Assembly: GCF_000626675.1 (NCBI RefSeq)
Contig: NZ_CP006842.1
Span: 620,001-684,000 of the forward strand
Direction of reading: 5' to 3'
DNA: 64,000 nt
Origin: Corynebacterium glyciniphilum AJ 3170
GTDB lineage: Bacteria > Actinomycetota > Actinomycetes > Mycobacteriales > Mycobacteriaceae
In this document: positions 1 through 64,000 of the stretch, one piece after another
Numbering within the stretch: the stretch's first letter is position 1
Layout of the letters: every line of letters begins with the position of its first letter
Translations under genes and position numbers: made by a program
The notes under the pieces: generated by a model
What the model was told of the DNA's origin: nothing
Databases searched by the model: none
The model's input: the letters and a program-made list of their open reading frames with translations, nothing else

Positions 1-167
1 ATGGTGTTGACCGTCGTCAGTTCCGTCGCACCCCCGAGGGGTACGAGGAAACGGAGGAAAGATGCCACCGCAAGTGACCCGACGACGTTGACCATGAACA
101 CGGACAGGGCGTACAGCGGCCAGGTGGTGCCCCACGCCCACGCGATGTACTGCCCCAGTCTCTGCAT
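1..167 (-). CDS. N-terminal fragment of a membrane protein, probably adenylate cyclase CyaB
   Basis: Reading leftward from an ATG at 165-167 gives about 55 residues before the window edge, beginning MQRLGQYIAWAWGTTWPLYA. After a short cytoplasmic lead there is a strongly hydrophobic stretch (YALSVFMVNVVGSLAVASFL), so the protein starts with a membrane segment. In Corynebacterium glutamicum a membrane-bound class III adenylate cyclase gene lies next to the DNA polymerase III delta-prime gene, and this placement, divergent from that gene, is the main reason for the call. The catalytic and HAMP domains would lie outside the window, so family membership cannot be confirmed here. Any other polytopic membrane protein is possible. 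Confidence 0.5.
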   Translation of the reverse strand, partial: MQRLGQYIAWAWGTTWPLYALSVFMVNVVGSLAVASFLRFLVPLGGATELTTVNT

Positions 168-246
168 GCGCTCCAGACTATCGGAGCGCCACGTGCTTGT
201 CCCCGTTGTGTCCTTTGTATCCCGAACGGGGGTTGGACACGGGGAC

Positions 247-252
247 TAGACT
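247..252 (+). promoter_or_regulatory. -10 hexamer of a leaderless transcript (delta-prime gene)
   Basis: TAGACT matches the actinobacterial TANNNT -10 element and ends 8 nt before the GTG at 261. No Shine-Dalgarno sequence precedes that GTG, so transcription probably starts at the start codon itself. Confidence 0.5.
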
Positions 253-260
253 GGTTGCCT

Positions 261-1514
261 GTGAGTTCCTCGTCAGCGACCGACGCGCCTGCCGCCCCCG
301 AGTCCGTCTTTTCTGCTGCGGTGCTCAGCCCGCATGTGACTGTCCCGTTAATCGCTGCGGTGGAGGCAGCGCGTGGGGGCGAACAGTCTGCGGCGATGAC
401 GCATTCGTGGTTGTTCACGGGCCCTCCAGGATCCGGGCGATCAGTCGCTGCGAAGGCTTTTGCCACGGCGCTGGTGTGTGAGGATCCGGATGTGCCGGGA
501 TGCGGCCAGTGTGACGGGTGCCGTTCGGCGGCAGCCGGGTCCCATCCGGACATCACCTGGGTGCACACCGATGGTGTGGTGATCCAGGTGTCGGAGGCGC
601 GTGAGGTGATCAAGACCGCAGCGGCGATGCCGACAGTGGCACCGTGGCGGATCGTGGTGTTTGAGGACGCAGACCGCTTCAATGACAGCAGCGCCAATGC
701 GTTGCTGAAGAGCATTGAGGAACCTCCGGAGCGGACCGTATTCATCCTGTGTGCACCGAGCACGGATCCCGAGGACATCGCGGTGACGCTGCGCTCGCGG
801 TGCCGACATCTGTATGTTCCGACCCCGTCACGGGCGGAGGTGGAGGCGGTGCTGCTGGGTGACTCTGGACTGGGGTTGTCAGCGGAGCAGGCGTCGTGGG
901 CGGCCGACGTTGCCGGCGGACACATCGGCCGGGCACGGCACCTCGCATCGGAGGAAAAGGCGCGGGCCAAGAGGGCGAGCGCCTTGAAGCTTCCTGGGCT
1001 CGTGTACGAGCAGGGGGAGTCCTACCGTTTCGTCACTGACCTGGTCTCCTCAGCGACCGAGGAGGCCACGGCTACGGTGGCTGGGCGCGAGGAGAAAGAA
1101 CTCGCCGACCTGCAGAGTTCCCTGGGCATGGGGGCGAAGGGACGAGGTGTGGCAAAGGCACAGTCGGGGGCTGCGGGGCAGATCAAGGAGTTGGAGAAGG
1201 AGCAGAAGAATCGCCGGACTCGGATGTTGCGGGATTCACTGGACCTGGCCCTGATCGACATCGCCGGTCTGTACCGTGATGCGATGATGATCGCGGCTGG
1301 GGCAGTCGAGGGGGAGGAGCCCGTCGGTGGTTTCCTGCACCCGGACAAGGAAAAGGTGTCGCGGGAACTGGCCCGACGCAATGCCCCGGAGAACCTGGTG
1401 CAGTGTATTGACGCCGTCTCCTCATGTCGGGAGACCCTCACGTTCAACGTGAAGCCGGAGGTGGCGTTGTCAGCGATGGTCGGTCGGCTGCGAGAATGCT
1501 GTGGACAGGTGTGA
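261..1514 (+). CDS. holB: DNA polymerase III subunit delta-prime
   Basis: This is a clamp-loader subunit that helps place the sliding clamp on DNA; length is 417 residues. The AAA+ core shows a Walker A motif GPPGSGRS (about residues 54-61), a zinc module with cysteines near 73, 81, 84 and 87, a Walker B-like VVFEDAD (about 132-138) and the clamp-loader SRC motif (about 179-181). The Walker A lysine is replaced by arginine, which fits delta-prime subunits that do not hydrolyse ATP. A Lys/Glu-rich helical section near residues 260-310 precedes the C-terminal collar domain. I chose the GTG at 261 over the in-frame TTG at 255 because a -10 hexamer sits 8 nt upstream (leaderless start). The gene is divergent from the cyclase-like gene and followed by tRNA-Thr. 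Confidence 0.9.
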   Translation: MSSSSATDAPAAPESVFSAAVLSPHVTVPLIAAVEAARGGEQSAAMTHSWLFTGPPGSGRSVAAKAFATALVCEDPDVPGCGQCDGCRSAAAGSHPDITWVHTDGVVIQVSEAREVIKTAAAMPTVAPWRIVVFEDADRFNDSSANALLKSIEEPPERTVFILCAPSTDPEDIAVTLRSRCRHLYVPTPSRAEVEAVLLGDSGLGLSAEQASWAADVAGGHIGRARHLASEEKARAKRASALKLPGLVYEQGESYRFVTDLVSSATEEATATVAGREEKELADLQSSLGMGAKGRGVAKAQSGAAGQIKELEKEQKNRRTRMLRDSLDLALIDIAGLYRDAMMIAAGAVEGEEPVGGFLHPDKEKVSRELARRNAPENLVQCIDAVSSCRETLTFNVKPEVALSAMVGRLRECCGQV

Positions 1515-1614
1515 CCTGCGATGGAAGTCGGCCTGATGACGCTTTTTGTGGAGGGTTGCGCCGTCCGCTAGGATTACCCGTCGTATGCAGCACCGTCCTC
1601 GGTGGTGCACATAC

Positions 1615-1687
1615 GCCGCCTTAGCTCAGTCGGTAGAGCGTTTCACTCGTAATGAAAAGGTCGCGAGTTCGATTCTCGCAGGCGGCT
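1615..1687 (+). tRNA. tRNA-Thr (anticodon CGT)
   Basis: A complete cloverleaf folds: the acceptor stem GCCGCCT pairs with AGGCGGC (1680-1686), and the D arm GCTC/GAGC, anticodon stem TTTCA/TGAAA and T arm GCGAG/CTCGC are all intact. The anticodon CGT lies at 1648-1650 and reads ACG threonine codons. The 3' CCA is not encoded. Confidence 0.95.
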
Positions 1688-1697
1688 CAGATATGAA

Positions 1698-1731
1698 AGA
1701 AGGCCCCGGCATGATGCCGAGGGTCTTCTTC
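1698..1731. terminator. Hairpin terminator between tRNA-Thr and the membrane-protein gene
   Basis: An imperfect GC-rich inverted repeat (AGAAGGCCCCGGCAT against ATGCCGAGGGTCTTCT) is followed by a T/C-rich stretch on the plus strand. It sits between the tRNA and the 3' end of the convergent minus-strand gene, so it may serve both. Confidence 0.6.
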
Positions 1732-1736
1732 TCGTT

Positions 1737-2864
1737 TCAGGGTAACCTGCTGTGAGAGCCACTCTGTGGGACGACGGCGACGGAGACTCGGGTGAGCAGA
1801 CGCTCCAGTGGCCCCTTGCCGAAGAGAAGCAACCACAGGACACAGCCTCCCGTCACACAGAGCACCATTGGCCAGAACGGGTCGAGGGCGCGGAACCCGT
1901 CCATGGCGTCGGTGCCCGTCACGGTCCGGTCTTCCCCGAACATCCAGGCTGCCCAGATCAGGAGATGGGCGGTGTAGGCGGTGAGCGGCATCGAGCCGAC
2001 GACCCGTATCGGCCACACGATGTGCCGGAACCCTGTGGAGCCGAGGAGGACGCATACGGCGATGACTGCCAGGGTGAAACCGCCTGACCCCACTGTCTCG
2101 CCCACGCCGGAGGAGTGTGGTCGATCCTGGAGGTTGGAGAGCAGCCATACCGGGAGGTCCGTCTCCCCGGCCCCGGCACGCTGCTCCATGAAATAGTTCC
2201 CGATGGGGCCGATCACCGCGTATCCGGCCACTGCGAGCGCTGTGCCTGCAGCCAGTAGTTGCCACGCCTGACGATTGTCGGCGGTGGTGCTGCCCAGTAT
2301 TTTTCCGGTTCCGAGGCCGGCGGCAAGGAAAGCCGTCCAGAGTGGGAAAGGGAAATGCCATCCGAGCAGAATCGACAGTCTGTCCGGTTCCTCGGGGCCA
2401 CTGCCGGCCCACACCTGGTTGATCGCTCCCACGACGAACGGCATGACGACAGCCAGCACCGCCGCGATGAGGAAGAGGGTCCGAGGGTGGAGAGTGAGCA
2501 ACATGGCGCCGAGGACGAACAACGCCCCGTAGGCGGGCAGGATGACGTTGACCGGGACCCAGGTGAGGGTGATGAGGATACCGAGCCCCCAGAGCAGGGC
2601 TGCGCGAACCCGAAGGCGGCGGCGTCGCAGTGAGAGGCGTGGATCGTCAGTATGACCGGACGTCCCGGTCGTCATGCCGAGTGAGAGTCCGGCGAGTGTG
2701 GCGAAGAGTACGGACGAGCGGCCGTCGACGATTCCGCTCCAGGTGCCTGGTTCGCTCCAACGCAGGTCTGCAGTGACCAGCAGATGGGCAGCGAACATTC
2801 CGAACACGGCCAGACCGCGGGCGAGGTCGACACCAGGCATGCGCGCCGGAGGCTCGAGGCTCAC
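1737..2864 (-). CDS. Polytopic membrane protein, DUF418/DUF1624 (heparan-alpha-glucosaminide acetyltransferase-like)
   Basis: The protein has about ten membrane segments. Near its N terminus is PGVDLARGLAVFGMFAAH, the R-G-h-h-h-x-H signature typical of DUF1624 and acyltransferase-3-like membrane proteins. Near its C terminus is PLTAYTAHLLIWAA followed by GKGPLERLL, the DUF418 hallmark. Families of this kind move acyl groups across or at the membrane, but the substrate here is unknown. The reading frame stays open to an upstream GTG at 3032; I favour the GTG at 2864 because it lies just before the conserved motif and has a weak GGCGGAA upstream, while the upstream extension is arginine-rich and lacks a ribosome site. 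A paralogue lies at 9123-10559. The gene is convergent with tRNA-Thr and divergent from the gamma-glutamyltranspeptidase gene. Confidence 0.7.
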   Translation of the reverse strand: MSLEPPARMPGVDLARGLAVFGMFAAHLLVTADLRWSEPGTWSGIVDGRSSVLFATLAGLSLGMTTGTSGHTDDPRLSLRRRRLRVRAALLWGLGILITLTWVPVNVILPAYGALFVLGAMLLTLHPRTLFLIAAVLAVVMPFVVGAINQVWAGSGPEEPDRLSILLGWHFPFPLWTAFLAAGLGTGKILGSTTADNRQAWQLLAAGTALAVAGYAVIGPIGNYFMEQRAGAGETDLPVWLLSNLQDRPHSSGVGETVGSGGFTLAVIAVCVLLGSTGFRHIVWPIRVVGSMPLTAYTAHLLIWAAWMFGEDRTVTGTDAMDGFRALDPFWPMVLCVTGGCVLWLLLFGKGPLERLLTRVSVAVVPQSGSHSRLP

Positions 2865-3122
2865 GAGATGCCGTTCCGCCGAACCGGCGAAGCCCTGGTT
2901 GTCATGTTTCCGCATAAGAAGGAGGAGGACACGTCCTTTCCGTGTGTTGCTCAGACGGACATTCCGTCGAGGGTAACCCCTGGCACCCGGCGGCAGCCAG
3001 AAGGGGTCAGGAGTGCTGTGCTGTGCTCTCAAACGTTTTCATGGCACGGTGGAGGACAAGCATCCCTTCCACACAGGGGTGGCAGAACGTCCCCCGATAT
3101 TTTCCGTAACAGGTGGTGTCCC

Positions 3123-4841
3123 ATGGACCGCATAGTTCAGCCCGTGCAGAACTCACCCCGATGGAGACGGCGCATCCCGCGCACTGTGCTGGCCGTGGCT
3201 GTGGTCGGTTCCCTGGCTCTCAGCTCATGTTCCGGAGGTACCGGAGAACAGACGGATTCCAGTGGAGGTACGACGTCGCCCAGGGACAAAAGCTCGACAG
3301 CAGCGGAGACCCCCGAAGACCAGTCGGTGACACTTGAGCAGCAGGGCGTCAGTGCCGGCCATCCGCTGGCTGCAGAAGCGGGTACGCAGATGCTCAACCA
3401 GGGTGGCAACGCCATCGACGCCGCAATCGCCGCAGCGTTCGCGGTGTCCGTGGTGGAACCGTACGCCTCGGGTATCGGTGGTGGAGGGTCGGTGTTGATT
3501 GCGTCACCTGACGATGCCCCCCAAGGTGTCGACTACCGGGAAGTGGTGGCACAGGACGGACAGATTCCGGCGTCGAACATCGGCATTCCCGGGTTCGTCG
3601 CCGGTATGGCGGACCTGCACGAACAACGTGGGAGCCTCGAATGGAACGAGCTGCTGCGTCCGGCGGTGGATATGGCGCAGCAGGGCGTCCCCGTCACGGA
3701 GACCCTCGTGCAGCGGATCGGTGCAGGGGGAGCCGCGGCGGTCGACGGCCTGGAGCAGTTCGCTCCCGGAGGTTCTCCACTGCAGGTGGGCGATGAACTC
3801 GTTCAGGTGGACCTCGCCGAGTCGCTGCGCACGCTGCAGGAGGATGGTCCGGACAGTTTCTACACCGGGGCGTTGGCCGATGCGCTTAGCGCTGTCGAAG
3901 GAATCGACCAGGCATCACTGGACGCTTATTCGGTGCAGCACAATGAGCCGCCCCAGGCACAAGTCGGGGATTACCAGGTTGCGTCGTCTGCCCCGGCCCT
4001 GCCCGGTGTCGCGTTGATACAGATGCTCCGGGAACTCGAAGAAGGCGGCATCAGCGAGGTGGATCCGGATTCGGTTGAGCACATCCGTCGGGTGTCGGGG
4101 GCATGGCAGCGCGCGGAACAAACCGCGCAGACTGAGCTGGGCGACACGGATTTCACTGACGTGGATGTTGAAGGCATCCTGGAGCGTACCGATGGTGCAG
4201 GGCAGGACGGTCCGGACGGTCAGGTGGGGGGTGCTCCGGTCGAGGACAGTGAGAATATGCGCTCGCCGGGGAACACGACCCACCTCACCGTCGTCGACGG
4301 TGAGGGGACCGTGGTGTCGATGACCAATACCCTCACGGAGTTCTGGGGCTCCGGGGTGGAGGTCGGCGGCTTCTTCCTCAATGATCAGCTCAGCAGGTTC
4401 AGTAGCGTGGACTCGCCGCAGAATCAGCCCGAGCCGGGGCGACGTTCGGTGACGTGGTCGAACCCGACGATGGTGCTCGACGATGCCGGTCGGCCGGTAA
4501 TGGGGCTGGGCACTCCGGGCGGAGCGAATATTCTCAGTATCCTCGGAAATACACTCTCACGGTGGGCATTGCAGGGGCAGTCCTTGGAGGAGGCTGTAGC
4601 TGCGCCACGGTTCCGTTACGATGCGGCGTCGGGGTCACTGTTGGTCGAGGCTGCATTGATGGACAGCGCGGTAGCGTCCCAGCTCCCCGAGCTCGGATGG
4701 CCGACTGAGACCGCCGCCGAGGGGTTGTTCGGCTCAGTCCAGGCATTGGAGATCGACTACGACGAAGGGACGGTCGCCGGGCCGACGGACACCCGCCTGG
4801 AAGCGGGGACCGTTGTCACGGACGTGGGCCCGTCGGACTAG
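3123..4841 (+). CDS. ggt: Gamma-glutamyltranspeptidase, predicted lipoprotein
   Basis: Enzymes of this family are autoprocessed Ntn-hydrolases that cleave glutathione and transfer gamma-glutamyl groups outside the cytoplasmic membrane. The 572-residue product starts with basic residues and a hydrophobic segment ending in LSSC, a lipobox with Cys36. The self-cleavage site is visible as NTTHLTVVD, with Thr385 the expected nucleophile and first residue of the small subunit. The glycine-rich GIGGGGSVLI and GLGTPGGANI segments fit the family. ATG 3123 follows AGGTGG at good spacing; the open frame back to 2784 is arginine-rich and not convincing. Its TAG overlaps the stop codon of the convergent 56-residue peptide gene in a CTAG palindrome. 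Confidence 0.88.
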   Translation: MDRIVQPVQNSPRWRRRIPRTVLAVAVVGSLALSSCSGGTGEQTDSSGGTTSPRDKSSTAAETPEDQSVTLEQQGVSAGHPLAAEAGTQMLNQGGNAIDAAIAAAFAVSVVEPYASGIGGGGSVLIASPDDAPQGVDYREVVAQDGQIPASNIGIPGFVAGMADLHEQRGSLEWNELLRPAVDMAQQGVPVTETLVQRIGAGGAAAVDGLEQFAPGGSPLQVGDELVQVDLAESLRTLQEDGPDSFYTGALADALSAVEGIDQASLDAYSVQHNEPPQAQVGDYQVASSAPALPGVALIQMLRELEEGGISEVDPDSVEHIRRVSGAWQRAEQTAQTELGDTDFTDVDVEGILERTDGAGQDGPDGQVGGAPVEDSENMRSPGNTTHLTVVDGEGTVVSMTNTLTEFWGSGVEVGGFFLNDQLSRFSSVDSPQNQPEPGRRSVTWSNPTMVLDDAGRPVMGLGTPGGANILSILGNTLSRWALQGQSLEEAVAAPRFRYDAASGSLLVEAALMDSAVASQLPELGWPTETAAEGLFGSVQALEIDYDEGTVAGPTDTRLEAGTVVTDVGPSD

Positions 4842-5008
4842 TCCGACCAGTCTTCGGCTCCGCACGTGGCATCACCGGCGGCGAAGGTGCCCTCCGGCAT
4901 TTCCGGGCACTCTGGCGCGCCGCCGGGGAGCCCCTGGGTGACGTATCCGATAATGAGCTGTGCGATCTCAATGAGCTGCTGCAGCAGGTTTCCCAGGAAT
5001 TCGACCAT
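4838..5008 (-). CDS. 56-residue acidic amphipathic peptide, unknown function
   Basis: The start is well supported: GAGGAG lies 8 nt before ATG 5006-5008. The first 22 residues (beginning MVEFLGNLLQQLIEIAQLII) form a hydrophobic/amphipathic helix without a cleavable signal. The tail from about residue 26 is Gly/Pro/Glu/Asp-rich and contains two cysteines (residues 34 and 49) that could pair. There is no Lys or Arg in the whole peptide. Small, acidic, leaderless amphipathic peptides are typical of corynebacterial mycomembrane channel proteins (PorA/PorH), but I see no clear sequence match, so this is only a hint. The gene lies between ggt and marR and its stop overlaps that of ggt. Confidence 0.6.
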   Translation of the reverse strand: MVEFLGNLLQQLIEIAQLIIGYVTQGLPGGAPECPEMPEGTFAAGDATCGAEDWSD

Positions 5009-5047
5009 CGTGTTTTCTCCTCGTATCAGGTTGTTCATCGCATTGAA

Positions 5048-5485
5048 TCATGAGTGCAGTGCGTCGATGCAGCTCGCCAGGGCAGCATGGAGCTCGGCAC
5101 GCTGTTCTGCGGAGAGTCTGGACACCATGTGTGTCTCGATGACCTGAACGTCCCCCCATGCGGCGTCAAGAAGGCGGTCGCCGTCGGCGGTCAGCCGGGT
5201 GGGGAGCGATCGACCTGAGGGGGCGGTTGTGGGACGCTCAACCAGCCCGCGGTCTTGAAGGCCGCGCAGTAGCGTGCTCATGGTCTGTCTGGTGACAAAG
5301 GCATGTCGGGCCAGTTCGGAATTGGAGGCGCCGGGGTTGCGGCGCAGCAGTTCCAGGCACACATACTGCGGTGTCGTCAGGCCGAGGGGACGGAGAGTCT
5401 CGTCCATCCGCGCACGGAGTATGGACTGGGCTTCTTTAAGCTGATATCCGATGAGTGTACCGAGAGCGACGGGTTCTTGCGTCAT
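5048..5485 (-). CDS. MarR-family transcriptional regulator
   Basis: The 145-residue product has the MarR layout: an N-terminal dimer helix, then a winged helix-turn-helix (SNSELARHAFVTRQTMSTLLRGLQDRGLVER, about residues 54-84) with the usual beta wing ending in RLTADG, and C-terminal dimerisation helices. Such proteins usually repress their own promoter and a divergent gene until a small ligand binds. The divergent neighbour is a VOC-domain protein 65 bp away, and the intergenic region holds two palindromes fitting the MarR binding geometry, one of them over this gene's start codon. The ligand is unknown. Confidence 0.85.
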   Translation of the reverse strand: MTQEPVALGTLIGYQLKEAQSILRARMDETLRPLGLTTPQYVCLELLRRNPGASNSELARHAFVTRQTMSTLLRGLQDRGLVERPTTAPSGRSLPTRLTADGDRLLDAAWGDVQVIETHMVSRLSAEQRAELHAALASCIDALHS

Positions 5486-5501
5486 GTCAGCATTCTGTCA
5501 T
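5484..5501. promoter_or_regulatory. Imperfect operator-like palindrome over the marR start
   Basis: ATGTCAG-CATT-CTGTCAT is a 7-4-7 inverted repeat with one mismatch. It has the same half-site as the perfect copy at 5512-5529 and overlaps the start codon of the MarR gene, a position suited to autorepression. Confidence 0.5.
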
Positions 5502-5511
5502 AGAGTGATCG

Positions 5512-5529
5512 ATGTCAGGATACTGACAT
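5512..5529. promoter_or_regulatory. Perfect 7-4-7 palindrome, probable MarR operator
   Basis: ATGTCAG-GATA-CTGACAT is a perfect inverted repeat located 21 bp before the VOC gene start. Spacing and position fit control of the divergent pair by the adjacent MarR protein. Confidence 0.6.
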
Positions 5530-5550
5530 AATCGACGTGAAAGGAAGCCC

Positions 5551-5919
5551 ATGGCTGTCACAGGCCCTGATTTCATTGCACTCCAGGTTCGTGACCTGGA
5601 GAAGTCCGCGTCCTTCTATGAGGAGCAACTCGGTCTCCGGCGAGCACCGGCGGCACCGCCCGGGGCGGTCGTATTCGCCACCACCCCGATCCCGTTCGCC
5701 GTCCGTGAGCCTCTTCCTGGCGTCGACCTGGACGAGGTAACCACACCTGGTCTCGGGGTGGCGCTCTGGTTGGCGGCAGAACAGCCCCAGGATCTCCACG
5801 ACTCGCTCGCAGCCTCGGGGACCCGGATCCTCAAGGCGCCGGAGCAGGGGCCGTTCGGGCTGAGCTTCAGCTTCGTCGACCCGGACGGCTATGTGGTGAC
5901 TGTGCACGGTACAGCGTGA
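5551..5919 (+). CDS. VOC (glyoxalase/bleomycin-resistance) superfamily protein
   Basis: The 122-residue protein has the paired beta-alpha-beta-beta-beta layout of the vicinal-oxygen-chelate fold. It opens with FIALQVRDLEKSASFYEEQLG, typical of the first module, and ends with FSFVDPDGYVVTVH, typical of the second. Members bind metals for isomerase, dioxygenase or drug-binding reactions; the usual His/Glu metal ligands are only partly recognisable here, so the reaction cannot be assigned. It begins at ATG 5551 after GAAAGGAAG, and is probably controlled by the divergent MarR protein through palindromes in the 65-bp gap, which suggests a role in response to a toxic or aromatic ligand. Confidence 0.8.
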   Translation: MAVTGPDFIALQVRDLEKSASFYEEQLGLRRAPAAPPGAVVFATTPIPFAVREPLPGVDLDEVTTPGLGVALWLAAEQPQDLHDSLAASGTRILKAPEQGPFGLSFSFVDPDGYVVTVHGTA

Positions 5920-5976
5920 CCGGGCAACCAGTGTCCGCCCGGTTCTGCGCAGCCACTCGTCCTGTTATGTGATCGG

Positions 5977-6498
5977 TCAGGGGCGGACTCCGAACCCTCC
6001 GGTACCAGCCTCGTCGGGCTCAGTGGCGATGCCGTCGTCTCCGGTCTCCTTATCGTCGCCCGACTTTTCTGGCTCTTCCGTTTGTGAAGGGGCGGGCGTC
6101 CCGGTGTCGGTCTCCTTCTCCTTGTCACTGTCACCGTTTCTGTTGTTGTCAGCGCTGCCGCCGCCAGAAGTGTTGCTTCCGCCGCCGTTGCCACCCCCTC
6201 CGCCGTTGTTGGAGCCTCCGCCAGAGTTGTTGCCGGCGCCGGAACCTGCTCCGCCGGAGTTCCCGGCTCCTTGTCCTTCGTCGGACGGCTCATCGCCGTT
6301 GGCGGACGATTCATCATCGTCCTTATCCGGGTCGGAGGTCGCCGACGTGCTCGACGTACTGCTGGAGGTAGAGGACGTTGTGCTCGTTGCCGAGGTGGTC
6401 TCAGACGAGCTGTCGGAATCGTCTGATCCACACGCCGTGAGTGAGACGGACAGGGCAGCTGCGGCGATGAGGGCGCCGAGCTTGGTACGGTTGCGCAT
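5977..6498 (-). CDS. Low-complexity Ser/Gly/Asp-rich lipoprotein
   Basis: The 173-residue product begins with a classical lipoprotein signal (MRNRTKLGALIAAAALSVSL) and a lipobox LTAC with Cys23. What follows has no globular character: a Ser/Thr tract, an Asp/Glu tract, a Gly/Asn tract (about residues 75-120) and a charged tail. This looks like a flexible cell-envelope spacer or a surface-exposed tether rather than an enzyme. ATG 6498 follows AGGAG at 7 nt; in-frame ATGs further upstream lack such a site. The 200 bp upstream is unusually AT-rich and carries repeated GCAAAC motifs. No function is assigned. Confidence 0.75.
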   Translation of the reverse strand: MRNRTKLGALIAAAALSVSLTACGSDDSDSSSETTSATSTTSSTSSSTSSTSATSDPDKDDDESSANGDEPSDEGQGAGNSGGAGSGAGNNSGGGSNNGGGGGNGGGSNTSGGGSADNNRNGDSDKEKETDTGTPAPSQTEEPEKSGDDKETGDDGIATEPDEAGTGGFGVRP

Positions 6499-6735
6499 TC
6501 TGTTCTCCTGAAAAGTCATGCTGCCCCTCATGTGAGGAAGGACAGGCTGTGAGCAAACTAACGTATGGGAGTTTGTTTAGCAAACGATCTTTTTGTATTG
6601 ACGATTCATGCTAAGAGGCGTGTCGTCGTCCTCCGTCCTTTTCATGTCCGGGTCGACCTGTAGAACTGTCACAGGAACGAAAGACTGGGTCATCAGGGCC
6701 ACAGGCGCAGCGGTGGGAAGGAATGTGAGGCAGGA

Positions 6736-7506
6736 ATGGTCATGGGGCCGACTCACGCCATGTCGGGAGCTGCAGCGGGCGCTGCGGTCGCTGTGCTCAC
6801 TGCGCAGTTCACGGGTGCCCCGGTGGACGTCACCTCCACCCTTGTGCTGAGCGGGGTAACGGCTGGGGCTGCTGTCCTGCCGGATCTCGACCACCCGTCA
6901 GGTACGGCGGCACGGACACTGGGGCCGGTGAGCCGGTTCGTGGCCGTGTTCATCAACCGAACCTCCTCGTTGGTGGCAGAGGCGACGGGTGCGAAGGGCA
7001 GGCGTGTCGGCGGTCACCGGACGGTGACCCACACACTGCTCTTCGCCCTCGTCCTGGCCATCGCCACCTGGTGGGCCGTGGATCTCGGCGACCGGCGGGT
7101 GACGATCGGGATCTTCGCGGTGCTGGTGCTTCTGGCACTGCATTCGTTGGTACGACCTGTGGTGCAGCGGTGGGGGTCGCTCGGGGCCGTGGTGATCGCG
7201 TTCGGTCTCACCCTCGTGGTGCTGCAGGACATGCCTGGCATGGTGACACCGTCGGTGATGGCCACGGCGGTCGGCGTGGGTTGCGTGGTGCATTGTGCAG
7301 GGGACGCGGTGACGCGCTCCGGGGTACCGCTGTTCGCACCGTTCGTCCCCGTCGGTGGCGATCGGTGGGGCGCGGTGCATCTGCTTCCCTCGCCGCTGAG
7401 AATTCGCGCGGCAGGATTCGGTGACACGGTGGTGATGTCTGTGTGTACCGCGATCCTGGTCGGACTGTGCGTGACCGGGTGGAATCATGGCTTGATCGTG
7501 CTTTAA
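6736..7506 (+). CDS. YdjM-like membrane-bound metal-dependent hydrolase (DUF457)
   Basis: The 256-residue protein carries the family's metal-binding pattern: an early THAMSGAAAG, then LPDLDHPSG (about residue 55), RRVGGHRTVTHTLL (about 94-107) and a late HCAGDAVTRSGVPLFAP. Between and after these lie four to five membrane segments. YdjM-like proteins are inner-membrane putative phosphatase or hydrolase enzymes; their substrates are generally unknown. The ATG at 6736 is preceded by GGCAGGA; a second ATG two codons later is also possible. The gene is divergent from the low-complexity lipoprotein gene and stands alone. Confidence 0.8.
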   Translation: MVMGPTHAMSGAAAGAAVAVLTAQFTGAPVDVTSTLVLSGVTAGAAVLPDLDHPSGTAARTLGPVSRFVAVFINRTSSLVAEATGAKGRRVGGHRTVTHTLLFALVLAIATWWAVDLGDRRVTIGIFAVLVLLALHSLVRPVVQRWGSLGAVVIAFGLTLVVLQDMPGMVTPSVMATAVGVGCVVHCAGDAVTRSGVPLFAPFVPVGGDRWGAVHLLPSPLRIRAAGFGDTVVMSVCTAILVGLCVTGWNHGLIVL

Positions 7507-7620
7507 CTGTGGTTCGAGTGCGCCCTTGACGGGACTCGGTCGAGGCCTGGGGTCTCACAGGTACTCTCGGTGGCAGTCGCCGGGTGCAGCCGAGGCCCGG
7601 CCGTGAGCAGGAGGTTGATC

Positions 7621-8190
7621 ATGTCCGTACCGAAGGACACCGCCGAACGATTCCGTGTGATTGCCACCGGCTTCACCGAACAGACCAGGGACAACGACTG
7701 GGACGCACCGACGCCGTGCGAGGAATGGGTTGCCCGTGACATCGTCGGTCATCTGATCAGTTGGTTCGCACCTGCTCTTGAGGATGTGGGGATCGCCGTG
7801 GAGCTCACCGGTGACAAACACACCGACCCGGCCGGCGCCTGGTCCGAGTTCGCTGACATCGTCTCTCAGGCACTCGAGGACGACAACAAGGCGGAGGCCT
7901 TGGTCACCCGGGGGCCGATCCCGGGGCAGTCGCTGGAGACCAACGCCCGGGGTTTCTTCATCCCCGACGTGTTCATGCATACCTGGGACCTGGCGCGGTC
8001 TCAGGGGCGTGAGGTGGAACTGGATGCCGACTTCGCCGAGACGAACCTCGGCGGGCTGCGGTCTCTGGGAGAGCAGCTCCAGGCCCGTGGCGGTTTCGGT
8101 CCGCCGCAGGAGGTCTCCGCCGACGCGTCCTCGACAATCCGCCTGATGGCTTATGTGGGGAGGGACCCCAACTTCGGACTGGAGTCCTGA
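7621..8190 (+). CDS. TIGR03086/DinB-like metal-binding protein (mycothiol-dependent enzyme fold)
   Basis: The 189-residue protein resembles the mycothiol maleylpyruvate isomerase N-terminal domain family. It opens with a helix containing TPCEEWVARDIVGHLISW, where the His of the GHL motif is one expected metal ligand, and has FIPDVFMHTWDLARSQG (about residues 115-131), the second metal-ligand motif H-T-W-D-L-A. These DinB-fold proteins bind a divalent metal and often use mycothiol; the reaction here is unknown. ATG 7621 follows AGGAGG at 6 nt, a strong ribosome site that excludes the upstream open frame. The gene is convergent with the lipoprotein gene ending at 8209. Confidence 0.82.
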   Translation: MSVPKDTAERFRVIATGFTEQTRDNDWDAPTPCEEWVARDIVGHLISWFAPALEDVGIAVELTGDKHTDPAGAWSEFADIVSQALEDDNKAEALVTRGPIPGQSLETNARGFFIPDVFMHTWDLARSQGREVELDADFAETNLGGLRSLGEQLQARGGFGPPQEVSADASSTIRLMAYVGRDPNFGLES

Positions 8191-8208
8191 CCCGTTCTCC
8201 GGGCGGGC

Positions 8209-9123
8209 TCACGCTCCCCAACGAATCGACGCCGGCAGGGCTGGCCCGTGGCTGTCGTAGTCGAAGCGGACGCCTGTCGGTGGAGCTGTGGACGTGCCAT
8301 CCGGGGCGTCTCCGGTTTCTGCCATCACTGCGCCGATGGAGCCTCGTGCGTAGGCATGGTCCCGCACCAGTGCCCCCTCGGACACCGGGACCCGGTTCGT
8401 CACGGGAATGCCGCAGCCGTCGTCCTCTCCGCCGAGGACATGGATGGCGTCAGATCCGTCCGGGGCAACGGGAGTCATTCGCGGAGCGGGGACGGGCGCC
8501 CGTGTGGTGTCCGGTATTCCACGCAGCGCCGGTGTGTCCGGCGATACGGGAGTGTCGACTCCGAGGTACGTGACGTCATAGGCGTAACACACGTAGTGGT
8601 CGACCCCGTCGCCGTCTGTGGGCGTGGTCAAGGGAACCTGGGCAGGACTACGCACCACCTTGTCGTAGACCGTCACGTTCCAGATGAGCAGGCGTCCGTC
8701 GTCGGTGCTGGTGGCCACGGTGGCGGTTTCTCCGAAGGCGAGTGTGATTCCCGCACCGGTCATCTGCACTTCGCGTCCGTCAGGACGGAGCGTGGCAGGT
8801 ATCTCCTGCACAGGAGGTGTGTCGGGCTCGGGGGCTTCGCCTGAGAGCCGACCGGGCTCGCCGGGCTCACTGGATTCTCCGAGTGCATCTTGCCGGTCCT
8901 TCTCACGTCGGTCAGGACGCAGCGCCCGAGGCGGGCGACGATCTTCCGGGGTTTCGGCGTATCCGGGGTCGTCGGCGATGACGGTGTCGCTGGGAGGATG
9001 GGGACGGAAGTGTTCGGCAAGGCCGTCGGCGCATGCCGCGAGCGTCATGGTTACCGCGGCCACGCTGAGAGTTGCGAGGATGCGCCGCAGGCGGGCCAGC
9101 CTGTGGGAGATGGAGATGCGCAC
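8209..9123 (-). CDS. Predicted lipoprotein, third gene of the Pls-type operon
   Basis: The 304-residue product has an N-terminal signal with basic residues, a hydrophobic core and lipobox LAAC (Cys31). A Pro/Glu/Arg-rich linker (about residues 40-105) is followed by a beta-rich domain with two cysteines that may form a disulphide. I do not recognise the domain, though its layout resembles corynebacterial secreted proteins of unknown function. The GTG start shares its first base with the TAG stop of the preceding gene (TAGTG), so translation is coupled to the acyltransferase-like gene and, through it, to the Pls-type synthetase. This suggests an envelope role in assembling, exporting or anchoring the synthetase product. 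Confidence 0.75.
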   Translation of the reverse strand: MRISISHRLARLRRILATLSVAAVTMTLAACADGLAEHFRPHPPSDTVIADDPGYAETPEDRRPPRALRPDRREKDRQDALGESSEPGEPGRLSGEAPEPDTPPVQEIPATLRPDGREVQMTGAGITLAFGETATVATSTDDGRLLIWNVTVYDKVVRSPAQVPLTTPTDGDGVDHYVCYAYDVTYLGVDTPVSPDTPALRGIPDTTRAPVPAPRMTPVAPDGSDAIHVLGGEDDGCGIPVTNRVPVSEGALVRDHAYARGSIGAVMAETGDAPDGTSTAPPTGVRFDYDSHGPALPASIRWGA

Positions 9124-10559
9124 TATGAGACCTCATTTTCCGGACGGACCGTGGTGTGCGAATGGCGCTCCTGTGCCGTCCGCGCGCTGTCGTCGCTGTC
9201 GCTTCGGTCGCCCCCGGTGTTTTTGACGGGGACGAGGAGCTGGCCGCATCCGCGACTGAGACGTGTGAGGACTTCCTCGAGCGGTCCGCGTCCCCTGGCC
9301 AGGCTCCAGGCGGTGGCGAACAGAAGGATCACCACGACCTGCACCAGGAAATACATCGAGGAATGTTCCTCGACGTTGTCGCCGAGAGCGGTGAGGAAGA
9401 GCAGGTGTGTGGTGTACAGGGTCAGCGTCATCGAGCCGGTGGCGATCAACGGGGTGCACAGGTCGTTGAGTGTGCGGGTGATCAGCAGGAACGCCCCGAT
9501 GGTGAGCAGTGCGAGTCCGCTGGAGGCAGCGACGGCGAAGAAGGTGTTGGAGTGGGGGCCGGACGTGGTGAGCCACCACCAGGTGTCGGTGGGTAGGTGG
9601 CCTTCCGGGCCGTAGTCGAGGACCGCCTGGATGTCGTCTGCATCCATTCCGCCGGTGAGTTCGTAGAGTCGGGCGAATCCTCCCGCGTAGTCGATGAGGT
9701 AGGCGGAGATCCCGTATCCGAGCGCGGCGGTGATGCCGCCGTAGACGAGGAGACGGATCTGTGTGACGAGCCAGCGGAGGTTCATCCGGCCTACCGCCAT
9801 GCCGAGGCAGATGTAGCTCATCCAGGTGACCACAGGGTAGGCACCGCCGACCAGGAGTGTGAAGACGGTGTCGGTGGGCATGGTGATGAACGTGCTGAAC
9901 CCGGGATTGTCGAGCGCTGTGTAGCCGTTCCAACGGCTGGTGAGGAAGATCAGGACGGGGCCGACAGTGGCGCAGAGGGTGGCGCACACCAGCAGGCCAC
10001 GGATGCGGAGCCTGGTCAGCGGTACGGCCAGGAGGAACAGGAGACCGTAGAACGGCAGGATGTTGTAGATGGCGGGATCGAGTTCGCTCAGGGCGAGTCC
10101 GAGGCTGAGGATGGCTACGGCCCGCATGGTCAGGGAGACCCGGCTGCGTCGCAGCGCACGGCCGTGGTGGGGGGTTGTGCCTCCCGTGAGGATGGCGACG
10201 GTGATTCCGGCGAGTACTCCGAAGAGTACGGCGGCGTGTCCGGCGAACAGACTCCAGACGAGTGTCGGGCCGTCGGTGACCTCGTTGTATGCAGGCAGCG
10301 TGTGCAGGGCAACCATGCCGAGCAACGCCATGCCGCGGGCAGCGTCGAGTCCGGTGACGCGACGGGGGTCGCCGGACGGCCCGAACGCGGCGTTCTTCGT
10401 CCACCGTGACGGCTCTGGCTCGGGTTCGGGCTCGGGAGGGGGACGCAGGCTGGCGGGGTCGACATCGGCTTCGCCGTCCCAGATGGTGCGTACGTGGGAC
10501 GGGCCCGGTGTAGGCCGGGGTGTGGACGACAGGTGGGAGGCGGGGAGATGGTGGCTCAT
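9123..10559 (-). CDS. DUF418/acyltransferase-like membrane protein in the Pls-type operon
   Basis: The 478-residue protein has an N-terminal Pro/Glu-rich cytoplasmic section of about 75 residues. The family motif TGLDAARGMALLGMVALH follows, and then about ten membrane segments ending in TLYTTHLLFLTAL and RGPLEEVLTRL, the DUF418-type C terminus. It is a paralogue of the protein at 1737-2864. Its ATG overlaps the synthetase stop codon in an ATGA junction, which fixes the start and indicates tight co-expression. Plausible roles are acylation of the synthetase product or its translocation; neither is shown by the sequence. The open frame upstream to 10907 only shadows the synthetase gene. Confidence 0.75.
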   Translation of the reverse strand: MSHHLPASHLSSTPRPTPGPSHVRTIWDGEADVDPASLRPPPEPEPEPEPSRWTKNAAFGPSGDPRRVTGLDAARGMALLGMVALHTLPAYNEVTDGPTLVWSLFAGHAAVLFGVLAGITVAILTGGTTPHHGRALRRSRVSLTMRAVAILSLGLALSELDPAIYNILPFYGLLFLLAVPLTRLRIRGLLVCATLCATVGPVLIFLTSRWNGYTALDNPGFSTFITMPTDTVFTLLVGGAYPVVTWMSYICLGMAVGRMNLRWLVTQIRLLVYGGITAALGYGISAYLIDYAGGFARLYELTGGMDADDIQAVLDYGPEGHLPTDTWWWLTTSGPHSNTFFAVAASSGLALLTIGAFLLITRTLNDLCTPLIATGSMTLTLYTTHLLFLTALGDNVEEHSSMYFLVQVVVILLFATAWSLARGRGPLEEVLTRLSRGCGQLLVPVKNTGGDRSDSDDSARTAQERHSHTTVRPENEVS

Positions 10560-13500
10560 CGTGATTCTTCCAGGGACGCTGACGTGGAGTCTGATGGTCG
10601 TCTGCCAGTTGGGTGGGTGTCTGACACGGTTCCGGTGACGTGGACGACCGGGTTGCCCTCCCACACGGAATCGGACGGCACCGCGTCCTGCCGCAGGACC
10701 AGGGATCCGGGCCTTACGGTGGTCCGTTGTCCCAGGCTTGATCCGGGCAGCATGAAGCTGTTCGGCCCGAGCGTCGCACCGTCGGCGAGGACGACGGGTT
10801 CCAGGGACATCACCCGGTCGTGGAAGAGGTGGGTCTGGAGTACGGTGCCGCGGTTCACCGTGGAGCGGTCCCCGAGACGGATCAGGTCGAATTCGGGCAG
10901 CCACCACGTCTCACACCACACATCCCGTCCGATACGCGTGCCCATCAGGCGTACCCACCAGTTGTAGAGCGGCGAGCCGAGGGACATACGGATCAGCGAG
11001 GGCACGGCGAGGAGTTCAGCGAAGTTGTCGACGAGTTCACCGCGCCAGACGAAGGTCGAGAAGAGGGTGTGCTGTCCAGGACGGAACCTGCCCACGAGCA
11101 TCCATTTGGCCAGCACGGGTACCAGGCTGGCCACCGCGCCGGTGGCCAGGACAATGGGGAAGGACCAGAGGCAGACGGCGAGGATGCCCTCCCGTCCGAA
11201 ACCGGCGTTCATGTAGACCAGCGTCCCGGCCCAGACGATGAACAGGTCGAGGTAGGCGGCGATGATCGGCGGGATGAACCGTCCGGCTTCGACGACGGCG
11301 CGTGCCCCCTTCAACCCCGGGGAAGGGGTGAAGGTGCGCGACGCGTCGGCGTCGATGTGGACGCGGGGGATTTCCCGCGCACTGCGTCCCAGCCAGGACG
11401 ACCCGCGCCCCGGATGGTACGGCGTGGATGACAGGACGGCGACGAGGGACTGTTCGGGGAGATCGTTGTCGGGGCCGACGATGCCGGAGTTGCCGACGAA
11501 AGAACCGTTGCCGAGCACCGTCGTCCCCACGTGGACCCATCCTGAACGGTGTCGGGGCAGGGTGCACAGGGAGTGATCGGCGAGGAAGCAGCGGTCACCG
11601 ACCGACGTCAGATGGGGAATCGTCTCAACGGTCGAGATCTCGGTATTGTCACCCACCCTGGCGCCCAGCAGCCGTAGGAAGGCGGGGGTCAGCCATCCGG
11701 CGTAGATGAAGTACGTGGAGGTCAGGGTTTTCTGCAGCAGCACGTGGGTGAGCCACAGTGCCCAGCCGGTCGTCGAGGCGGTGGGGTAGTACCCCGGCCG
11801 GATCAGGGTGGAGCACAAACGGACGGTGAGGATGACCAACGCCAGCCAGCTGGCGATGGTCAGCAGCGTGAACACGGGTGTCCACGCCGCGAGGACGGGG
11901 AAGACGTCCTCGTATATCTGGAGGTCCACGACGTGGGGGAGGACGAGGAAGAGGCCGGGAAGGAGGGCGATCACCGGCAGCGCGGAGATCCACGCGATAC
12001 CGGCGATGTAGAGCAGACGACGCGGGACAGCTCCTGTGATACTGACTGTTCCGTCGGCGGTTGCCTCGCGTGGGGTGGCTTCCGGCCAGGAGAGGCCGGC
12101 GTCGCCGCGTTCACTGAGCGGGGTGCCGCCCAGGAGTGTCCCGCCGGCGACCTCCCCGGCCACACAGGACCCCGGGAGGATCTCGGCACCGTCCGCGATA
12201 CGGGCACCAGGGGACACGAAGGTACGCAGGCCGATGCGGACGTCCTCACCGATGACGATGGTTCCGACGTGCAGTGTGTCGCCGTCGATCCAGTGTCCGT
12301 TGAGGTCGACCTCGTTTTCGATGGAGACGCCACCACCGATCACGGCGAGCCCGGTGACCGGGGGTAGGGCGTGCAGATCTGTGCCGCGTCCGACCCGGCA
12401 ACCGATCATGCGGTAGAGGGTGGCTGTCATCGGGGTGCCGAGCAGAGGTTCGAGCTTGAGGTAGGTGATGAAACGTTCGGCAGCCCAGATACGCAGATGC
12501 GTCCATCCGCCGCGGAGGTAGGTCCCGGGCCGGATACCGGCGGTCAGGAGCCGCGCGGCGAGAGTGCCCTGGACAACCCTCCCCGGGGTGGAGAACAGGA
12601 CGACCCATCCGACCGCGAGGGGAAGCAGCGGAGGGTCGGGGACCCACCCGGCGCCGAAGAAGAATCCCAGCGCCCAGACGACCAGGAGCGAGCCGATGAC
12701 ATACCGGGCGGCGTTGACCACATAGATCGCGCAGACCACCAGGAACTGGATCACCCCGGACCACCACGGTATTGGTGCGGGGGTCAGGCGTTCCGCCGAC
12801 CTCTGGTCAAGGGTGCCCAGGTAGGACGCCATTGCGTGCAGGGTCGGGTTGTCGTAGAGAGCGCCGATATCGGTGGCGGGGTAGCTGGCCCGCAGGTCGG
12901 CCGCGAGCTTCGCCACGGCCACGGAAGATCCGCCGAGATCGAAGAAGTCTGACTCGGGGTGCAACGGTACAGGCCCGAGCTGGTCGGCCCAGCGGTCGGC
13001 CAACCAGGTCAGTTCCGCCGGGAGCTCACCGGTGTGCGCCGAGTCGGGGAGTGGCCAGGGCAGGGCATTACGGTCGACCTTGCCGGACGTCTTCACGGGG
13101 AGGTCGTCGACAATGCAGAGCGTGGGAACGATCCCGCCCGGCAGGACCGAGCGTAGGTGTGTGCGGGCCTCGGCGAGGTCGAGAGCCTGGTCGGCTACGA
13201 GGTAACCGACGATGACCTCGGAGCCGGTGGGGGTGACCTGCTTGGCCGCAGCTCCGGCATGTACCCCGGGGACTGTCGACAGCGCGCGGTCGATCTCGCC
13301 GAGTTCCATGCGTCGTCCGGCGAATTTGATCTGGTCGTCGGCACGTCCGACGAAGACGAGGCCCTCACGGTCGGCGACCACAAGATCGCCGGTGCGGTAC
13401 GCCCGGTACCACTCCAGTGACGGCAGCGGGGCGTAGACCTCGGCGTCTTTGTCGGGGTCGAGGTAACGGCCGAGGCCGACCCCGGAGATGATGAGTTCCC

Positions 13501-14572
13501 CGGTCTCGCCCCAGCGCACCGGCCGGCCGGTAGTCGGATCCACGACGGCGAGCTTCCACCCGGGGGTCGGGCGGCCGATCCGCACCGTGTCGGTGGTTCC
13601 CGACTCCTCCATCAACTGACCGGTCGCGATCACCGTGGTCTCGGTCGGGCCGTAGGTGTTCCACACTTCCCGCCCGGGACGGGCCAGCCGGTCAGCGAGG
13701 GATCGGGGCAGGGCCTCGCCGCCGAAGATCAACAGGCGGACCGAGGAGAGGATGTCCTCGGACCAGAATGCTGCGAGCGTGGGGACCGTGGAGATCGCGG
13801 TGATCCTGTTGTCGGCGATCCATGCCCCAAGTTCATCGCCTGCGCGTACCACGGCGCGCGGCGCGGCGATGAGCGCGGCACCGTAGCGCCAGGCCAGCCA
13901 CATCTCCTCGCAGGACGCGTCGAATCCGACGGAGAGTCCCGCCATGACACGGTCGCCGGGGCCGAGAGCTTCGATGCCAGGGCCGGCCAGGTACATCCGG
14001 GCCTCAGCGTCGACCAGGGCGGCTGCGGACCGGTGAGACACGGCGACACCCTTGGGTTTTCCGGTGGAACCGGAGGTGAAGATGATCCAGGCGTCGTCTG
14101 TCAGAGAGGGCAGCTCGGGAGCGACGTCGGCGGCGTGCCGGCTCCGGTGGACGGACCGGCGGGTGAGCTGCAGGTCCGCACCGTAGACTGCGGCAACGTC
14201 CGCCTCTTCCCAGACGGTGTCGGCGCGGGTGTCGGGGTCATCCCAGTCGACAGGGACGTAGGCGGCCCCTGCGTGGAGGGTGGCGAGAATTGCGATGTAC
14301 AGGTCGGTGGTGCCGGAGGGGACACGGACACCGACCCGGTCACCGTGGCCTATTCCGGCGTCAGCCAGGCGGGCGACCTGCGTGGTGATACGGGTTGACA
14401 TCTCCTGGTAGGTCAGAGCGCCGTCCGAGCCGACGAGCGCGGTGGCGTCGGGGTGCAGGGAGACCGTTGCGTCGAGAATATCGGTCAATGTACGTGGTTC
14501 GGGAACCTTGTCGACGCCGAACACCGCGAGGGCGGGGTGGTCGCCACCATGGTTCGTCATGGAAGTCATCAC
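10556..14572 (-). CDS. Pls/PosA-type membrane nonribosomal peptide synthetase (candidate poly-lysine synthetase)
   Basis: The 1338-residue protein has the layout of Streptomyces epsilon-poly-L-lysine synthetase Pls. An adenylation domain comes first (A3 core FTSGSTGKPKG about 165-175, GFDAS at 216-220, YGPTETT about 307-313, catalytic Lys498). A carrier domain follows with FFDLGGSS (phosphopantetheine Ser550). Then come six membrane helices in three pairs, each pair followed by a soluble block with hexapeptide-repeat character. There is no condensation or thioesterase domain. By alignment to the GrsA pocket I read the specificity residues as D218 A219 E222 S261 I282 G284 T306 V314 I315 K498, close to the lysine code DAESIGSVCK that I recall for bacitracin synthetase. 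The GTG at 14572 has a weak AGAGAA site; ATG 14569 or 14560 are alternatives. It leads a three-gene operon. Confidence 0.85.
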   Translation of the reverse strand: MMTSMTNHGGDHPALAVFGVDKVPEPRTLTDILDATVSLHPDATALVGSDGALTYQEMSTRITTQVARLADAGIGHGDRVGVRVPSGTTDLYIAILATLHAGAAYVPVDWDDPDTRADTVWEEADVAAVYGADLQLTRRSVHRSRHAADVAPELPSLTDDAWIIFTSGSTGKPKGVAVSHRSAAALVDAEARMYLAGPGIEALGPGDRVMAGLSVGFDASCEEMWLAWRYGAALIAAPRAVVRAGDELGAWIADNRITAISTVPTLAAFWSEDILSSVRLLIFGGEALPRSLADRLARPGREVWNTYGPTETTVIATGQLMEESGTTDTVRIGRPTPGWKLAVVDPTTGRPVRWGETGELIISGVGLGRYLDPDKDAEVYAPLPSLEWYRAYRTGDLVVADREGLVFVGRADDQIKFAGRRMELGEIDRALSTVPGVHAGAAAKQVTPTGSEVIVGYLVADQALDLAEARTHLRSVLPGGIVPTLCIVDDLPVKTSGKVDRNALPWPLPDSAHTGELPAELTWLADRWADQLGPVPLHPESDFFDLGGSSVAVAKLAADLRASYPATDIGALYDNPTLHAMASYLGTLDQRSAERLTPAPIPWWSGVIQFLVVCAIYVVNAARYVIGSLLVVWALGFFFGAGWVPDPPLLPLAVGWVVLFSTPGRVVQGTLAARLLTAGIRPGTYLRGGWTHLRIWAAERFITYLKLEPLLGTPMTATLYRMIGCRVGRGTDLHALPPVTGLAVIGGGVSIENEVDLNGHWIDGDTLHVGTIVIGEDVRIGLRTFVSPGARIADGAEILPGSCVAGEVAGGTLLGGTPLSERGDAGLSWPEATPREATADGTVSITGAVPRRLLYIAGIAWISALPVIALLPGLFLVLPHVVDLQIYEDVFPVLAAWTPVFTLLTIASWLALVILTVRLCSTLIRPGYYPTASTTGWALWLTHVLLQKTLTSTYFIYAGWLTPAFLRLLGARVGDNTEISTVETIPHLTSVGDRCFLADHSLCTLPRHRSGWVHVGTTVLGNGSFVGNSGIVGPDNDLPEQSLVAVLSSTPYHPGRGSSWLGRSAREIPRVHIDADASRTFTPSPGLKGARAVVEAGRFIPPIIAAYLDLFIVWAGTLVYMNAGFGREGILAVCLWSFPIVLATGAVASLVPVLAKWMLVGRFRPGQHTLFSTFVWRGELVDNFAELLAVPSLIRMSLGSPLYNWWVRLMGTRIGRDVWCETWWLPEFDLIRLGDRSTVNRGTVLQTHLFHDRVMSLEPVVLADGATLGPNSFMLPGSSLGQRTTVRPGSLVLRQDAVPSDSVWEGNPVVHVTGTVSDTHPTGRRPSDSTSASLEESR

Positions 14573-14670
14573 GGCGTGGGTTCTCTTTCTGGATTTATGT
14601 GTTCGTTCTCAGAGATCTTCATGCGAACAGTTATGCAAACACGTCGGAGAAAACCCCGGCAACATGATTT

Positions 14671-14700
14671 GTTCAAATGTGGTGTCGGGCTCATTTGAAC
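14671..14700. promoter_or_regulatory. Perfect 9-bp inverted repeat in the shared promoter region
   Basis: GTTCAAATG (14671-14679) and CATTTGAAC (14692-14700) are exact inverted copies separated by 12 bp. They lie in the 268-bp AT-rich gap between the divergent Pls-type operon and the two-component operon, about 100 bp upstream of the first and 140 bp upstream of the second. This is a plausible binding site for the adjacent response regulator or another dimeric regulator. Confidence 0.55.
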
Positions 14701-14840
14701 CGCGCTTTCCTGGTTGGTCGACCGCTCTGAGGTAACGTCTACCTGCACTAAAGCGATTACGGAGTCATTACTGAATGGCAGTTATTATTAGATAATTAAT
14801 GCCCTCCGGGGTATGCTGGTACCCGGAAGGGTGGTTGAAT

Positions 14841-16082
14841 ATGAAAGATTTCTCGTGGGACGAGAAGGGATTCTTTCTCCTCATTCTCCTGTCGGCCCTT
14901 CCCCACTTGTTCTTCCATTACAGCCGTGGTCTGTACGAGGTCGCGCTCATCGCGCTGTTTATCGTTCTTGCCCCGGCAGTGCTGTTCTGGCGGCGACGGC
15001 CCGCAGTCTCCGCGGCGGCCGTGTGGGCGGTCCTCTTCGCCTGGAGTCTGTGGGTCACCTCCGGACCCGTCGATTTCCTGGATCTCGTCCCGTTCGTCCT
15101 CTGTGTGCCTCTGGTGGTCTACGGTCCGGCGAGGTACGCCGACTCCCTGCTGTTCTCCGTCGGGTCGTTGGGCTTGTCGTTGGCATGGGGTGTGCTGACA
15201 CCGGGGGTCCTCCTCGGTGCGCTTGCTCCGGGCGAACCGGTGCCAGACTCCCTGGTGACTGCGGTCGTCCTGATGCAGTGGGTGTTCTCCTGTGGGGTCT
15301 TCGTGATGGGCCATGGACAGCGGCACCAGGAACTGCGTCGTGTGGAGCTGATGAAGGCGCGTGGTCGCGAGGACCGTCTTGCGATGGCGAGGGAGATCCA
15401 CGATGTTCTGTCCCGCAGTCTCACCGTGATCAACGTGCAGGCCACCGCCGGCGCCTCGATGCGGGACATTGACGCTCTCGCCAGGATCAGGGACATCAGC
15501 GGTGGGGCACTCGCGGAAGTGAGGAGCCTGCTGGCGTCATTGAGAGCCACCGGTGACGTGGTCGTCGCCGGAACGCGGAGTAAAGACGACCTTGTCGCCG
15601 CGATGCGGGCGGTGCTTACCGGGTTCGAGGACGTCGGACTGAAGATAGATGCCCGGTTCCCGGCGGCGCCGGACAGCGAGCGGCTGGTGCGGATCGAGTC
15701 GGCGCTGGTTCAGTTCATCCACTACCGCATTCTCGGGGAGGCGCTGACCAATGTGGTGCGTCATCAGGGTCCGGACAGTCATGTCCTGCTGGTCACGGAG
15801 GTGGACTTTCCGGAGAATGTCCTCCGCATCCGTATCGAGAGCTGGGCAGGGTCACAGGAGTTTTCGGCCGCGCCGGGAGTGGGGTCCGGTGAGGGGCTTA
15901 CCGGGCTGCGGGACCGTGTGCACGACATCGGAGGCACGTTGTCCTGGTGGGCGGATGGTGCGGGCGGCTCCCGTTCGGAGCATTTCGTCGTCGAGGCGGT
16001 GATGCCCGTGGTCATGAAACCGAAGCAGGACGCGTCCAGGTGGCGCCCGAGGATGATGAAGGAGAAGTGTCGTGGACGATGA
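14841..16082 (+). CDS. NarL-type sensor histidine kinase
   Basis: The 413-residue protein has about five to six N-terminal membrane segments with short loops (residues 10-155), then a HisKA_3 dimerisation helix with AREIHDVLSRSL and phospho-acceptor His187. The HATPase domain has an N box ILGEALTNVVRH and a glycine box GEGLTGLRDRV. Such DesK/NarL-family sensors with little extracytoplasmic sequence usually sense membrane state or membrane-acting peptides. ATG 14841 follows a GGAAGG/GGTGG-rich site. The gene overlaps its response regulator by 11 bp and is followed by SARP-like and LanC-like genes in one run, which implies an operon devoted to a peptide or envelope signal. Confidence 0.88.
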   Translation: MKDFSWDEKGFFLLILLSALPHLFFHYSRGLYEVALIALFIVLAPAVLFWRRRPAVSAAAVWAVLFAWSLWVTSGPVDFLDLVPFVLCVPLVVYGPARYADSLLFSVGSLGLSLAWGVLTPGVLLGALAPGEPVPDSLVTAVVLMQWVFSCGVFVMGHGQRHQELRRVELMKARGREDRLAMAREIHDVLSRSLTVINVQATAGASMRDIDALARIRDISGGALAEVRSLLASLRATGDVVVAGTRSKDDLVAAMRAVLTGFEDVGLKIDARFPAAPDSERLVRIESALVQFIHYRILGEALTNVVRHQGPDSHVLLVTEVDFPENVLRIRIESWAGSQEFSAAPGVGSGEGLTGLRDRVHDIGGTLSWWADGAGGSRSEHFVVEAVMPVVMKPKQDASRWRPRMMKEKCRGR

Positions 16083-16764
16083 CTGTGTGACGGTGGTGCT
16101 GGCGGATGACCAGCCGCTGATTCTCACCGCATTGGCAGGCATTCTGGACGGTCAGCACGACCTGCAGGTCGTGGCTCAGGTGGAGTGCGGGCCGGCCGCC
16201 GTTGCCGCGGTCCGGGAACACGACGCCGACGTCGCGGTACTGGATGTGGTGATGCCCTGGGGTGGCGGCCTTGAGGCTGCCACAGAGATCCGTGAACATT
16301 CACCACGGACCCGGGTGCTTCTGCTGACCAGTTTCGGGGAGGAGGACATCGTGCATGCGGCGATGGATGTCGGTGTCCAGGGGTTCCTGGTCAAGGGGTG
16401 CAGTGCCGACGATCTGGTGGACGCCGTCCGCAGGATCGCCGCAGGAGGCGCTGTCCTCTCGCCGGAGGTGACCGGCTATGTGGTGGACGGTTACCGGCGA
16501 GGTCCGTCGACAGTGTCCATCCCCGGTGCAGTCGCGCCGGAGGATCTCGACGGACCGTTGACGGCGCGCGAACGCGACGTACTTGCCGGTGTCGCCCGGG
16601 CGCGGACGAATGCGGAGATCGCCGCGGAACTCGTTGTCGCGGAGTCGACGGTGAAGACCTACATCTCCCGGTTGATCTCGAAACTGAAGGCGCGGGACCG
16701 GGTTGGCCTGGCCGTGTGGGCCCACGAGACGGGCTACCTGTCTGACCGGGGGCAGCAGAAGTGA
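16072..16764 (+). CDS. NarL/LuxR-type response regulator
   Basis: The 230-residue protein has a receiver domain with acidic pocket D12/D13, phospho-acceptor Asp58 (VAVLDVVMP) and conserved Lys in FLVKG. A linker of about 50 residues is followed by a LuxR-type helix-turn-helix (LTARERDVLAGVARARTNAE to VKTYISRLISKL). It starts at a GTG 7 nt after GGAG, within the kinase gene, so the pair is translationally coupled. Likely targets are its own operon, the facing peptide genes or the divergent Pls-type operon; none is shown directly. A 143-bp gap separates it from the SARP-like gene. Confidence 0.9.
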   Translation: MDDDCVTVVLADDQPLILTALAGILDGQHDLQVVAQVECGPAAVAAVREHDADVAVLDVVMPWGGGLEAATEIREHSPRTRVLLLTSFGEEDIVHAAMDVGVQGFLVKGCSADDLVDAVRRIAAGGAVLSPEVTGYVVDGYRRGPSTVSIPGAVAPEDLDGPLTARERDVLAGVARARTNAEIAAELVVAESTVKTYISRLISKLKARDRVGLAVWAHETGYLSDRGQQK

Positions 16765-16907
16765 ATCCCCCCAGAGGATGAACGCCGGGCCGGAAATTTC
16801 ATCACCGTGACCGATGTGCGGGGGTCCGTGCCCGCGCGAAGATGGATGACACATCATTTTGTGCCCGTCAGTCCCCTGCCCGTGGAGTGTGAGATGGAGG
16901 AGTACCT

Positions 16908-17393
16908 GTGGATCATCAGCACAAACATCGCGTCAGTATCACCGGACCCCTCCGGATCGACGGTCAGCTTCAGTCGAGCGCCCGCGCGGTCGAGCTGCTG
17001 CATCTCATGACCCATGAGGGGCCGGTGCTCCACCGGAGGGAGGTTGAAAAAGCACTGTACGGAGGTTACTGCTCGCGGTCGTCGCTGTGGTATCCGCTGA
17101 AAGTATGCAGGGATGCCGGGGTCGCTCTCCGCTATGAGTCGGAGAGCCAGACAGTGGTCCTTGACGACGATATCCTTTTCGACGTCGACGTTGCACTGGG
17201 TTACCTGGACCGGGGTGACCTGCGCGCGGCGCTGTGGGTGCTCGGCGGGTGGCCGTCCAGCAAGGGTGCGGGAGTGTACTCGGAGAGACTCGCGGCGCAG
17301 CTGCGTGACGCCATCGCCACGGCTCCGGGAGGTTTCTGCCGTTCAGAGGTGGAGGACGCGTATGAGAGTCTCGACCTCCGGCCGGTCGGGTGA
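16908..17393 (+). CDS. Short SARP-like winged-helix protein
   Basis: The 161-residue product is not a standard family match by eye. Its N-terminal half reads like an OmpR-type winged helix (SARAVELLHLMTHEGPVLHR, then REVEKALYGGY, SSLWYPLKVCRDAGVALRY). The second half begins with FDVDVALGYLDRGDLRAALWVLGGWP, which resembles the start of the bacterial transcriptional activator domain of SARP regulators (DVDVFE...GDLAAAL...GP). Full SARPs are 250 residues or more, so this one is truncated in the activator domain. The GTG at 16908 follows GGAGGAG at about 6 nt. It ends 6 bp before the LanC-like gene, so the two are almost certainly co-transcribed. SARPs often control secondary-metabolite and peptide clusters. 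Confidence 0.55.
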   Translation: MDHQHKHRVSITGPLRIDGQLQSSARAVELLHLMTHEGPVLHRREVEKALYGGYCSRSSLWYPLKVCRDAGVALRYESESQTVVLDDDILFDVDVALGYLDRGDLRAALWVLGGWPSSKGAGVYSERLAAQLRDAIATAPGGFCRSEVEDAYESLDLRPVG

Positions 17394-17399
17394 TCTGAG

Positions 17400-18662
17400 G
17401 TGACAGCGCACTGTGAGGTCGGTGTGTCGTCCCGCCGGATTCCCGGGTTGGCGGACCGTCTGTATGCGGATCTGACGGCACCGGCGAGGATCCGGACGGT
17501 ATCGCGGCAGCCGTTCAAGCGGGACAGCGGCGTGCTCGGAGACGCGTTCACCGCGTTCTCCATGTTTCATTCCACGGCGGAGGAACGGTGGTTGCGGCTG
17601 GCGGAAGACCACATCGACAGACTTGAGAGCGCCGTATATGACCAGCGGGTTGATCGGGTGGGTCTGTCCAACGGGCTGACCGGTCTCCTGTTGTTGCTGG
17701 ACACCGGTGACGACCGGATGACACAACGTCGGCGACTGGTTGAGGTCCTGGAACGGCGGGTCGAGGCGTTGGCGGACAACATCATCATGAAGGTGCGCGG
17801 GGACTCGGGGATGGACCGCCGCGACTACAGCTATGCGACGGGCCTTGCCGGTGTTGCCCACCGGTTCCTCGTGGCCGGTCGTAATGAACGTCTCGCGCAG
17901 CGTATCGCCGACCTCTTCGCCGACCTTTCGGGCCGTCCGTTCCCCTACGGCTTCTGGACTCCGCCGTGCCTTCTGGGGGACCGTGTCCTGGAGCGGGAAC
18001 CTGAGCTGAGTTTCGGTGCGAGGGACCTGGGGTTCGGTATGGGGTTGGCCGGGGTTGTCTCGACACTGCGGGAGGCGGCGACGGTCTTCGGCGGAGGCAG
18101 GTATCTTCATGCCGCCGGCCGCCTGGTCGATGAGATCAGGATCGATATCGATCAGCACCACGGCAGGGGAGTGTCGTCGTACCAGGTTGCACCACTCGCC
18201 GGGGAACAGCCTGCGGCGTCCGCTCCGAGCACCCCGACATGGTCGACCGGCCTGCCCGGCGTGGAGTCGGCCGTGGCGGACAGTCCCTGGCTGATGCAGA
18301 AGTTGTACCCGGGGCTCCACTGCGGTGAGGAGTACCTGGACCCGATGGTCGGGGACTTCCTGCGTCCGGGTGTGTGCAACGGGTTGGCGGGACGGCTGTA
18401 CCTTGCCGATCTCGTGGGCCTTCCGGATGATCCGCGGTGGGATGTCTCCCTGGAGAAGATGCTGCGAGGGTATGTCGACAGTGTCGTCAGCCACGACCCC
18501 GGCTTCTGGGAGGGATACGGGGGAGCCTCCGTCGTCTGGCTGAGCCGACACTGCCCGAAAGGGTACGCACCGACGCTGGCCGTCCTGGGTGCCCATAATT
18601 CGAGACAGTGGAACTCTGAGGGCGTCGGCGGGCTGCCGGGACAGGTCAGGAGAATCCGTTGA
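17400..18662 (+). CDS. LanC-fold protein with degenerate active site
   Basis: The 420-residue protein shows the repeated glycine motifs of the lanthionine cyclase alpha-toroid: GLSNGLTG (88-95), YATGLAG (145-151), GFGMGLAG (211-218), WSTGLPG (281-287), VCNGLAG (325-331) and EGYGGAS (371-377). Compared with NisC, the zinc and catalytic residues are mostly gone: the His of GxAHG is Met214, the first zinc Cys is Ser282, the second is kept as Cys326 and the zinc His is Asn327. A zinc-dependent cyclase reaction is therefore unlikely, and a binding or scaffold role is more plausible. No LanB, LanM, protease or ABC transporter lies nearby. It is convergent with two amphipathic peptide genes that contain Ser/Thr but no Cys. 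The start is GTG 17400; GTG 17424 is an alternative. Confidence 0.72.
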   Translation: MTAHCEVGVSSRRIPGLADRLYADLTAPARIRTVSRQPFKRDSGVLGDAFTAFSMFHSTAEERWLRLAEDHIDRLESAVYDQRVDRVGLSNGLTGLLLLLDTGDDRMTQRRRLVEVLERRVEALADNIIMKVRGDSGMDRRDYSYATGLAGVAHRFLVAGRNERLAQRIADLFADLSGRPFPYGFWTPPCLLGDRVLEREPELSFGARDLGFGMGLAGVVSTLREAATVFGGGRYLHAAGRLVDEIRIDIDQHHGRGVSSYQVAPLAGEQPAASAPSTPTWSTGLPGVESAVADSPWLMQKLYPGLHCGEEYLDPMVGDFLRPGVCNGLAGRLYLADLVGLPDDPRWDVSLEKMLRGYVDSVVSHDPGFWEGYGGASVVWLSRHCPKGYAPTLAVLGAHNSRQWNSEGVGGLPGQVRRIR

Positions 18663-18705
18663 GTGTGTCGCGCTCCGAGGTGTGACGGAGGGCGGTCAGA
18701 AACGA

Positions 18706-18743
18706 CGTACACCCCGCCCGACCGGAGTCGAACGGGGTGTACG
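18706..18743. terminator. Hairpin between the LanC-like gene and peptide A
   Basis: CGTACACCCCG (18706-18716) and CGGGGTGTACG (18733-18743) form a perfect 11-bp stem. It sits between two convergent 3' ends and can end transcription from both sides, although there is no strong T run. A smaller CCCC-TTGC-GGGG hairpin follows at 18753-18764. Confidence 0.6.
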
Positions 18744-18773
18744 AGCACCATTCCCCTTGCGGGGCCTGAGCTA

Positions 18774-18863
18774 TTAGCCGTTGATGGAGCCCACGATGGC
18801 CTGGAAGACGTCAACGAGAGCGGTAGCAACGGTGTTGATGATGGACTGGATGGTCTCGATCAT
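18774..18863 (-). CDS. 29-residue amphipathic peptide A
   Basis: The peptide starts MIETIQSIINTVATALVDVF and ends QAIVGSING. Isoleucine, valine, leucine and phenylalanine at positions 2, 5, 8/9, 12, 16, 19/20 and 23/24 give an amphipathic helix over nearly the whole length. Net charge is about -2, with no Lys, Arg or Cys and no leader or signal sequence. GAAAGG lies 10 nt before the ATG. A copy with the same 5' context lies 308 bp away. Known small leaderless peptides of this type include corynebacterial PorA/PorH channel peptides and staphylococcal phenol-soluble modulins; the acidic charge favours the channel-like comparison. The function is unknown, and the gene faces the LanC-like operon. 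Confidence 0.7.
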   Translation of the reverse strand: MIETIQSIINTVATALVDVFQAIVGSING

Positions 18864-19017
18864 AATGATCAGCCTTTCGGTAGGTGTTGTTGTTGTGCGG
18901 TGCAGTACCGGTGGTGGTTCCGTTCCGCTTCATATATGACAACGGCAGCGCAGAAGAAGTGTTACATCCGAGCAGAAATATTTTCTGATCGGAGCTAAAA
19001 AGGCTTTAGACATGCAA

Positions 19018-19049
19018 GAACCCCGCCCAGCGAGTGCCGGACGGGGTTC
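19018..19049. terminator. Hairpin downstream of peptide B
   Basis: GAACCCCG (19018-19025) and CGGGGTTC (19042-19049) can form an 8-bp stem downstream of the peptide B stop codon on the minus strand. A further small hairpin GACC-CCGGAG-GGTC lies at 19059-19072. This mirrors the hairpin downstream of peptide A. Confidence 0.5.
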
Positions 19050-19081
19050 GGGCCCAATGACCCCGGAGGGTCAAGGATCAA

Positions 19082-19171
19082 CTAGTTGTTGATGGAGCCA
19101 ACGACGTCCTGGAAGACGGAGACGATGGCCTCGGAAACGGTGGTGATGATGCCCTGGATGGTCTCGATCAT
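19082..19171 (-). CDS. 29-residue amphipathic peptide B, paralogue of A
   Basis: The peptide starts MIETIQGIITTVSEAIVSVF and ends QDVVGSINN. It matches peptide A at the first six and most hydrophobic positions. Differences are concentrated on the polar face (S7G, N10T, A13S, T14E, L16I, D18S, A22D), which is the pattern expected if helix amphipathicity is under selection. Net charge is about -3, again without Lys, Arg or Cys. The ribosome site and spacer (CCGAAAGG then GATCAT before the ATG) are shared with peptide A, so the pair arose by tandem duplication including the 5' leader. A separate promoter for each copy is likely because each has its own hairpin downstream. Confidence 0.7.
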   Translation of the reverse strand: MIETIQGIITTVSEAIVSVFQDVVGSINN

Positions 19172-19421
19172 GATGATCTACCTTTCGGTTGAACGTATAC
19201 GGTCTGCGACGCGTCGGCCCGGAAGGCCTTCCGTGTCACACGATTAATAGTAACGGAGACCCATCAATGGCTGTTACATAACAACTTGGTAACGACCGCA
19301 GGGCGGTCGTGTCGGGGGTGGTCGGTGTCAACTGACATGCATTTTCCGCGTTCACCCCGGGGGTGGTTATGTCGGTCAATGTAAGCATTGTCAACCGCCC
19401 GGTCCGGCGATGTAGTCATCA
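19172..19421. other. Non-coding region upstream of peptide B with clustered palindromes
   Basis: I see no gene in these 250 bp. The part nearest peptide B is AT-rich (around 19240-19295) and probably holds its promoter. Further left are short inverted repeats: TGTCA-AC-TGACA near 19326 and CAATG-TAAG-CATTG at 19377-19390. Confidence 0.4.
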
Positions 19422-19427
19422 CTACAT
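19410..19427. repeat. Perfect 7-4-7 palindrome at the end of the acyl-CoA oxidase-like gene
   Basis: ATGTAGT-CATC-ACTACAT overlaps the stop codon of the gene ending at 19422. It has operator-like geometry but lies far from any recognised start; it could act as a weak terminator stem or a regulator site. Confidence 0.4.
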
Positions 19428-21518
19428 GCCGTCGGCGGGGTGCGTCTGCGCCCGTGGCACCATGTCGTCGTAGTCCGTCATCAACGGAACATCCGCGATG
19501 TTCTCCGGCACCGCGAACGCGTCCACCAGTGTCCGTGACCAGGGACCTAGCGAATCCACCAGGTCGTTCAGTGCAGCCCGTGCCGCCTTTGTTCTCGTGC
19601 CCGTCAGCAGGTTCTGCTCCTGGTACCAGCCACTGTGCTCGTGAATGATGCTCAGCACGAACACGTCGCGCACCTGCTCCATGACCTCCTTCGCCTGACC
19701 GTCAGCCAGTTCCGCTTCGGCCTCCAGCATCGCCTCCAGGATGATCCGGTCCACATGCGCCCACGCACACTCCAGGAGATGATCCTGGGCCTTGTCCACC
19801 AGGTTGGCAGCATCCTTGATGTCCATCTTCTGCGCCGGCCGAATCCGGCGAATCAGCGACATCAACAGGCGGTTTTCGCGCTCGGTGAGCAACTCCACCT
19901 GGTTCGCCGGGTCGAAGAGGGACGTTTCTTCCTTATCCGTGAAGGAATCCACCAGGTTCTGGATCAACGTGTCCGCCGCCGTGCGACGCTTCAGCAACGT
20001 GCCGAAGTTGTCCAGACCGAAGCGCACCAACTCCAACGGCTTCAGATCTCCGACCTCGCGGGAGAAGCCGGTCAGCAGTTCTTTAGCCGCCAACTGCATC
20101 ATCACCACGTTGTCGCCCTCGAAGGTGGTGAACACATCCGAATCCGCCTTGAACGTGGTCAACAGGTTCTCCGTCATGTAGCCCGCGCCGCCACATGCCT
20201 CACGGCACTCCTGGATCGTGCGCGTCGCATGAGCGGTGTTCGCTGCCTTCAGGGCCGCTGCATGGGCCTCCAGCTCGCGCTGGTCCCACCGCTGCTCCTT
20301 CGTCATGTCGGTCCGGTCGATCTCGGCACTCTCAAGGTCGTGGATACGCGCGATCAACTGGTTTGACGCCAGCTGCAGGCCGTAGCTGCGGGCAATCAGC
20401 GGGATCAGACGCAAACGGTGTTTACGGTGCTCAATGAGCTTGTTCTCCGGCAGGTCATCGTCTGCAGCGAACTGGCGGCGGAGATTCGCGTACCGGGTCG
20501 CGATCGTCAGAGCGGATCGGGCCGCGGCACCGGAGGCTGCCCCCACGGTGATGCGTCCGCGGATCAGCGCGCCCAGCATGGTGAAGAAGCGAGCCCCGTC
20601 GGACTCGATAGGGGAGGAGTACTCGCCGTCCTCCGAGACGTCCGCGAACCGGTTCAGCAGGTTCTCCCGGGGGACTCGCACATGGTCGAAGGTGAACGTC
20701 CCGTTGTCTACGCCCTTCAGGCCGCCCTTGTGCAGGTGGTCGCCGATACCGACGCCGGGCTTCGCCTTCCCGTCTTCGTCGCGGACCTCCACGACGATGC
20801 AGTGCACCCCGTGCGAATCCCCCAGGTCGCCATCTTCGTTCGGCGTGAACAGCTGGCAGAACACCGCAGCCATACGTGCGTGTTTCGCGGCATTGCCGAT
20901 GTACCACTTCTCTGCCGAGGCGACGGGGGTGTTGATCACGAACTCCTGGGTGTCCCGGTCATAGACGGCGGTGGTCTCCACGGACTGGACGTCCGACCCG
21001 TGCCCGCGTTCCGTCATCGCGAAAGATCCGAGGGTGCGCAGCTCCATGATGTCCTTGATGAGCGGGATGTGGCGCTCGGTCCCGAGATTTTCCACAGCGC
21101 CACCCCACAGCCCCCACTGCACCCCGGCCTTGACCATCAGTGACAGGTCAGCGCCACCCACCGCTTCAATTGCGGACAGCGTGGCACCGAGATCACCGGT
21201 TCCACCGTGATCCTTGTGGAATGTTCCCCGGGGCGCGCCCGTCTCGAGCATGTCGGACATTTGAGACAGGGTTCGTTCCCGCGCTTCGTCCATGCTCAGT
21301 GTGTCATCGGGGTAGAGGTTCTTCTCCGCGATCAACGCGCGGGTCTCGTTTTTCACATCCGCCCAACGGCCGTCCAGGATCTCCTGGAGTTCGGCGGCCA
21401 CGGCCTTGCGGACTGCGCGGTCCGCCTGATCACGCAACTTCGCCGGACGGTCGTTGCCGCGGCGGGTCAGACTCGCCGCGATCTTCGTGGTGTCGGGGGT
21501 CTTGTCAGTGTGTGCCAT
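19422..21518 (-). CDS. Acyl-CoA oxidase/dehydrogenase-family flavoprotein
   Basis: At 698 residues this is much longer than ordinary acyl-CoA dehydrogenases (about 390) and matches the acyl-CoA oxidase length. After a helical N terminus come the FAD/substrate motifs GSFAMTERGHGSDVQ (about 167-181) and SAEKWYIGNAAKHA. The dehydrogenase helical domain has ECREACGGAGYM and the catalytic segment FTTFEGDNVVMMQLAAKEL with the expected base Glu in FEGDN. A C-terminal extension of about 220 residues resembles the second helical domain of acyl-CoA oxidases. It would catalyse the first step of fatty acyl-CoA beta-oxidation, with oxygen or another electron acceptor. It is divergent from an MFS gene by 63 bp; co-regulation is possible but not shown. 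Confidence 0.82.
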   Translation of the reverse strand: MAHTDKTPDTTKIAASLTRRGNDRPAKLRDQADRAVRKAVAAELQEILDGRWADVKNETRALIAEKNLYPDDTLSMDEARERTLSQMSDMLETGAPRGTFHKDHGGTGDLGATLSAIEAVGGADLSLMVKAGVQWGLWGGAVENLGTERHIPLIKDIMELRTLGSFAMTERGHGSDVQSVETTAVYDRDTQEFVINTPVASAEKWYIGNAAKHARMAAVFCQLFTPNEDGDLGDSHGVHCIVVEVRDEDGKAKPGVGIGDHLHKGGLKGVDNGTFTFDHVRVPRENLLNRFADVSEDGEYSSPIESDGARFFTMLGALIRGRITVGAASGAAARSALTIATRYANLRRQFAADDDLPENKLIEHRKHRLRLIPLIARSYGLQLASNQLIARIHDLESAEIDRTDMTKEQRWDQRELEAHAAALKAANTAHATRTIQECREACGGAGYMTENLLTTFKADSDVFTTFEGDNVVMMQLAAKELLTGFSREVGDLKPLELVRFGLDNFGTLLKRRTAADTLIQNLVDSFTDKEETSLFDPANQVELLTERENRLLMSLIRRIRPAQKMDIKDAANLVDKAQDHLLECAWAHVDRIILEAMLEAEAELADGQAKEVMEQVRDVFVLSIIHEHSGWYQEQNLLTGTRTKAARAALNDLVDSLGPWSRTLVDAFAVPENIADVPLMTDYDDMVPRAQTHPADGM

Positions 21519-21581
21519 ACCACTCGATATTACGTGGGAATCAGGTCCTCGGTGAGCGGTCGGACATCATGAGGTCCTACC

Positions 21582-22865
21582 ATGTGGGGCATGACCGAGA
21601 ACGAGCGCAATGAGCAGGTTCCCTCATTGAACCCGCACCACCAACAGGCCGGACGCACGTCCCGCTACTCCAAGGCCTGGCTATTCGTGGCCTTCGCCGT
21701 GTTCAGCGTGGCGTGGGGCGGTAATGAAGCGACCCCCATGCTCGTCTTCTACCGCCAGGAAGCCGTATTCAGTGAGGTCTTCGTCGACTCCTTGCTGGTG
21801 TCCTACGCTGTCGGCATCATTGCCGGGCTGTTGATCTGTGGTCCTCTGTCGGACCGCTTCGGTCGCAAGGCCGTGATGCTCCCGGCACCGGCAATTGCTC
21901 TGTTGGGAAGCGTATTCATCGCTCTCGGTGAAACCACCGAGACGGTCATGTTCATCGGGCGGATCCTTGCCGGGCTTGCCGTCGGTATCGCGATGTCGGT
22001 CGGAGGCTCCTGGATCAAAGAACTCTCCACTCCGTCGTTCGACCCCGCCGCGGTGCCTTCATCCGGGGCCAAACGCGCGACGATGTCGTTGACCGCTGGT
22101 TTCGGACTCGGCGCGGGTCTGGCTGGTGTCCTGGCGGAATGGGGGCCCATTCCCGGGCAGCTGCCCTATATCGTGCACTGTGTTATTTCCGTCGTCGCGC
22201 TCGCCGGCCTGATGACGGTGCCTGAGACCCGCCAGTCCGCACATCTGAAGGTGAAGGGCTCCTTCTGGTCCGACATCCTTGTCCCGACGATCACGCACCC
22301 GCGGTTCCTTACCGTGGTTGCACCGATCGCGCCGTGGGTGTTCGGCGCTGCGGGAGTGGCCTACGCCATCACACCGCGCCTGGTCCAGGACCAGGTGGAC
22401 GTGCCCGTCGCCTTCTCTGGTCTACTCACCGTCATCGCGTTGGCGTCTGGCTTTACGATTCAGCAGTTCGGGCCCCGGATCAATACCGAGCACAATGCGC
22501 GCGGTCCGATCGTCGCGTTGATCCTCGTGATCGTCGGCATGGCGGTCGCCACCGTCACCGCGGTCGACATCGCGGTGTGGAGCGCCGTCATCGTCGCCAT
22601 CGTCCTCGGCGCCGCCTACGGACTGTGCCTGATCAGTGGGCTGACTGAGGTGCAGCGGATTGCAGGGCCGGATGACCTGGCGGGATTGACCGCTGCGTAC
22701 TACACGTTGACCTACATCGGTTTCTTCTTCCCGATGATCCTCACACGGCTGTCCTCCACGTTCACCTATCCCGAGATGCTCGGTGCGGGGATCGTGGTCG
22801 CCGTGGTCTTCCTCGTGATCGTCACTGTGTTCTCGCGGAAGAATCTGCCGTCGACGGGGGAGTAA
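21582..22865 (+). CDS. Major facilitator superfamily transporter
   Basis: The 427-residue protein has about twelve membrane helices and the MFS A motif GPLSDRFGRKAVML between helices 2 and 3. A long, partly polar loop around residues 130-165 follows the GRILAGLAVGIAMSVGGSWIKE helix. Helix breaks and loop charges fit an efflux or metabolite carrier, but the substrate cannot be read. ATG 21582 follows GAGG at 7 nt. The 3' end overlaps the convergent flippase-like gene by 44 bp, so neither gene has its own terminator there. The divergent gene encodes an acyl-CoA oxidase-like enzyme. Confidence 0.85.
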   Translation: MWGMTENERNEQVPSLNPHHQQAGRTSRYSKAWLFVAFAVFSVAWGGNEATPMLVFYRQEAVFSEVFVDSLLVSYAVGIIAGLLICGPLSDRFGRKAVMLPAPAIALLGSVFIALGETTETVMFIGRILAGLAVGIAMSVGGSWIKELSTPSFDPAAVPSSGAKRATMSLTAGFGLGAGLAGVLAEWGPIPGQLPYIVHCVISVVALAGLMTVPETRQSAHLKVKGSFWSDILVPTITHPRFLTVVAPIAPWVFGAAGVAYAITPRLVQDQVDVPVAFSGLLTVIALASGFTIQQFGPRINTEHNARGPIVALILVIVGMAVATVTAVDIAVWSAVIVAIVLGAAYGLCLISGLTEVQRIAGPDDLAGLTAAYYTLTYIGFFFPMILTRLSSTFTYPEMLGAGIVVAVVFLVIVTVFSRKNLPSTGE

Positions 22866-24087
22866 GCGCCGGCCGGTATGTCAGCACCGCGAGATGAACA
22901 ACTACTCCCGCCAGCGGTGCCAGCCCCAGGGCAAGGAGTGCGCGGGCCTCCGGCGATGCGTCGATGAGCAGGAGACAGACAGCGACAACCGTCGCCACGG
23001 CCCAGCCGGCCAGGTACAGGGAATGGCGCTCTGCCGCATGCGCGGCCGAACCGGTCACCATCAGCAGTGCCGTCGACCCTGAGGCCACAGTCAATGAGGC
23101 GAGCACCAGTGGCGAGCTGACGAGTTCAACATCGAAGAACAGCAGCATCAACGGGCGCGCCAGCCAGTACGCGGCCACCCCGCCGACCGCTGCAGTCGAC
23201 ACAATGATCGCAGACGGTAACGCGCAGGCACGGAGTATCCGGTCGCGGCGTTCCGTGAAGTGCACGATCAACGCCGGTTGAAAACGTTGCAGGGGGACTA
23301 ACAGCGGCGCGCGGGTCAGTGTCACCGCCGTGATGACGGCGGCGAGCGTTCCGGGGGCGACACCTGTGCCGGAGGTGAAAGTGATCAACACCGGGAATCC
23401 GGTGATCAACACCGCATTCGCGCCCGACGCGAGCATCGCTTTGATCGTCCGGCGGATAAACTCGCCGGTCGCGACGTCCCCCACCTCGCGCAGCACAGCA
23501 CGCTGAGCGGGGACGAAAAACAGCAGACCCAGCCATGTCGCGGCACCGATGACGGTGACCAGCAGGAAGGCGAGCAGGTGCCAGCCCAGTGCCCAGGCGA
23601 CGAGGGCCAGCAGAATACGTACTGCACTGTCCACGCTGATCAACCAGGCGAACGAGGTCCAGCGGGTGGTCGCAGACAACAGGCCGCAGACAGCCGCCTG
23701 GAAGGTGTAGGACGCCAGCCCTCCTGCCAACAGGACGACCCCGGCAACCTCGAGGTTCTGCCCGTCGGGAAGGGTCCTTCCCGACCACAGTGGTGCGAGC
23801 GCCACTGCGAGGAACCCGACAATGCCGGCGAAGCCGACCGCGACGGTCATCGGGCGCGCGCAGGAGGAAGGGGCGGGCAACGTGCGGCCCGACGGGGTGT
23901 GGCGTGCGGCTACTGAACGCGTGGTCTCCTGCAGGAGTCCGTCGATCAGGCCGGCGAGGGCGAAGAACAGCCCCCAGAACACGGAGAATGCTTCATAACT
24001 GACTGTGTCGAGTGCACGGCCGGCCACGACAATCACCGCATAACCGGAAACCGCCACCACGAGAGTGGCGGCGGACAGGGCCCTCAC
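22822..24087 (-). CDS. Polysaccharide flippase-like membrane protein (MOP superfamily)
   Basis: The 421-residue protein has about twelve membrane helices arranged in two similar halves. Its first helix pair (ATLVVAVSGYAVIVVAGRAL and FSVFWGLFFALAGLIDGLLQE) and repeated Pro/Gly kinks resemble Wzx/MurJ-like lipid-linked sugar flippases. There is no long soluble domain. A cell-envelope role is plausible because the next upstream minus-strand features are a mycolyltransferase and a porin-like peptide, but the mycolyltransferase gene is only 49 bp upstream in the same direction and the two may be co-transcribed. The start is a GTG with a weak ribosome site and is uncertain. The end overlaps the MFS gene. 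Confidence 0.6.
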   Translation of the reverse strand: MRALSAATLVVAVSGYAVIVVAGRALDTVSYEAFSVFWGLFFALAGLIDGLLQETTRSVAARHTPSGRTLPAPSSCARPMTVAVGFAGIVGFLAVALAPLWSGRTLPDGQNLEVAGVVLLAGGLASYTFQAAVCGLLSATTRWTSFAWLISVDSAVRILLALVAWALGWHLLAFLLVTVIGAATWLGLLFFVPAQRAVLREVGDVATGEFIRRTIKAMLASGANAVLITGFPVLITFTSGTGVAPGTLAAVITAVTLTRAPLLVPLQRFQPALIVHFTERRDRILRACALPSAIIVSTAAVGGVAAYWLARPLMLLFFDVELVSSPLVLASLTVASGSTALLMVTGSAAHAAERHSLYLAGWAVATVVAVCLLLIDASPEARALLALGLAPLAGVVVHLAVLTYRPALTPPSTADSSARTQ

Positions 24088-24136
24088 GGGGCCGGTTGTT
24101 TTCCGGGCGACGGTGCGAATCGGAGGTCAGACCGAG

Positions 24137-25531
24137 TTACTCGTTGCCTTCGGCGTTCTGCTCGGCGAGTGCTTCGCCGACAGCGTCCGTGATCGGCAGC
24201 AGGGAGGAGACCGGGGTGGAACCCTTGGCGCCCATGCCCGGGTTCTTCTCCAGGTAGTCGGCCTTGCCCGCGTCGCGCTGCTCGACAGCCTGTGCCCCGT
24301 TGCCGGGGAAGAGGCCCTCGGAGATCGTGGGCCAGGAGTCGAACATGTCGTCCTGCCAGTAGCCCCACTGGTGAGTGCCGGTGTTGCGGAAGTTGTAGAC
24401 CAGGTTGTTGGAGTCCTGGGTGATGCCTTCGGCATCGGTGGTGGACTTCAGCATGTGGGTGCAGGCGTTGGTCACCGCTTCGATGGCGCCACCCTCGACC
24501 GCGGGAGTGATGGAGCCGGGGAGGAAGCCGTTGAGACGGTCGCCGGAGGGAACGTCGTGCTCGCCCATCAGCCCGCTGGAGGAGGAGACGTAGATGTTCT
24601 TCTGGTCCTTGAGATCGGCAGCGTTGACCAGGGCGTCGTTCTCGCGAGCCACCTTGCCGTTGCGGTCGCCCCACATCTGCTCGTAGGTGGCGTTGCCGCG
24701 GTCCAGGACGATGTCCACGGTGCGTGCCATCTCGCCGGAGGTGGCGGCGCAACCGGAGTAGGCGCCGATGGAGTCGTAGAAGCCGGAGTACTTCTCGCCG
24801 TAGACCAGGGTGGTCGAGCCGGTCATGGACATGCCGATGATGGAACGGTTGGGGTTGTATGTGCCGAGGGCTTCTTCCATCGGCCCAGGGAGTTCCTGGA
24901 CGAGGAACGTCTCCCATGCCTGCGTGTTGCCGCCCTTGTCGAGGGTTTCGTTCGGCTGCTCCCAGTCGGTGTAGTAGGAGAACGCCCCTTCCATGGGGAT
25001 GACGACGTTGACGTTGCCGATCTGGTTGCCGTAGAAGTCGATGGCGTTGGTCTGGCGCAGCCAGTTGGCTGCACCCTCGCCACCGTCAGCCCCGTTGAGC
25101 AGGTAGATGGTGGGGGCGTTCCGAGGGTCTTCCTTGGCACGGATCGTCACGATCGGGATGTTGCGGTTCATCGCCTTGGAGTGCACCATGCGCTCTTCCA
25201 TGCGGGTGTACCGGTCACCGGCCTTCCAGGAGGTGCCTTCCTCTTCGTTGGAGCCGTCTTCTGCCTGGTAGAGGTAGTCGCGCCAGGCGGCCTTGGACTC
25301 CTCGACGTAGTTGGCCCCTTCCGCTGCAGCGCGCGTGGGGAAGGGGGTGTTGACGGTCGCAGTGTTCCGGTAATCCGAAGCCGGACGACCGTCGCCGGAG
25401 TCGGCAGGCGCAGAAACAGGCTGGGCCTCGCCAGCGAATGCGGCACCTGTGCCGAGCACACTCATGACGGACAGGGGCAGGGCTGTGGCGACGGCGGCGG
25501 CCGTGACGCGGGCGATGGCGCGCTTGTTCAT
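24137..25531 (-). CDS. Secreted mycolyltransferase (antigen 85 / corynomycolyltransferase family)
   Basis: The 464-residue protein has a signal peptide ending near AFA-GE (residue 33) and an alpha/beta-hydrolase esterase domain. It contains YLLNGADGGEGAANWL (oxyanion region), nucleophile elbow GMSMTG (Ser235) and GTHQWGYW with catalytic His387; Cys261 lies shortly after the nucleophile region. Such enzymes transfer mycolic acids from trehalose monomycolate to arabinogalactan, trehalose or Ser residues of small porins. Its N-terminal region before the domain is longer than in Ag85. GAGGA precedes the ATG. Immediately divergent is a gene for a PorH-like 36-residue peptide, a natural candidate substrate for O-mycoloylation. 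The flippase-like gene follows 49 bp downstream. Confidence 0.88.
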   Translation of the reverse strand: MNKRAIARVTAAAVATALPLSVMSVLGTGAAFAGEAQPVSAPADSGDGRPASDYRNTATVNTPFPTRAAAEGANYVEESKAAWRDYLYQAEDGSNEEEGTSWKAGDRYTRMEERMVHSKAMNRNIPIVTIRAKEDPRNAPTIYLLNGADGGEGAANWLRQTNAIDFYGNQIGNVNVVIPMEGAFSYYTDWEQPNETLDKGGNTQAWETFLVQELPGPMEEALGTYNPNRSIIGMSMTGSTTLVYGEKYSGFYDSIGAYSGCAATSGEMARTVDIVLDRGNATYEQMWGDRNGKVARENDALVNAADLKDQKNIYVSSSSGLMGEHDVPSGDRLNGFLPGSITPAVEGGAIEAVTNACTHMLKSTTDAEGITQDSNNLVYNFRNTGTHQWGYWQDDMFDSWPTISEGLFPGNGAQAVEQRDAGKADYLEKNPGMGAKGSTPVSSLLPITDAVGEALAEQNAEGNE

Positions 25532-25828
25532 TCGGTCCTCAACAAGAAAAGTCAGTAAAACGGTGCAAGGCAGACTCCGTCAGCATAGCGGGTGGTCCCG
25601 CAGTCCGTAAGCCCAAACCCTATTTCACGTGAGGAAACGGTTGGTCCGTTAACCCCGTTACTCCCCCGGTGTCTCCGGACGTGGTGACGTCGGAGCCACG
25701 CAGGTAGTCCCCACCCCCTTTTGCGCCATGAAATAGTGCCGGGTGTAGCACGCTGCGACGGCGGACCGTTTAAGGTGGGGCGAGCCACCAAGGCGCGCAT
25801 CCCCGCACACGTGAAAGAGGAACCCGTA

Positions 25829-25939
25829 GTGAATCTCGCTCCCATCGACCAGTTCATCGTCAGCTCCAACGAGGTGCTCGGCGGCAACATCAACAACTTC
25901 CTCTCGACGATCACCGACCTCATCGTTCGCTTCATGTAG
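25829..25939 (+). CDS. 36-residue PorH/PorA-like peptide
   Basis: The gene starts at a GTG 7-8 nt after AGAGGA. The peptide begins [20 protein letters not shown] and ends [16 protein letters not shown]; it has no signal peptide. The segment [19 protein letters not shown] resembles the core of C. glutamicum PorH (YETFGGNI-GTALQSIPTLLDSI as I recall it), with a shared E-x-x-GGNI and spaced hydrophobics. PorA/PorH peptides form mycomembrane channels and are O-mycoloylated on serine; Ser12, Ser13 and Ser26 are available here. It is divergent from a mycolyltransferase gene across about 300 bp that contain no other gene. The identity as a porin peptide is an inference from size, pattern and context. 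Confidence 0.65.
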
Positions 25940-25944
25940 TGATC

Positions 25945-25993
25945 GGCACCGTCCTGACCTCTACTTTCGTAGGGGAACACTGTGGACGGTGCC
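25945..25993. repeat. Long-loop inverted repeat downstream of the PorH-like gene
   Basis: GGCACCGTCC (25945-25954) and GGACGGTGCC (25984-25993) are perfect 10-bp inverted copies with a 29-nt loop, starting 5 bp after the peptide stop codon. It may act as a terminator for the peptide gene. It also lies just upstream of the lpd promoter. Confidence 0.5.
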
Positions 25994-26023
25994 CCGGCGC
26001 TGCGCGTCCGGGCCAAAACGTCG

Positions 26024-26029
26024 TATCCT
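26024..26029 (+). promoter_or_regulatory. -10 hexamer of a leaderless lpd transcript
   Basis: TATCCT ends 7 nt before the lpd GTG; no Shine-Dalgarno is present, so the transcript likely begins at the start codon. Confidence 0.5.
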
Positions 26030-26036
26030 TGACGGC

Positions 26037-27461
26037 GTGGCTGAACATTATGACGTAGTAGTAATCGGTGCGGGCCCTGGCGGATATGTCTCCGCCATCC
26101 GTGCGGCACAGCTGGGCCTGAAGACCGCAGTGATCGAGAAGCAGTATTGGGGCGGCGTCTGTCTGAACGTCGGCTGCATCCCCTCCAAGGCGTTGATCCG
26201 TAACGCGGACATCTCGCACATCCTCACTCACGATGCCAAGACCTTCGGCATCACGGGTGACAACATCAGCATGGACTACAGCGTGGCCCACAAGCGCTCA
26301 CGCAAGGTGTCCGCTGGCATCGTCAAGGGTGTCCACTTCCTGATGAAGAAGAATAAGATCACCGAGATCAACGGTCTCGGCTCGTTCACTGACGACCACA
26401 CCGTCGAGATCACCGACGGTGACGACGCCGGCAAGACCATCACCTTCGACAACGCCATCATCGCCTCCGGCTCCGTGGTGAAGTCCCTGCCGGGTGTTGA
26501 GATCGGCGGCAACATCGTCTCCTACGAGGAGCAGATCCTCGACGAGAATGCCCCGAAGTCCATGGTGGTCATCGGTGCCGGTGCCATCGGCATGGAATTC
26601 GCCTACGTGCTCGCCAACTTCGGCGTCGACATCACCGTCGTCGAGTTCATGGACCGCGTCCTGCCTAACGAGGACAAGGACGTCTCCAAGGAGATCGCCA
26701 AGCAGTACAAGAAGCTCGGCGTGAATCTCAAGACCGGTCACAAGACCACCGCCGTGCGCGACCTCGGCGGCGACGCCGGTGTCGAAGTCGACATCGAGTC
26801 CGCCGACGGCTCCAAGTCCGAGACCATCAAGGCAGACCGTGTCATGGTCTCCATCGGCTTCGCGCCCCGCGTCGAGGGTTTCGGCCTGGAGAACACCGGC
26901 GTCAAGCTCACCGAGCGTGGTGCCATTGACATCGACGAACGTATGCGCACCAACGTCAAGGGCATCTACGCCATCGGTGACGTCACCGCCAAGCTGCAGC
27001 TCGCCCACGTGGCAGAGGCGCAGGGTGTGGTCGCCGCCGAGACCATCGCAGACGTGGAAACCCAGGAGCTGGGCGACTACAACAACATGCCGCGCGCCAC
27101 ATTCTGCAACCCGCAGGTCGCGTCCTTCGGCTACACCGAGGAGGCAGCCCGGAAGATGGCGGAGGAGAATGGCCGCGAGATCAAGGTCGCGTCCTTCCCC
27201 TACAGTGCCAACGGTAAGGCTATGGGGCTCAACGAGGGGGTCGGCTTCGTGAAGATCGTCGTCGACGCCGAGTACGGCGAGCTCATCGGCGGCCATATGG
27301 TTGGCCCGGACGTCTCCGAGCTGCTGCCCGAGCTCACCCTGGCACAGCGCTTCGACCTTACCGCCGAGGAGATCGGACGCAACGTCCACACCCACCCGAC
27401 GCTGTCGGAGGCCATCAAGGAGGCCGCCGAGGGCACCATGGGTCACATGATCAACCTGTAG
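26037..27461 (+). CDS. lpd: Dihydrolipoyl dehydrogenase
   Basis: This flavoprotein reoxidises dihydrolipoamide in the pyruvate and 2-oxoglutarate dehydrogenase complexes and passes electrons to NAD. Its 474 residues show FAD-binding GAGPGG (11-16), redox disulphide GGVCLNVGC (Cys42/Cys47), a second Rossmann [10 protein letters not shown] for NAD, and the second FAD site IYAIGDVT. The C-terminal His-Glu pair HPTLSE (His453/Glu458) belongs to the partner active site. I chose GTG 26037 over the upstream open frame because family alignment begins at [12 protein letters not shown] and a -10 hexamer lies 7 nt before it. No other dehydrogenase subunits are adjacent, as usual in corynebacteria. It is followed by a strong hairpin. 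Confidence 0.95.
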
Positions 27462-27497
27462 ATCATTCCGGGTTCCGTCCGGTCGCGGACACAATCT

Positions 27498-27538
27498 CTG
27501 CCCGTGCACGATTCATCTGGTGAACTGTGTGCGGGCAG
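27498..27538 (+). terminator. Terminator after lpd
   Basis: CTGCCCGTGCAC (27498-27509) pairs with GTGTGCGGGCAG (27527-27538), with one G-T type mismatch, and is followed by ATTTCT. It lies between the convergent 3' ends of lpd and the Eis-like gene. Confidence 0.65.
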
Positions 27539-27546
27539 ATTTCTGT

Positions 27547-28797
27547 CTAGAAACCCCAGGTCGTGCCCGGAAGCTCCGGCCACGACAGTGCGGTGTGGAG
27601 CAGGTTTGCTGAGCCAGGGGTGTGCTCCACCAGGTCGTCGGACGGCCCGAGTCGCGTGGCCTGCGCCAGCACCGGGCGTCCCAGGTACGCCGCGGACAGC
27701 TGCGCGACCGACAGGGACACATCCGGCGAGACCCCCGGGGTGGCGGGGGAGACCTCGGCTGTTCCGTTGACAACGCGAAGCGTCCAGACACCGTCATTGG
27801 CCTTGATCAGCGGGTCGTTGATCCGGAGGGCAAGATCAAGGTCCGCGCTGTAACGTCGCGCCGTCAGGCAGGCGGGCACATCGAGAATGCGGGCCCAGAG
27901 GTCGTCATGCAGCGATGGTGACGTTGCGCGGGGGTCGGGGAGCAGTGATGTCAGGACCGAATCCGCCGGTACCCGCCTCGCCTCCACCGTGTCGATGAGG
28001 TCCTGGTTGAGCAGCGTCTGCCACAACGTGTACTCGGCCGCTGTCCCCAGAGCATTCCAGTCGGACACTGCTGCCACGGATGTCCCCGCGTCCTGCGACC
28101 GGTTGAACAGTGCGTACGCCGCCGGCTCGTCATGACAGGTGACCCGTAGGATCCGGAGCGGCTGGGCGGGAGCAGGAGGCGACGTCAGCGCCCGGTGCTG
28201 GAAGCCCGGCAGCTCCCGTACCGGAGTGCCCGGACGGGACTGGGCACGTTGCACCCGGTGGATGAATGGAGCGTCCCGGTCAGGCGAGACATAGTCGACA
28301 TCGACGCCGAGGTCGGTGCGGTCCGTGATGCTCCGCGGCGCGGCCAACCGCGTGCCATGTGGAATACGCAGCGTGACGACATCACTGGCGTGGCCGTAAC
28401 CGAAACGCCCGTAGATACCGTATTCCTGGGCCAGCAGGACGCTCAGGGCATCCCCACGGGCGATGCTCATATCGAGATAGCGGCTGATCATGCGTCGTAG
28501 CAGGCCTTGACGACGGTAGGTCGGCTGTACCGCCACCGACGTCAGGCCGTTGGCGGGGAGGCGTCCGCCGGGGACGGCGAAGTCAGGGAACGGGTGGAAC
28601 GCCGCCTCTGCGGCGAGTCGGTCACCGTCCTGCCTGTCGGCCAGGGCCACGCTGTGTTCCCACTCGAACGGCAGGGGTAGTCCGGCGAGCTCATCCACCG
28701 CGTAGGACGACGGCCAGGTCCAGGAGGTGAGCGACTCGTAGCGGCTACGCCAACTGTGGTCCATCTGCACGAATTCAACCCGAGACATGTCCCCCAC
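27547..28797 (-). CDS. Eis-like GNAT N-acetyltransferase
   Basis: The 416-residue protein matches the Eis layout. An N-terminal GNAT domain carries the acetyl-CoA loop VAVQPTYRRQGLLRRMI (about residues 88-104) and LAQEYGIYGRFGYG. A second GNAT-like domain and a C-terminal SCP2-like domain (SLSVAQLSAAYLG) follow, and the chain ends in TTWGF. In Eis the free carboxylate of a C-terminal Phe acts in catalysis, and this ending is conserved here. Eis acetylates aminoglycosides at several positions and some protein lysines; the natural substrate in corynebacteria is unclear. The start is GTG 28797 or the ATG three codons later. It is divergent from a membrane-protein gene by 56 bp. Confidence 0.82.
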   Translation of the reverse strand: MGDMSRVEFVQMDHSWRSRYESLTSWTWPSSYAVDELAGLPLPFEWEHSVALADRQDGDRLAAEAAFHPFPDFAVPGGRLPANGLTSVAVQPTYRRQGLLRRMISRYLDMSIARGDALSVLLAQEYGIYGRFGYGHASDVVTLRIPHGTRLAAPRSITDRTDLGVDVDYVSPDRDAPFIHRVQRAQSRPGTPVRELPGFQHRALTSPPAPAQPLRILRVTCHDEPAAYALFNRSQDAGTSVAAVSDWNALGTAAEYTLWQTLLNQDLIDTVEARRVPADSVLTSLLPDPRATSPSLHDDLWARILDVPACLTARRYSADLDLALRINDPLIKANDGVWTLRVVNGTAEVSPATPGVSPDVSLSVAQLSAAYLGRPVLAQATRLGPSDDLVEHTPGSANLLHTALSWPELPGTTWGF

Positions 28798-28840
28798 GAT
28801 ACGTGTCCCGCATCACTTTTCACCTGAGTCTGTGGCCAGG

Positions 28841-28846
28841 TACGAT
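28841..28846 (+). promoter_or_regulatory. -10 hexamer of a leaderless transcript
   Basis: TACGAT fits TANNNT and ends 7 nt before the GTG at 28854, which has no ribosome-binding sequence. Confidence 0.45.
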
Positions 28847-28853
28847 TCTCGCC

Positions 28854-29975
28854 GTGACCAAGGAACCTATTTTCACCGTCGGCGTCATGGTCGACCGGGG
28901 GCTTCCGGAGAAGCGAGTTCGTAAGGTTCTCGAGAAGCTCGGGGTGTATTCCGACGAGGCGGACCTCAGTGACGACGATCTGAGCGCCCTCGGACTTCCC
29001 CGGGTTGAGGTTCGCACCAGTACCCTTCCGATGAGCCTCGACGGGAGCGTGCGGCTGTCAGACAGTGCGGTCGGCATCATGGAGAGTCACGGGTGGGACC
29101 GCATGATCTATGTGACCGACCTGCCGTTGACGACCCGACGACCGGTCATCAGCCAGACCGTAAACCGGGGACGGGTCACCATGCTCTGTCTGCCTGCGTT
29201 CGGTTTCCTGCGCGCACAGGAGGGTCTGCGCCAGGAGCTCAGCCGCCTGCTGCGGAAGAAACCTGCCGGCGCCGGCGTCCTCGAGGAGATCTCCGATTCG
29301 AGTGACATTGAGGGCGGTGACTCCGAAGCAGACACCACCCGGGTCATCGACGGGTGGGGCCGGTCATTGCGGCTTCTCCTCGGCATGGTGGCGGGAAACC
29401 GTCCGGCTGAGCTGTACCGTGTGCTCACCGGCTGCCTGGCGATCGGCATCGCCACCGGTGCGTACGGCATCTTCTACGGTTCCATGTGGCAGATGTCGCA
29501 CACCATCTCGTTCCTGCGCATGTTCGTGATCAGCCTCGTGGCTGTGGGTGCCCTGACGTTCTGGTTGATCTACCACAACGGCCTCTGGAACCGTTGGCCC
29601 GGACGGGAGTCCGACAGTGTGGCGAAATGGCGTGCCAGGATGGACAACCGTGCGACATTGGCGACGGTGCTGATCGCCGCCGTGTTGATCTACACCACCG
29701 TCTTCCTGGTCCTCCTGGCGCTGTCGATGGTCATCGTCGACACGAATTACTTCCGTGCACAGGTCAATGACGAGCCCTTCCCCTGGGGCTACGCCAAACT
29801 CGCCTGGCTCACGGCGTCGCTGGGCACGATGGCCGGCGCGATCGGCTCGAGTTTCGACAATGATGAGGCAATCCGCGAGGCGACGTACAACCGACGCGAA
29901 CATATTCGCCGCCAGATCACCGGCCTGTACGAGGACAAGCCCCCGACCCGTTTCCGGGACCACAAGCGGCGGTAG
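28854..29975 (+). CDS. Conserved actinobacterial membrane protein of unknown function
   Basis: The 373-residue protein has a soluble N-terminal region of about 170 residues containing MIYVTDLPLTTRRPVISQTV and MLCLPAFGFLRA. Four membrane helices follow (about residues 190-210, 220-240, 268-296 and 313-333) before a short basic tail. The V-x-x-T-D-L-P-L and L-P-A-x-G motifs recur in actinobacterial hypothetical proteins; I know no function for them. GTG 28854 is chosen because a -10 hexamer lies 7 nt upstream; the earlier in-frame ATG at 28803 lies within the divergent promoter. The gene is monocistronic as far as can be seen. Confidence 0.65.
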   Translation: MTKEPIFTVGVMVDRGLPEKRVRKVLEKLGVYSDEADLSDDDLSALGLPRVEVRTSTLPMSLDGSVRLSDSAVGIMESHGWDRMIYVTDLPLTTRRPVISQTVNRGRVTMLCLPAFGFLRAQEGLRQELSRLLRKKPAGAGVLEEISDSSDIEGGDSEADTTRVIDGWGRSLRLLLGMVAGNRPAELYRVLTGCLAIGIATGAYGIFYGSMWQMSHTISFLRMFVISLVAVGALTFWLIYHNGLWNRWPGRESDSVAKWRARMDNRATLATVLIAAVLIYTTVFLVLLALSMVIVDTNYFRAQVNDEPFPWGYAKLAWLTASLGTMAGAIGSSFDNDEAIREATYNRREHIRRQITGLYEDKPPTRFRDHKRR

Positions 29976-30034
29976 GTCGGGTCAGCGGGATCCTTGCAGC
30001 GAGCTGCGGGATCCGAGCGCCACCGTAGGCCGCT

Positions 30035-31000
30035 TCATGTACTGGTGAAACGGCGCCGGTAGTCACTCGGCGTCGTTCCAGCCTCCGCCCGCAGACGCGC
30101 ACGTAGTGTGGCCCCGGTGCCGAAACCAACGCGCTGCGCGATCGTGTCCACCGTCAGATCCGTGGACTCCAACAACTCCTGACACCGGCGCACCCGCTCC
30201 CGTGCCAGCCACCGCGCGGGGGAGAGGCCCGTCTCTTCGGTGAAACGACGGGCGAATGTGCGGGGGCTCATCCGCGCATGACCGGCCAACTGGCCCACCG
30301 TCAGGCGCTGATCCAGCCGTCCCAGCGCCCAGTGCTGCGTCGCCGTCGTGCCGGCAGCACCCCGTGGCGGGGACGGCCAGCTGATGAACTGTGACTGGTC
30401 GCCGTCCCGGTGCGGCGGAGTCACACAGTGACGGGCGACCTTATTGGCGACCCGCCACCCCGCGTCAGCGCCCACGACATGAAGACACAGATCCAGCCCG
30501 GCGGACAGCCCCGCCGACGTCAGTACCCGGCCCTCGTCGAAGAACAACGCAGCCTCGTCCAACTGCACGAGCGGGTAGAGGCGGCGGAACTGCGCTGCGG
30601 CCTGCCAGTGCGTCGTCGCCCGGAGACCATCGAGCAACCCGGCGGCAGCCAGCCCGAACGCGCCCGTGCACAACGAGACCACCCGTGCGGCGTCCGGAAT
30701 GCGCTCGAACGCTGCGCGGGCAGCCGGATCCAGGACGCCGTCCCGCCGCACACTACGACGCAGGGTCCCCGGGACGACGACCGTGTCAGCGGTCTCCAAC
30801 GCTTCGAGCCCCGCGCCGCAGGCGAACGCAAACCCGTCGGCACACTGGGCGGGCCCCGGATCCGCCGAGCACACGGACACCCGGTAGAGCTTCTCCCCGG
30901 AGGCGGCCCGGGCGTTGCCGAACACGAGCGGGGGGATCGTGGCGTCGAACCCGATGACTGGAGGCAGCAGCAGGACCACGACATGATGCGCAGACGTCAT
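30035..31000 (-). CDS. AraC-family regulator with DJ-1/PfpI-like N-terminal domain
   Basis: The 321-residue protein pairs a GATase1-like domain (residues about 1-190, nucleophile elbow VVSLCTGAFGLAAAGLLDG) with a C-terminal AraC-type DNA-binding domain of two helix-turn-helix units (LTVGQLAGHARMSPRTFARRF and DLTVDTIAQRVGFGTGATLRARL). This FtrA/GlxA-type combination often controls transport or catabolism of small molecules. ATG 31000 follows AAGGA at 8 nt; the much longer open frame upstream overlaps the divergent MFS gene and is rejected. The 70-bp gap to the MFS gene implies that this protein regulates that transporter. Confidence 0.87.
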   Translation of the reverse strand: MTSAHHVVVLLLPPVIGFDATIPPLVFGNARAASGEKLYRVSVCSADPGPAQCADGFAFACGAGLEALETADTVVVPGTLRRSVRRDGVLDPAARAAFERIPDAARVVSLCTGAFGLAAAGLLDGLRATTHWQAAAQFRRLYPLVQLDEAALFFDEGRVLTSAGLSAGLDLCLHVVGADAGWRVANKVARHCVTPPHRDGDQSQFISWPSPPRGAAGTTATQHWALGRLDQRLTVGQLAGHARMSPRTFARRFTEETGLSPARWLARERVRRCQELLESTDLTVDTIAQRVGFGTGATLRARLRAEAGTTPSDYRRRFTST

Positions 31001-31070
31001 GGCAGAATCCTTGCACATATTGTCACTCCTGCCAATAGGCACCGGCATCGACCGACGGCAGACTGAGCGC

Positions 31071-32369
31071 ATGATGCAACGCTCTGCCTGGTACCCCGTC
31101 ACCGTCCTGGTCGCCTTCGCCGCACTGCTTGCCGCCGCGGGCTTCCGCTCCGCGCCCGGAGTCCTCATGGACCCGCTGCACAGCGAGTTCGGGTGGTCAC
31201 ACGGCACGATCAGTGGCGCTGTGTCGCTCAACCTCCTGCTCTTCGGACTCTTCTCGCCCTTCGCCACCTCCCTGATGGAACGGTTCGGCGTCCACCGTGT
31301 CGCCGCGATCGCACTGGCCGTGGTGGGCACGGGGAGTGCGCTGTCCGTGTTCGTCAGTGAACCCTGGCAACTGTGGATCCTGTGGGGGCTCCTCATCGGT
31401 GCCGGTACCGGCGCGGTATCCATGCCCTTCGCTGCCCTGGTCGCGGGACGCTGGTTCACGCAACGACGCGGCCTGGTCTCCGGCATCCTCACCGCGGCCA
31501 GCTCCACCGGACAACTCGTCTTCCTCCCGTTGCTGGCGCACCTGGCCGGACGGCACAGCTGGCAGGCGGCGTCCCTGGTGATCGCCGCCGCGGCCGTGCT
31601 GGCGGCGCCGGCGGTCTTCCTGGTGCTCAAGGACCGGCCACAGGATGTCGGACTGGTCAGCTACGGGCAGGACGCCGACGCTGCTCCGCCCGAGCAACCT
31701 GCGATGACGGCACTGGGGAGCCTGCGGTTCGCCGTCCGACGCCGGGAGTTCTGGCTGTTGGCGGGGACGTTCGCAGTCTGCGGTGCGACCACTGTCGGGC
31801 TGGTCGGCACCCATTTCGTGCCTTCCGCGCACGACCACGGTATGCCCGCTACCACCGCGGCAAGCTTGCTCGCTCTCGTCGGTATCTTCGACATCCTCGG
31901 CACCCTGGCGTCCGGATGGCTGACGGACCGGATCGATCCCCGCGTCCTGTTGGTCGCTTACTACGGGCTGCGGGGATTGTCCCTGCTGTTGCTGCCCATG
32001 CTGATGGGGCCCGTTGTGGAACCGCCGCTGTGGGCTTTCATTGTGTTCTACGGGTTGGACTGTGTGGCGACGGTGCCGCCGACGATGGCCCTGTGCCGGG
32101 AGCACTTCGGACAGGCCGGCCCGGTGGTGTTCGGCTGGGTCTTCGCCAGTCACCAACTCGGTGCCGGGATCGCGGCGGCCGGAGCGGGCGTGATCCGCGA
32201 CAGCACGGGAAGTTACGACGGAGCATGGTTCAGTGCTGCGGCATTGTGCGGACTAGGCGCGGTGTTGTGCCTCTGTATCCGGCGGGCCGGTGGTGGGGCT
32301 GCAGGTGGTGAGCGCGGTGAGGGGGCAGCGCGGCAGGCTTTCGCATCCGACCCGGTGAGGTCAGAGTGA
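31071..32369 (+). CDS. MFS transporter, divergent from the AraC-type regulator
   Basis: The 432-residue protein has twelve membrane helices. The first half contains GVLMDPLHSEFGWSHGTISGA and SLMERFGVHRVAAIA; the central loop is acidic and proline-rich (DADAAPPEQPA). The FGWS motif after helix 1 is typical of the OFA/monocarboxylate branch of the MFS, which move small organic acids, and that is my best guess at class. ATG 31071 is used; the ribosome site is weak. Expression is probably controlled by the divergent AraC-type protein. A strong palindrome terminator lies 60 bp downstream. Confidence 0.82.
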   Translation: MMQRSAWYPVTVLVAFAALLAAAGFRSAPGVLMDPLHSEFGWSHGTISGAVSLNLLLFGLFSPFATSLMERFGVHRVAAIALAVVGTGSALSVFVSEPWQLWILWGLLIGAGTGAVSMPFAALVAGRWFTQRRGLVSGILTAASSTGQLVFLPLLAHLAGRHSWQAASLVIAAAAVLAAPAVFLVLKDRPQDVGLVSYGQDADAAPPEQPAMTALGSLRFAVRRREFWLLAGTFAVCGATTVGLVGTHFVPSAHDHGMPATTAASLLALVGIFDILGTLASGWLTDRIDPRVLLVAYYGLRGLSLLLLPMLMGPVVEPPLWAFIVFYGLDCVATVPPTMALCREHFGQAGPVVFGWVFASHQLGAGIAAAGAGVIRDSTGSYDGAWFSAAALCGLGAVLCLCIRRAGGGAAGGERGEGAARQAFASDPVRSE

Positions 32370-32428
32370 AGCTAACGAGCCCGCCGCCAGCCTGTACGTT
32401 GTGCCGTCCGGATCGATACGCATCACAA

Positions 32429-32466
32429 AGGCCGGCCGGTCAGCAGAGATGCTGACCGGCCGGCCT
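32429..32466. terminator. Bidirectional terminator between the MFS gene and aceA
   Basis: AGGCCGGCCGGTCAGC (32429-32444) and GCTGACCGGCCGGCCT (32451-32466) form a perfect 16-bp stem with a 6-nt loop between two convergent genes. Confidence 0.8.
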
Positions 32467-32507
32467 GGTCCTCAGTCAGGAACCGGCGGGGCGAACCCCG
32501 GTGGATC

Positions 32508-33800
32508 CTAGAACTGGGTCTCCTCGGTGGAGCCCTTCAGGGCGGTGGTGGAGGAGTTGGGGTCCACGGTGGTGGCGACGCGGTCGAAGTAACCGGCGCC
32601 AACCTCGCGCTGGTGCTTGACGGCGGTGAAGCCACGCTCCTCGGCGGCCTTGAACTCGCGGTTCTGCAGGTCGACGAAGGCGCTCATCTGGTTGCGGGCG
32701 TAGCCGTGGGCCAGATCGAACATGGAGTAGTTCAGGGCGTGGAAGCCGGCCAGGGTGATGAACTGGAACTTGAAGCCCATGGCACCCAGCTCGTTCTGGA
32801 ACTTGGCGATCTCGTCGTCGTCCAGGTGGGCGGACCACTTGAAGGACGGGGAGCAGTTGTAGGACAGCAGCTGATCCGGGAACTCGGAACGGACGCCCTC
32901 GGCGAACTTCTTGGCGAGCTCGAGGTCCGGGGTGCCGGTCTCCATCCAGATCATGTCGGCGTACGGAGCGTAGGACTTCGCACGGGCGATGCAGGGCTCG
33001 AGGCCGTTCTGGACGTAGTAGTAACCCTCGGCGGAGCGCTCACCGGTGAGGAACTGCGAGTCGCGCTCGTCGACGTCGGAGGTCATCAGGGTGGCGGCCT
33101 CGGCATCGGTACGGGCGATGACCACGGTCGGGGTGTTGGCGACGTCCGCAGCCAGGCGAGCGGAGTTCAAGGTACGGATGTGCTGCTGGGTGGGGATCAA
33201 CACCTTGCCGCCGAGGTGGCCGCACTTCTTCTCCGAAGCGAGCTGGTCCTCCCAGTGGGTGCCGGCGGCACCGGCCTTGATCATGGCCTTCTGCAGTTCG
33301 TAGACGTTCAGGGCACCACCGAAGCCGGCCTCACCGTCGGCGACGATCGGGACGAGCCAGTTGTCGATGGAGTCATCGCCTTCGACGCGGGAGATCTCGT
33401 CGGCACGCAGCAGGGCGTTGTTGATGCGCGAGACCACGGCCGGCACGGAGTTGGCCGGGTACAGCGACTGGTCAGGGTAGGTGTGACCGGAGAGGTTCGC
33501 GTCACCGGCGACCTGCCAGCCGGAGAGGTAGACGGCCTTGAGGCCGGCGCGGACCTGCTGGACGGCCTGGTTACCGGTGAGGGCACCGAGGGCGTTGATG
33601 TAGCCGTCGCCCTCCTGGGTCACGCCCTCCCACAGGATCTCGGCGCCGCGGCGCGCGAGGGTGTGTTCCTCGACGACGGTGCCCTGGAGCTCGGCGACCT
33701 GCTCGGCGGTGTAATCGCGGGTGATGCCCTTCCAGCGGGGGTTCTCGTCCCAGTCCTTCTGGATTTCGGCGGCGGTACGTGCCTGTCCGACGTTCGACAT
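32508..33800 (-). CDS. aceA: Isocitrate lyase
   Basis: The first enzyme of the glyoxylate bypass splits isocitrate into succinate and glyoxylate, needed for growth on acetate and fatty acids. The 430-residue product is near-identical in pattern to corynebacterial AceA, with signature KKCGHLGG (Cys193 catalytic), metal-site segment [10 protein letters not shown] and the C-terminal [16 protein letters not shown]. The ATG at 33800 gives the usual MSNVG start; an in-frame GTG at 33812 lies inside the ribosome-site region (AAAGGGAG). The gene is divergent from aceB across a 442-bp regulatory region, as in C. glutamicum, and a strong terminator follows. Confidence 0.97.
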
Positions 33801-34242
33801 GTAAGTAGTCACTCCCTTTAAGTGGTGAGAGGTTGGCGGTAACGGCGCTCTACCCGGTTCACGTGCTCTCCGGGTCGGCTGGCTATGAGAATACCGATGG
33901 AAAAGGGCACGTCAAAGGGTTTGGGTGTTCCAGGTAACACCGGGGGTAGTGACAAAAACGCTTCACCCCTGTTCTCTATATGCGGGACAAAACTTCTCAC
34001 GATGTGGGCAATATGGTCTACTTGCAGGGGTTACGTGCGATCCTCATCACGTAAGGTATACCTTCATAGCGATCATCACCTCGGTGATCGGTCTCCGAAT
34101 ATTCCCACCTGTGGGGGTGATGTATCTATTGGTACCCACAGTTGCTCGTCGCCGGTGACCTGGCTCACCTAGTCTGGTCACTACAGCGACGGTCGTCTCA
34201 CCGGCGTCCGTCACGGGAGTCCCATTTACGAAGGAGCAGTCA
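33801..34242. promoter_or_regulatory. Divergent aceA/aceB promoter region with RamA-like sites and palindromes
   Basis: No gene is present in these 442 bp. Four G/C stretches fit the RamA consensus (A/C/T)G4-6(T/C) or its complement: CGGGGGT at 33941-33947, ACCCCT at 33965-33970, AGGGGT at 34026-34031 and TGGGGGT at 34112-34118. An inverted repeat TTACGTG (34031-34037) / CACGTAA (34048-34054) overlaps the third. A second palindrome ATCAC-CTCG-GTGAT lies at 34075-34088. TAAGGT at 34052-34057 is a possible aceB -10 element. In C. glutamicum this region is controlled by RamA, RamB and GlxR; the site assignments here are by eye. Confidence 0.6.
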
Positions 34243-36438
34243 ATGACGTCAGAGTCCCAGCAGACGGAACGGGTCGCCGCCGGAGGCCTCAAGGTCTCCA
34301 CGACCCTCTACAACTTCGTGACCGACACGGTTCTGCCCCGTATCGGTGTCGACGCGGACACGTTCTGGGCTGGTTTCGGCGATATCGTCGCCAAGCACAC
34401 CCCCCGGAACCGGGAACTGCTCGCCGTCCGCGATGACCTGCAGGCCAAGCTCGACCAGTGGTACACCGAACACCCCGGCACCCAGGACGCCGAGGAGTAC
34501 ACGGCCTTCCTCAAGGAGATCGGCTACCTCGTCGACGAGCCCGGTGACTTCGAGATCACCACCCAGAACGTCGACACGGAGATCTCCGAGACCGCCGGCC
34601 CCCAGCTGGTCGTCCCGATCCTCAACGCCCGCTTCGCCCTGAACGCCGCGAACGCCCGCTGGGGATCGCTCTACGACGCCCTCTACGGCACCGACGTCAT
34701 CTCCGAGGAGAACGGCGCAGAGAAGGGCAAGGGCTACAACAAGGTTCGCGGCGACAAGGTCATCGCCTGGGGACGTGACTTCCTCGACCAGGCGGTGCCG
34801 CTGGAGTCCGGCTCCCACGCCGACGTCGAGAAGTACGACGTGTCCTCCGACCGCTTCGTCGCCGTCATCGACGGCAACGAGGTTCACCTGCAGGAACCCG
34901 AGGTCTACGCCGGCTACACCGGGAACAAGGACACTCCCACCGGCATCCTCCTGCGTCACAACGGCCTGTACCTCGAGATCCAGATTGACCCGTCGCACCC
35001 GGTCGGCGCGGACGACAAGGCAGGAGTCAAGGACATCCTCATGGAGTCCGCCGTCTCCACCATCATGGACTTCGAGGACTCCGTCGCCGCCGTCGACGCG
35101 ACCGACAAGACCCTCGGCTACTCCAACTGGTTCGGCCTGAACACCGGTGAGCTCAGCGTCGAGGTCTCCAAGGGCGACAAGACTTTCACCCGCGAGCTCA
35201 ACGACGACCGCACCTACACCGGTCGCGACGGTGAAGAACTGCGCCTGCACGGCCGGTCTCTGCTGTTCGTCCGCAACGTCGGTCACCTGATGCAGAACCC
35301 CGCCATCCTCGACACTGACGGCGAGGAGATCTTCGAAGGCATCATGGACGCGGTCATCACCACCGCCTGTGCCATCCCCGGCACTGACCTGGACAACCCG
35401 CGCCGTAACTCCCGTACAGGCTCGATCTACATCGTGAAGCCCAAGCAGCACGGTCCGGACGAGGTCGCCTTCACCGGCGAGTTGTTCTCCGACGTCGAAG
35501 ATCTCTTCGGCCTGCCTCGCAACACCCTCAAGGTCGGTGTCATGGACGAGGAACGGCGTACCACCGCCAACCTTGACGCCTGCATCGCTGCCTCCTCCGA
35601 GCGCCTGGCGTTCATCAACACCGGTTTCCTCGACCGCACCGGCGACGAGATCCACACCTCCATGCTCGCCGGCCCCGTGGTCCGGAAGCCGGAGCTGCAG
35701 ACGGCCGCCTGGAAGATCGCCTACGAAGACAACAACGTCGATGCCGGACTGGCCCACGGCCTGCCCGGTAAGGCACAGATCGGGAAGGGCATGTGGGCCA
35801 AGACCGAGCTGATGGCCGACATGATCAAGGAGAAGATCGGCCAGCCGAAGGAAGGCGCGACCACCGCGTGGGTCCCGTCCCCGACCGGCGCCAGCCTGCA
35901 CGCCACCCACTACCACCTCGTCGACGTGTTCTCCGTCCAGGAGAAGCTGCTCACTGACGGCCGTCGCGACACCCTCGGTGACATCCTGACCCTGCCCGTC
36001 CAGCCCGAGGCAGGTTGGAGCGAGGAACAGATCAAGGAAGAGATCGACAACGACTGCCAGTCACTGCTCGGTTACGTGGTCCGCTGGGTCGAGCAGGGTG
36101 TGGGTTGCTCCAAGGTGCCTGACATCCACGACATCGACCTGATGGAGGACCGCGCGACCCTACGCATCAACTCCCAGATCCTGGCGAACTGGCTCAAGCA
36201 CGGCGTGGTCAGTGAAGACCAGGTCAACGACGCCCTGCAGCGCATGGCGAAGATCGTTGACGGCCAGAACGCCGGCGACCCGGAGTACCGCAACATGTCG
36301 GATGACTTCGAGGCATCGGTCGCTTTCCAGGCTGCCAAGGACCTGGTGTTCAAGGGCACTGAGTCCCCGGCCGGCTACACCGAGCCGATCTTGCACGCGC
36401 GTCGTCGCGAGTTCAAGGAGAAGAACGGTATCGCGTAA
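34243..36438 (+). CDS. aceB: Malate synthase G
   Basis: The second glyoxylate-bypass enzyme condenses glyoxylate with acetyl-CoA to malate. Its 731 residues match the G isoform in length. Visible motifs are [12 protein letters not shown], the active-site [25 protein letters not shown] and [16 protein letters not shown] with the catalytic region near the C-terminal third. ATG 34243 follows AAGGAG at 6 nt. It is divergent from aceA and ends before a perfect 16-bp-stem terminator. Confidence 0.97.
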
Positions 36439-36459
36439 GCAGTACCCGCATCACCCGGC

Positions 36460-36494
36460 AACCCCGGAGGTCGGTTCCACCGACCTCCGGGGTT
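36460..36494 (+). terminator. Terminator after aceB
   Basis: AACCCCGGAGGTCGGT (36460-36475) and ACCGACCTCCGGGGTT (36479-36494) form a perfect 16-bp stem with a 3-nt loop. Confidence 0.85.
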
Positions 36495-36589
36495 GCTGCG
36501 TGCAGTGCCGGTCGCACACAGCAGACGTCCGCCCGGCGCACTATCATTGGCCCCCTGACACGATCCCCACACCGAGGAGCCTGCGCCGG

Positions 36590-37369
36590 ATGACCGACCA
36601 GCCTGATCAGCCCGACCAGACCATTGCCCGCCCAGAGCTCAGAACCTTCGACGCCGTCCTCTTTGACCTGGACGGCGTCATCACACCGACCGCGGACCTG
36701 CACCGCGCCGCATGGGCGGCAATGTTCACCGAGTTCCTGCAGAAACAGGGCTCAGCCCCGTACACAGAGCAGGACTACTACGAGCACCTCGACGGGCGTT
36801 CCCGCGACGAAGGGGTCCAGAGCCTCCTGACCTCCCGTGGTATTACTCTGGCCCACGGCGACACGGATTCCGCCACCTCCACCGACGACACCGTCCTGGG
36901 GCTCGGACTCCGGAAGAACGAGGACTTCCTGCGAGTCCTCGAGCAGGGGATCAACCCTTACCCGGGCTCGGTGGCGCTGTTGGACGAGCTCGCCGGGGAG
37001 GGGGCACCGAGGATCGCCATTGTCAGCTCATCGAAGAACGCCCGCCAGGTGCTCACCGCTGCCGGGCTGATCGACCGCTTCGAGCTCATCGTCGACGGCA
37101 CGGTCGCAGCGTCTGAAGGTCTCCCCGGTAAACCCGCGCCCGATACCTACGCCTTCGCCGCGCAGTCACTCGGCGTCGAGCCGTCCCGTGCCGTCGTCGT
37201 CGAGGACGCCACGTCCGGCGTCGCTTCGGGGAGGGCCGGCGATTTCGGTCTCGTCGTGGGTGTCGACCGAGGCGCAGGACGTGAGACACTGCTCGAGGCC
37301 GGCGCGGATATCGTGGTGTCCGACCTGGCAGAACTGACCACCAACGAAACCGGAGGCAACGCACGATGA
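36590..37369 (+). CDS. HAD-family beta-phosphoglucomutase-like hydrolase
   Basis: The 259-residue protein has HAD motif I FDLDGV (nucleophile Asp26, acid/base Asp28), a helical cap, motif II SSSKNARQVL, motif III Lys in GKPAPDTYAFAA and motif IV VVEDATSGVASGR. This matches beta-phosphoglucomutases that turn beta-glucose 1-phosphate into glucose 6-phosphate. ATG 36590 follows GAGGAG at about 9 nt. The stop overlaps the start of the GH65 phosphorylase gene (ATGA), and such gene pairs work together: the phosphorylase releases beta-glucose 1-phosphate and this enzyme feeds it into glycolysis. Confidence 0.88.
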   Translation: MTDQPDQPDQTIARPELRTFDAVLFDLDGVITPTADLHRAAWAAMFTEFLQKQGSAPYTEQDYYEHLDGRSRDEGVQSLLTSRGITLAHGDTDSATSTDDTVLGLGLRKNEDFLRVLEQGINPYPGSVALLDELAGEGAPRIAIVSSSKNARQVLTAAGLIDRFELIVDGTVAASEGLPGKPAPDTYAFAAQSLGVEPSRAVVVEDATSGVASGRAGDFGLVVGVDRGAGRETLLEAGADIVVSDLAELTTNETGGNAR

Positions 37370-40047
37370 GCGGAAACGACGCGACCGACGGCAGCGGAAC
37401 GAATGGAAGCCGCCAGACGGCACTGGAGAATTTCCTTGACCAACGCCGTCGGGTGGCCTCTGTCGTCAACCGACCGATCGACACCGCTGACATGGCCAAC
37501 GCCACCGAGGTGGCCGGAGTCGCCGACACCGTCGGCGGCGCAGACGAGGAGAGGCTCTTCCCCACGGGCTACCGGGCCGACCAACACCACCACGACACGG
37601 ATCCTATGGAGGGGATCGACCGCGAGAACAACCCTGTGGATGAATGGGGATGGTACGAAAAGCGGCCCGAGCGCACCTCACTGGGACTCACCGAGAGTCA
37701 CTTCGCCCTGAGTAACGGCTATCTCGGGGTGCGGGGGACACCGCCGGAAGGCCGTGACTCCGAGGCCCACGGCACCTTCATCAACGGTGTGCACGAGACG
37801 TGGCCGATTTCGCACGCGGAAGACGCCTACGGCCTGGCCCGGGAAGGCCAGGCGATCGTCCAGGTTCCCGACGCCAAGACCGTCCGCATCTACGTCGATG
37901 ACGAGCCTCTGCGCCTGTCCCAGAGTGAGATCGAAGACTATTCGCGCGGTATCGACTTTCGCGACGGCGTCCTGCGTCGCAGCTTCGTCTGGCGCACCCC
38001 GTCCGGCAAACGGGTGCGGATCACCAACGAGCGCATGGTGAGCTTCAATGAACGCCACCTCATGGTCACCAGCACCGAGATCGAACTGCTGGACGCCCCC
38101 GCCGCCGTGGTCGTTTCCTCACAGATCCTCAACCGGCAGGACGGCGAAGACGAGTACTCCACCGTCATCGACCACACCGGCACCACCGCCGACGGCCCGG
38201 CCGGCGTGAACGACGGGGCCGACCCGCGCAAGGCCGAACAGTTCAAGGGCCGGGTCTTCATCCCCACCTACCAGGCACAACCAGAGGACGAGCGGGTCAC
38301 TCTCGGCTACCGGATCAACCACTCCGGCATGACCGTCGCCGTCAGCATGGACCACGAACTCGAACTCACCGGGACCGACGAAGACGGTGACCATGCCGTC
38401 GACGGCGTGGAAGTCCACACCGAACTTCGCGAGGACGTGGCCCGGGTCGTCTACCACATGGCCGGTCGCACGGGGATGAAGCTGCGACTCGAGAAGTTCA
38501 TCTCCTACCACTCGTCCCGGCACGTCGCGGCCGATGAACTCGCGTTCCGCTGTGCACGCACCATCAACCGCGCGAAAGCCATCGGCTTCCGGACCCTTCA
38601 GCAGCACCAGAAGAACTGGTTGGCCGAGTTCTGGGACCGCTCGGATGTACGCATCCCGAACCATCCTGAACTGCAGCAGGCGGTGCGGTGGAACATCTTC
38701 CAGCTCATCCAGGCATCCGCGCGCGCGGAAACCCAGGGTGTGCCCGCCAAGGGGCTCACCGGATCCGGTTACGGCGGGCACTACTTCTGGGACACGGAAA
38801 TCTACGTGATGCCCTTCCTGACGTACACCAACCCCCAGTTCGCCCGGAACGCGATGCGCTTCCGCTACAAGATGCTGCCCGCCGCCCGCGAGCGCGCCCT
38901 TGAGCTGTCGCACGACGGGGTGCTGTTCCCGTGGCGTACCATCAACGGTCACGAATCCAGCGCCTACTACGCCGCCGGCACCGCGCAGTACCATATCGAC
39001 GCCGACATCAGCTATGCGCTGATGAAGTACATCTACGCCAGCGGCGACACGGACTTCCTGCTGGACGAAGGCATCCATATCCTGGTCGGAACCGCACGGT
39101 TCTTCATGTCCCTCGGTTTCTTCAACTCGTCGGGAACCCGCTTCGAGATTCACTCGGTCACCGGGCCCGACGAGTACACCACCGTGGTGAACAACAACCT
39201 GTACACAAACGTCATGGCCCAGTACAACCTCAGGGTCGCGGCGGAAGTCGTCCGCCAGATGAAGTCTGACCGGCCTGGGGCGTACCGCGACATGATGCGC
39301 CGCACCGGCCTCAGCGAGGACGAGCTGGACCTGTGGGACCAGGCCGCCGACGCGATGTACATCCCGTTCAACGAGTCGACGAGGGTCAATCCGCAGGACG
39401 ACCAGTTCATGCAGCGACAGCTGTGGAGCCTGGACGATCCCGAGGTCGGCCCGAAGCGTCCGTTGCTGCTGCATTACCACCCGTTGACGATCTACCGGTA
39501 TCAGATCCTCAAGCAGGCTGACGTTGTCCTCGCGGTGTTCCTCCAGGGCTCGCAGTTCGACGCCGAGACCAAGCGGCGCGACTACAACTACTACGACCGG
39601 CTGACCACCGGTGACTCTTCATTGTCTGCCGTGGTGCAGTCGATCATGGCCGCAGAACTGGGAATGCACGACAAGGCGCTGGACTTCTTCCATCGTGGCC
39701 TGTTCATCGATCTCAACAATCTGCACGGCAACACCGCCGACGGTGTGCACATCGCGTCCTGCGGTGGTGTGTGGAGCTGCCTGGTCTACGGGTTCGGCGG
39801 ATTCCGTGACCATTACGGGCAGTTCACCATCGATCCGCGTGTCCCGGAGGAGTGGGGTGGCCTGGAGTATTCGATCACCCTGCACGGTCGGATCGTCCGG
39901 GTGTCCGTCGCCGACGGCGAGGTGACCCTGTGTACCGCTGACGATGATCCGGAGGTCGTCGGACCGGTCACCGTCTGCGGTGAAGAGACGATGGTCGGGC
40001 CCGAGCCGGTCACCGTGTCCGGGGAGACGCTGCTCCGGGCGGAGTGA
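37366..40047 (+). CDS. Glycoside hydrolase family 65 disaccharide phosphorylase
   Basis: Enzymes of this family phosphorolyse alpha-linked glucose disaccharides (maltose, trehalose, kojibiose) to beta-glucose 1-phosphate plus glucose. The 893-residue product has the beta-sandwich N domain, an (alpha/alpha)6 barrel with GYGGHYFWDTEIYVMPF, and the general acid in VTGPDEYTTVVNNN (Glu603). A phosphate-loop region HGNTADGVHIASCGG is near the C terminus. About 100 extra N-terminal residues (Asp/Thr-rich, HHHD) precede the usual start of the fold. The exact disaccharide cannot be decided by eye; trehalose is attractive in a mycolate-forming organism. The gene is translationally coupled to the beta-phosphoglucomutase gene. 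Confidence 0.9.
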   Translation: MSGNDATDGSGTNGSRQTALENFLDQRRRVASVVNRPIDTADMANATEVAGVADTVGGADEERLFPTGYRADQHHHDTDPMEGIDRENNPVDEWGWYEKRPERTSLGLTESHFALSNGYLGVRGTPPEGRDSEAHGTFINGVHETWPISHAEDAYGLAREGQAIVQVPDAKTVRIYVDDEPLRLSQSEIEDYSRGIDFRDGVLRRSFVWRTPSGKRVRITNERMVSFNERHLMVTSTEIELLDAPAAVVVSSQILNRQDGEDEYSTVIDHTGTTADGPAGVNDGADPRKAEQFKGRVFIPTYQAQPEDERVTLGYRINHSGMTVAVSMDHELELTGTDEDGDHAVDGVEVHTELREDVARVVYHMAGRTGMKLRLEKFISYHSSRHVAADELAFRCARTINRAKAIGFRTLQQHQKNWLAEFWDRSDVRIPNHPELQQAVRWNIFQLIQASARAETQGVPAKGLTGSGYGGHYFWDTEIYVMPFLTYTNPQFARNAMRFRYKMLPAARERALELSHDGVLFPWRTINGHESSAYYAAGTAQYHIDADISYALMKYIYASGDTDFLLDEGIHILVGTARFFMSLGFFNSSGTRFEIHSVTGPDEYTTVVNNNLYTNVMAQYNLRVAAEVVRQMKSDRPGAYRDMMRRTGLSEDELDLWDQAADAMYIPFNESTRVNPQDDQFMQRQLWSLDDPEVGPKRPLLLHYHPLTIYRYQILKQADVVLAVFLQGSQFDAETKRRDYNYYDRLTTGDSSLSAVVQSIMAAELGMHDKALDFFHRGLFIDLNNLHGNTADGVHIASCGGVWSCLVYGFGGFRDHYGQFTIDPRVPEEWGGLEYSITLHGRIVRVSVADGEVTLCTADDDPEVVGPVTVCGEETMVGPEPVTVSGETLLRAE

Positions 40048-40109
40048 GGGCGACGGCGCCAGGGCCTCCGGACCGCGACAGGCTGAGGAGTGCCGGCGGA
40101 AGAGCCCCG

Positions 40110-40751
40110 TCAGCAGACCAGCGTCCCGTCGCGCATCTCCACCACGTGGTCAGCCTGGTCGAGCAGGCTCCGGTCGTGGGTGACCAGGACGGTGGCCAAG
40201 CCTCGCTCGGTGGTGAGGTCACGCAGCAGTTCCACGATCCGGCGGGACAGGGCGTGGTCCAGGGCCGATGTCGGCTCATCGGCCAGGAGCAGTGCCGGAT
40301 CCCCGGTCAGTGCCCGGGCGATGTTCACCCGTTGACGCTGACCGCCGGACAGCTGGTGGATCCGCCGGTCGCCGAATCCGTCCAGTCCGACACGACTGAG
40401 CAGGCCGTCGGCACGTCGGCGTCGTGACCGGTCGATCCGTGTGCCACGGATATGGTCGGTGACCAGCAGTTGCTCGCGGACCGTCAGGGATCCGAGCAGG
40501 TTCGCCGACTGGAACACCATGCCGGTTGAGCCGTCGACGTCCACTGAACCGGAGTCGGCGGCGGACAATCCGGAGGCCACGGACAGCAGTGTCGATTTTC
40601 CGGATCCTGATTCGCCGACGACGGCGGTCAGCTCGCCGGCGCGAGCGGAGAAGGTGACGTGGTCCAGGGCGGCGACGGTGTGGTCGCCGTCCGGGTAGGT
40701 CACGCACACGTCATTGATGTTCAGGACGGTACGGGCGGTGGTGACGGTCAT
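40110..40751 (-). CDS. hrtA: ABC transporter ATPase, HrtA-like (heme export)
   Basis: The 213-residue ATPase of the MacB/LolD type has Walker A GESGSGKST (46-54), Q-loop near VFQSANLL, signature LSGGQRQR (134-141), Walker B LLLADEPT and switch His in VTHD. Its ATG overlaps the permease stop codon (ATGA). Together with the permease and the divergent two-component genes this matches the corynebacterial hrtBA/chrSA arrangement, where the exporter removes excess heme. Heme as substrate is inferred from gene order and permease sequence rather than from a substrate site. Induction by the divergent ChrA-like regulator is expected. Confidence 0.72.
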   Translation of the reverse strand: MTVTTARTVLNINDVCVTYPDGDHTVAALDHVTFSARAGELTAVVGESGSGKSTLLSVASGLSAADSGSVDVDGSTGMVFQSANLLGSLTVREQLLVTDHIRGTRIDRSRRRRADGLLSRVGLDGFGDRRIHQLSGGQRQRVNIARALTGDPALLLADEPTSALDHALSRRIVELLRDLTTERGLATVLVTHDRSLLDQADHVVEMRDGTLVC

Positions 40752-41743
40752 GCTGTTGCTCCTAATGCGAGGTGGGGGTCAACGGTGGATACGCGGCGCA
40801 TGGCGATCAGGGCGCCGCACATGCCGAGCAGGAAGACACCGGCCGGTGGCAGCAGGAACGTCCACAGAGATGTGGCGAAGGGGACGGTTCCCACGGCCAG
40901 GGTGCCGAGCAACCCGCCGACCGCTCCACCGGCGGCCACTCCGACCGCCAGGATCACGGCGGCCTGGACCGCTGCATCGGTGACGACGTAGCGGGTGGAG
41001 GCGCCGAGGGCGCGGAGGACGGCGATATCCCGGGTGCGCTGGATCGTCCACACGCTGAGGAATGCCACGACAACCAGGGCGGAGATCCCGTACAGCAGTC
41101 CCTGGATCGCCAGGAGGGAGCCACGTTCGGACTGGTAGGCAGGAAGTGCGGCGAAGGAGTCGTTGACGGTGGTGGCGACGGTGCCCGTGCTGTCGGCAGC
41201 GGCGTCCCACTCGTCGTCGCTGAGGTCGGCGGTGGCCATGAGGACGGTGGGTGAGCTCGCCCCGGTCATCTCCTCCCACGTGTCCTCGTCCGCCCAGGCA
41301 ACGGGTTGGTGGTTCATGTACTCGGTCTCGGCGGTTCCGCCGAGGCTCTCGGGCAGCAGCAGTCCGCCGTCGGGGACGCGGCCACCGGGAACCGGCGTCC
41401 CGGCAGGTAAGCCCATCAGTGTGACGGATTCGGTGGTTCCGTGGACGTCGAGCCGGGTTGCTGCGATTCCCAACGGAACGACGTCGGCGCCCGGGCCGGC
41501 GGCGTCCTTCCAGGCTTGTTCGTCTTGGGTGGTGACGGACGAGGCGATGAACGACGGCTCGTCGTCGGCGGCGAAGATGTAGCGATCCGGGTCCAGTGCT
41601 TTCAGAGCCGAGGTGTTCTGGTCGGCCAGGCCGCCGGTCAGTCCGGTGAGCATGACCAGTAGCAGGGTGATCAGGGCGACGACTGAGGTGATCAGTGTGA
41701 AGCGCCCTTTGGCTGCGACGATGTCTCTGAGGCCCAGGTACAT
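40748..41743 (-). CDS. hrtB: FtsX-like ABC permease, HrtB-like (heme export)
   Basis: The 331-residue permease begins MYLGLRDIVAAKGRFTLITS, the opening typical of HrtB and related MacB-type permeases. One N-terminal membrane helix is followed by an extracytoplasmic domain (about residues 45-200) and three C-terminal helices. ATG 41743 is preceded by AGGAGG at 6 nt, which rules out the ATG two codons upstream and the long upstream frame. It is the first gene of a two-gene operon with the ATPase and is divergent from the histidine kinase gene by 145 bp, where a shared operator is likely. Confidence 0.72.
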   Translation of the reverse strand: MYLGLRDIVAAKGRFTLITSVVALITLLLVMLTGLTGGLADQNTSALKALDPDRYIFAADDEPSFIASSVTTQDEQAWKDAAGPGADVVPLGIAATRLDVHGTTESVTLMGLPAGTPVPGGRVPDGGLLLPESLGGTAETEYMNHQPVAWADEDTWEEMTGASSPTVLMATADLSDDEWDAAADSTGTVATTVNDSFAALPAYQSERGSLLAIQGLLYGISALVVVAFLSVWTIQRTRDIAVLRALGASTRYVVTDAAVQAAVILAVGVAAGGAVGGLLGTLAVGTVPFATSLWTFLLPPAGVFLLGMCGALIAMRRVSTVDPHLALGATA

Positions 41744-41874
41744 GGGCATCCTCCTGTGATGGTGCGTGGATGACGTGATGTCATCCTCACCCGTCGCGGT
41801 GGGCCCGGACATCGACCGGAGACCTGATTTCCGGATCAACCGATCGGTCGATGCCAGCGTCGGGACTGTGCACC

Positions 41875-41880
41875 TAGGCT
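41875..41880 (+). promoter_or_regulatory. -10 hexamer of a leaderless kinase transcript
   Basis: TAGGCT fits TANNNT and ends 8 nt before the GTG at 41889, which has no ribosome-binding site. Confidence 0.45.
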
Positions 41881-41888
41881 CGGGAATT

Positions 41889-43190
41889 GTGAATCCGCAT
41901 ACCTCCCTGCCCCGGATCCTCGGCACGTTGCGTATCGCGCTGCACGTGGTGTTTGCCGCGTTGTCGGCGTTCGCTCTGGTGCGCGTGATCCTCGACGGGG
42001 CGGGACGGGGTGGTGCGGCGGTGGTGGTCATTCTTTTGCTCACCGGGGTGTATCTCGCCGGGACGGTCGCGGAGAAGCGCGTCGCCGACGGTCGGAACGT
42101 ACCGGGAATGCTGGGCCCGGCACGCCTCCGGTCGCTTGCTCCCTGGTGGCTGCTGGTGTTGCTGGTGCTGTGGGCGGGCGCCACCGCGTTGAGTCATCAC
42201 GCGGTCTGGCTGTTGTTTCCGCTGACGTTCCTCATCCTCGCGGTTCTCGACATGTACGGACGCCTCCGGGGTCTGACGTTCGGCGCGGTGCATGTCGGTG
42301 TGCTGCTCCTGGCCTGGGCGGTGGGGGCGTTTGTTCCACCGTTGACGGGGCAGGGTGGGGGAGTGGCTGCTGTTGTCGGCCCCGGGATCGGCGTCGTGTT
42401 CGCAGCGGGGGCGTACTGGACCTACCGGGCACTCACCGGGGAGGCGGAACGCCAGCGTGCGACCGCCGATGAACTGCGGCGTACGCGCGACCGTCTCCTG
42501 GTTGCCGAGAAGAACGCCGGGCGTCTCGAGGAGCGGGAGCGGATCTCCCGTGACATCCACGACACCCTCGCCCAGGGATTCAATGCGGTGGTGTTGTTGT
42601 CCCGGGCCGCCTCGACGGCGGTGCGGCAGCAGCGGGTGGACGACGCGCTGACCCAGCTCTCGCTCATCGAGCGGACTGCCGGTGACAATCTCAACGAGGC
42701 CCGCGAGCTGATCCGTGACCTGTCGGCGGGGCTCCCGGACGGTCCGGTGGAGCCGGTGGAGGACGCGCTGCGTCGCATTGTCGACGACGTCACAGCCACC
42801 CAGCGGGCACTCGGCGACGGTCTGGTTGTGGAGATGGAGCTGTCACAACAGGTGATGGGCGCCGCCCTACCGGCGCGGGTGCAGGACGCGGTCGTGCACG
42901 TGGTCAAGGAGTCGTTGACCAATGTCGTCAAACATGCGGGCGCCCGGGAGGTCCTCATTTCCGTCCGCATGGAGAACGACGACGAGGACAGCACCCTGAT
43001 GCTCGACGTGCATGACGACGGTCGGGGCATTGACCTCGACGAGGTCGAACGGCCGACCGGTGACGGATACGGGCTGACCGGGATGCGGCTGCGAGTCGAT
43101 GAGGCCGGCGGTGACTTCGACGTCCTCACCGGCGCCGGCACCTGCATCACCGCAAGCTTCACTCTGGAGACCCCGGGAGGCAGGCCATGA
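41889..43190 (+). CDS. chrS: Sensor histidine kinase, ChrS-like
   Basis: The 433-residue kinase has about six N-terminal membrane helices (residues 10-175), a HisKA_3 helix with ERISRDIHDTLAQGF (His224) and a HATPase domain with VVKESLTNVVKHAG and GYGLTGMRLRV. ChrS of Corynebacterium diphtheriae has this design and responds to heme. The GTG at 41889 is chosen because of a leaderless -10 hexamer; the open frame extends to 41766 but that part is not family-like. The stop overlaps the regulator start (ATGA). The heme role is inferred from the divergent HrtBA-like genes. Confidence 0.75.
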   Translation: MNPHTSLPRILGTLRIALHVVFAALSAFALVRVILDGAGRGGAAVVVILLLTGVYLAGTVAEKRVADGRNVPGMLGPARLRSLAPWWLLVLLVLWAGATALSHHAVWLLFPLTFLILAVLDMYGRLRGLTFGAVHVGVLLLAWAVGAFVPPLTGQGGGVAAVVGPGIGVVFAAGAYWTYRALTGEAERQRATADELRRTRDRLLVAEKNAGRLEERERISRDIHDTLAQGFNAVVLLSRAASTAVRQQRVDDALTQLSLIERTAGDNLNEARELIRDLSAGLPDGPVEPVEDALRRIVDDVTATQRALGDGLVVEMELSQQVMGAALPARVQDAVVHVVKESLTNVVKHAGAREVLISVRMENDDEDSTLMLDVHDDGRGIDLDEVERPTGDGYGLTGMRLRVDEAGGDFDVLTGAGTCITASFTLETPGGRP

Positions 43191-43840
43191 CTGTAGAAGA
43201 CAACGTGGTCCGGGTGATGCTCATCGACGACCATCCGGTCGTCCGCGCGGGACTGCGGGCGATCCTCGACGGTTTCGAAGATGTGTGCGTGGTCGACGAA
43301 GGCGAGGATGGGGTTGACGCCGGGCGCGCCGTGGAGGCAGGGGCGGACGTCCTGGTGATGGACATCCAGATGCCGGGCGTGGACGGGATCAGCGCCACGC
43401 GGAACAACACCGCCGTCGGTGGGCCGCCGGTCCTCGTGCTGACCACTTACGACACCGGCAGTCACGTCATGGACGCCGTCGCGGCCGGGGCGACCGGCTA
43501 CCTGCTGAAGGACGCCCCGGAGGACATCCTGCACCGGGCGGTGCTGGACACCGCCGCGGGCAGACGGACTCTGTCGCCGGATATTGCGGCCAGACTTGCC
43601 GAACAGGTCGGACGCTCCGGCGGAGCCGGTGAGGCCGGTAGGGAAACACTGTCGCGGCGCGAGGTGGAGATCCTGGCGGCGCTTGCCACCGGAGCCAGTA
43701 ACCGCGAACTGGCACGGCGCTTCGTGATCTCACTGGCAACTGTGAAGACTCATCTGATACATATTTATCAGAAGTTGGGGGTGGAGAATCGCACGGCTGC
43801 GGTGGCGGAAGCCCGGTCACGCAGGCTGATCGACGGATGA
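43187..43840 (+). CDS. chrA: NarL-type response regulator, ChrA-like
   Basis: The 217-residue regulator has a receiver domain with acidic pair D14/D15, phospho-acceptor Asp59 (LVMDIQMPG) and Lys in LLKDAP, followed by a LuxR-type helix-turn-helix (LSRREVEILAALATGASNRE to VKTHLIHIYQKL). It is coupled to the kinase by an ATGA overlap. By analogy with ChrA it would activate the divergent hrtBA-like exporter operon when heme is plentiful and may also act on other heme genes. It ends about 95 bp before sdhC, leaving room for an sdh promoter with a GlxR site. Confidence 0.78.
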   Translation: MTVEDNVVRVMLIDDHPVVRAGLRAILDGFEDVCVVDEGEDGVDAGRAVEAGADVLVMDIQMPGVDGISATRNNTAVGGPPVLVLTTYDTGSHVMDAVAAGATGYLLKDAPEDILHRAVLDTAAGRRTLSPDIAARLAEQVGRSGGAGEAGRETLSRREVEILAALATGASNRELARRFVISLATVKTHLIHIYQKLGVENRTAAVAEARSRRLIDG

Positions 43841-43853
43841 TCCGGCGGTCGGG

Positions 43854-43869
43854 TGTGATCTTTTTCACG
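43854..43869. promoter_or_regulatory. GlxR-type operator upstream of sdhCAB
   Basis: TGTGA-TCTTTT-TCACG matches the GlxR/CRP consensus TGTGA-N6-TCACA at nine of ten half-site bases. GlxR is known to control sdhCAB in C. glutamicum, and this site lies 67 bp before the sdhC start. Confidence 0.65.
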
Positions 43870-43935
43870 AGGGCCGGGGTCGGTTGGTGCTTGCCACTAT
43901 GAGGGTCGTACAGTGTCTATGACACTGGAGGTGCC

Positions 43936-44679
43936 ATGACTGTTAAATACGACGATCCCGCTGCAATCGAGCACGGGAAAATTTCCATCAAACCGTTGAG
44001 GGAGAAGCCGGGCTTCCCCTCCTGGGCGATGAAGCTGACGATGGCCGTGACTGGCATCATCTTCGCCCTCTACGTCCTCGTTCACATGGTCGGAAACCTG
44101 AAAGTTTACACAGGTGCCGACCACTTCAACGAGTACGCAGGCTTCCTGCGGAGCATCGGCGAGCCGCTCATCCCGCACGAAGGCTTCCTGTGGATCGCCC
44201 GCGTGGTCCTGCTGGCCTCGCTGATCCTGCACGTGTGGTGCGCTTTCGCACTGAAGAAGCGGTCCCGGGAGTCCCGTGGCCGGTTCCGTCGCACGGCCAA
44301 GGTGAAGGGGTGGAACACCTTCACCGCCGGCTCCATGCTGGAGACCGGTATTATCCTGCTGTTGTTCATCATCTTCCACATCCTTGATCTGACCATCGGT
44401 GCGGAACCGGCGGCGGCCACCGCTTTCGAGCACGGCGAGGTGTACGCCAACCTGGTGGCGTCCTTCGAACGCCCGATTGTCGCGATCTTCTACATCCTGT
44501 GCATGGTCGTTCTCTTCCTGCACCTGAGCCACGGAATCTGGACCGCATCCTCTGACCTGGGGATCACCGGCCACCGGACCCGTCAGGTCATGCTGTGGAT
44601 CGCCTACCTGCTGCCCGCGATCGTCATGATCGGCAACATCTCCATCCCGCTGATGGTGATGTTCGGCGTGGTGGATTAG
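43936..44679 (+). CDS. sdhC: Succinate dehydrogenase cytochrome b subunit
   Basis: This membrane anchor of complex II binds heme and passes electrons to menaquinone. The 247-residue product has five membrane helices with conserved histidines (VHMVGNLKVY, LHVWCAF, FHILDLTIG, HLSHGIW), the single large anchor with two hemes typical of the Gram-positive and corynebacterial SdhC type. ATG 43936 follows GGAGG at 5 nt. It begins the sdhCAB operon. The lpd-ramB-sdh order known from C. glutamicum is not kept; a heme exporter cluster precedes it instead. Confidence 0.95.
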   Translation: MTVKYDDPAAIEHGKISIKPLREKPGFPSWAMKLTMAVTGIIFALYVLVHMVGNLKVYTGADHFNEYAGFLRSIGEPLIPHEGFLWIARVVLLASLILHVWCAFALKKRSRESRGRFRRTAKVKGWNTFTAGSMLETGIILLLFIIFHILDLTIGAEPAAATAFEHGEVYANLVASFERPIVAIFYILCMVVLFLHLSHGIWTASSDLGITGHRTRQVMLWIAYLLPAIVMIGNISIPLMVMFGVVD

Positions 44680-44726
44680 TCCCGGACGTCAGCGAACAAA
44701 AGGGACCTAGGAAGAGAGAAGAGACT

Positions 44727-46763
44727 ATGGGAATCAGTAAGCCCCACCCGCACAACCAGACCCCGGACTTCAACTACGACGAGGCTCTGCAGGCTTTCGC
44801 CGCCCCGAAGTCCAAGGTGGACGGCGTGTCCGTCGGTAACGTCATCGGCGACAACGCGCCCCACGAGGTCGGTCAGCAGCAGCAGTGGCAGTTCGACAAG
44901 GAGCACTTCAAGCTCGTCTCGCCGCTGAACCGCGCCAAGTTCCGCATCTTGATCGTCGGTACCGGCCTGGCCGGTGGTGCGGCAGCTGCCGCACTCGGCG
45001 AGCTCGGATACGACGTCAAGGTCTTCACCTACCACGACAGTCCCCGTCGCGCGCACTCCATCGCTGCGCAGGGTGGCGTGAACTCGTCGCGGTCGAAGAA
45101 GCTGGACAACGACTCCACTTACAACCACACCAAGGACACCGTCAAGGGCGGCGACTACCGGTGCCGCGAGAATGACTGTTGGCGTCTGGCCATGGAGTCC
45201 GGCAAGGTCATCGACCACATGAACGCCATCGGTGCCCCGTTCTCCCGCGAGTACGGCGGAACCCTGGCCACCCGTTCCTTCGGTGGTGTGCAGGTCTCCC
45301 GCACGTACTACACCCGCGGGCAGACCGGTCAGCAGCTGCAGCTGGCCACGACGTCGGCTCTGTACCGTCAGATCGGTGCCGGCAACGTGGAGATCTTCAC
45401 CCACTCCGATGTCCAGGACATCATCGTCGAGGATGGCGTGTGCAAGGGCATCGTCACCCGCAACATCATCACCGGTGAGCTGTCCACCCACACGGGCCAC
45501 GCCACAGTGCTGGCCACCGGCGGGTACGGCAACGTCTACCACATGTCCACGCTGGCCAAGAACTCCAATGCCAGCGCGATCATGCGGGCGTACGAGCAGG
45601 GGGCCTACATGGCGTCCCCGTCCTTCGTGCAGTTCCACCCGACCGGCCTGCCGGTCAACTCGGACTGGCAGTCCAAGACCATTCTGATGTCCGAGTCGCT
45701 GCGTAACGACGGTCGCATCTGGACGCCCACCACCAAGGGCGACGAGCGCCACCCCAACGACATCCCCGAGGACGAGCGCGACTACTTCCTCGAGCGTCGT
45801 TACCCCGCCTTCGGCAACCTGGTTCCGCGCGACATCGCCTCACGTGCAAACGCGCAGCAGATCAATGCCGGCTACGGCGTCGGTCCGAAGAAAAACTCGG
45901 TGTACCTGGACCTCACCCACGCCATCAAGAAGCTGGGCGAGGACACGATCCGCGAGCGCTACTCGAACCTCATCCAGATGTACGAGGAGGCCATCGGTGA
46001 CGACGCGTACAAGGAGCCGATGCGCATCGCCCCGACCTGCCACTACACCATGGGTGGTCTGTGGACCGACTTCCACGAGATGACGTCGATCCCCGGACTC
46101 TTCTGCTCCGGTGAGTCATCCTGGATGTACCACGGTGCGAACCGCCTGGGCGCGAACTCCCTGCTGTCGTCTTCCGTGGAAGGCTGGTTCACTCTGCCCT
46201 TCACCGTCCCGAACTACCTGGCACCGCTGCTGGGTCAGGACGCCCCGGACGTCGACTCGGAGGCGGCCCAGGCCGCGCTGAAGCGGACCGAGGAGCGCAT
46301 TGACAAGATCCTCAGCATCCGCGGCCCCAACCCGCACGGCGCCGAGTACTACCACCGCCAGCTCGGTGAGATCCTCTACCGCTGCTGTGGCGTGGCCCGT
46401 ACCGTCGAGGGAATGCAGTCCGGCATCGACGAGATCCGTAAGGTCCGCGCGGACTTCTGGGAGAACGTCTTCGTGCCCGGCGACAAGGACGAGATGAACC
46501 AGCAGCTCGAGAACGCCATCCGCGTTGCCGACTACCTGGATCTCGGTGAGCTCATGTGCGTCGATGCCCTCGACCGCGACGAGTCCTGTGGCGCGCACTA
46601 CCGCGAGGATCACCTCGACGAGGACGGCGAAGCCGAGCGCAACGACGACGAATGGTGCTTCGTTTCCGCCTGGGAGCCGGGCGAGAAGCCGGAGACCTTC
46701 GTCCGTCACTCGGAGCCGCTGTACTTTGACCGCATCCCGCTGATGACAAGGAACTACAAGTAA
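44727..46763 (+). CDS. sdhA: Succinate dehydrogenase flavoprotein subunit
   Basis: This subunit oxidises succinate to fumarate using covalently bound FAD. The 678-residue protein has a Rossmann GTGLAGG, the FAD-linking His110 in RRAHSIAAQGG, substrate-site HPTGLPV and active-site HYTMGGLW with MYHGANRLGANSLLSS. The N terminus is about 65 residues longer than E. coli SdhA, as in other corynebacteria. ATG 44727 follows GAAGAGAGAAGAG. It ends in TAATG, sharing a base with the sdhB start. The open frame upstream through sdhC is not used. Confidence 0.96.
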   Translation: MGISKPHPHNQTPDFNYDEALQAFAAPKSKVDGVSVGNVIGDNAPHEVGQQQQWQFDKEHFKLVSPLNRAKFRILIVGTGLAGGAAAAALGELGYDVKVFTYHDSPRRAHSIAAQGGVNSSRSKKLDNDSTYNHTKDTVKGGDYRCRENDCWRLAMESGKVIDHMNAIGAPFSREYGGTLATRSFGGVQVSRTYYTRGQTGQQLQLATTSALYRQIGAGNVEIFTHSDVQDIIVEDGVCKGIVTRNIITGELSTHTGHATVLATGGYGNVYHMSTLAKNSNASAIMRAYEQGAYMASPSFVQFHPTGLPVNSDWQSKTILMSESLRNDGRIWTPTTKGDERHPNDIPEDERDYFLERRYPAFGNLVPRDIASRANAQQINAGYGVGPKKNSVYLDLTHAIKKLGEDTIRERYSNLIQMYEEAIGDDAYKEPMRIAPTCHYTMGGLWTDFHEMTSIPGLFCSGESSWMYHGANRLGANSLLSSSVEGWFTLPFTVPNYLAPLLGQDAPDVDSEAAQAALKRTEERIDKILSIRGPNPHGAEYYHRQLGEILYRCCGVARTVEGMQSGIDEIRKVRADFWENVFVPGDKDEMNQQLENAIRVADYLDLGELMCVDALDRDESCGAHYREDHLDEDGEAERNDDEWCFVSAWEPGEKPETFVRHSEPLYFDRIPLMTRNYK

Positions 46764-47512
46764 TGAAACTGCATCTTGAGATCTGGCGTCAGGCGGACCA
46801 CACCTCGGAGGGCCACTTCGAGTCGGTGGACGTCCCCGATGCCGAACAAGCAATGTCCATTCTGGAGCTCCTCGACCACGTCAACTCGGCGTACGTCGAA
46901 GACGGCAAGGAGCCCTTCGCGTTCGCCTCGGACTGTCGTGAAGGTATCTGCGGCACCTGTGGCCTGACGGTCAACGGCCGTCCGCACGGTCCGGACAAGA
47001 ACAAGCCGGCCTGCCAGCAGCGCCTGTACAGCTTCAACGACGGCGACAGCATCAAGCTCGAGCCGCTGCGCTCCGCGGCCTACCCGGTGATCAAGGACAT
47101 GGTCGTCGACCGGTCCGCACTGGACCGCGTCATGGAGAAGGGTGGCTTCGTCTCGATGGCCGCCGGTACGGCCCCGGATGCCGACAGTCTGCTGGTCAAC
47201 CATGAGGACGCCGAGCTGGCTCTCGACCACGCCGCCTGCATCGGTTGCGGTGCGTGTGTGGCTGCCTGCCCGAACGGTGCGTCCCACCTGTTCACCGGCG
47301 CCAAGCTGGTGCACATGACCCTGTCTCCGCTGGGCCGCCAGGAGCGTGGCCGTCGGGCGAAGAACATGGTGGACGAGGCTGAGGGAACCTTCGGACCCTG
47401 CTCCCTCTACGGCGAGTGCGCCGACGTGTGCCCGGCGGGTATCCCGCTGACTGCTGTCGCCGCGATCACCAAGGAGCGTGCCCGCGCCGCGATCCGCGGC
47501 AAGGCAGACTAG
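46763..47512 (+). CDS. sdhB: Succinate dehydrogenase iron-sulfur subunit
   Basis: The 249-residue protein carries three clusters linking SdhA to SdhC. The [2Fe-2S] site uses Cys58, Cys63, Cys66 and Cys84. The ferredoxin-like half has CIGCGACVAAC (residues 159-169) and CSLYGECADVCPAGI (213-223), giving the [4Fe-4S] and [3Fe-4S] sites. Start and stop with sdhA overlap (TAATG), so SdhA and SdhB are made in step. It completes the sdhCAB operon. Confidence 0.96.
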   Translation: MKLHLEIWRQADHTSEGHFESVDVPDAEQAMSILELLDHVNSAYVEDGKEPFAFASDCREGICGTCGLTVNGRPHGPDKNKPACQQRLYSFNDGDSIKLEPLRSAAYPVIKDMVVDRSALDRVMEKGGFVSMAAGTAPDADSLLVNHEDAELALDHAACIGCGACVAACPNGASHLFTGAKLVHMTLSPLGRQERGRRAKNMVDEAEGTFGPCSLYGECADVCPAGIPLTAVAAITKERARAAIRGKAD

Positions 47513-47566
47513 CCCGCCACCCGGATTCTCCAGGGCACGAGTAGGCCCCCGCCTACACCCGTGCGC

Positions 47567-47572
47567 TAGAAT
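47567..47572 (+). promoter_or_regulatory. -10 hexamer upstream of the small membrane-protein gene
   Basis: TAGAAT lies 44 bp before the ATG at 47616 and about 55 bp after sdhB, suggesting an own promoter with a short leader. Confidence 0.4.
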
Positions 47573-47615
47573 CATGTTGTCGCCCGGGACCGACGTCCCC
47601 GGGGAGTACCGAAGG

Positions 47616-47966
47616 ATGAGAGAAGAACCGATGATGTTTCCGCATTCAGATACCAAGGGTGAGCACTCGGCGTCACCGGAGTACCTCGAGGGCTATGTCC
47701 CCTCCAGCTGGGACGCGCCGCATTCGTCGTTGCACCGTGGAGTGACGTGGATGTCCATGGGGTTGCTGCTGTGCGCGGTCTTCATCATGGGCATCGGGAT
47801 CTTCGGCTTCGCCGCCTACAGTGTCGATGCCCAGGAGCACGGAATCACCATCGGAATCGTCGGCTGGGCGGTCGGCATCGTTCTCCTTCTCGCCTCCTTC
47901 CTCGGTGTTCATATGGGTCGCCGTGGCACCCGCGAGTACCGTAAGGAAACCGGTCGGGTCTACTGA
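47616..47966 (+). CDS. Small two-helix membrane protein downstream of sdhCAB
   Basis: The 116-residue product has a hydrophilic N terminus (about 40 residues, Ser/His/Pro-rich), two membrane helices (MGLLLCAVFIMGIGIFGFAA and IGIVGWAVGIVLLLASFLGV) and a short basic tail RRGTREYRKETGRVY. C. glutamicum also has small integral membrane proteins directly after sdhB, so the position is conserved, but no function is known. The start is uncertain: ATG 47616 has GGGGAG 9 nt upstream, while ATG 47631 has only a weak AGAGAAG. Confidence 0.65.
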   Translation: MREEPMMFPHSDTKGEHSASPEYLEGYVPSSWDAPHSSLHRGVTWMSMGLLLCAVFIMGIGIFGFAAYSVDAQEHGITIGIVGWAVGIVLLLASFLGVHMGRRGTREYRKETGRVY

Positions 47967-48074
47967 CCGGATACCGCGCCTCCAGCGCTCTTCAGCCCTC
48001 TGCCCCCGGGTACATTGCCAGGTGGGCAGGGGGCTGAGGCATGTTTACGTGCCATGTCCGTCACAGGTGGAATA

Positions 48075-49403
48075 ATGGGCCGGGTGACGTCCCCCATCAG
48101 CAACAGCCCGAACGACAGCCGACTCACGGTCCCCGGGCCGTCCCCGGAATCCGAGGCGGAGCGGCGTCGTGACCTACGCCGCCACAAGGCGTTCGCCACC
48201 AGCCTGCTTGTGGCGGCCACCCTGATCTACCTGTTCTGCCGGTGGCTGGAGGCCACGGGCAGGGACGGCGGGTGGACAGGATATGTCCGGGCCGCCAGTG
48301 AAGCCGGCATGGTCGGAGCACTGGCGGACTGGTTCGCCGTCACCGCATTGTTCCGGCACCCGCTGGGTATCCCGATCCCGCACACCGCGATCATTAAACG
48401 GAAGAAGGACCAGGTCGGCCATGCACTCAGCTCCTTCGTGGGCGAGAATTTCCTCAACGCCGCACTGATCACCGACAAACTCCGTCAGGCCAGGATCCCG
48501 GAACGCGCCGCCGACTGGGTACTGGACCAGGGAGGAGCGGAACGCACCGGCGTCGAAGCATCGAGGCTTATTGACCTTGTGGTCAACGGGGTGGACCCGA
48601 CGGAAGCCGAACAACTGCTGCGCACACTGGTGATTGACAAGGTGTCGGAGCCGACCTGGGGTCCACCGTTGGGCCGTGGTCTGGAGCAGCTCATCAGCGA
48701 GGGGCGCACCGAACCTGTCGTTGACGCTGTGGTCGTCTGGTTGGACGACAAAGCACGGAACAGTGAGGAACTCATCGTTCGGCTCCTGGATGAACGCACA
48801 CCCACCTGGGCACCCCGGTTCGTTCGGGATCTGGTCGGTGACAAGGTCTACCGTGAAGTGGTGCAGTTCACCGGGGACGTGCGCAGCAATCCTGAGCACG
48901 AGGCCAGACATGCCATCCGCCGCTTCATCAGCCAGCTTGCCCAGGACCTGCAGCACGATCCAGCGATGATCACCCGGGTGGAGAACTTCAAGGGCGACAT
49001 CATGAACTCTCCGACGGTGCAGGCACTGCCCGGGACGTTGTGGGAGTCGGTACGGTCCACGCTGACGACGATGGCGCGGGACGAGAACTCCGTGCTGCGG
49101 ACGAAGATCGTCACCTGGGTATCGGCTTTCGCTACCCGCGTCCGCACGGAGGAAGTGCTCCGGACCTCCCTGGAGAAGCGCATCGTGGGAGCTGCGTCCT
49201 ACCTGGCCGAGAACTATGCGGGCGAGGTCACCGGGATCATCGGTGAGACGGTGGAGCGTTGGGACGCCGACGAGGCCAGTGACCGGATCGAGTTGATGGT
49301 CGGTAAAGACCTTCAGTTCATCCGGGTCAACGGCACCGTCGTGGGGTCGCTGGCCGGGTTGACGATCTACACCGTGTCCGAAGTCTTGTTCACGCTGTTC
49401 TGA
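48075..49403 (+). CDS. DUF445 family protein
   Basis: The 442-residue protein has a single membrane helix near its start (TSLLVAATLIYLFCRWL). The conserved DUF445 block follows with GMVGALADWFAVTALFRHPLGIPIPHTAIIKRKKDQVG. A long alpha-helical section comes next and a second hydrophobic segment closes the chain (GSLAGLTIYTVSEVLFTLF). Members are widespread membrane-anchored proteins of unknown function. ATG 48075 is used (AGGTGGA just upstream); GTG 48084 or ATG 48057 are alternatives. It is followed at 33 bp by the DUF2516/DeoC-like pair, which has its own leaderless promoter. Confidence 0.85.
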   Translation: MGRVTSPISNSPNDSRLTVPGPSPESEAERRRDLRRHKAFATSLLVAATLIYLFCRWLEATGRDGGWTGYVRAASEAGMVGALADWFAVTALFRHPLGIPIPHTAIIKRKKDQVGHALSSFVGENFLNAALITDKLRQARIPERAADWVLDQGGAERTGVEASRLIDLVVNGVDPTEAEQLLRTLVIDKVSEPTWGPPLGRGLEQLISEGRTEPVVDAVVVWLDDKARNSEELIVRLLDERTPTWAPRFVRDLVGDKVYREVVQFTGDVRSNPEHEARHAIRRFISQLAQDLQHDPAMITRVENFKGDIMNSPTVQALPGTLWESVRSTLTTMARDENSVLRTKIVTWVSAFATRVRTEEVLRTSLEKRIVGAASYLAENYAGEVTGIIGETVERWDADEASDRIELMVGKDLQFIRVNGTVVGSLAGLTIYTVSEVLFTLF

Positions 49404-49422
49404 GGACCCGGCGGGAGTCCGA

Positions 49423-49428
49423 TAGACT
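49423..49428 (+). promoter_or_regulatory. -10 hexamer of a leaderless DUF2516 transcript
   Basis: TAGACT fits TANNNT and ends 8 nt before ATG 49437, which lacks a ribosome-binding site. The same hexamer and spacing precede holB. Confidence 0.5.
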
Positions 49429-49436
49429 GGTGCACC

Positions 49437-49739
49437 ATGAATGACTTCCTCAACCGGGCCTTCATCTCCGTGAGTCTGCTCCAGTGGGTCTTCCTGGTCC
49501 TCGTGATCATCGCGGCGGTGTGGGGGGCGATCCAGGTTGCGATGACCAGGGATGACGCCTTCACGGTCATCGACCGGTCGAAGCAGAACTGGCTGCTGCT
49601 GCTCGGCGGCTCCGCTCTCGGCGTCGTGGTGCTCGGACCGCTGATCTCCATGGCCTGGATCGTCGGTGCCGTGATCGTGGGTATCTACTGGCAGGACATC
49701 CGCCCCTCCATCCGTGACGTGCTCGGCAACGCCCAATGA
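49437..49739 (+). CDS. DUF2516 small membrane protein
   Basis: The 100-residue protein has membrane helices LLQWVFLVLVIIAAVWGAIQVA and WLLLLGGSALGVVVL/ISMAWIVGAVIVGIYW, separated by a charged loop (TRDDAFTVIDRSKQ) typical of actinobacterial DUF2516. It ends in the tail DIRPSIRDVLGN. Function is unknown. Its stop overlaps the start of the DeoC-like gene (ATGA), the same pairing seen in other corynebacteria. Leaderless transcription is likely. Confidence 0.8.
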   Translation: MNDFLNRAFISVSLLQWVFLVLVIIAAVWGAIQVAMTRDDAFTVIDRSKQNWLLLLGGSALGVVVLGPLISMAWIVGAVIVGIYWQDIRPSIRDVLGNAQ

Positions 49740-50338
49740 GCTCCCCGACTTCGTCGTCACGTACCGAGGTGATGCTGCTCGACCCTGCGTGCACCAGGGA
49801 GGATGCCGCAGCCGTGATCGGGCGCGCGGTGGTCGGGGGATACGCGGCCGTATGCCTCCCGCCCACGCTGTTTCCCCTGCGTGACGCACCGGAGGACCTG
49901 CGTCTGGTCTCGGTCGCCGGCTATCCGACCGGTAAGCATCACCCGTTGATCAAGGCCAGCGAGGCACACATGGCGGTCGTCAACGGAGCCCACGAGGTTC
50001 ACGCCGTGTTGGACACCGCGAATGTCGTTGCAGGTGACCTCAACGCCATGATCAGCGAGATCGTGACGCTTCGCGAGGCTGTCCCGTACCCCGCGGTGCT
50101 TCGTGTGTCCCCGGGCGAGGACGGAACAGGAGGAGATCTGGACGGAGACCGGGTGCGGGTCTTCTGTCGCGCCGCGGTGACTGCCGGGGCTGACATGGTC
50201 TGGGCGCGTACGGACAACGACGTCGCGGCGATGCTGGAGGCAGTCGCAGGATCAACCGTGGCCGTGGCCGCCCCGGTGGACCGTGCCGGCGTGGCGCGTG
50301 TGCGTGTCTTCGCCGATGACCTCGGGCACGGTATCTGA
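49736..50338 (+). CDS. DeoC-like protein lacking deoxyribose-phosphate aldolase catalytic residues
   Basis: The 200-residue protein follows the DeoC TIM-barrel pattern (AAVCLPPTL, VSVAGYPTGKH, ASEAHMAVVNGAHEVHAVLD, DLNAMISEIV, AGADMVWARTD). The three key positions of the aldolase, Asp102, Lys167 and Lys201 in E. coli numbering, align by eye with His89, Arg123 and Arg158. Without the Schiff-base lysine the normal aldolase reaction is not expected. It may bind a sugar phosphate or have a new activity. ATG 49736 is within the DUF2516 stop. The gene is convergent with a fatty acyl-CoA ligase gene. Confidence 0.65.
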   Translation: MSSPTSSSRTEVMLLDPACTREDAAAVIGRAVVGGYAAVCLPPTLFPLRDAPEDLRLVSVAGYPTGKHHPLIKASEAHMAVVNGAHEVHAVLDTANVVAGDLNAMISEIVTLREAVPYPAVLRVSPGEDGTGGDLDGDRVRVFCRAAVTAGADMVWARTDNDVAAMLEAVAGSTVAVAAPVDRAGVARVRVFADDLGHGI

Positions 50339-50379
50339 GCCCCACCGCGTCGGGCGGACCGTCCGGATGAGCTGGAACG

Positions 50380-52290
50380 TCAGGCGTAGTTCGCCTCCAC
50401 CTGCTCCGCGAAGTGTGCCGCGACCGGCTTCCGGCGTAATTTCAGGGACGGCGTCAGCTCAGCGTCCTCCACAGTGAGGTCGCGGGGCAGTATCTGGAAC
50501 CGCTTGACCTGTTCCCACCTGTTCAACGAGAGGTTCAGCTCGTCGATGTACCCCTGCACCAGGTCTCTCGTCCGGGGATCCGCGGTCACTGCGGTGTAGT
50601 CGCCTGCGACGCCCTCACGCTCGGCCCAGGCCATCACCGTGTCCTCCTCCAGGGCTACCAGGGCGCTGACGTACGGGCGTCCGTCGCCGATGACCACCAG
50701 GTTCGAGGCCACCGGGCACAGTCCCTTGAACCGGGCCTCCATCAATGCAGGTGCGACGTACTTGCCGTTGGAGGTCTTGAACAGTTCTTTCTTGCGATCG
50801 GTGATTCGGACGTAGCCGTCGTGGTCGAGTTCGCCGATGTCACCGGTGTGCATCCACCCGTCGTCGTCGAGTGCCTCGGCGGTGGCCGCGGGGTTGTTGT
50901 GGTACCCGTCCATGACCCCGGCACCGCGGAAGAGGATCTCTCCGTCGTCGGCGATGCGCAGTTCCATCCCGTCCAAGGGGCGCCCTATGACCCCGGTGCG
51001 GTAGGTTCCCGGGGTTCCGAGACAAGAGCCGCCGCCGGACTCGGTCATGCCGTAGGCCTCAAGGATGGTCATCCCGGCCGCTCCGAACCACCGGGAGACG
51101 TCTGAGTTGAGGGCAGCGGAGCCGGAGATGAAGTAGCGGATCCGGTCGCCGAAGCGCTCACGGATCCTGGTGAACACCAACCGGTCGGCGATGCGGGCCT
51201 GGGCTCTTTCCCAACGCGACACAGTGGTGCCGCTGGTGCCGTAGTCGGCTTCGAAGACCTTCGTGCCGACCCTGCTGGCCCAGTGGAACAGCTTCTCCCG
51301 GATCCCGAACGGTCCGGGCTCCTCCGCCATCATCGTGACGATGCCGTTGTAGGCTTTCTCGAAGATGCGCGGTGCGGAACCCATGAAGGTCGGGCGGACG
51401 ATGGGGAGGTTCTCGACAATGCGCTCCACCCGGCCGTCGATAGCTGTCTCGAACCCGATGTGCACCGGCGTCATCAACAGGAGTTTTCCCATCACATGCG
51501 ACAGGGGAAGCCAGAGGAACTGCTTGTCATCGATGGTGATGTGTTCGTCCGGGGAGGTGCGGTGCAGGGTGCCGTCCATTGTCAGCACCTCGAACACCAG
51601 CACCCGGTGCGGCAGCAGCACGCCTTTGGGACGCCCGGTGGTGCCGGAGGTGTAGATCAGTGTGGCCAGGTCGTCGAGGTCAGTGGCGTCGATGCGTGCG
51701 TCAATCTCGCCGGGGTGGGTCTCGAGTCGTTCCCGTCCCCGGCGACGCAGTTCATTCATGGTGATCACCCAGGACGGGTCGGCGTCGACAGGCACCTGGT
51801 TGTCGAGCAGGACGACAGTGTGCACCTTCGGGATCTCACTCCGTAGTCCGCTGAGTTTCGCCAGTTGGTCGGCGTCCTCGACGAAGACGACCCGACTGTC
51901 CGAATCATCGATGATGAAGACCACATCATCAGCCAGAGTCGTCGGATACACGGTCACCGTCGCTGCTGCGGCGTAGACGATCCCGTAGTCGGCGAGTGCC
52001 CACTCGTAGCGGGTCGTGCAGGCGATGGCCACGCGGTCTTCGGGCTGTACGTCCAGCGTGATCAAGCCGGCGGCGACCTCGGACGCCTGAGCTCCAACCT
52101 CCCCCCAGGTCAGCGTCTTCCATGTGTCGTCACCAGAACGGTCAGCGACGGGGAAGCTGTACGCCCGACGATGCGGGGTGCTGGCGACCCGGTTGCGCAG
52201 CATGTGGCCCGTCGAGCGGACCGGAGGATCGAAGGGGGCGCCGGCTTTGAGATCGGTGATGGGGTCGAGGCGGGTCTGGCTAGTGGTCAT
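50380..52290 (-). CDS. fadD: Long-chain fatty acyl-CoA ligase, copy 1
   Basis: This enzyme activates fatty acids with ATP and CoA. The 636-residue protein has the AMP-binding motif LIYTSGTTGRPKGVLLPHR, YGMTESGG, TGDIGELDHDGYVRITDRKKELFKTSNGKYVAP and the C-terminal Lys-containing region SLKLRRKPV. Its length and DRKKELFKTSNGKYVAP motif place it with FadD15-like long-chain ligases. It is a tandem paralogue of the next gene: its start lies inside that gene's 3' end (11-bp overlap), so the pair is co-translated. The pair is downstream of a TetR gene and an acyl-CoA carboxylase/dehydrogenase operon on the same strand. Confidence 0.9.
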   Translation of the reverse strand: MTTSQTRLDPITDLKAGAPFDPPVRSTGHMLRNRVASTPHRRAYSFPVADRSGDDTWKTLTWGEVGAQASEVAAGLITLDVQPEDRVAIACTTRYEWALADYGIVYAAAATVTVYPTTLADDVVFIIDDSDSRVVFVEDADQLAKLSGLRSEIPKVHTVVLLDNQVPVDADPSWVITMNELRRRGRERLETHPGEIDARIDATDLDDLATLIYTSGTTGRPKGVLLPHRVLVFEVLTMDGTLHRTSPDEHITIDDKQFLWLPLSHVMGKLLLMTPVHIGFETAIDGRVERIVENLPIVRPTFMGSAPRIFEKAYNGIVTMMAEEPGPFGIREKLFHWASRVGTKVFEADYGTSGTTVSRWERAQARIADRLVFTRIRERFGDRIRYFISGSAALNSDVSRWFGAAGMTILEAYGMTESGGGSCLGTPGTYRTGVIGRPLDGMELRIADDGEILFRGAGVMDGYHNNPAATAEALDDDGWMHTGDIGELDHDGYVRITDRKKELFKTSNGKYVAPALMEARFKGLCPVASNLVVIGDGRPYVSALVALEEDTVMAWAEREGVAGDYTAVTADPRTRDLVQGYIDELNLSLNRWEQVKRFQILPRDLTVEDAELTPSLKLRRKPVAAHFAEQVEANYA

Positions 52291-54172
52291 GGTGTTCTCC
52301 TGGGGCGTTTGCGGGGTAGAGCGCTTCGATGTCGGCGGCGAAGTGTTCGGCGACGGGCGTACGCCGGAGTTTCAGGGACGGTGTGAGCTCCTGGGCGTCT
52401 ACCGAGAGTTCGCGGTCGAGGATGCGGAACTTCTTGATCCGCTCCCACGGGTTGAGGGTTGTGTTGAGCTCGTCGACGAAACCCTGAAGATGGTCACGGG
52501 TCCGCGGGTCGCGGGTGACAGCTTCGTAGTCGCCGGGTATCCCTTCACGTCCTGCCCACGCGGTGATGGCATCTTTATCCAGGGAGATCAGCGCGGCGAC
52601 GTGGCGTCGTCCCTCGCCGACGACCACGATCTGTGACGCTACGGGGCACAGGCCCTTGAACCGGGCCTCCATCAACGCTGGTGCGACGTACTTGCCGTTG
52701 GAGGTTTTGAACAGTTCTTTCTTGCGGTCGGTGATACTCAGACGCCCCTGGTCGTCCAGGGCTCCGATGTCACCGGTGTGTAGCCAGCCCTCGTCGGAGA
52801 GCGCTCGTGCCGTCTCCTCAGGGTTGTTGTGGTATCCGGCCATCACCCCTGGTCCACGGACGAGAATCTCACCGTCCTCGGCGGTCCGGACCTCGAAGCC
52901 GTCGACGGGTTCACCCACTGTGCCGGCCCGGAACGTGGACGGGAGTCCCAGCGTCGCGACATTGCACTCGGTCATTCCGTACCCCTCGAGGACGGGAAGG
53001 CCGGCGGCCCAGAACCAGCGGGAAACGTCGGTGTTCAAGGCGGCTGAGCCGGAGATGAAGTAGCGGATGTTACCGCCGAACTTCTCGCGGACGGTGGAGA
53101 ACACCAGTCGGTCGGCGATACGTGCCTGGACACGGCCCAGGAGCGACGGCGAGTCGGTGTCGAGGGCCTTCACTCCGACCCGACTGGCCCAGTGGAACAG
53201 CTTTTCACGGACACCGAGGGGGCCGGGGTCCTCCGCCGTCATCGTGACGATTCCCGTGTAGGCCTTCTCGAAGATCCGCGGCACCGAGCCCATGAACGTC
53301 GGGCGGGAGGCCCCGATGTTCTCGACGATCCTGTCGATCCGCCCGTCGATCGTCGTCTCGAAGCCGATGTGGAGTGGCAGCAGTATCATCAGCTTGCCCA
53401 TGACATGGGCGAGAGGTAGCCAGAGGAACTGCTTGTCGTCGATGGTGAGCAGGCTGGAGTCGTCGTCGGTTGAGTTGTGGCTATTGTTCACGGTCGCCTC
53501 GATGGCGTGGACCTCGTGTACCCAGACCCGGTGCGGCAACAAGACGCCCTTGGGGCGTCCCGTGGTGCCGGAGGTGTAGATCAGGGTGGCGAGGTCCTCA
53601 GGGCCGGTGGCGTCGATGCGTGTATCCACGTCGTCGGGCAGTTGTCCGAGGTGCTGGCGACCGGAGGCACAGAGTTCGTCCAGCGTCATGACCCAGCCGT
53701 CGGTGCGGTCGGGGACGTCGTTGTCGAGGACGATGACGGTGCCGAGGTCGGGGAGGTCGTCGCGCAGACCTGTGATCTTGGTGAGCTGTTCGGCGTCCTC
53801 GACGAAGACGGCGGTGGCACCGGAGTCCCCGAGGATGTGCCGGACATCGGTACCGACGGTGGTGGGGTACACGGCGACGGCCGCAGCCCCGGCGCACATG
53901 ATGCCGTAGGCGGAGACCGCCCACTCATAGCGGGTGGTGCTGGCGATGCCCACGCGGTCGCCGGGCCTGACCCCCAGCGAGATGAGGCCCGCGGCGATGT
54001 CGTCACTGTGTCTCCCGACCTGGGCCCACGTGACGGTGGACCAGGTTGCCGATGGGCCGGCTGGTGCGGCAGCCGTGGGGAACGTGTAGGCACGCCGGTG
54101 TGGGGTGTCATTGACGCGTCGGCGCAGCATCTGGCCGACGGAGTTGACGGGGGTTCTGGTGGCGGTGGTCAT
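52280..54172 (-). CDS. fadD: Long-chain fatty acyl-CoA ligase, copy 2
   Basis: The 630-residue paralogue has the same layout as its downstream neighbour: ATLIYTSGTTGRPKGVLLPHR, YGMTECNVATLG, TGDIGALDDQGRLSITDRKKELFKTSNGKYVAP and SLKLRRTPV. The sequence around the adenylate motif differs (TECNV against TESGG), so the acyl substrate range may differ. It begins about 99 bp after the TetR gene; the gap is AT-rich with AGTATT/AATACT arms (54202-54207, 54225-54230) and may contain a TetR-controlled promoter. Tandem, nearly equal copies suggest duplication and specialisation. Confidence 0.9.
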   Translation of the reverse strand: MTTATRTPVNSVGQMLRRRVNDTPHRRAYTFPTAAAPAGPSATWSTVTWAQVGRHSDDIAAGLISLGVRPGDRVGIASTTRYEWAVSAYGIMCAGAAAVAVYPTTVGTDVRHILGDSGATAVFVEDAEQLTKITGLRDDLPDLGTVIVLDNDVPDRTDGWVMTLDELCASGRQHLGQLPDDVDTRIDATGPEDLATLIYTSGTTGRPKGVLLPHRVWVHEVHAIEATVNNSHNSTDDDSSLLTIDDKQFLWLPLAHVMGKLMILLPLHIGFETTIDGRIDRIVENIGASRPTFMGSVPRIFEKAYTGIVTMTAEDPGPLGVREKLFHWASRVGVKALDTDSPSLLGRVQARIADRLVFSTVREKFGGNIRYFISGSAALNTDVSRWFWAAGLPVLEGYGMTECNVATLGLPSTFRAGTVGEPVDGFEVRTAEDGEILVRGPGVMAGYHNNPEETARALSDEGWLHTGDIGALDDQGRLSITDRKKELFKTSNGKYVAPALMEARFKGLCPVASQIVVVGEGRRHVAALISLDKDAITAWAGREGIPGDYEAVTRDPRTRDHLQGFVDELNTTLNPWERIKKFRILDRELSVDAQELTPSLKLRRTPVAEHFAADIEALYPANAPGEHHDH

Positions 54173-54271
54173 GGAGGCCTCCGGGGCAGTGCACAGCGTG
54201 AAGTATTGTTTTTGAAGCTAAGTAAATACTGAGAGACGGGTGCTGTGAATTGTGGTGTGGTGGGGTCGTGG

Positions 54272-54883
54272 TCAGTCGTTGCGCTTGATGCCGTCGAGGA
54301 TCCGTGACCAGGTCTTGATGGCGTCGTTCTGGTGCTTCCGGGTGTCGACGAGGACAGAGCCGAGGCCCAGTCCACGGGCGACGTCCAGCGTGAGTCCCAG
54401 CAGCCTACGGGTGTGCTGGTCCGAGAGGTCCGCGTTGAGTGCCAGCGCGGTCAGCTGGTAGACCTCCCGACCGTAGCGTGCCTCGGCCGGGACGATCAGC
54501 TCGCGGAGGCTGTCATCCGTGCTCGCGGCCGCCCAGATGTGGAGGGCGGCGTGAAAGGGGCGGTTGCTGAAGAATCCGAAGATGAGAGTGACCACCTCGT
54601 CCACAGCGTCCACGGCGGCGGCGCCGCTGCCGGTGGACAGCTTGGCGACGCTGGAGCGAAGTTGCTGCGTGCGCTCTGCGAAGAACTCTTCGAGAGCTGC
54701 CTCGACCAGGGAGTCCCGGGTGGGGAAATGATGCTGGGCGGCCCCGCGGGAAACACCGGCACGCGCGGCGACGGCACTGACCGTCGTGCCCGCCAGGCCT
54801 ACGTCCGAGAGCGTGTCCAGCGACGCCTCCAGCAGGCGACGTCTGGTCACCTTGCTGCGCTCCTGTTGGGCCACCCTGCTCAT
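54272..54883 (-). CDS. TetR-family transcriptional regulator
   Basis: The 203-residue protein has an N-terminal TetR helix-turn-helix (RRRLLEASLDTLSDVGLAGTTVSAVAARAGVSRGAAQHHFPTR split over residues about 15-57) and an all-helical ligand-binding domain. ATG 54883 has GGAG 9 nt upstream and is preferred to two earlier in-frame starts. It sits between the enoyl-CoA hydratase gene (62 bp upstream) and the acyl-CoA ligase pair, all on the same strand, so it most likely controls this acyl-CoA block in response to a fatty acid or acyl-CoA. Confidence 0.85.
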   Translation of the reverse strand: MSRVAQQERSKVTRRRLLEASLDTLSDVGLAGTTVSAVAARAGVSRGAAQHHFPTRDSLVEAALEEFFAERTQQLRSSVAKLSTGSGAAAVDAVDEVVTLIFGFFSNRPFHAALHIWAAASTDDSLRELIVPAEARYGREVYQLTALALNADLSDQHTRRLLGLTLDVARGLGLGSVLVDTRKHQNDAIKTWSRILDGIKRND

Positions 54884-54945
54884 CGGCATACTCTCCACCA
54901 TCCTGGTCAGTCCTCGGTCACTTTACCCGCCGTCTCCTGCATGGG

Positions 54946-55695
54946 TCACTGCGCCCAGCTGGGTGCCCGCTTCTGGAGGAAGGAGGTGATGCCCTCGAGT
55001 GCCTCCTCACTGGCGAAGAGTTCCGCGGACTTCGCTGCCAGCGCATCGGCACCGGCGTTGAAACCGTCGATGACGTGCTGGTTGATGATCATCTTGGTCT
55101 CCCTCAGTCCCTGAGGTGAACACTTCAGCAGCCCGTCGGCCAGTGCGGCGGCCTGCGCGCGGGGATCGTCGACGACCTCGGTGACCAGGCCCTGACGTTC
55201 CGCGGTCGCGGCGTCGAAGCGTTCACCAGACAGGAGGTACCGGGAGGCCGCGCGGGACGACAGGCGGGGCAGGACGGTCAGGGCGATCATCGCCGGGGCC
55301 ACGCCGATGCGGGTCTCGGTGGTCGCAAAAGATGACCCCGGGGAGGCGAACACCATGTCGCAGGACGCGACGAGACCAGTGCCACCCGCCCGGACGTTTC
55401 CGTCCACGACCGCGATGACAGGCTTCGACAACTCCACGACCGTGCGTAGGAGTCCTATGAAGTTGGCGGTGACCTGTTCGGGTGGGGTGTCGCCGACAGC
55501 GGCGAGGTCGGCGCCGGAGCAGAATGTGGATCCGGTGTGGTCCAGGATCACGCTTCGGACATCCTCGTTCTGTGCGGCCGTCTCCAGGGCATCGGTGAGA
55601 TCCTGGATCAGCGCCGGTGACAGGGCGTTCCGGCGGTCCGGGGCATCAATGGTGATCCGGGCTGTCTTGTTCTCCGTGGTGGCGGTGATGGCCAT
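54946..55695 (-). CDS. Enoyl-CoA hydratase/isomerase family protein
   Basis: The 249-residue crotonase-fold protein has the oxyanion-hole segments FCSGADLAAVG (about 58-68) and GNVRAGGTGLVASCD (about 99-113). Of the two catalytic glutamates of rat enoyl-CoA hydratase, the one corresponding to Glu164 is kept (Glu127 in TTETRIG) while the Glu144 position is Gly107. Single-glutamate crotonases often do other reactions such as isomerisation, or hydration of branched glutaconyl-CoAs. ATG 55695 follows AGGAGG. It is the last enzyme gene of the carboxylase operon and corresponds in position to mycobacterial echA7. Confidence 0.85.
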   Translation of the reverse strand: MAITATTENKTARITIDAPDRRNALSPALIQDLTDALETAAQNEDVRSVILDHTGSTFCSGADLAAVGDTPPEQVTANFIGLLRTVVELSKPVIAVVDGNVRAGGTGLVASCDMVFASPGSSFATTETRIGVAPAMIALTVLPRLSSRAASRYLLSGERFDAATAERQGLVTEVVDDPRAQAAALADGLLKCSPQGLRETKMIINQHVIDGFNAGADALAAKSAELFASEEALEGITSFLQKRAPSWAQ

Positions 55696-55726
55696 GGTGT
55701 CCTCCTGTGTCGCTCGGTGTGCGGGG

Positions 55727-56905
55727 TCAGTAGCTCTTGGGCAGGCCCATGACGGTCTGTGCGACATAATTCAGCAGCATCTCGCGGCTCACCGGGGCGA
55801 TCCGGGGCAGACGCGATGCGGCGTACATGCGTGCCAGCCCGTACTCGGCGGTCAGGCCGTTGCCTCCGAGGGTCTGCACGGCCTGGTCGATTGACTTGGC
55901 GGAGACCTCGCCGGCAGCGTACTTGGCCATGTTCGCCGCGGTCGCCGCACCGTCCAGGTCGCCCTGGTCGAAACGGGCGGCGGCGTTGCGGCACATCAGC
56001 CGGGCCTGCTCCAGCTCGATCCGGCACTGGGCCAGAGGGTGGGACAGACCCTGGTGGGCGCCGATGGGTGTCTTCCAGACGACACGTTCGTTGGCGTACT
56101 TGACGGCGGTGTCGAGGGCGTAGCGGGACATTCCCGTGGCCATCGCGGTGGCGATGATGCGCTCCGGGTTCAGGCCGACGAAGAGCTGGAAGATGCCCGC
56201 GTCGCTGTCGCCGACGAGGTCCTCGTCCTTCAGCCGGACATCATCGAAGTGCAGGGCGTACTGCCACTCGGGCAGCATGACTTCAGTGGGGATCTGGGTC
56301 TTGGAGAAGCCTTCGGCATCGGTGGGCACCATGAACAGTGCCGGCTTGAGCTTGCCGGTGCGCTCGTCGTGGGCGCGGGCGACGACGAGCACGGCATCAG
56401 CCTGGTCCACACCTGAGATGAAGGTCTTCTGGCCGTTGAGAACCCACTCGTCACCCTCCTTCTTCGCGGTGGTGGTGATGTTGTGGCTGTTCGTGCCGGC
56501 GTCGGCCTCGGTGATGCCGAAAGCGCTGATGAACTCGCCGGAGGCGATGCCCGGCAGCCAACGCTGCTTCTGGTCGGGGGTGCCGAAGGCGGCGATGATG
56601 GACCCGCAGATGGCGGGGGAGACCACGAGCATCAGCAGACCGCAGCCCTGGGAGGACAGCTCCTCCTGGACGATGGAGAGCTCCAACAGGCCGGCTCCGC
56701 CGCCGCCGTACTCTTCGGGCAGGTTCACACCGACGAAGCCGAGCTCACCGGCCTCCTTCCACAGCTCGGTGGGGTATTCCTTGTCGTCGGCCTTCTTGGC
56801 CATGTACTCGTAGCCGTACTTCTTGGCCAGGGCTCGGACGGTGCTGCGCAGCTCCTCCTGTTCCGGGGTGTCGTTGAGGGGCATGCTGACCTGGGGCTGT
56901 GACAT
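55727..56905 (-). CDS. Acyl-CoA dehydrogenase, isovaleryl/branched-chain type
   Basis: The 392-residue flavoprotein has FGITEADAGTNSHNI, NGQKTFISG and QTLGGNGLTAEYGLARMYAASRLPRI. The usual medium-chain catalytic Glu (in YEG near the C terminus) is replaced: the equivalent stretch is RIAPVS. A Glu instead occurs at position 248 (LNPERII), where isovaleryl- and long-chain acyl-CoA dehydrogenases keep their base. This supports a branched-chain or terpenoid acyl-CoA substrate. ATG 56905 follows AAGGAG at 8 nt. It lies in the AtuA-like / carboxylase operon and corresponds to mycobacterial fadE10. Confidence 0.88.
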   Translation of the reverse strand: MSQPQVSMPLNDTPEQEELRSTVRALAKKYGYEYMAKKADDKEYPTELWKEAGELGFVGVNLPEEYGGGGAGLLELSIVQEELSSQGCGLLMLVVSPAICGSIIAAFGTPDQKQRWLPGIASGEFISAFGITEADAGTNSHNITTTAKKEGDEWVLNGQKTFISGVDQADAVLVVARAHDERTGKLKPALFMVPTDAEGFSKTQIPTEVMLPEWQYALHFDDVRLKDEDLVGDSDAGIFQLFVGLNPERIIATAMATGMSRYALDTAVKYANERVVWKTPIGAHQGLSHPLAQCRIELEQARLMCRNAAARFDQGDLDGAATAANMAKYAAGEVSAKSIDQAVQTLGGNGLTAEYGLARMYAASRLPRIAPVSREMLLNYVAQTVMGLPKSY

Positions 56906-56951
56906 GGTGAAAACTCCTTGAATTCGGGGTGTTGCGTGGGGACAGTGGTGG

Positions 56952-59006
56952 TTATTCGTCGTTCTCGGGGGAGTCGATGACCGCCAGCAGGGTGCCGGTC
57001 TCGATGTGGTCGCCGGCGGCAGCGGCCAGTTCACTGACTGTGCCGTCGGAGGTGGCCGAGATGGTGTGCTCCATCTTCATGGCCTCGATCGTCATGAGCT
57101 TCTGGCCCGTGGTGACCGTGTCGCCGACGGCTACGGCCACACTGGTCACCGTCCCTGGCATGGGAGCCACCAGGGCTCCTTCGGCGACAATGTCGGACGG
57201 GTCGTCGTACCGGGGACGCTCGGTGAGTACGACCGGCCCCAGTGCGGAGTTCACCCCCACGCCGCCACCCGGGTACCGGTGGACGGTCAGGGTGCGGCGG
57301 ATACCGGCGACCTCGAGGGTGACGGCGGCCGGCTCCGTGTCGCCGGGTGCGACGCCCGCAGAAGGGGTGAGATCTACGAGCCGGACATCCTCGCGTCCGT
57401 CCAGGGTGACGGCACCCTCACGGACGCGGGAGCCACGCACGACGCTCACCTCGACCTCGTTGTCGGTGTCGTGACCGCGAAAGAACCGGTGGGTGGTACG
57501 GGCATCACCGAAGACACGGAATCCGGCCGGGACGCGGCGGGTGGGGTTGGTCGCGGTTCCGGCAGCTTCAGCGACGACCGACGCCGCGAAGGCGGAAACC
57601 GCCACGGTCTCGTCGTCAGCCAAGGGGGCCATCGAGACCTCGGTGTGGGTGCTCTCCAGGAAGGCGGTGTTGATGTCGCCGGCCCGGAAGTCCACGTCAT
57701 CGAGAATGCGGACCAGCTGGTCACGGTTGGTGCCGAGCCCATGGATACGGGCCCGACGCAGGGTCCCGCTGAGTCGGCCCACGGCCTCCGCTCGGTTCGG
57801 GGCCCAGGAGATCACCTTGGCCAGCATCGCGTCGTAGTTCACACCGACCACGGCCGGGTCCCCGGGGGCGGCCACCGGTCCTGCATCGAGCCGGATTCCG
57901 GGGATGTGCGGGCCAGCGAACGACGACACGACGTCGTCGAAGTCGAAGCGGAAGATTTCACCGGACATGGGGCGGTAGTCGTGCCGGGGATCCTCGGCAT
58001 ATACGCGGGCTTCGATGGCCCACCCGTCGAGGCCCGGGGGGTTGTCTGAGGGCAGGTGGTGCCCGGCGGCGACGTCGAACTGCAGTCCCACCAGGTCGAG
58101 GCCGGTGGTTGCCTCGGTGACGGGGTGCTCCACCTGCAGGCGGGTGTTGACCTCCAGGAAGAAGAACTCGCCCTTGTCGTTGGCCAGGAACTCCACGGTG
58201 CCGGCACCGCTGTAGTCGATGGCGTGGGCGGCGGCCCGTGCTGCCTCGAAGAGGCGGTCACGCATCCCGTCGATTCGCTCGACCAGCGGGGACGGTGCCT
58301 CCTCGATGACCTTCTGGTGGCGGCGCTGGATCGAGCACTCACGTTCGCCCACCGCCCACACGCCACCGTGGTTGTCGGCCATGAGCTGGACCTCGATGTG
58401 ACGTCCGGATTCGATGTAGCGTTCGATGAACACGGTGCCGTCGCCGAACGCGCTCTCTGCCTCGCGCACGGCAGCAGCGGTTTCCGACTCCAACTCGGCG
58501 ATGGTGCGGACCACGCGCATACCGCGTCCACCACCACCGGCGGAGGCCTTGACCAGCACCGGAAGTATGTCCTCGGTGATCTCCGAGGTCTCCAGGTTGG
58601 TCAGCACCGGTACTCCGGCAGCCTCCATGAGCTTCTTGGCCTCGGTCTTGGAACCCATTGCGTCGATGGCCTCTGGTGACGGTCCGATCCAGACCAACCC
58701 GGCGTCGATGACGGCGCGGGCGAAACCCGCGTTCTCGGAGAGGAACCCGTAACCGGGGTGGATCGCGTCGGCACCGGTGCGCTTCGCCGCGTCCAGCACG
58801 GCCTCGGCGTTCAGGTAGGTCTCTGCCGGAGCGTTGCCGGGCAGACGGACGGCGGCGTCGGCCTCCCGGGCGAAGGGCTCGTCACGGTCGGCGTCCGAGT
58901 AAACGGCGACGGTCGACAGTCCCCGGTTGCGGGCGGTGGTGAATACGCGCCGCGCGATCTCGCCGCGGTTGGCGACGAGGACGGTGGAAAATTCTGTGTT
59001 GGTCAT
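56952..59006 (-). CDS. Acyl-CoA carboxylase alpha subunit (biotin carboxylase plus biotin carrier)
   Basis: The 684-residue subunit carboxylates biotin with ATP and carries it to the beta subunit. The biotin carboxylase domain shows HPGYGFLSENA, KASAGGGGRGM, ECSIQRRHQKVIEEAPS and FLEVNTRLQVEHPVTE. A linker domain follows, then the biotinyl domain with EAMKMEH near the C terminus. The layout matches AccA/LiuD/AtuF-type subunits rather than the shorter stand-alone biotin carboxylases. ATG 59006 is used (GAGAGAAG upstream); ATG 59018 is also possible. The partner beta gene is immediately upstream. Fatty or branched enoyl-CoAs such as methylcrotonyl- or geranyl-CoA are plausible substrates. Confidence 0.92.
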   Translation of the reverse strand: MTNTEFSTVLVANRGEIARRVFTTARNRGLSTVAVYSDADRDEPFAREADAAVRLPGNAPAETYLNAEAVLDAAKRTGADAIHPGYGFLSENAGFARAVIDAGLVWIGPSPEAIDAMGSKTEAKKLMEAAGVPVLTNLETSEITEDILPVLVKASAGGGGRGMRVVRTIAELESETAAAVREAESAFGDGTVFIERYIESGRHIEVQLMADNHGGVWAVGERECSIQRRHQKVIEEAPSPLVERIDGMRDRLFEAARAAAHAIDYSGAGTVEFLANDKGEFFFLEVNTRLQVEHPVTEATTGLDLVGLQFDVAAGHHLPSDNPPGLDGWAIEARVYAEDPRHDYRPMSGEIFRFDFDDVVSSFAGPHIPGIRLDAGPVAAPGDPAVVGVNYDAMLAKVISWAPNRAEAVGRLSGTLRRARIHGLGTNRDQLVRILDDVDFRAGDINTAFLESTHTEVSMAPLADDETVAVSAFAASVVAEAAGTATNPTRRVPAGFRVFGDARTTHRFFRGHDTDNEVEVSVVRGSRVREGAVTLDGREDVRLVDLTPSAGVAPGDTEPAAVTLEVAGIRRTLTVHRYPGGGVGVNSALGPVVLTERPRYDDPSDIVAEGALVAPMPGTVTSVAVAVGDTVTTGQKLMTIEAMKMEHTISATSDGTVSELAAAAGDHIETGTLLAVIDSPENDE

Positions 59007-59034
59007 GTCTTCTCTCATCTCTCGTTCTCGCCCG

Positions 59035-60630
59035 TCACATCCGGAAGACGCCGAAGCCTTCGGCGCCTTCCACCGGACCGGAGTGGATGGCGGACAACGC
59101 CATCCCCACCACAGAACGGGTGTCGCGGGGGTCGATGATGCCGTCGTCGTAGAGCATCCCGGACATCTTCAACGGTGCGGACTCCACGTCGGCCTGCGTC
59201 TTGAGCATGTCGAAGAGCTGCTTCTCCGCATCCTCGGTGTAGTCGAGGCCTCGTGAGCGGGCCGACTGGGCGCTGATGCTGCTCACCACGGACGCCAGTT
59301 GTTCGGAACCCATCACCGCGGACCGCGCCGAAGGCCAGGCGAAGACGAACCGGGGGTTGAAGGCGCGTCCGCACATCCCGTAGTGGCCGGCACCGTAGCT
59401 GGCGGCGGTGATCAGGGAGATGTGCGGGACCTCCGAGTTCGACACGGCGTTGATCATCATCGCGCCGTGTTTGATGATCCCGTTCTGCTCGTACTCCTTG
59501 CCGACCATGTAGCCCGTGGTGTTGTGCATGAAGATCAGGGGCGTGTCCGACTTGTTCGCCAGCTGGATGAACTGGGTGGCTTTCTGCGCCTCCTCGCTGA
59601 ACAACACTCCGCGGGAGTTGGCGAGGATGCCCACCGGGTATCCGTGGACCTGCGCCCACCCGGTTACCAGGCCCGAACCGTAACGGGGCTTGAATTCATC
59701 GAACTCACTGCCATCGACGAACCGTCCGATGATCTCGTAGGGGTCGTAGGGGACCTTGAGCCCGTCGGGGACGATGCCGAGCATCTCCTCTTCGTCGAGC
59801 ACTGGTTCTGCGACATTCGCGGCGGGGTTCTGCCCCTTACGGTGCCAGTTCAGGCGCCGGACGATGGACCGGCCGATTCGGGCGGCGTCCAGCTCGTCGA
59901 CGGCGAGGTAGTCGCCGAGTCCGGAGATGTCGGTGTGCATCTGAGCACCACCGAGACTCTCGTCGTCGGTGACTTCGCCGGTGGCCGCTTTGACCAGCGG
60001 GGGGCCGGCGAGGAAGACCTTCGAACGTTCCTTGATCATCACCACGTGGTCGGACATGCCGGGGATGTAGGCGCCGCCGGCGGTGCAGTTGCCGTAGACG
60101 ATGGCGATCGTCGGGACCCCCGCCTTGGACGCCTGGGTGATTGCCCGGAACATCGCACCACCAGGGACGAAGACCTCTTTCTGGCTGCGCAGGTCCGCAC
60201 CGCCGGACTCGACCAGGGTGAGTACCGGCAGCCGGTTTTCGACGGCGATCTCCTGCAGACGGTTGCACTTGCGCAGGGTCCACTCATTGGACGCGCCACC
60301 CTTGACCGTGGGGTCGTTGGCGACGATCATGCAGTCCACACCCTCGACGGTGCCGACACCGCCGACGACGGAACCACCCACGGTGAAGTCTGTGCCGTAC
60401 CCGGCCATCGTGCAGAGTTCGAGGAACGGGGAGCCCTGATCGAGGACTGAGTCGATCCGCTCACGCGGGGTCATCTTGTCGCGGCTGCGGAGCTTCTCCA
60501 GCGACTTCTCGCCACCGCCGATGAAGGCTGTCTCGTAGGCCTCGCGGATCTCGCCGAGCTTCTCCTCCATGGACCGCCGGTTGGCCTGGTACTCCTCGGA
60601 ACTGGTGATGACGGCTGACGTTGCGGTCAT
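59035..60630 (-). CDS. Acyl-CoA carboxylase beta subunit (carboxyltransferase)
   Basis: This subunit moves the carboxyl group from biotin to the acyl-CoA. The 531-residue protein has the two crotonase-like halves, with acyl-CoA-site TLVESGGADLRSQKEVFVPGG and GGAYIPGMSDHVVM in the N half, and FMHNTTGYMVGKEYE, AASYGAGHYGMCGRAFNPRF and AVMGSEQLASVV in the C half. These motifs are those of the methylcrotonyl/geranyl-CoA group (LiuB/AtuC, mycobacterial AccD2). Its ATG overlaps the AtuA-like gene's stop (ATGA). It ends just before the alpha subunit gene. Confidence 0.92.
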   Translation of the reverse strand: MTATSAVITSSEEYQANRRSMEEKLGEIREAYETAFIGGGEKSLEKLRSRDKMTPRERIDSVLDQGSPFLELCTMAGYGTDFTVGGSVVGGVGTVEGVDCMIVANDPTVKGGASNEWTLRKCNRLQEIAVENRLPVLTLVESGGADLRSQKEVFVPGGAMFRAITQASKAGVPTIAIVYGNCTAGGAYIPGMSDHVVMIKERSKVFLAGPPLVKAATGEVTDDESLGGAQMHTDISGLGDYLAVDELDAARIGRSIVRRLNWHRKGQNPAANVAEPVLDEEEMLGIVPDGLKVPYDPYEIIGRFVDGSEFDEFKPRYGSGLVTGWAQVHGYPVGILANSRGVLFSEEAQKATQFIQLANKSDTPLIFMHNTTGYMVGKEYEQNGIIKHGAMMINAVSNSEVPHISLITAASYGAGHYGMCGRAFNPRFVFAWPSARSAVMGSEQLASVVSSISAQSARSRGLDYTEDAEKQLFDMLKTQADVESAPLKMSGMLYDDGIIDPRDTRSVVGMALSAIHSGPVEGAEGFGVFRM

Positions 60631-62360
60631 GACGCTTCCTTACTGTTGTTGCTGTGCTTGAGCAGGTCCTCGGGGATGTCGACATGGCGCGAGCGCAACC
60701 ATTCACCGAGCCCCTTGCCTTGCGGGTCGAAGCGTGCACCGTGGGCGACGCCCTGGCCGAGGATGTCCTGGACCACGATGTTCACCGCGTTGAGACGGGG
60801 CAGTGGGTACACTTCGACCTCCAGCTCGGCAGTCTCGGGCAGGAGCCGCCTGACCGAGTCGACGGTGATCGTCTCGAGCAGCCAGGGGTAGTGCCCGTCG
60901 TCCCGTGCCCAGAGCCCGATGTTCGCGCTGCCGCCCTTGTCGCCGCTGCGGGCGTCGACGAGCAGGCCGAGCGGTGCCCGACGGGTCGCGCCGTCCGTCT
61001 GGTAGTCCGGCAGCGGCTCGTCGGTCCGGGAGGACCCGAGCTCCGCGGTGACGTCCGGCGGGGTGACGGCGACGGTGGTGCCGTCCGCGAGGTGGGCAGT
61101 ATGTGCGGGGACGTCATTATCGACGTAGGCGGGGGAAAAGGTGCCGTACATGCTCGGCTTCGGTGGAGCGCCGTCAAAGAAGGTCCCGGGTGGTGACGCC
61201 AGAGCTGTGCCCACCACTCCACGGCCCCATTCGGCGATGCGGTGCTGGTCCGGGTCCCAGACCACACAGACCAGTCGGGCTGACGCGGCGGCCTGGGTGT
61301 CTGCGTCCGGATGGTCCGTGCGTTCCAGGCGGTATTCGACCGTGCGGGGGCGGGGTTCCAGAGTGTCGAGCTGGCGGGTGAACAACTCCGCCTTGTCTTC
61401 CACGTCCAGTCCGGAGAACAGGACCTGGACCTCGTTTCGGAAACCGCCGAGTCGGCTCACCCCGACCTTGGTCGTGGGGGGAGGCGCCTCGCCGGTGGCA
61501 CCGCTGATCCGGACGCGGTCGCCGCCGAGATCCTCGAGTCGTACATGGTCGAGCCGCAGGACGGCGTCCGGGCCGGCGTAACGGGCGCCGGTCACCTCGT
61601 AGAGCAACTGGGCGGTGACGGTACCGACGGTGACGGCGCCGCCAGTGCCGTCGTGTTTGGTGATGACGGACGTGCCGTCGGCGTGGATCTCGGCGAGCGG
61701 GAAGCCGGGCATCGGGTCCGCCCCGGCGAGGATCCCACGGTTGAAGCCGGAGTAGTTTCCTCCGGTGGCCTGGGTGCCGCACTCGATGACGTGTCCGGCG
61801 GCCATGGCACCGGCGATCTGGTCCAGGTCACCGGGGCCCCAGCCGAAGTGGTGGGCGGCAGGGCCGACCACGACGGAGGCGTCGGTGACCCGACCGGTGA
61901 CCACGATGTCCGCACCGGCGTTTAGACATTCGACGATGCCGAAGGCGCCGAGATAGGCATTGGCGCAGAGGGCGTCAGGAACAGTCGGGCGTAATGGTTC
62001 TCGGACGTCGTCGCCGTCGACATAGGCCACGGTGAGGTCCAGGCCACGCTCGGTGATCTTTTCCCGGAGGGCGTCGGCGAGGCCGGAGGGGTTGAGTCCG
62101 CCGGCATTGGTGACGACCTTCACACCGCGTTTTGCGATGGAGTCCAGGCAGGTGTCGAGATGGTCGATGAACCGTTTGGCGTAGCCGAGTGTCGGGTCCT
62201 TCATCATGCCTTTGGCGAGGATGAGCATGGTGAGTTCGGCGAGGTAGTCGCCGGTGAGGTAGTCGACGTCGCCGCCGTCGAGCATCTCTCGCATTGCACT
62301 GTCGCGGTCACCGTAGAAGCCGGAGAAATTGGCGATTCTCACGGGTGGGGTGTCGCTCAC
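60627..62360 (-). CDS. AtuA-like (DUF1446) protein
   Basis: The 577-residue protein has the DUF1446 start IANFSGFYGDRDSAMREMLDGGDVDYLTGDYLAELTM, split over residues 9-45. Further motifs are VTNAGGLNPSGLADAL, VECLNAGADIVVTGRVTDASV, HVIECGTQATGGNYSGF and LVDARSGDKGGSANIGLWA. AtuA is required for acyclic terpene use in Pseudomonas, but its reaction is not known. GTG 62360 follows CGGAGG at 5 nt. It is the first gene of the carboxylase operon. The order AtuA-like, beta, alpha, dehydrogenase, hydratase matches the mycobacterial Rv0976c-Rv0971c cluster except that a second dehydrogenase (fadE13) is missing. Confidence 0.87.
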   Translation of the reverse strand: MSDTPPVRIANFSGFYGDRDSAMREMLDGGDVDYLTGDYLAELTMLILAKGMMKDPTLGYAKRFIDHLDTCLDSIAKRGVKVVTNAGGLNPSGLADALREKITERGLDLTVAYVDGDDVREPLRPTVPDALCANAYLGAFGIVECLNAGADIVVTGRVTDASVVVGPAAHHFGWGPGDLDQIAGAMAAGHVIECGTQATGGNYSGFNRGILAGADPMPGFPLAEIHADGTSVITKHDGTGGAVTVGTVTAQLLYEVTGARYAGPDAVLRLDHVRLEDLGGDRVRISGATGEAPPPTTKVGVSRLGGFRNEVQVLFSGLDVEDKAELFTRQLDTLEPRPRTVEYRLERTDHPDADTQAAASARLVCVVWDPDQHRIAEWGRGVVGTALASPPGTFFDGAPPKPSMYGTFSPAYVDNDVPAHTAHLADGTTVAVTPPDVTAELGSSRTDEPLPDYQTDGATRRAPLGLLVDARSGDKGGSANIGLWARDDGHYPWLLETITVDSVRRLLPETAELEVEVYPLPRLNAVNIVVQDILGQGVAHGARFDPQGKGLGEWLRSRHVDIPEDLLKHSNNSKEAS

Positions 62361-62507
62361 GGAAGCCTCCGATGGTTGTCTGTGTGGTGGAATAGTTCTG
62401 ATCGTGAACACAGTTGTAGCATCGGAAAACAAGCAGTCGTGACTGATTGGTTTAATCGGTATGCGGCCCCCGGTGAATACCCCCTTTCAGGGGGATCTGG
62501 GTATGGA

Positions 62508-62544
62508 AAAGGGCCCCGGACTCGCGTCGAGTCCGGGGCCCTTT
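62508..62544 (-). terminator. Strong terminator after the LmeA-like gene
   Basis: AAAGGGCCCCGGACTCG (62508-62524) and CGAGTCCGGGGCCCTTT (62528-62544) form a perfect 17-bp stem with a 3-nt loop, followed on the minus strand by a T run. Confidence 0.85.
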
Positions 62545-62566
62545 ATCGGGTAGTCGCCAGCAACGG

Positions 62567-63496
62567 CTAGCTGTTCTGCTGTCCGCCGTCCGAGAATGTG
62601 GACGTGCTCGAGGAGACGTCATCGAGACTTACGTCAGTGCCGTGGAGCTGGACACTCAGGCCGCCCTCCGTGATGTCGGCGCTCTGAATCTGCAGCCCCT
62701 CCACGTCATTGACCGTCTCCTGCAGGGAATCGGTGAGGGACTTGACCATGGATTCCGGGAGGTCCATGCCGAGGATCTGGAGGTTCTCCACGCGGAAGTT
62801 CAGCGCGCCCTCCTCCACGACGGGAGTCATGCTCAATGTCGCCAGGCCCCCGGTGATCTCCAGGTCCATGGTGTTGTCAGCCGTGTTCATCTGCACTCCG
62901 GTGACCTCGATCAGGCCCTCGAGCAGTCCAGCGCCGTCTCCGCCGTCTCCGCCGTCTTCACCGTTTCCGTCGGTTCCCTGTGCCTGGGACTTCTGGATCT
63001 CGGCAAGGAGGAACTCCGGTGGCAACGTGGTGTCCACGGTGATCTCTCCGGCCGTGGGGTCACCGGTGTCGGTGGACATGTCCTTGGCGTTGATCGCCAT
63101 TTCCGGCTGACCGGAGACGACGGGGCGGGACTGGTCGGAGTCCTCGTAGGAGACGTCCAGGCTGGAGGGAATGGTCGCGTCGAAGGACGGGATTTTTCCC
63201 TGGACGAGCCCGAGCAGCAGGGGGGAGGTCCCGAAACTCACCGAGGGGTCCTCAGCGAGCTCCGTGCCGTTGTTCTGCGCTGATGACCGGATCTCATCGA
63301 CCACGGTGTTCTTGGCGTAAGCGCGTACGCCGAATTCGGCGACGGCGGCCAGCAGTACCAGGATCACGACCAGGGCGACGAGGATCTTCCACCACAGGCC
63401 TGACCGCTTCTTGCCGGCAGTGGTGCCGTCCTGCCGGGATTGAGCCCCCCAGCTCTGCGGGGCGGCGGGTTGTCCGGTGTTGTTTGAAGTGCTCAC
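62567..63496 (-). CDS. LmeA-like (DUF2993) membrane-anchored protein
   Basis: The 309-residue protein has a short Gln/Ser-rich cytoplasmic tail, one membrane helix (WWKILVALVVILVLLAAVAEFGVRAYA) and an extracytoplasmic DUF2993 domain of beta-rich character (SFGTSPLLLGLVQGKIPSFDATI and repeated hydrophobic strands). An Asp/Gly insertion lies near residues 175-190. Mycobacterial LmeA of this family binds phospholipids and helps mature lipomannan, so an envelope lipid role is plausible. The start is uncertain: GTG 63496 is assumed, with GTG 63517 or ATG 63514 alternatives. A perfect terminator follows. Confidence 0.75.
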   Translation of the reverse strand: MSTSNNTGQPAAPQSWGAQSRQDGTTAGKKRSGLWWKILVALVVILVLLAAVAEFGVRAYAKNTVVDEIRSSAQNNGTELAEDPSVSFGTSPLLLGLVQGKIPSFDATIPSSLDVSYEDSDQSRPVVSGQPEMAINAKDMSTDTGDPTAGEITVDTTLPPEFLLAEIQKSQAQGTDGNGEDGGDGGDGAGLLEGLIEVTGVQMNTADNTMDLEITGGLATLSMTPVVEEGALNFRVENLQILGMDLPESMVKSLTDSLQETVNDVEGLQIQSADITEGGLSVQLHGTDVSLDDVSSSTSTFSDGGQQNS

Positions 63497-63592
63497 CGGA
63501 CCAGTGTGAACCATCACTGCCCGTCGGCGCCAGAGTTCCGCCGTTTACCCGGCGTATTGTGCGGAGATCCGCAGGTCCCTCCCGATCGGGAA

Positions 63593-64000
63593 TCAGAGGT
63601 TCTCTTTGATCCAGGTGTCGATCAAGGTGTTCTCGTTGTTGATGATGTCGCGGACCGCGTCGGCGACCTTCGGCTCGATGACCGGGCCGACCATCGGGAT
63701 GGTGACATCGATGTCTGCCTCGGCGGACAGGGTGGTGGAGTCGCCTTCGCCGGTCAGGGTGAGCTCGGCACCGAACTTCACGGGCGCCCCCTTGACCTCG
63801 GCCTGCATCTCACCGTTGACGACGCCGTCCTGCTCGGCACCGAAGGAGACGGTGCGCTTGAGCTTCAGGTTCTGGGACACCATGGAACGCACGGCTTCGG
63901 GCAGAGCGTCGGTGGGGAGCACCTCGAAGAGGACGACCTCGATCGGGTCGGCGGAGAAAGAGTTGACCTCACCGGGGACCTCGGAGAGGTTCTGAGCCTC
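63593..64000 (-). CDS. DUF2505 family protein, N-terminal end missing (runs off the window)
   Basis: The frame is open to the right edge, so only the last 135 residues are seen. The visible part (VNSFSADPIEVVLFEVLP, GEMQAEVKGAPVKFGAELTLTGEGD, LSAEADIDVTIPMVGPVIEPKVADAV and IINNENTLIDTWIKENL) has the repeated beta-strand plus final helix layout of DUF2505, which resembles START/SRPBCC lipid-binding proteins. The function is unknown. It is upstream of and in the same direction as the LmeA-like gene, about 97 bp away, and the two may be co-transcribed. Confidence 0.75.
   Translation of the reverse strand, partial: EAQNLSEVPGEVNSFSADPIEVVLFEVLPTDALPEAVRSMVSQNLKLKRTVSFGAEQDGVVNGEMQAEVKGAPVKFGAELTLTGEGDSTTLSAEADIDVTIPMVGPVIEPKVADAVRDIINNENTLIDTWIKENL

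Follow-up and report, generated by a model that had tools for sequence, protein, structure and literature searches.

A LanC-like gene run and a multicopy peptide family in Corynebacterium glyciniphilum, probably two units side by side

INTRODUCTION

In a 64,000-nucleotide stretch of Corynebacterium glyciniphilum AJ 3170 (NZ_CP006842.1, positions 620,001 to 684,000; "the window"), a run of genes for a NarL-type kinase and regulator, a SARP-like protein and a LanC-like protein converges on two tandem genes for 29-residue peptides. Do these genes work as one system, and what would a LanC-like protein do in it? We compared the window genome (G000) with other Corynebacterium genomes (G003, G021, G039, G168, G188, G249, G270, and G273). 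Literature searches, with most subscription journals outside their scope, returned no account of the locus under LanC-like, lanthipeptide-cluster, or zinc-less orphan LanC topics, under porin with C. glyciniphilum/variabile, or among the matches listed for phenol-soluble modulin with Corynebacterium, and no match for the peptide start letters.

RESULTS

Layout of the locus

The genes described in a first-pass annotation of this DNA are present and were correctly identified, including the SARP-like fold. The features are as follows.

14732..14757, plus strand: SigD-type promoter-like site GTAACG-N17-GAT (motif match), 109 bp upstream of the kinase start
14841..16082, plus strand: NarL-type sensor histidine kinase, HK (HisKA_3, E 1.3e-9)
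16072..16764, plus strand: NarL/LuxR-type response regulator, RR (Response_reg and GerE domains)
16908..17393, plus strand: X, SARP-like winged-helix protein of 161 aa with a shortened BTAD (fold match to AfsR/EmbR)
17400..18662, plus strand: LanC-like protein with a degenerate zinc site (Pfam LANC_like; profile match to 8byk and NisC 2g02)
18710..18739, minus strand: hairpin 3' of peptide gene w1, between w1 and the LanC-like gene (failed the hairpin-plus-T-run scan)
18774..18863, minus strand: w1, acidic amphipathic peptide of 29 aa, one of nine genome copies (E 3e-18)
18864..18879, minus strand: Shine-Dalgarno region CGAAAGG of w1 (sequence)
18934..18965, minus strand: promoter-like GTAACA block of w1 (GTAAC[AG] leader motif)
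19018..19049, minus strand: terminator-like hairpin of w2 (hairpin with T-run)
19082..19171, minus strand: w2, acidic amphipathic peptide of 29 aa (E 5e-18)
19247..19277, minus strand: promoter-like GTAACA-N17-GTTACTAT block of w2 (sequence motif)

We consider it fairly probable that the HK-RR-X-LanC run (unit A) and the twin peptides (unit B) are adjoining but separate units, and their adjacency is probably incidental.

Unit A and class I lanthipeptide clusters

HK is 71% identical to its G003 copy and 43% to that of G039. Over its C-terminal part it shares 30 to 35% identity with the kinases of the G188, G273, G168, and G270 lanthipeptide loci, and RR is 40 to 44% identical to the regulators of the same loci. 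For X, a fold comparison matched AfsR/EmbR across 144 residues, while a Pfam search at E<=1 returned no match; since X ends after 161 residues, it differs from these SARP-type proteins in having neither a full BTAD nor further domains. The promoter-like GTAACG-N17-GAT motif lies at the same distance from the kinase in G003 but was not found in G039. The published SigD consensus is GTAAC(A/G) at −35 and GAT at −10 (PMC6338062). All three of G000, G003, and G039 have a GGGGTAT element ahead of the kinase gene, and in G000 and G039 it carries a CCC arm.

A LanC profile matched 8 of 242 Corynebacterium genomes. Five of the eight (G021, G188, G273, G168, and G270) retain LanB, identified by Pfam in each, together with a zinc-intact LanC. 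Four of these show the order X-LanB-LanC-ABC, with X directly before LanB, and the G270 locus reads LanB C-terminal part, LanC, ABC, and then contig end. Nisin-like precursors were found by core-motif search in four of the five cluster loci (G021, G188, G273, and G168); the motif is absent from positions 9000 to 25000 of the window and from the G003, G039, and G249 loci. A precursor of another type could have escaped this motif. The LanB profile PF04738 had no matches in G000, G003, G039, or G249 against two in the positive control G021. X and LanC have homologues in the lanthipeptide loci of G021, G188, G273, and G168, and HK and RR have theirs in those of G188, G273, G168, and G270. In a tree that omits the window protein (P0001) and a near-copy of the G003 row (P0002), a branch with support 99/98 separates LanB-linked from LanB-less LanC rows; the LanC protein search scored the 8,000 candidates with the most shared words.

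Nisin-like clusters of Corynebacterium, such as flavucin and that of C. freiburgense, have already been described (PMC12506125). Unit A shares homologous X, LanC, HK, and RR genes with such clusters but lacks LanB, the ABC genes, and any nisin-like precursor motif, and its LanC has lost the zinc site. The first-pass annotation had tied the four-gene run to ribosomal-peptide loci, and these homologues in intact loci bear this out: we think it reasonably likely that unit A (14841 to 18662) is what remains of a class I lanthipeptide cluster. The precursor, LanB, and ABC genes of the ancestral cluster would have been lost, a direction, from intact cluster to stripped operon, that we infer.

Zinc site of the LanC-like protein

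The LanC-like protein exceeded the Pfam LANC_like cut-off and matched 8byk (E 5e-12) and NisC 2g02 (E 3e-6), and its AF2 model is all-helical (pLDDT 76). It reads WSTG and CNG where the aligned 8byk and 3t33 sequences have WC-G and CHG; we take the Cys and Cys-His of WC-G and CHG to be zinc ligands, as in NisC. In a motif comparison of 13 homologues, all five LanB-linked relatives keep WC-G and CHG, whereas the LanB-less proteins of G000, G003, and G039 read WS, WA, and WS at the first site and CN, CN, and RN at the second, so that two or three of the three ligands are replaced. The ligands form a series: intact in G021 and G188, with one loss in the metagenome protein P0007, two losses in the window protein, and three in G039. 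Loss of the motif is not proof of inactivity because class III cyclases function without it (PMC10301443).

Is unit A kept or decaying?

Between G000 and G003, dN/dS was about 0.21 for LanC, 0.15 for X, 0.16 for HK, and 0.12 for RR; these ratios are rough, with dS near or above 1.1. Judged from the sequences, the operon genes are under purifying selection, which argues for a non-catalytic signaling role of LanC as likelier than decay. The same source offers a precedent by analogy in CA_C0082 of Clostridium acetobutylicum, a LanM-like agr effector with no zinc motif or other lanthipeptide genes, which reportedly acts in quorum-sensing output and is dispensable for the active signal peptide (PMC10301443). 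Both proteins are relatives of lanthipeptide synthetases encoded near a response regulator gene. However, CA_C0082 is class II, LanM-like, and adjoins agr in a Clostridium, while the window protein is a LanC of class I, encoded together with X and the NarL-type pair.

Unit A could instead be a functionless, decaying relic of a lanthipeptide cluster. The other cluster genes and the zinc ligands are gone, the operon's codon adaptation is low (0.38 to 0.43), and unit A is absent from G249. LanC also diverges fast, with 63% identity against 82 to 98% for genes outside the operon, so slow decay is possible. We nevertheless find the relic reading unlikely: neither G000 nor G003 has a broken frame among the four genes, at the dN/dS values above, and G039 carries the same four-gene set at 43 to 66% identity (LanC, 47%), too distant for frames to have survived without selection. 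As a retained module, unit A would persist in regulation after biosynthesis was lost. The kinase would respond to a signal from the envelope or from a peptide, RR and X would control transcription, with the divergent synthetase-like gene at 10556 to 14572 and the operon itself as first-guess targets, and LanC would bind peptides or act as an adaptor without catalysis.

The peptide family

The peptides have 29 family copies, with 9 in the window genome, 7 in G003, and 13 in G249. The window-genome peptides are 29 to 37 aa long, and all nine have hydrophobic moments (0.35 to 0.47) above those of shuffled sequences (p<=0.003; for w1, 0.46 versus 0.15). Charge ranges from −1 to −5. Ser26 is present in 28 of 29 copies and cysteine in none, so the lack of cysteine noted earlier for the twin peptides extends to the whole family; for the same reason we rejected the peptides as lanthipeptide precursors. 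Codon adaptation averages 0.72, similar to GroEL and ClpC, versus 0.53 (SD 0.03) in amino-acid-matched draws, none of which was as high (0/2,000). Two G249 copies adjoin prophage lysis genes (endolysin and holin-like), which is unexpected for a porin family.

The w2 protein is identical in G249 and changed at one residue in G003, with no synonymous change in either. Position-matched pairs gave pS 0.13 and pN 0.04 (for the c pairs, peptide likeness was the sole matching criterion), several pairs having no synonymous change, and paralogs gave pS 0.25 and pN 0.22. With so little synonymous resolution, selection on the peptide protein is poorly resolved; codon adaptation or gene conversion may be why synonymous changes are scarce.

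An AAGG-type or GGAG-type start signal precedes 25 of the 29 copies, and a hairpin with a T-run follows 27. GTAAC[AG] occurs in 19 of 29 leaders (shuffles: mean 2.1, maximum 7) and an ACCCC-GGGGGTA-like palindrome before 16 genes (mean 0.4, maximum 4), counts that are descriptive because the patterns came from these very sequences and because many of the leaders are orthologues of one another. A stricter pattern, GTAACR-N17-GGTANNNT, has seven genome sites, four of them before peptide genes, against three control hits. SigD control of the peptides was discarded: the −35 fits, but the −10 GAT does not. Taken together, unit B is a dispersed multicopy family of leaderless, acidic, amphipathic helices, probably at high expression; the family appears new and may reside in the outer membrane.

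Distribution of peptides and operon

The first-pass annotation had linked the peptides to the LanC-like protein, as its substrate, signal, or client, a proposal to be dropped if peptide genes were absent beside an orthologous operon. G039 (94% complete, 130 contigs) is such a case, having the operon but no peptide-profile match at E<=0.1. G249 is the converse case: it carries 13 peptide genes, with the twin pair in the corresponding position, and a LanC search at E<=0.01 found no match. In the window genome, seven of nine peptide copies lie at least 20 kb from the single LanC, and the peptides' codon adaptation contrasts with that of the operon genes. A single system, with a peptide-sensing kinase, regulators acting on the peptide genes, and LanC as maturation enzyme or escort, would fit the convergence common to G000 and G003 and the likeness of the GGGGTAT element before the kinase to the peptide-leader palindrome. 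On the separate distributions, the missing cysteines, and a LanC lacking two zinc ligands, we rejected it as an account of the whole locus and consider it very improbable.

DISCUSSION

Our best guess for the peptides is a role like that of the mycomembrane porins PorA and PorH. The porin subunits are described as short, alpha-helical, free of a presequence, encoded by adjacent genes, and O-mycoloylated on Ser (PMC3792995, PMC5944148, PMC12632848, PMC11066868), at motifs rich in Ser and Gly (PMC11066868). The window peptides resemble them (PorACj and PorACur included) as short, leaderless amphipathic helices but are dispersed, multicopy, outside the groEL2-ppk2 interval, and 29 to 37 aa long; at 29 aa, they are shorter than the porin lengths of 40 to 57 aa (PorACj, 40 aa) given in two of those papers (PMC3792995, PMC12632848). 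An hhalign comparison of 20 peptides with 12 porin-locus peptides gave a probability of 7%, short profiles having little power. Export would need no signal peptide, and the peptides would most likely end up inserted in the mycomembrane as PorA/PorH do, perhaps with O-mycoloylation, for which the near-invariant Ser26 is a candidate site; we infer both mycomembrane location and pore function.

The groEL2-ppk2 gap (167 to 169 bp) of G000, G003, and G249 holds no start-signal-preceded peptide. Among the 30 nearest ppk2 loci, 16 have such a peptide of 36 to 70 aa and 14 do not, including G209 and G260; groEL2 fell outside the flank in G237, and the start-signal filter may miss some peptides. Eleven of the other 27 sampled loci likewise have nothing in the interval, so an empty interval is not specific to peptide-bearing genomes, and porin loss as their signature is weakened.

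Phenol-soluble modulins and leaderless bacteriocins are kinds of secreted peptide, and the family could be a surfactant or bacteriocin of this sort rather than mycomembrane subunits, given its short, leaderless, amphipathic products and tandem, multicopy, codon-adapted genes. We think this rather unlikely, as the peptides are acidic, no exporter or immunity gene was seen by eye to recur beside the copies, and Ser26 would go unexplained. Type I toxins such as TisB, Ibs, and Ldr, or holins, would match small hydrophobic peptides in tandem intergenic copies, and phage spread would suit the two G249 copies beside lysis genes. Still, an Rfam scan of 14400 to 19500 at gathering cut-offs, which covers known RNA families, found no match, the antisense RNA of a type I toxin included, one 29-aa peptide had no tblastn match in phage or plasmid collections at E<=10, and the start signals and codon adaptation suggest efficient translation; we regard a toxin or holin as quite improbable.

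With the porin-like reading preferred, we tentatively suggest, as a possibility that is itself doubtful, that this clade swaps the groEL2-locus porin gene for 7 to 13 dispersed mycomembrane peptides of about 29 aa, and that the LanC-like protein encoded beside one peptide pair has become a non-enzymatic signaling protein working with the two-component pair and X, the class I counterpart of the LanM-like agr effector in Clostridium. The zinc-site series provides natural material for how a biosynthetic cyclase turns into something else, perhaps a signaling protein. In Corynebacterium species with no porin gene at the usual place, the peptide family can be tested as a candidate channel or coat of the outer membrane.

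Distribution of the operon and the twin peptide genes

The window (620001-684000 of contig 1; the Corynebacterium genome is 3.57 Mb in two contigs) contains all six genes of the first-pass annotation as described there, next to a synthetase-like gene.

10556-14572, minus strand: synthetase-like protein of 1338 aa with AMP-binding, PP-binding, and hexapeptide domains, divergent from the kinase gene
14841-18662, plus strand: four-gene operon encoding a sensor kinase (HK), a NarL-type regulator (RR), the SARP-like protein X, and a LanC-like protein
18774-18863 and 19082-19171, minus strand: peptide genes w1 and w2, 29 aa each, convergent with the operon

A scan with the LanC-like protein found one named relative, Corynebacterium glyciniphilum AJ 3170 strain DE0385, whose copy of this protein shows 62% identity. 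Protein X (161 aa) had no Pfam match; its predicted model resembles AfsR and EmbR across 144 to 146 residues, which supports the earlier label of “truncated SARP-like.” The synthetase-like gene, also found in the Corynebacterium genome G003 and at a contig end in G039, is a possible target of the two-component system.

One possible reading had been that the operon and peptides form a single membrane-peptide sensing and maturation/escort system. This was not borne out, as the two units occur separately. At the locus of a further Corynebacterium genome, G249, the synthetase-like gene matches the window protein from residue 467 only (the first 466 residues are absent), HK, RR, X, and LanC have no match there, and two peptide genes come next; the G249 genome has no LanC match at an E value of ≤0.01. 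Because G003, with 93 to 95% identity on both flanks of the locus, has the operon, G249 likely lost it by deletion. G039 has the operon, and a profile search of 242 genus genomes (E ≤ 0.1) gave no peptide match in it. Therefore, the convergence common to the window genome and G003 is most simply synteny.

Relationship of the operon to class I lanthipeptide loci

LanC profile matches were found in 8 of the 242 Corynebacterium genomes, and when a single sequence was searched against 151 relatives in 36 genera, 6 matched, 2 of them weakly. In the class I lanthipeptide loci of G021, G188, G273, and G168, a SARP-like gene precedes LanB. The order in the last three is nisin-like precursor, X, LanB, LanC, ABC ATPase, ABC permease, further genes, HK-like and RR-like frames, and two ABC-like frames; in G021, it is X, LanB, LanC, ABC ATPase, and a permease-like frame, with the precursor beyond on the opposite strand. 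These precursors (loci L010, L149, L150, and L151) share a CTPGCITG core. The X homologue is 51% identical in G021 and 30 to 31% in the other three. Pfam confirmed LanB in all five loci, the fifth being G270, where the contig end falls within LanB and the C-terminal domain gave the match. The run in the window, G003, and G039 is HK, RR, X, and LanC, and no LanB was found in these genomes.

All five LanB-linked LanC proteins keep the WC-G and CHG zinc site motifs. The corresponding motifs are WSTG and CNG in the window, WATG and CNG in G003, and WSRG and RNG in G039. In P0007, a metagenome relative, WFSG occurs together with an intact CHG. A branch with support of 99/98 in a midpoint-rooted tree splits LanB-linked from LanB-less LanC proteins. 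The simplest reading of these sequences is that the biosynthetic genes surrounding X and LanC were lost, together with the LanC zinc site. A zinc-less lanthipeptide-synthetase relative, CA_C0082, can act in signalling (PMC10301443).

Between the window genome and G003, dN and dS were 0.31 and 1.45 for LanC, 0.18 and 1.19 for X, 0.20 and 1.22 for HK, and 0.13 and 1.12 for RR. Genes outside the operon were slower (ACOX, 0.012 and 0.51; MFS, 0.027 and 0.51; synthetase-like, 0.12 and 0.93), and this comparison indicates that the four operon genes are fast-evolving yet under purifying selection. Codon adaptation in these four genes is low (0.38 to 0.43). A SigD-like promoter motif before the kinase gene lies at the same distance in G003 and is not conserved in G039. 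Just before the kinase gene is also an element, GGGGTATG (window 14801-14815), related to the palindromes of the peptide leaders. What keeps the window operon interesting is how cleanly it shows a lanthipeptide cyclase that has lost its zinc site and stayed beside its regulators.

Copies and signals of the peptide family

The peptide profile found 9 copies in the window genome at E values of ≤1.3e-14, with noise beginning at 0.36, and matched 27 of the 242 genus genomes at E ≤ 0.1. There are 7 copies in G003, 13 in G249 (E ≤ 4e-10) plus one at 0.05, and a single match in G024 (6.7e-6); 23 more genomes have one or two weak matches each, mostly within long frames. Three places (w, t, and b) have the same neighbouring genes in the window genome, G003, and G249; additional copies are found at place c in the window genome and G249 and, as single genes, at other sites.

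An AAGG- or GGAG-type start signal precedes 25 of the 29 peptide genes, and a hairpin with a T-run lies 3′ of the stop in 27 (w1 has no T-run in the same scan). The leaders contain GTAAC[AG] in 19 of 29 and, upstream of promoters, an ACCCC-GGGGGTA-like palindrome in 16 of 29. These palindromes and the element before the kinase gene resemble CsoR-type operators. A similar palindrome, ACCCCGGGGGTGGTTATG, at window 19354-19371 (plus strand) has no peptide seen downstream and is perhaps a relic promoter. A third, different peptide (33 aa, uncharged, hydrophobic, with its own start signal) adjoins the peptide pair at L008:7659-7760 in G003 and L065:17653-17754 in G249, with identical sequence in both; it was not found in the window.

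All nine peptides of the window genome are acidic (charge −1 to −5); their hydrophobic moments are 0.35 to 0.47, versus 0.13 to 0.15 for shuffles. Serine is at position 26 in 28/29 peptides, and cysteine is in none of the 29. Mean codon adaptation was 0.72 (range, 0.58 to 0.84), above all 2,000 amino-acid-matched draws and at the level of 29-codon-scale windows from the reference genes (0.73), a set limited to three genes, of which two are GroEL and the third we take to be ClpC-like.

Possible roles of the peptides

Known PorA/PorH channels of corynebacteria consist of leaderless helical peptides shorter than 60 residues, with their genes in the interval from groEL2 to ppk2 (PMC5944148; PMC3792995), and porins carry O-mycoloylation on serine (PMC11066868). 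The window genome, G003, and G249 have 167 to 169 bp in this interval and no peptide gene. An initial survey of 12 genomes gave 7 with start-signal-preceded groEL2-ppk2 peptides (34 to 73 aa) and none in G003, G249, G024, and G021; the G039 locus is incomplete. Of the 30 loci closest by ppk2, the gap holds a start-signal-preceded peptide of 36 to 70 aa in 16 and lacks one in 14. The link between the peptide family and an empty porin interval is suggestive, not specific, and no profile homology was detected between the family and the porin-locus peptides.

Two single G249 copies adjoin prophage genes (endolysin, tail, and holin-like at L068; endolysin and tail at L069), and a third, in L070, is near an integrase-like fragment. 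These copies leave room for a phage link; we consider it unlikely that the peptides are toxin- or holin-like. A mycomembrane role, which we hold at slightly under even chances, is rated ahead of both such peptides and secreted surfactants. The peptides also remain interesting as a new multicopy family whose host genomes have no porin gene at the usual locus.
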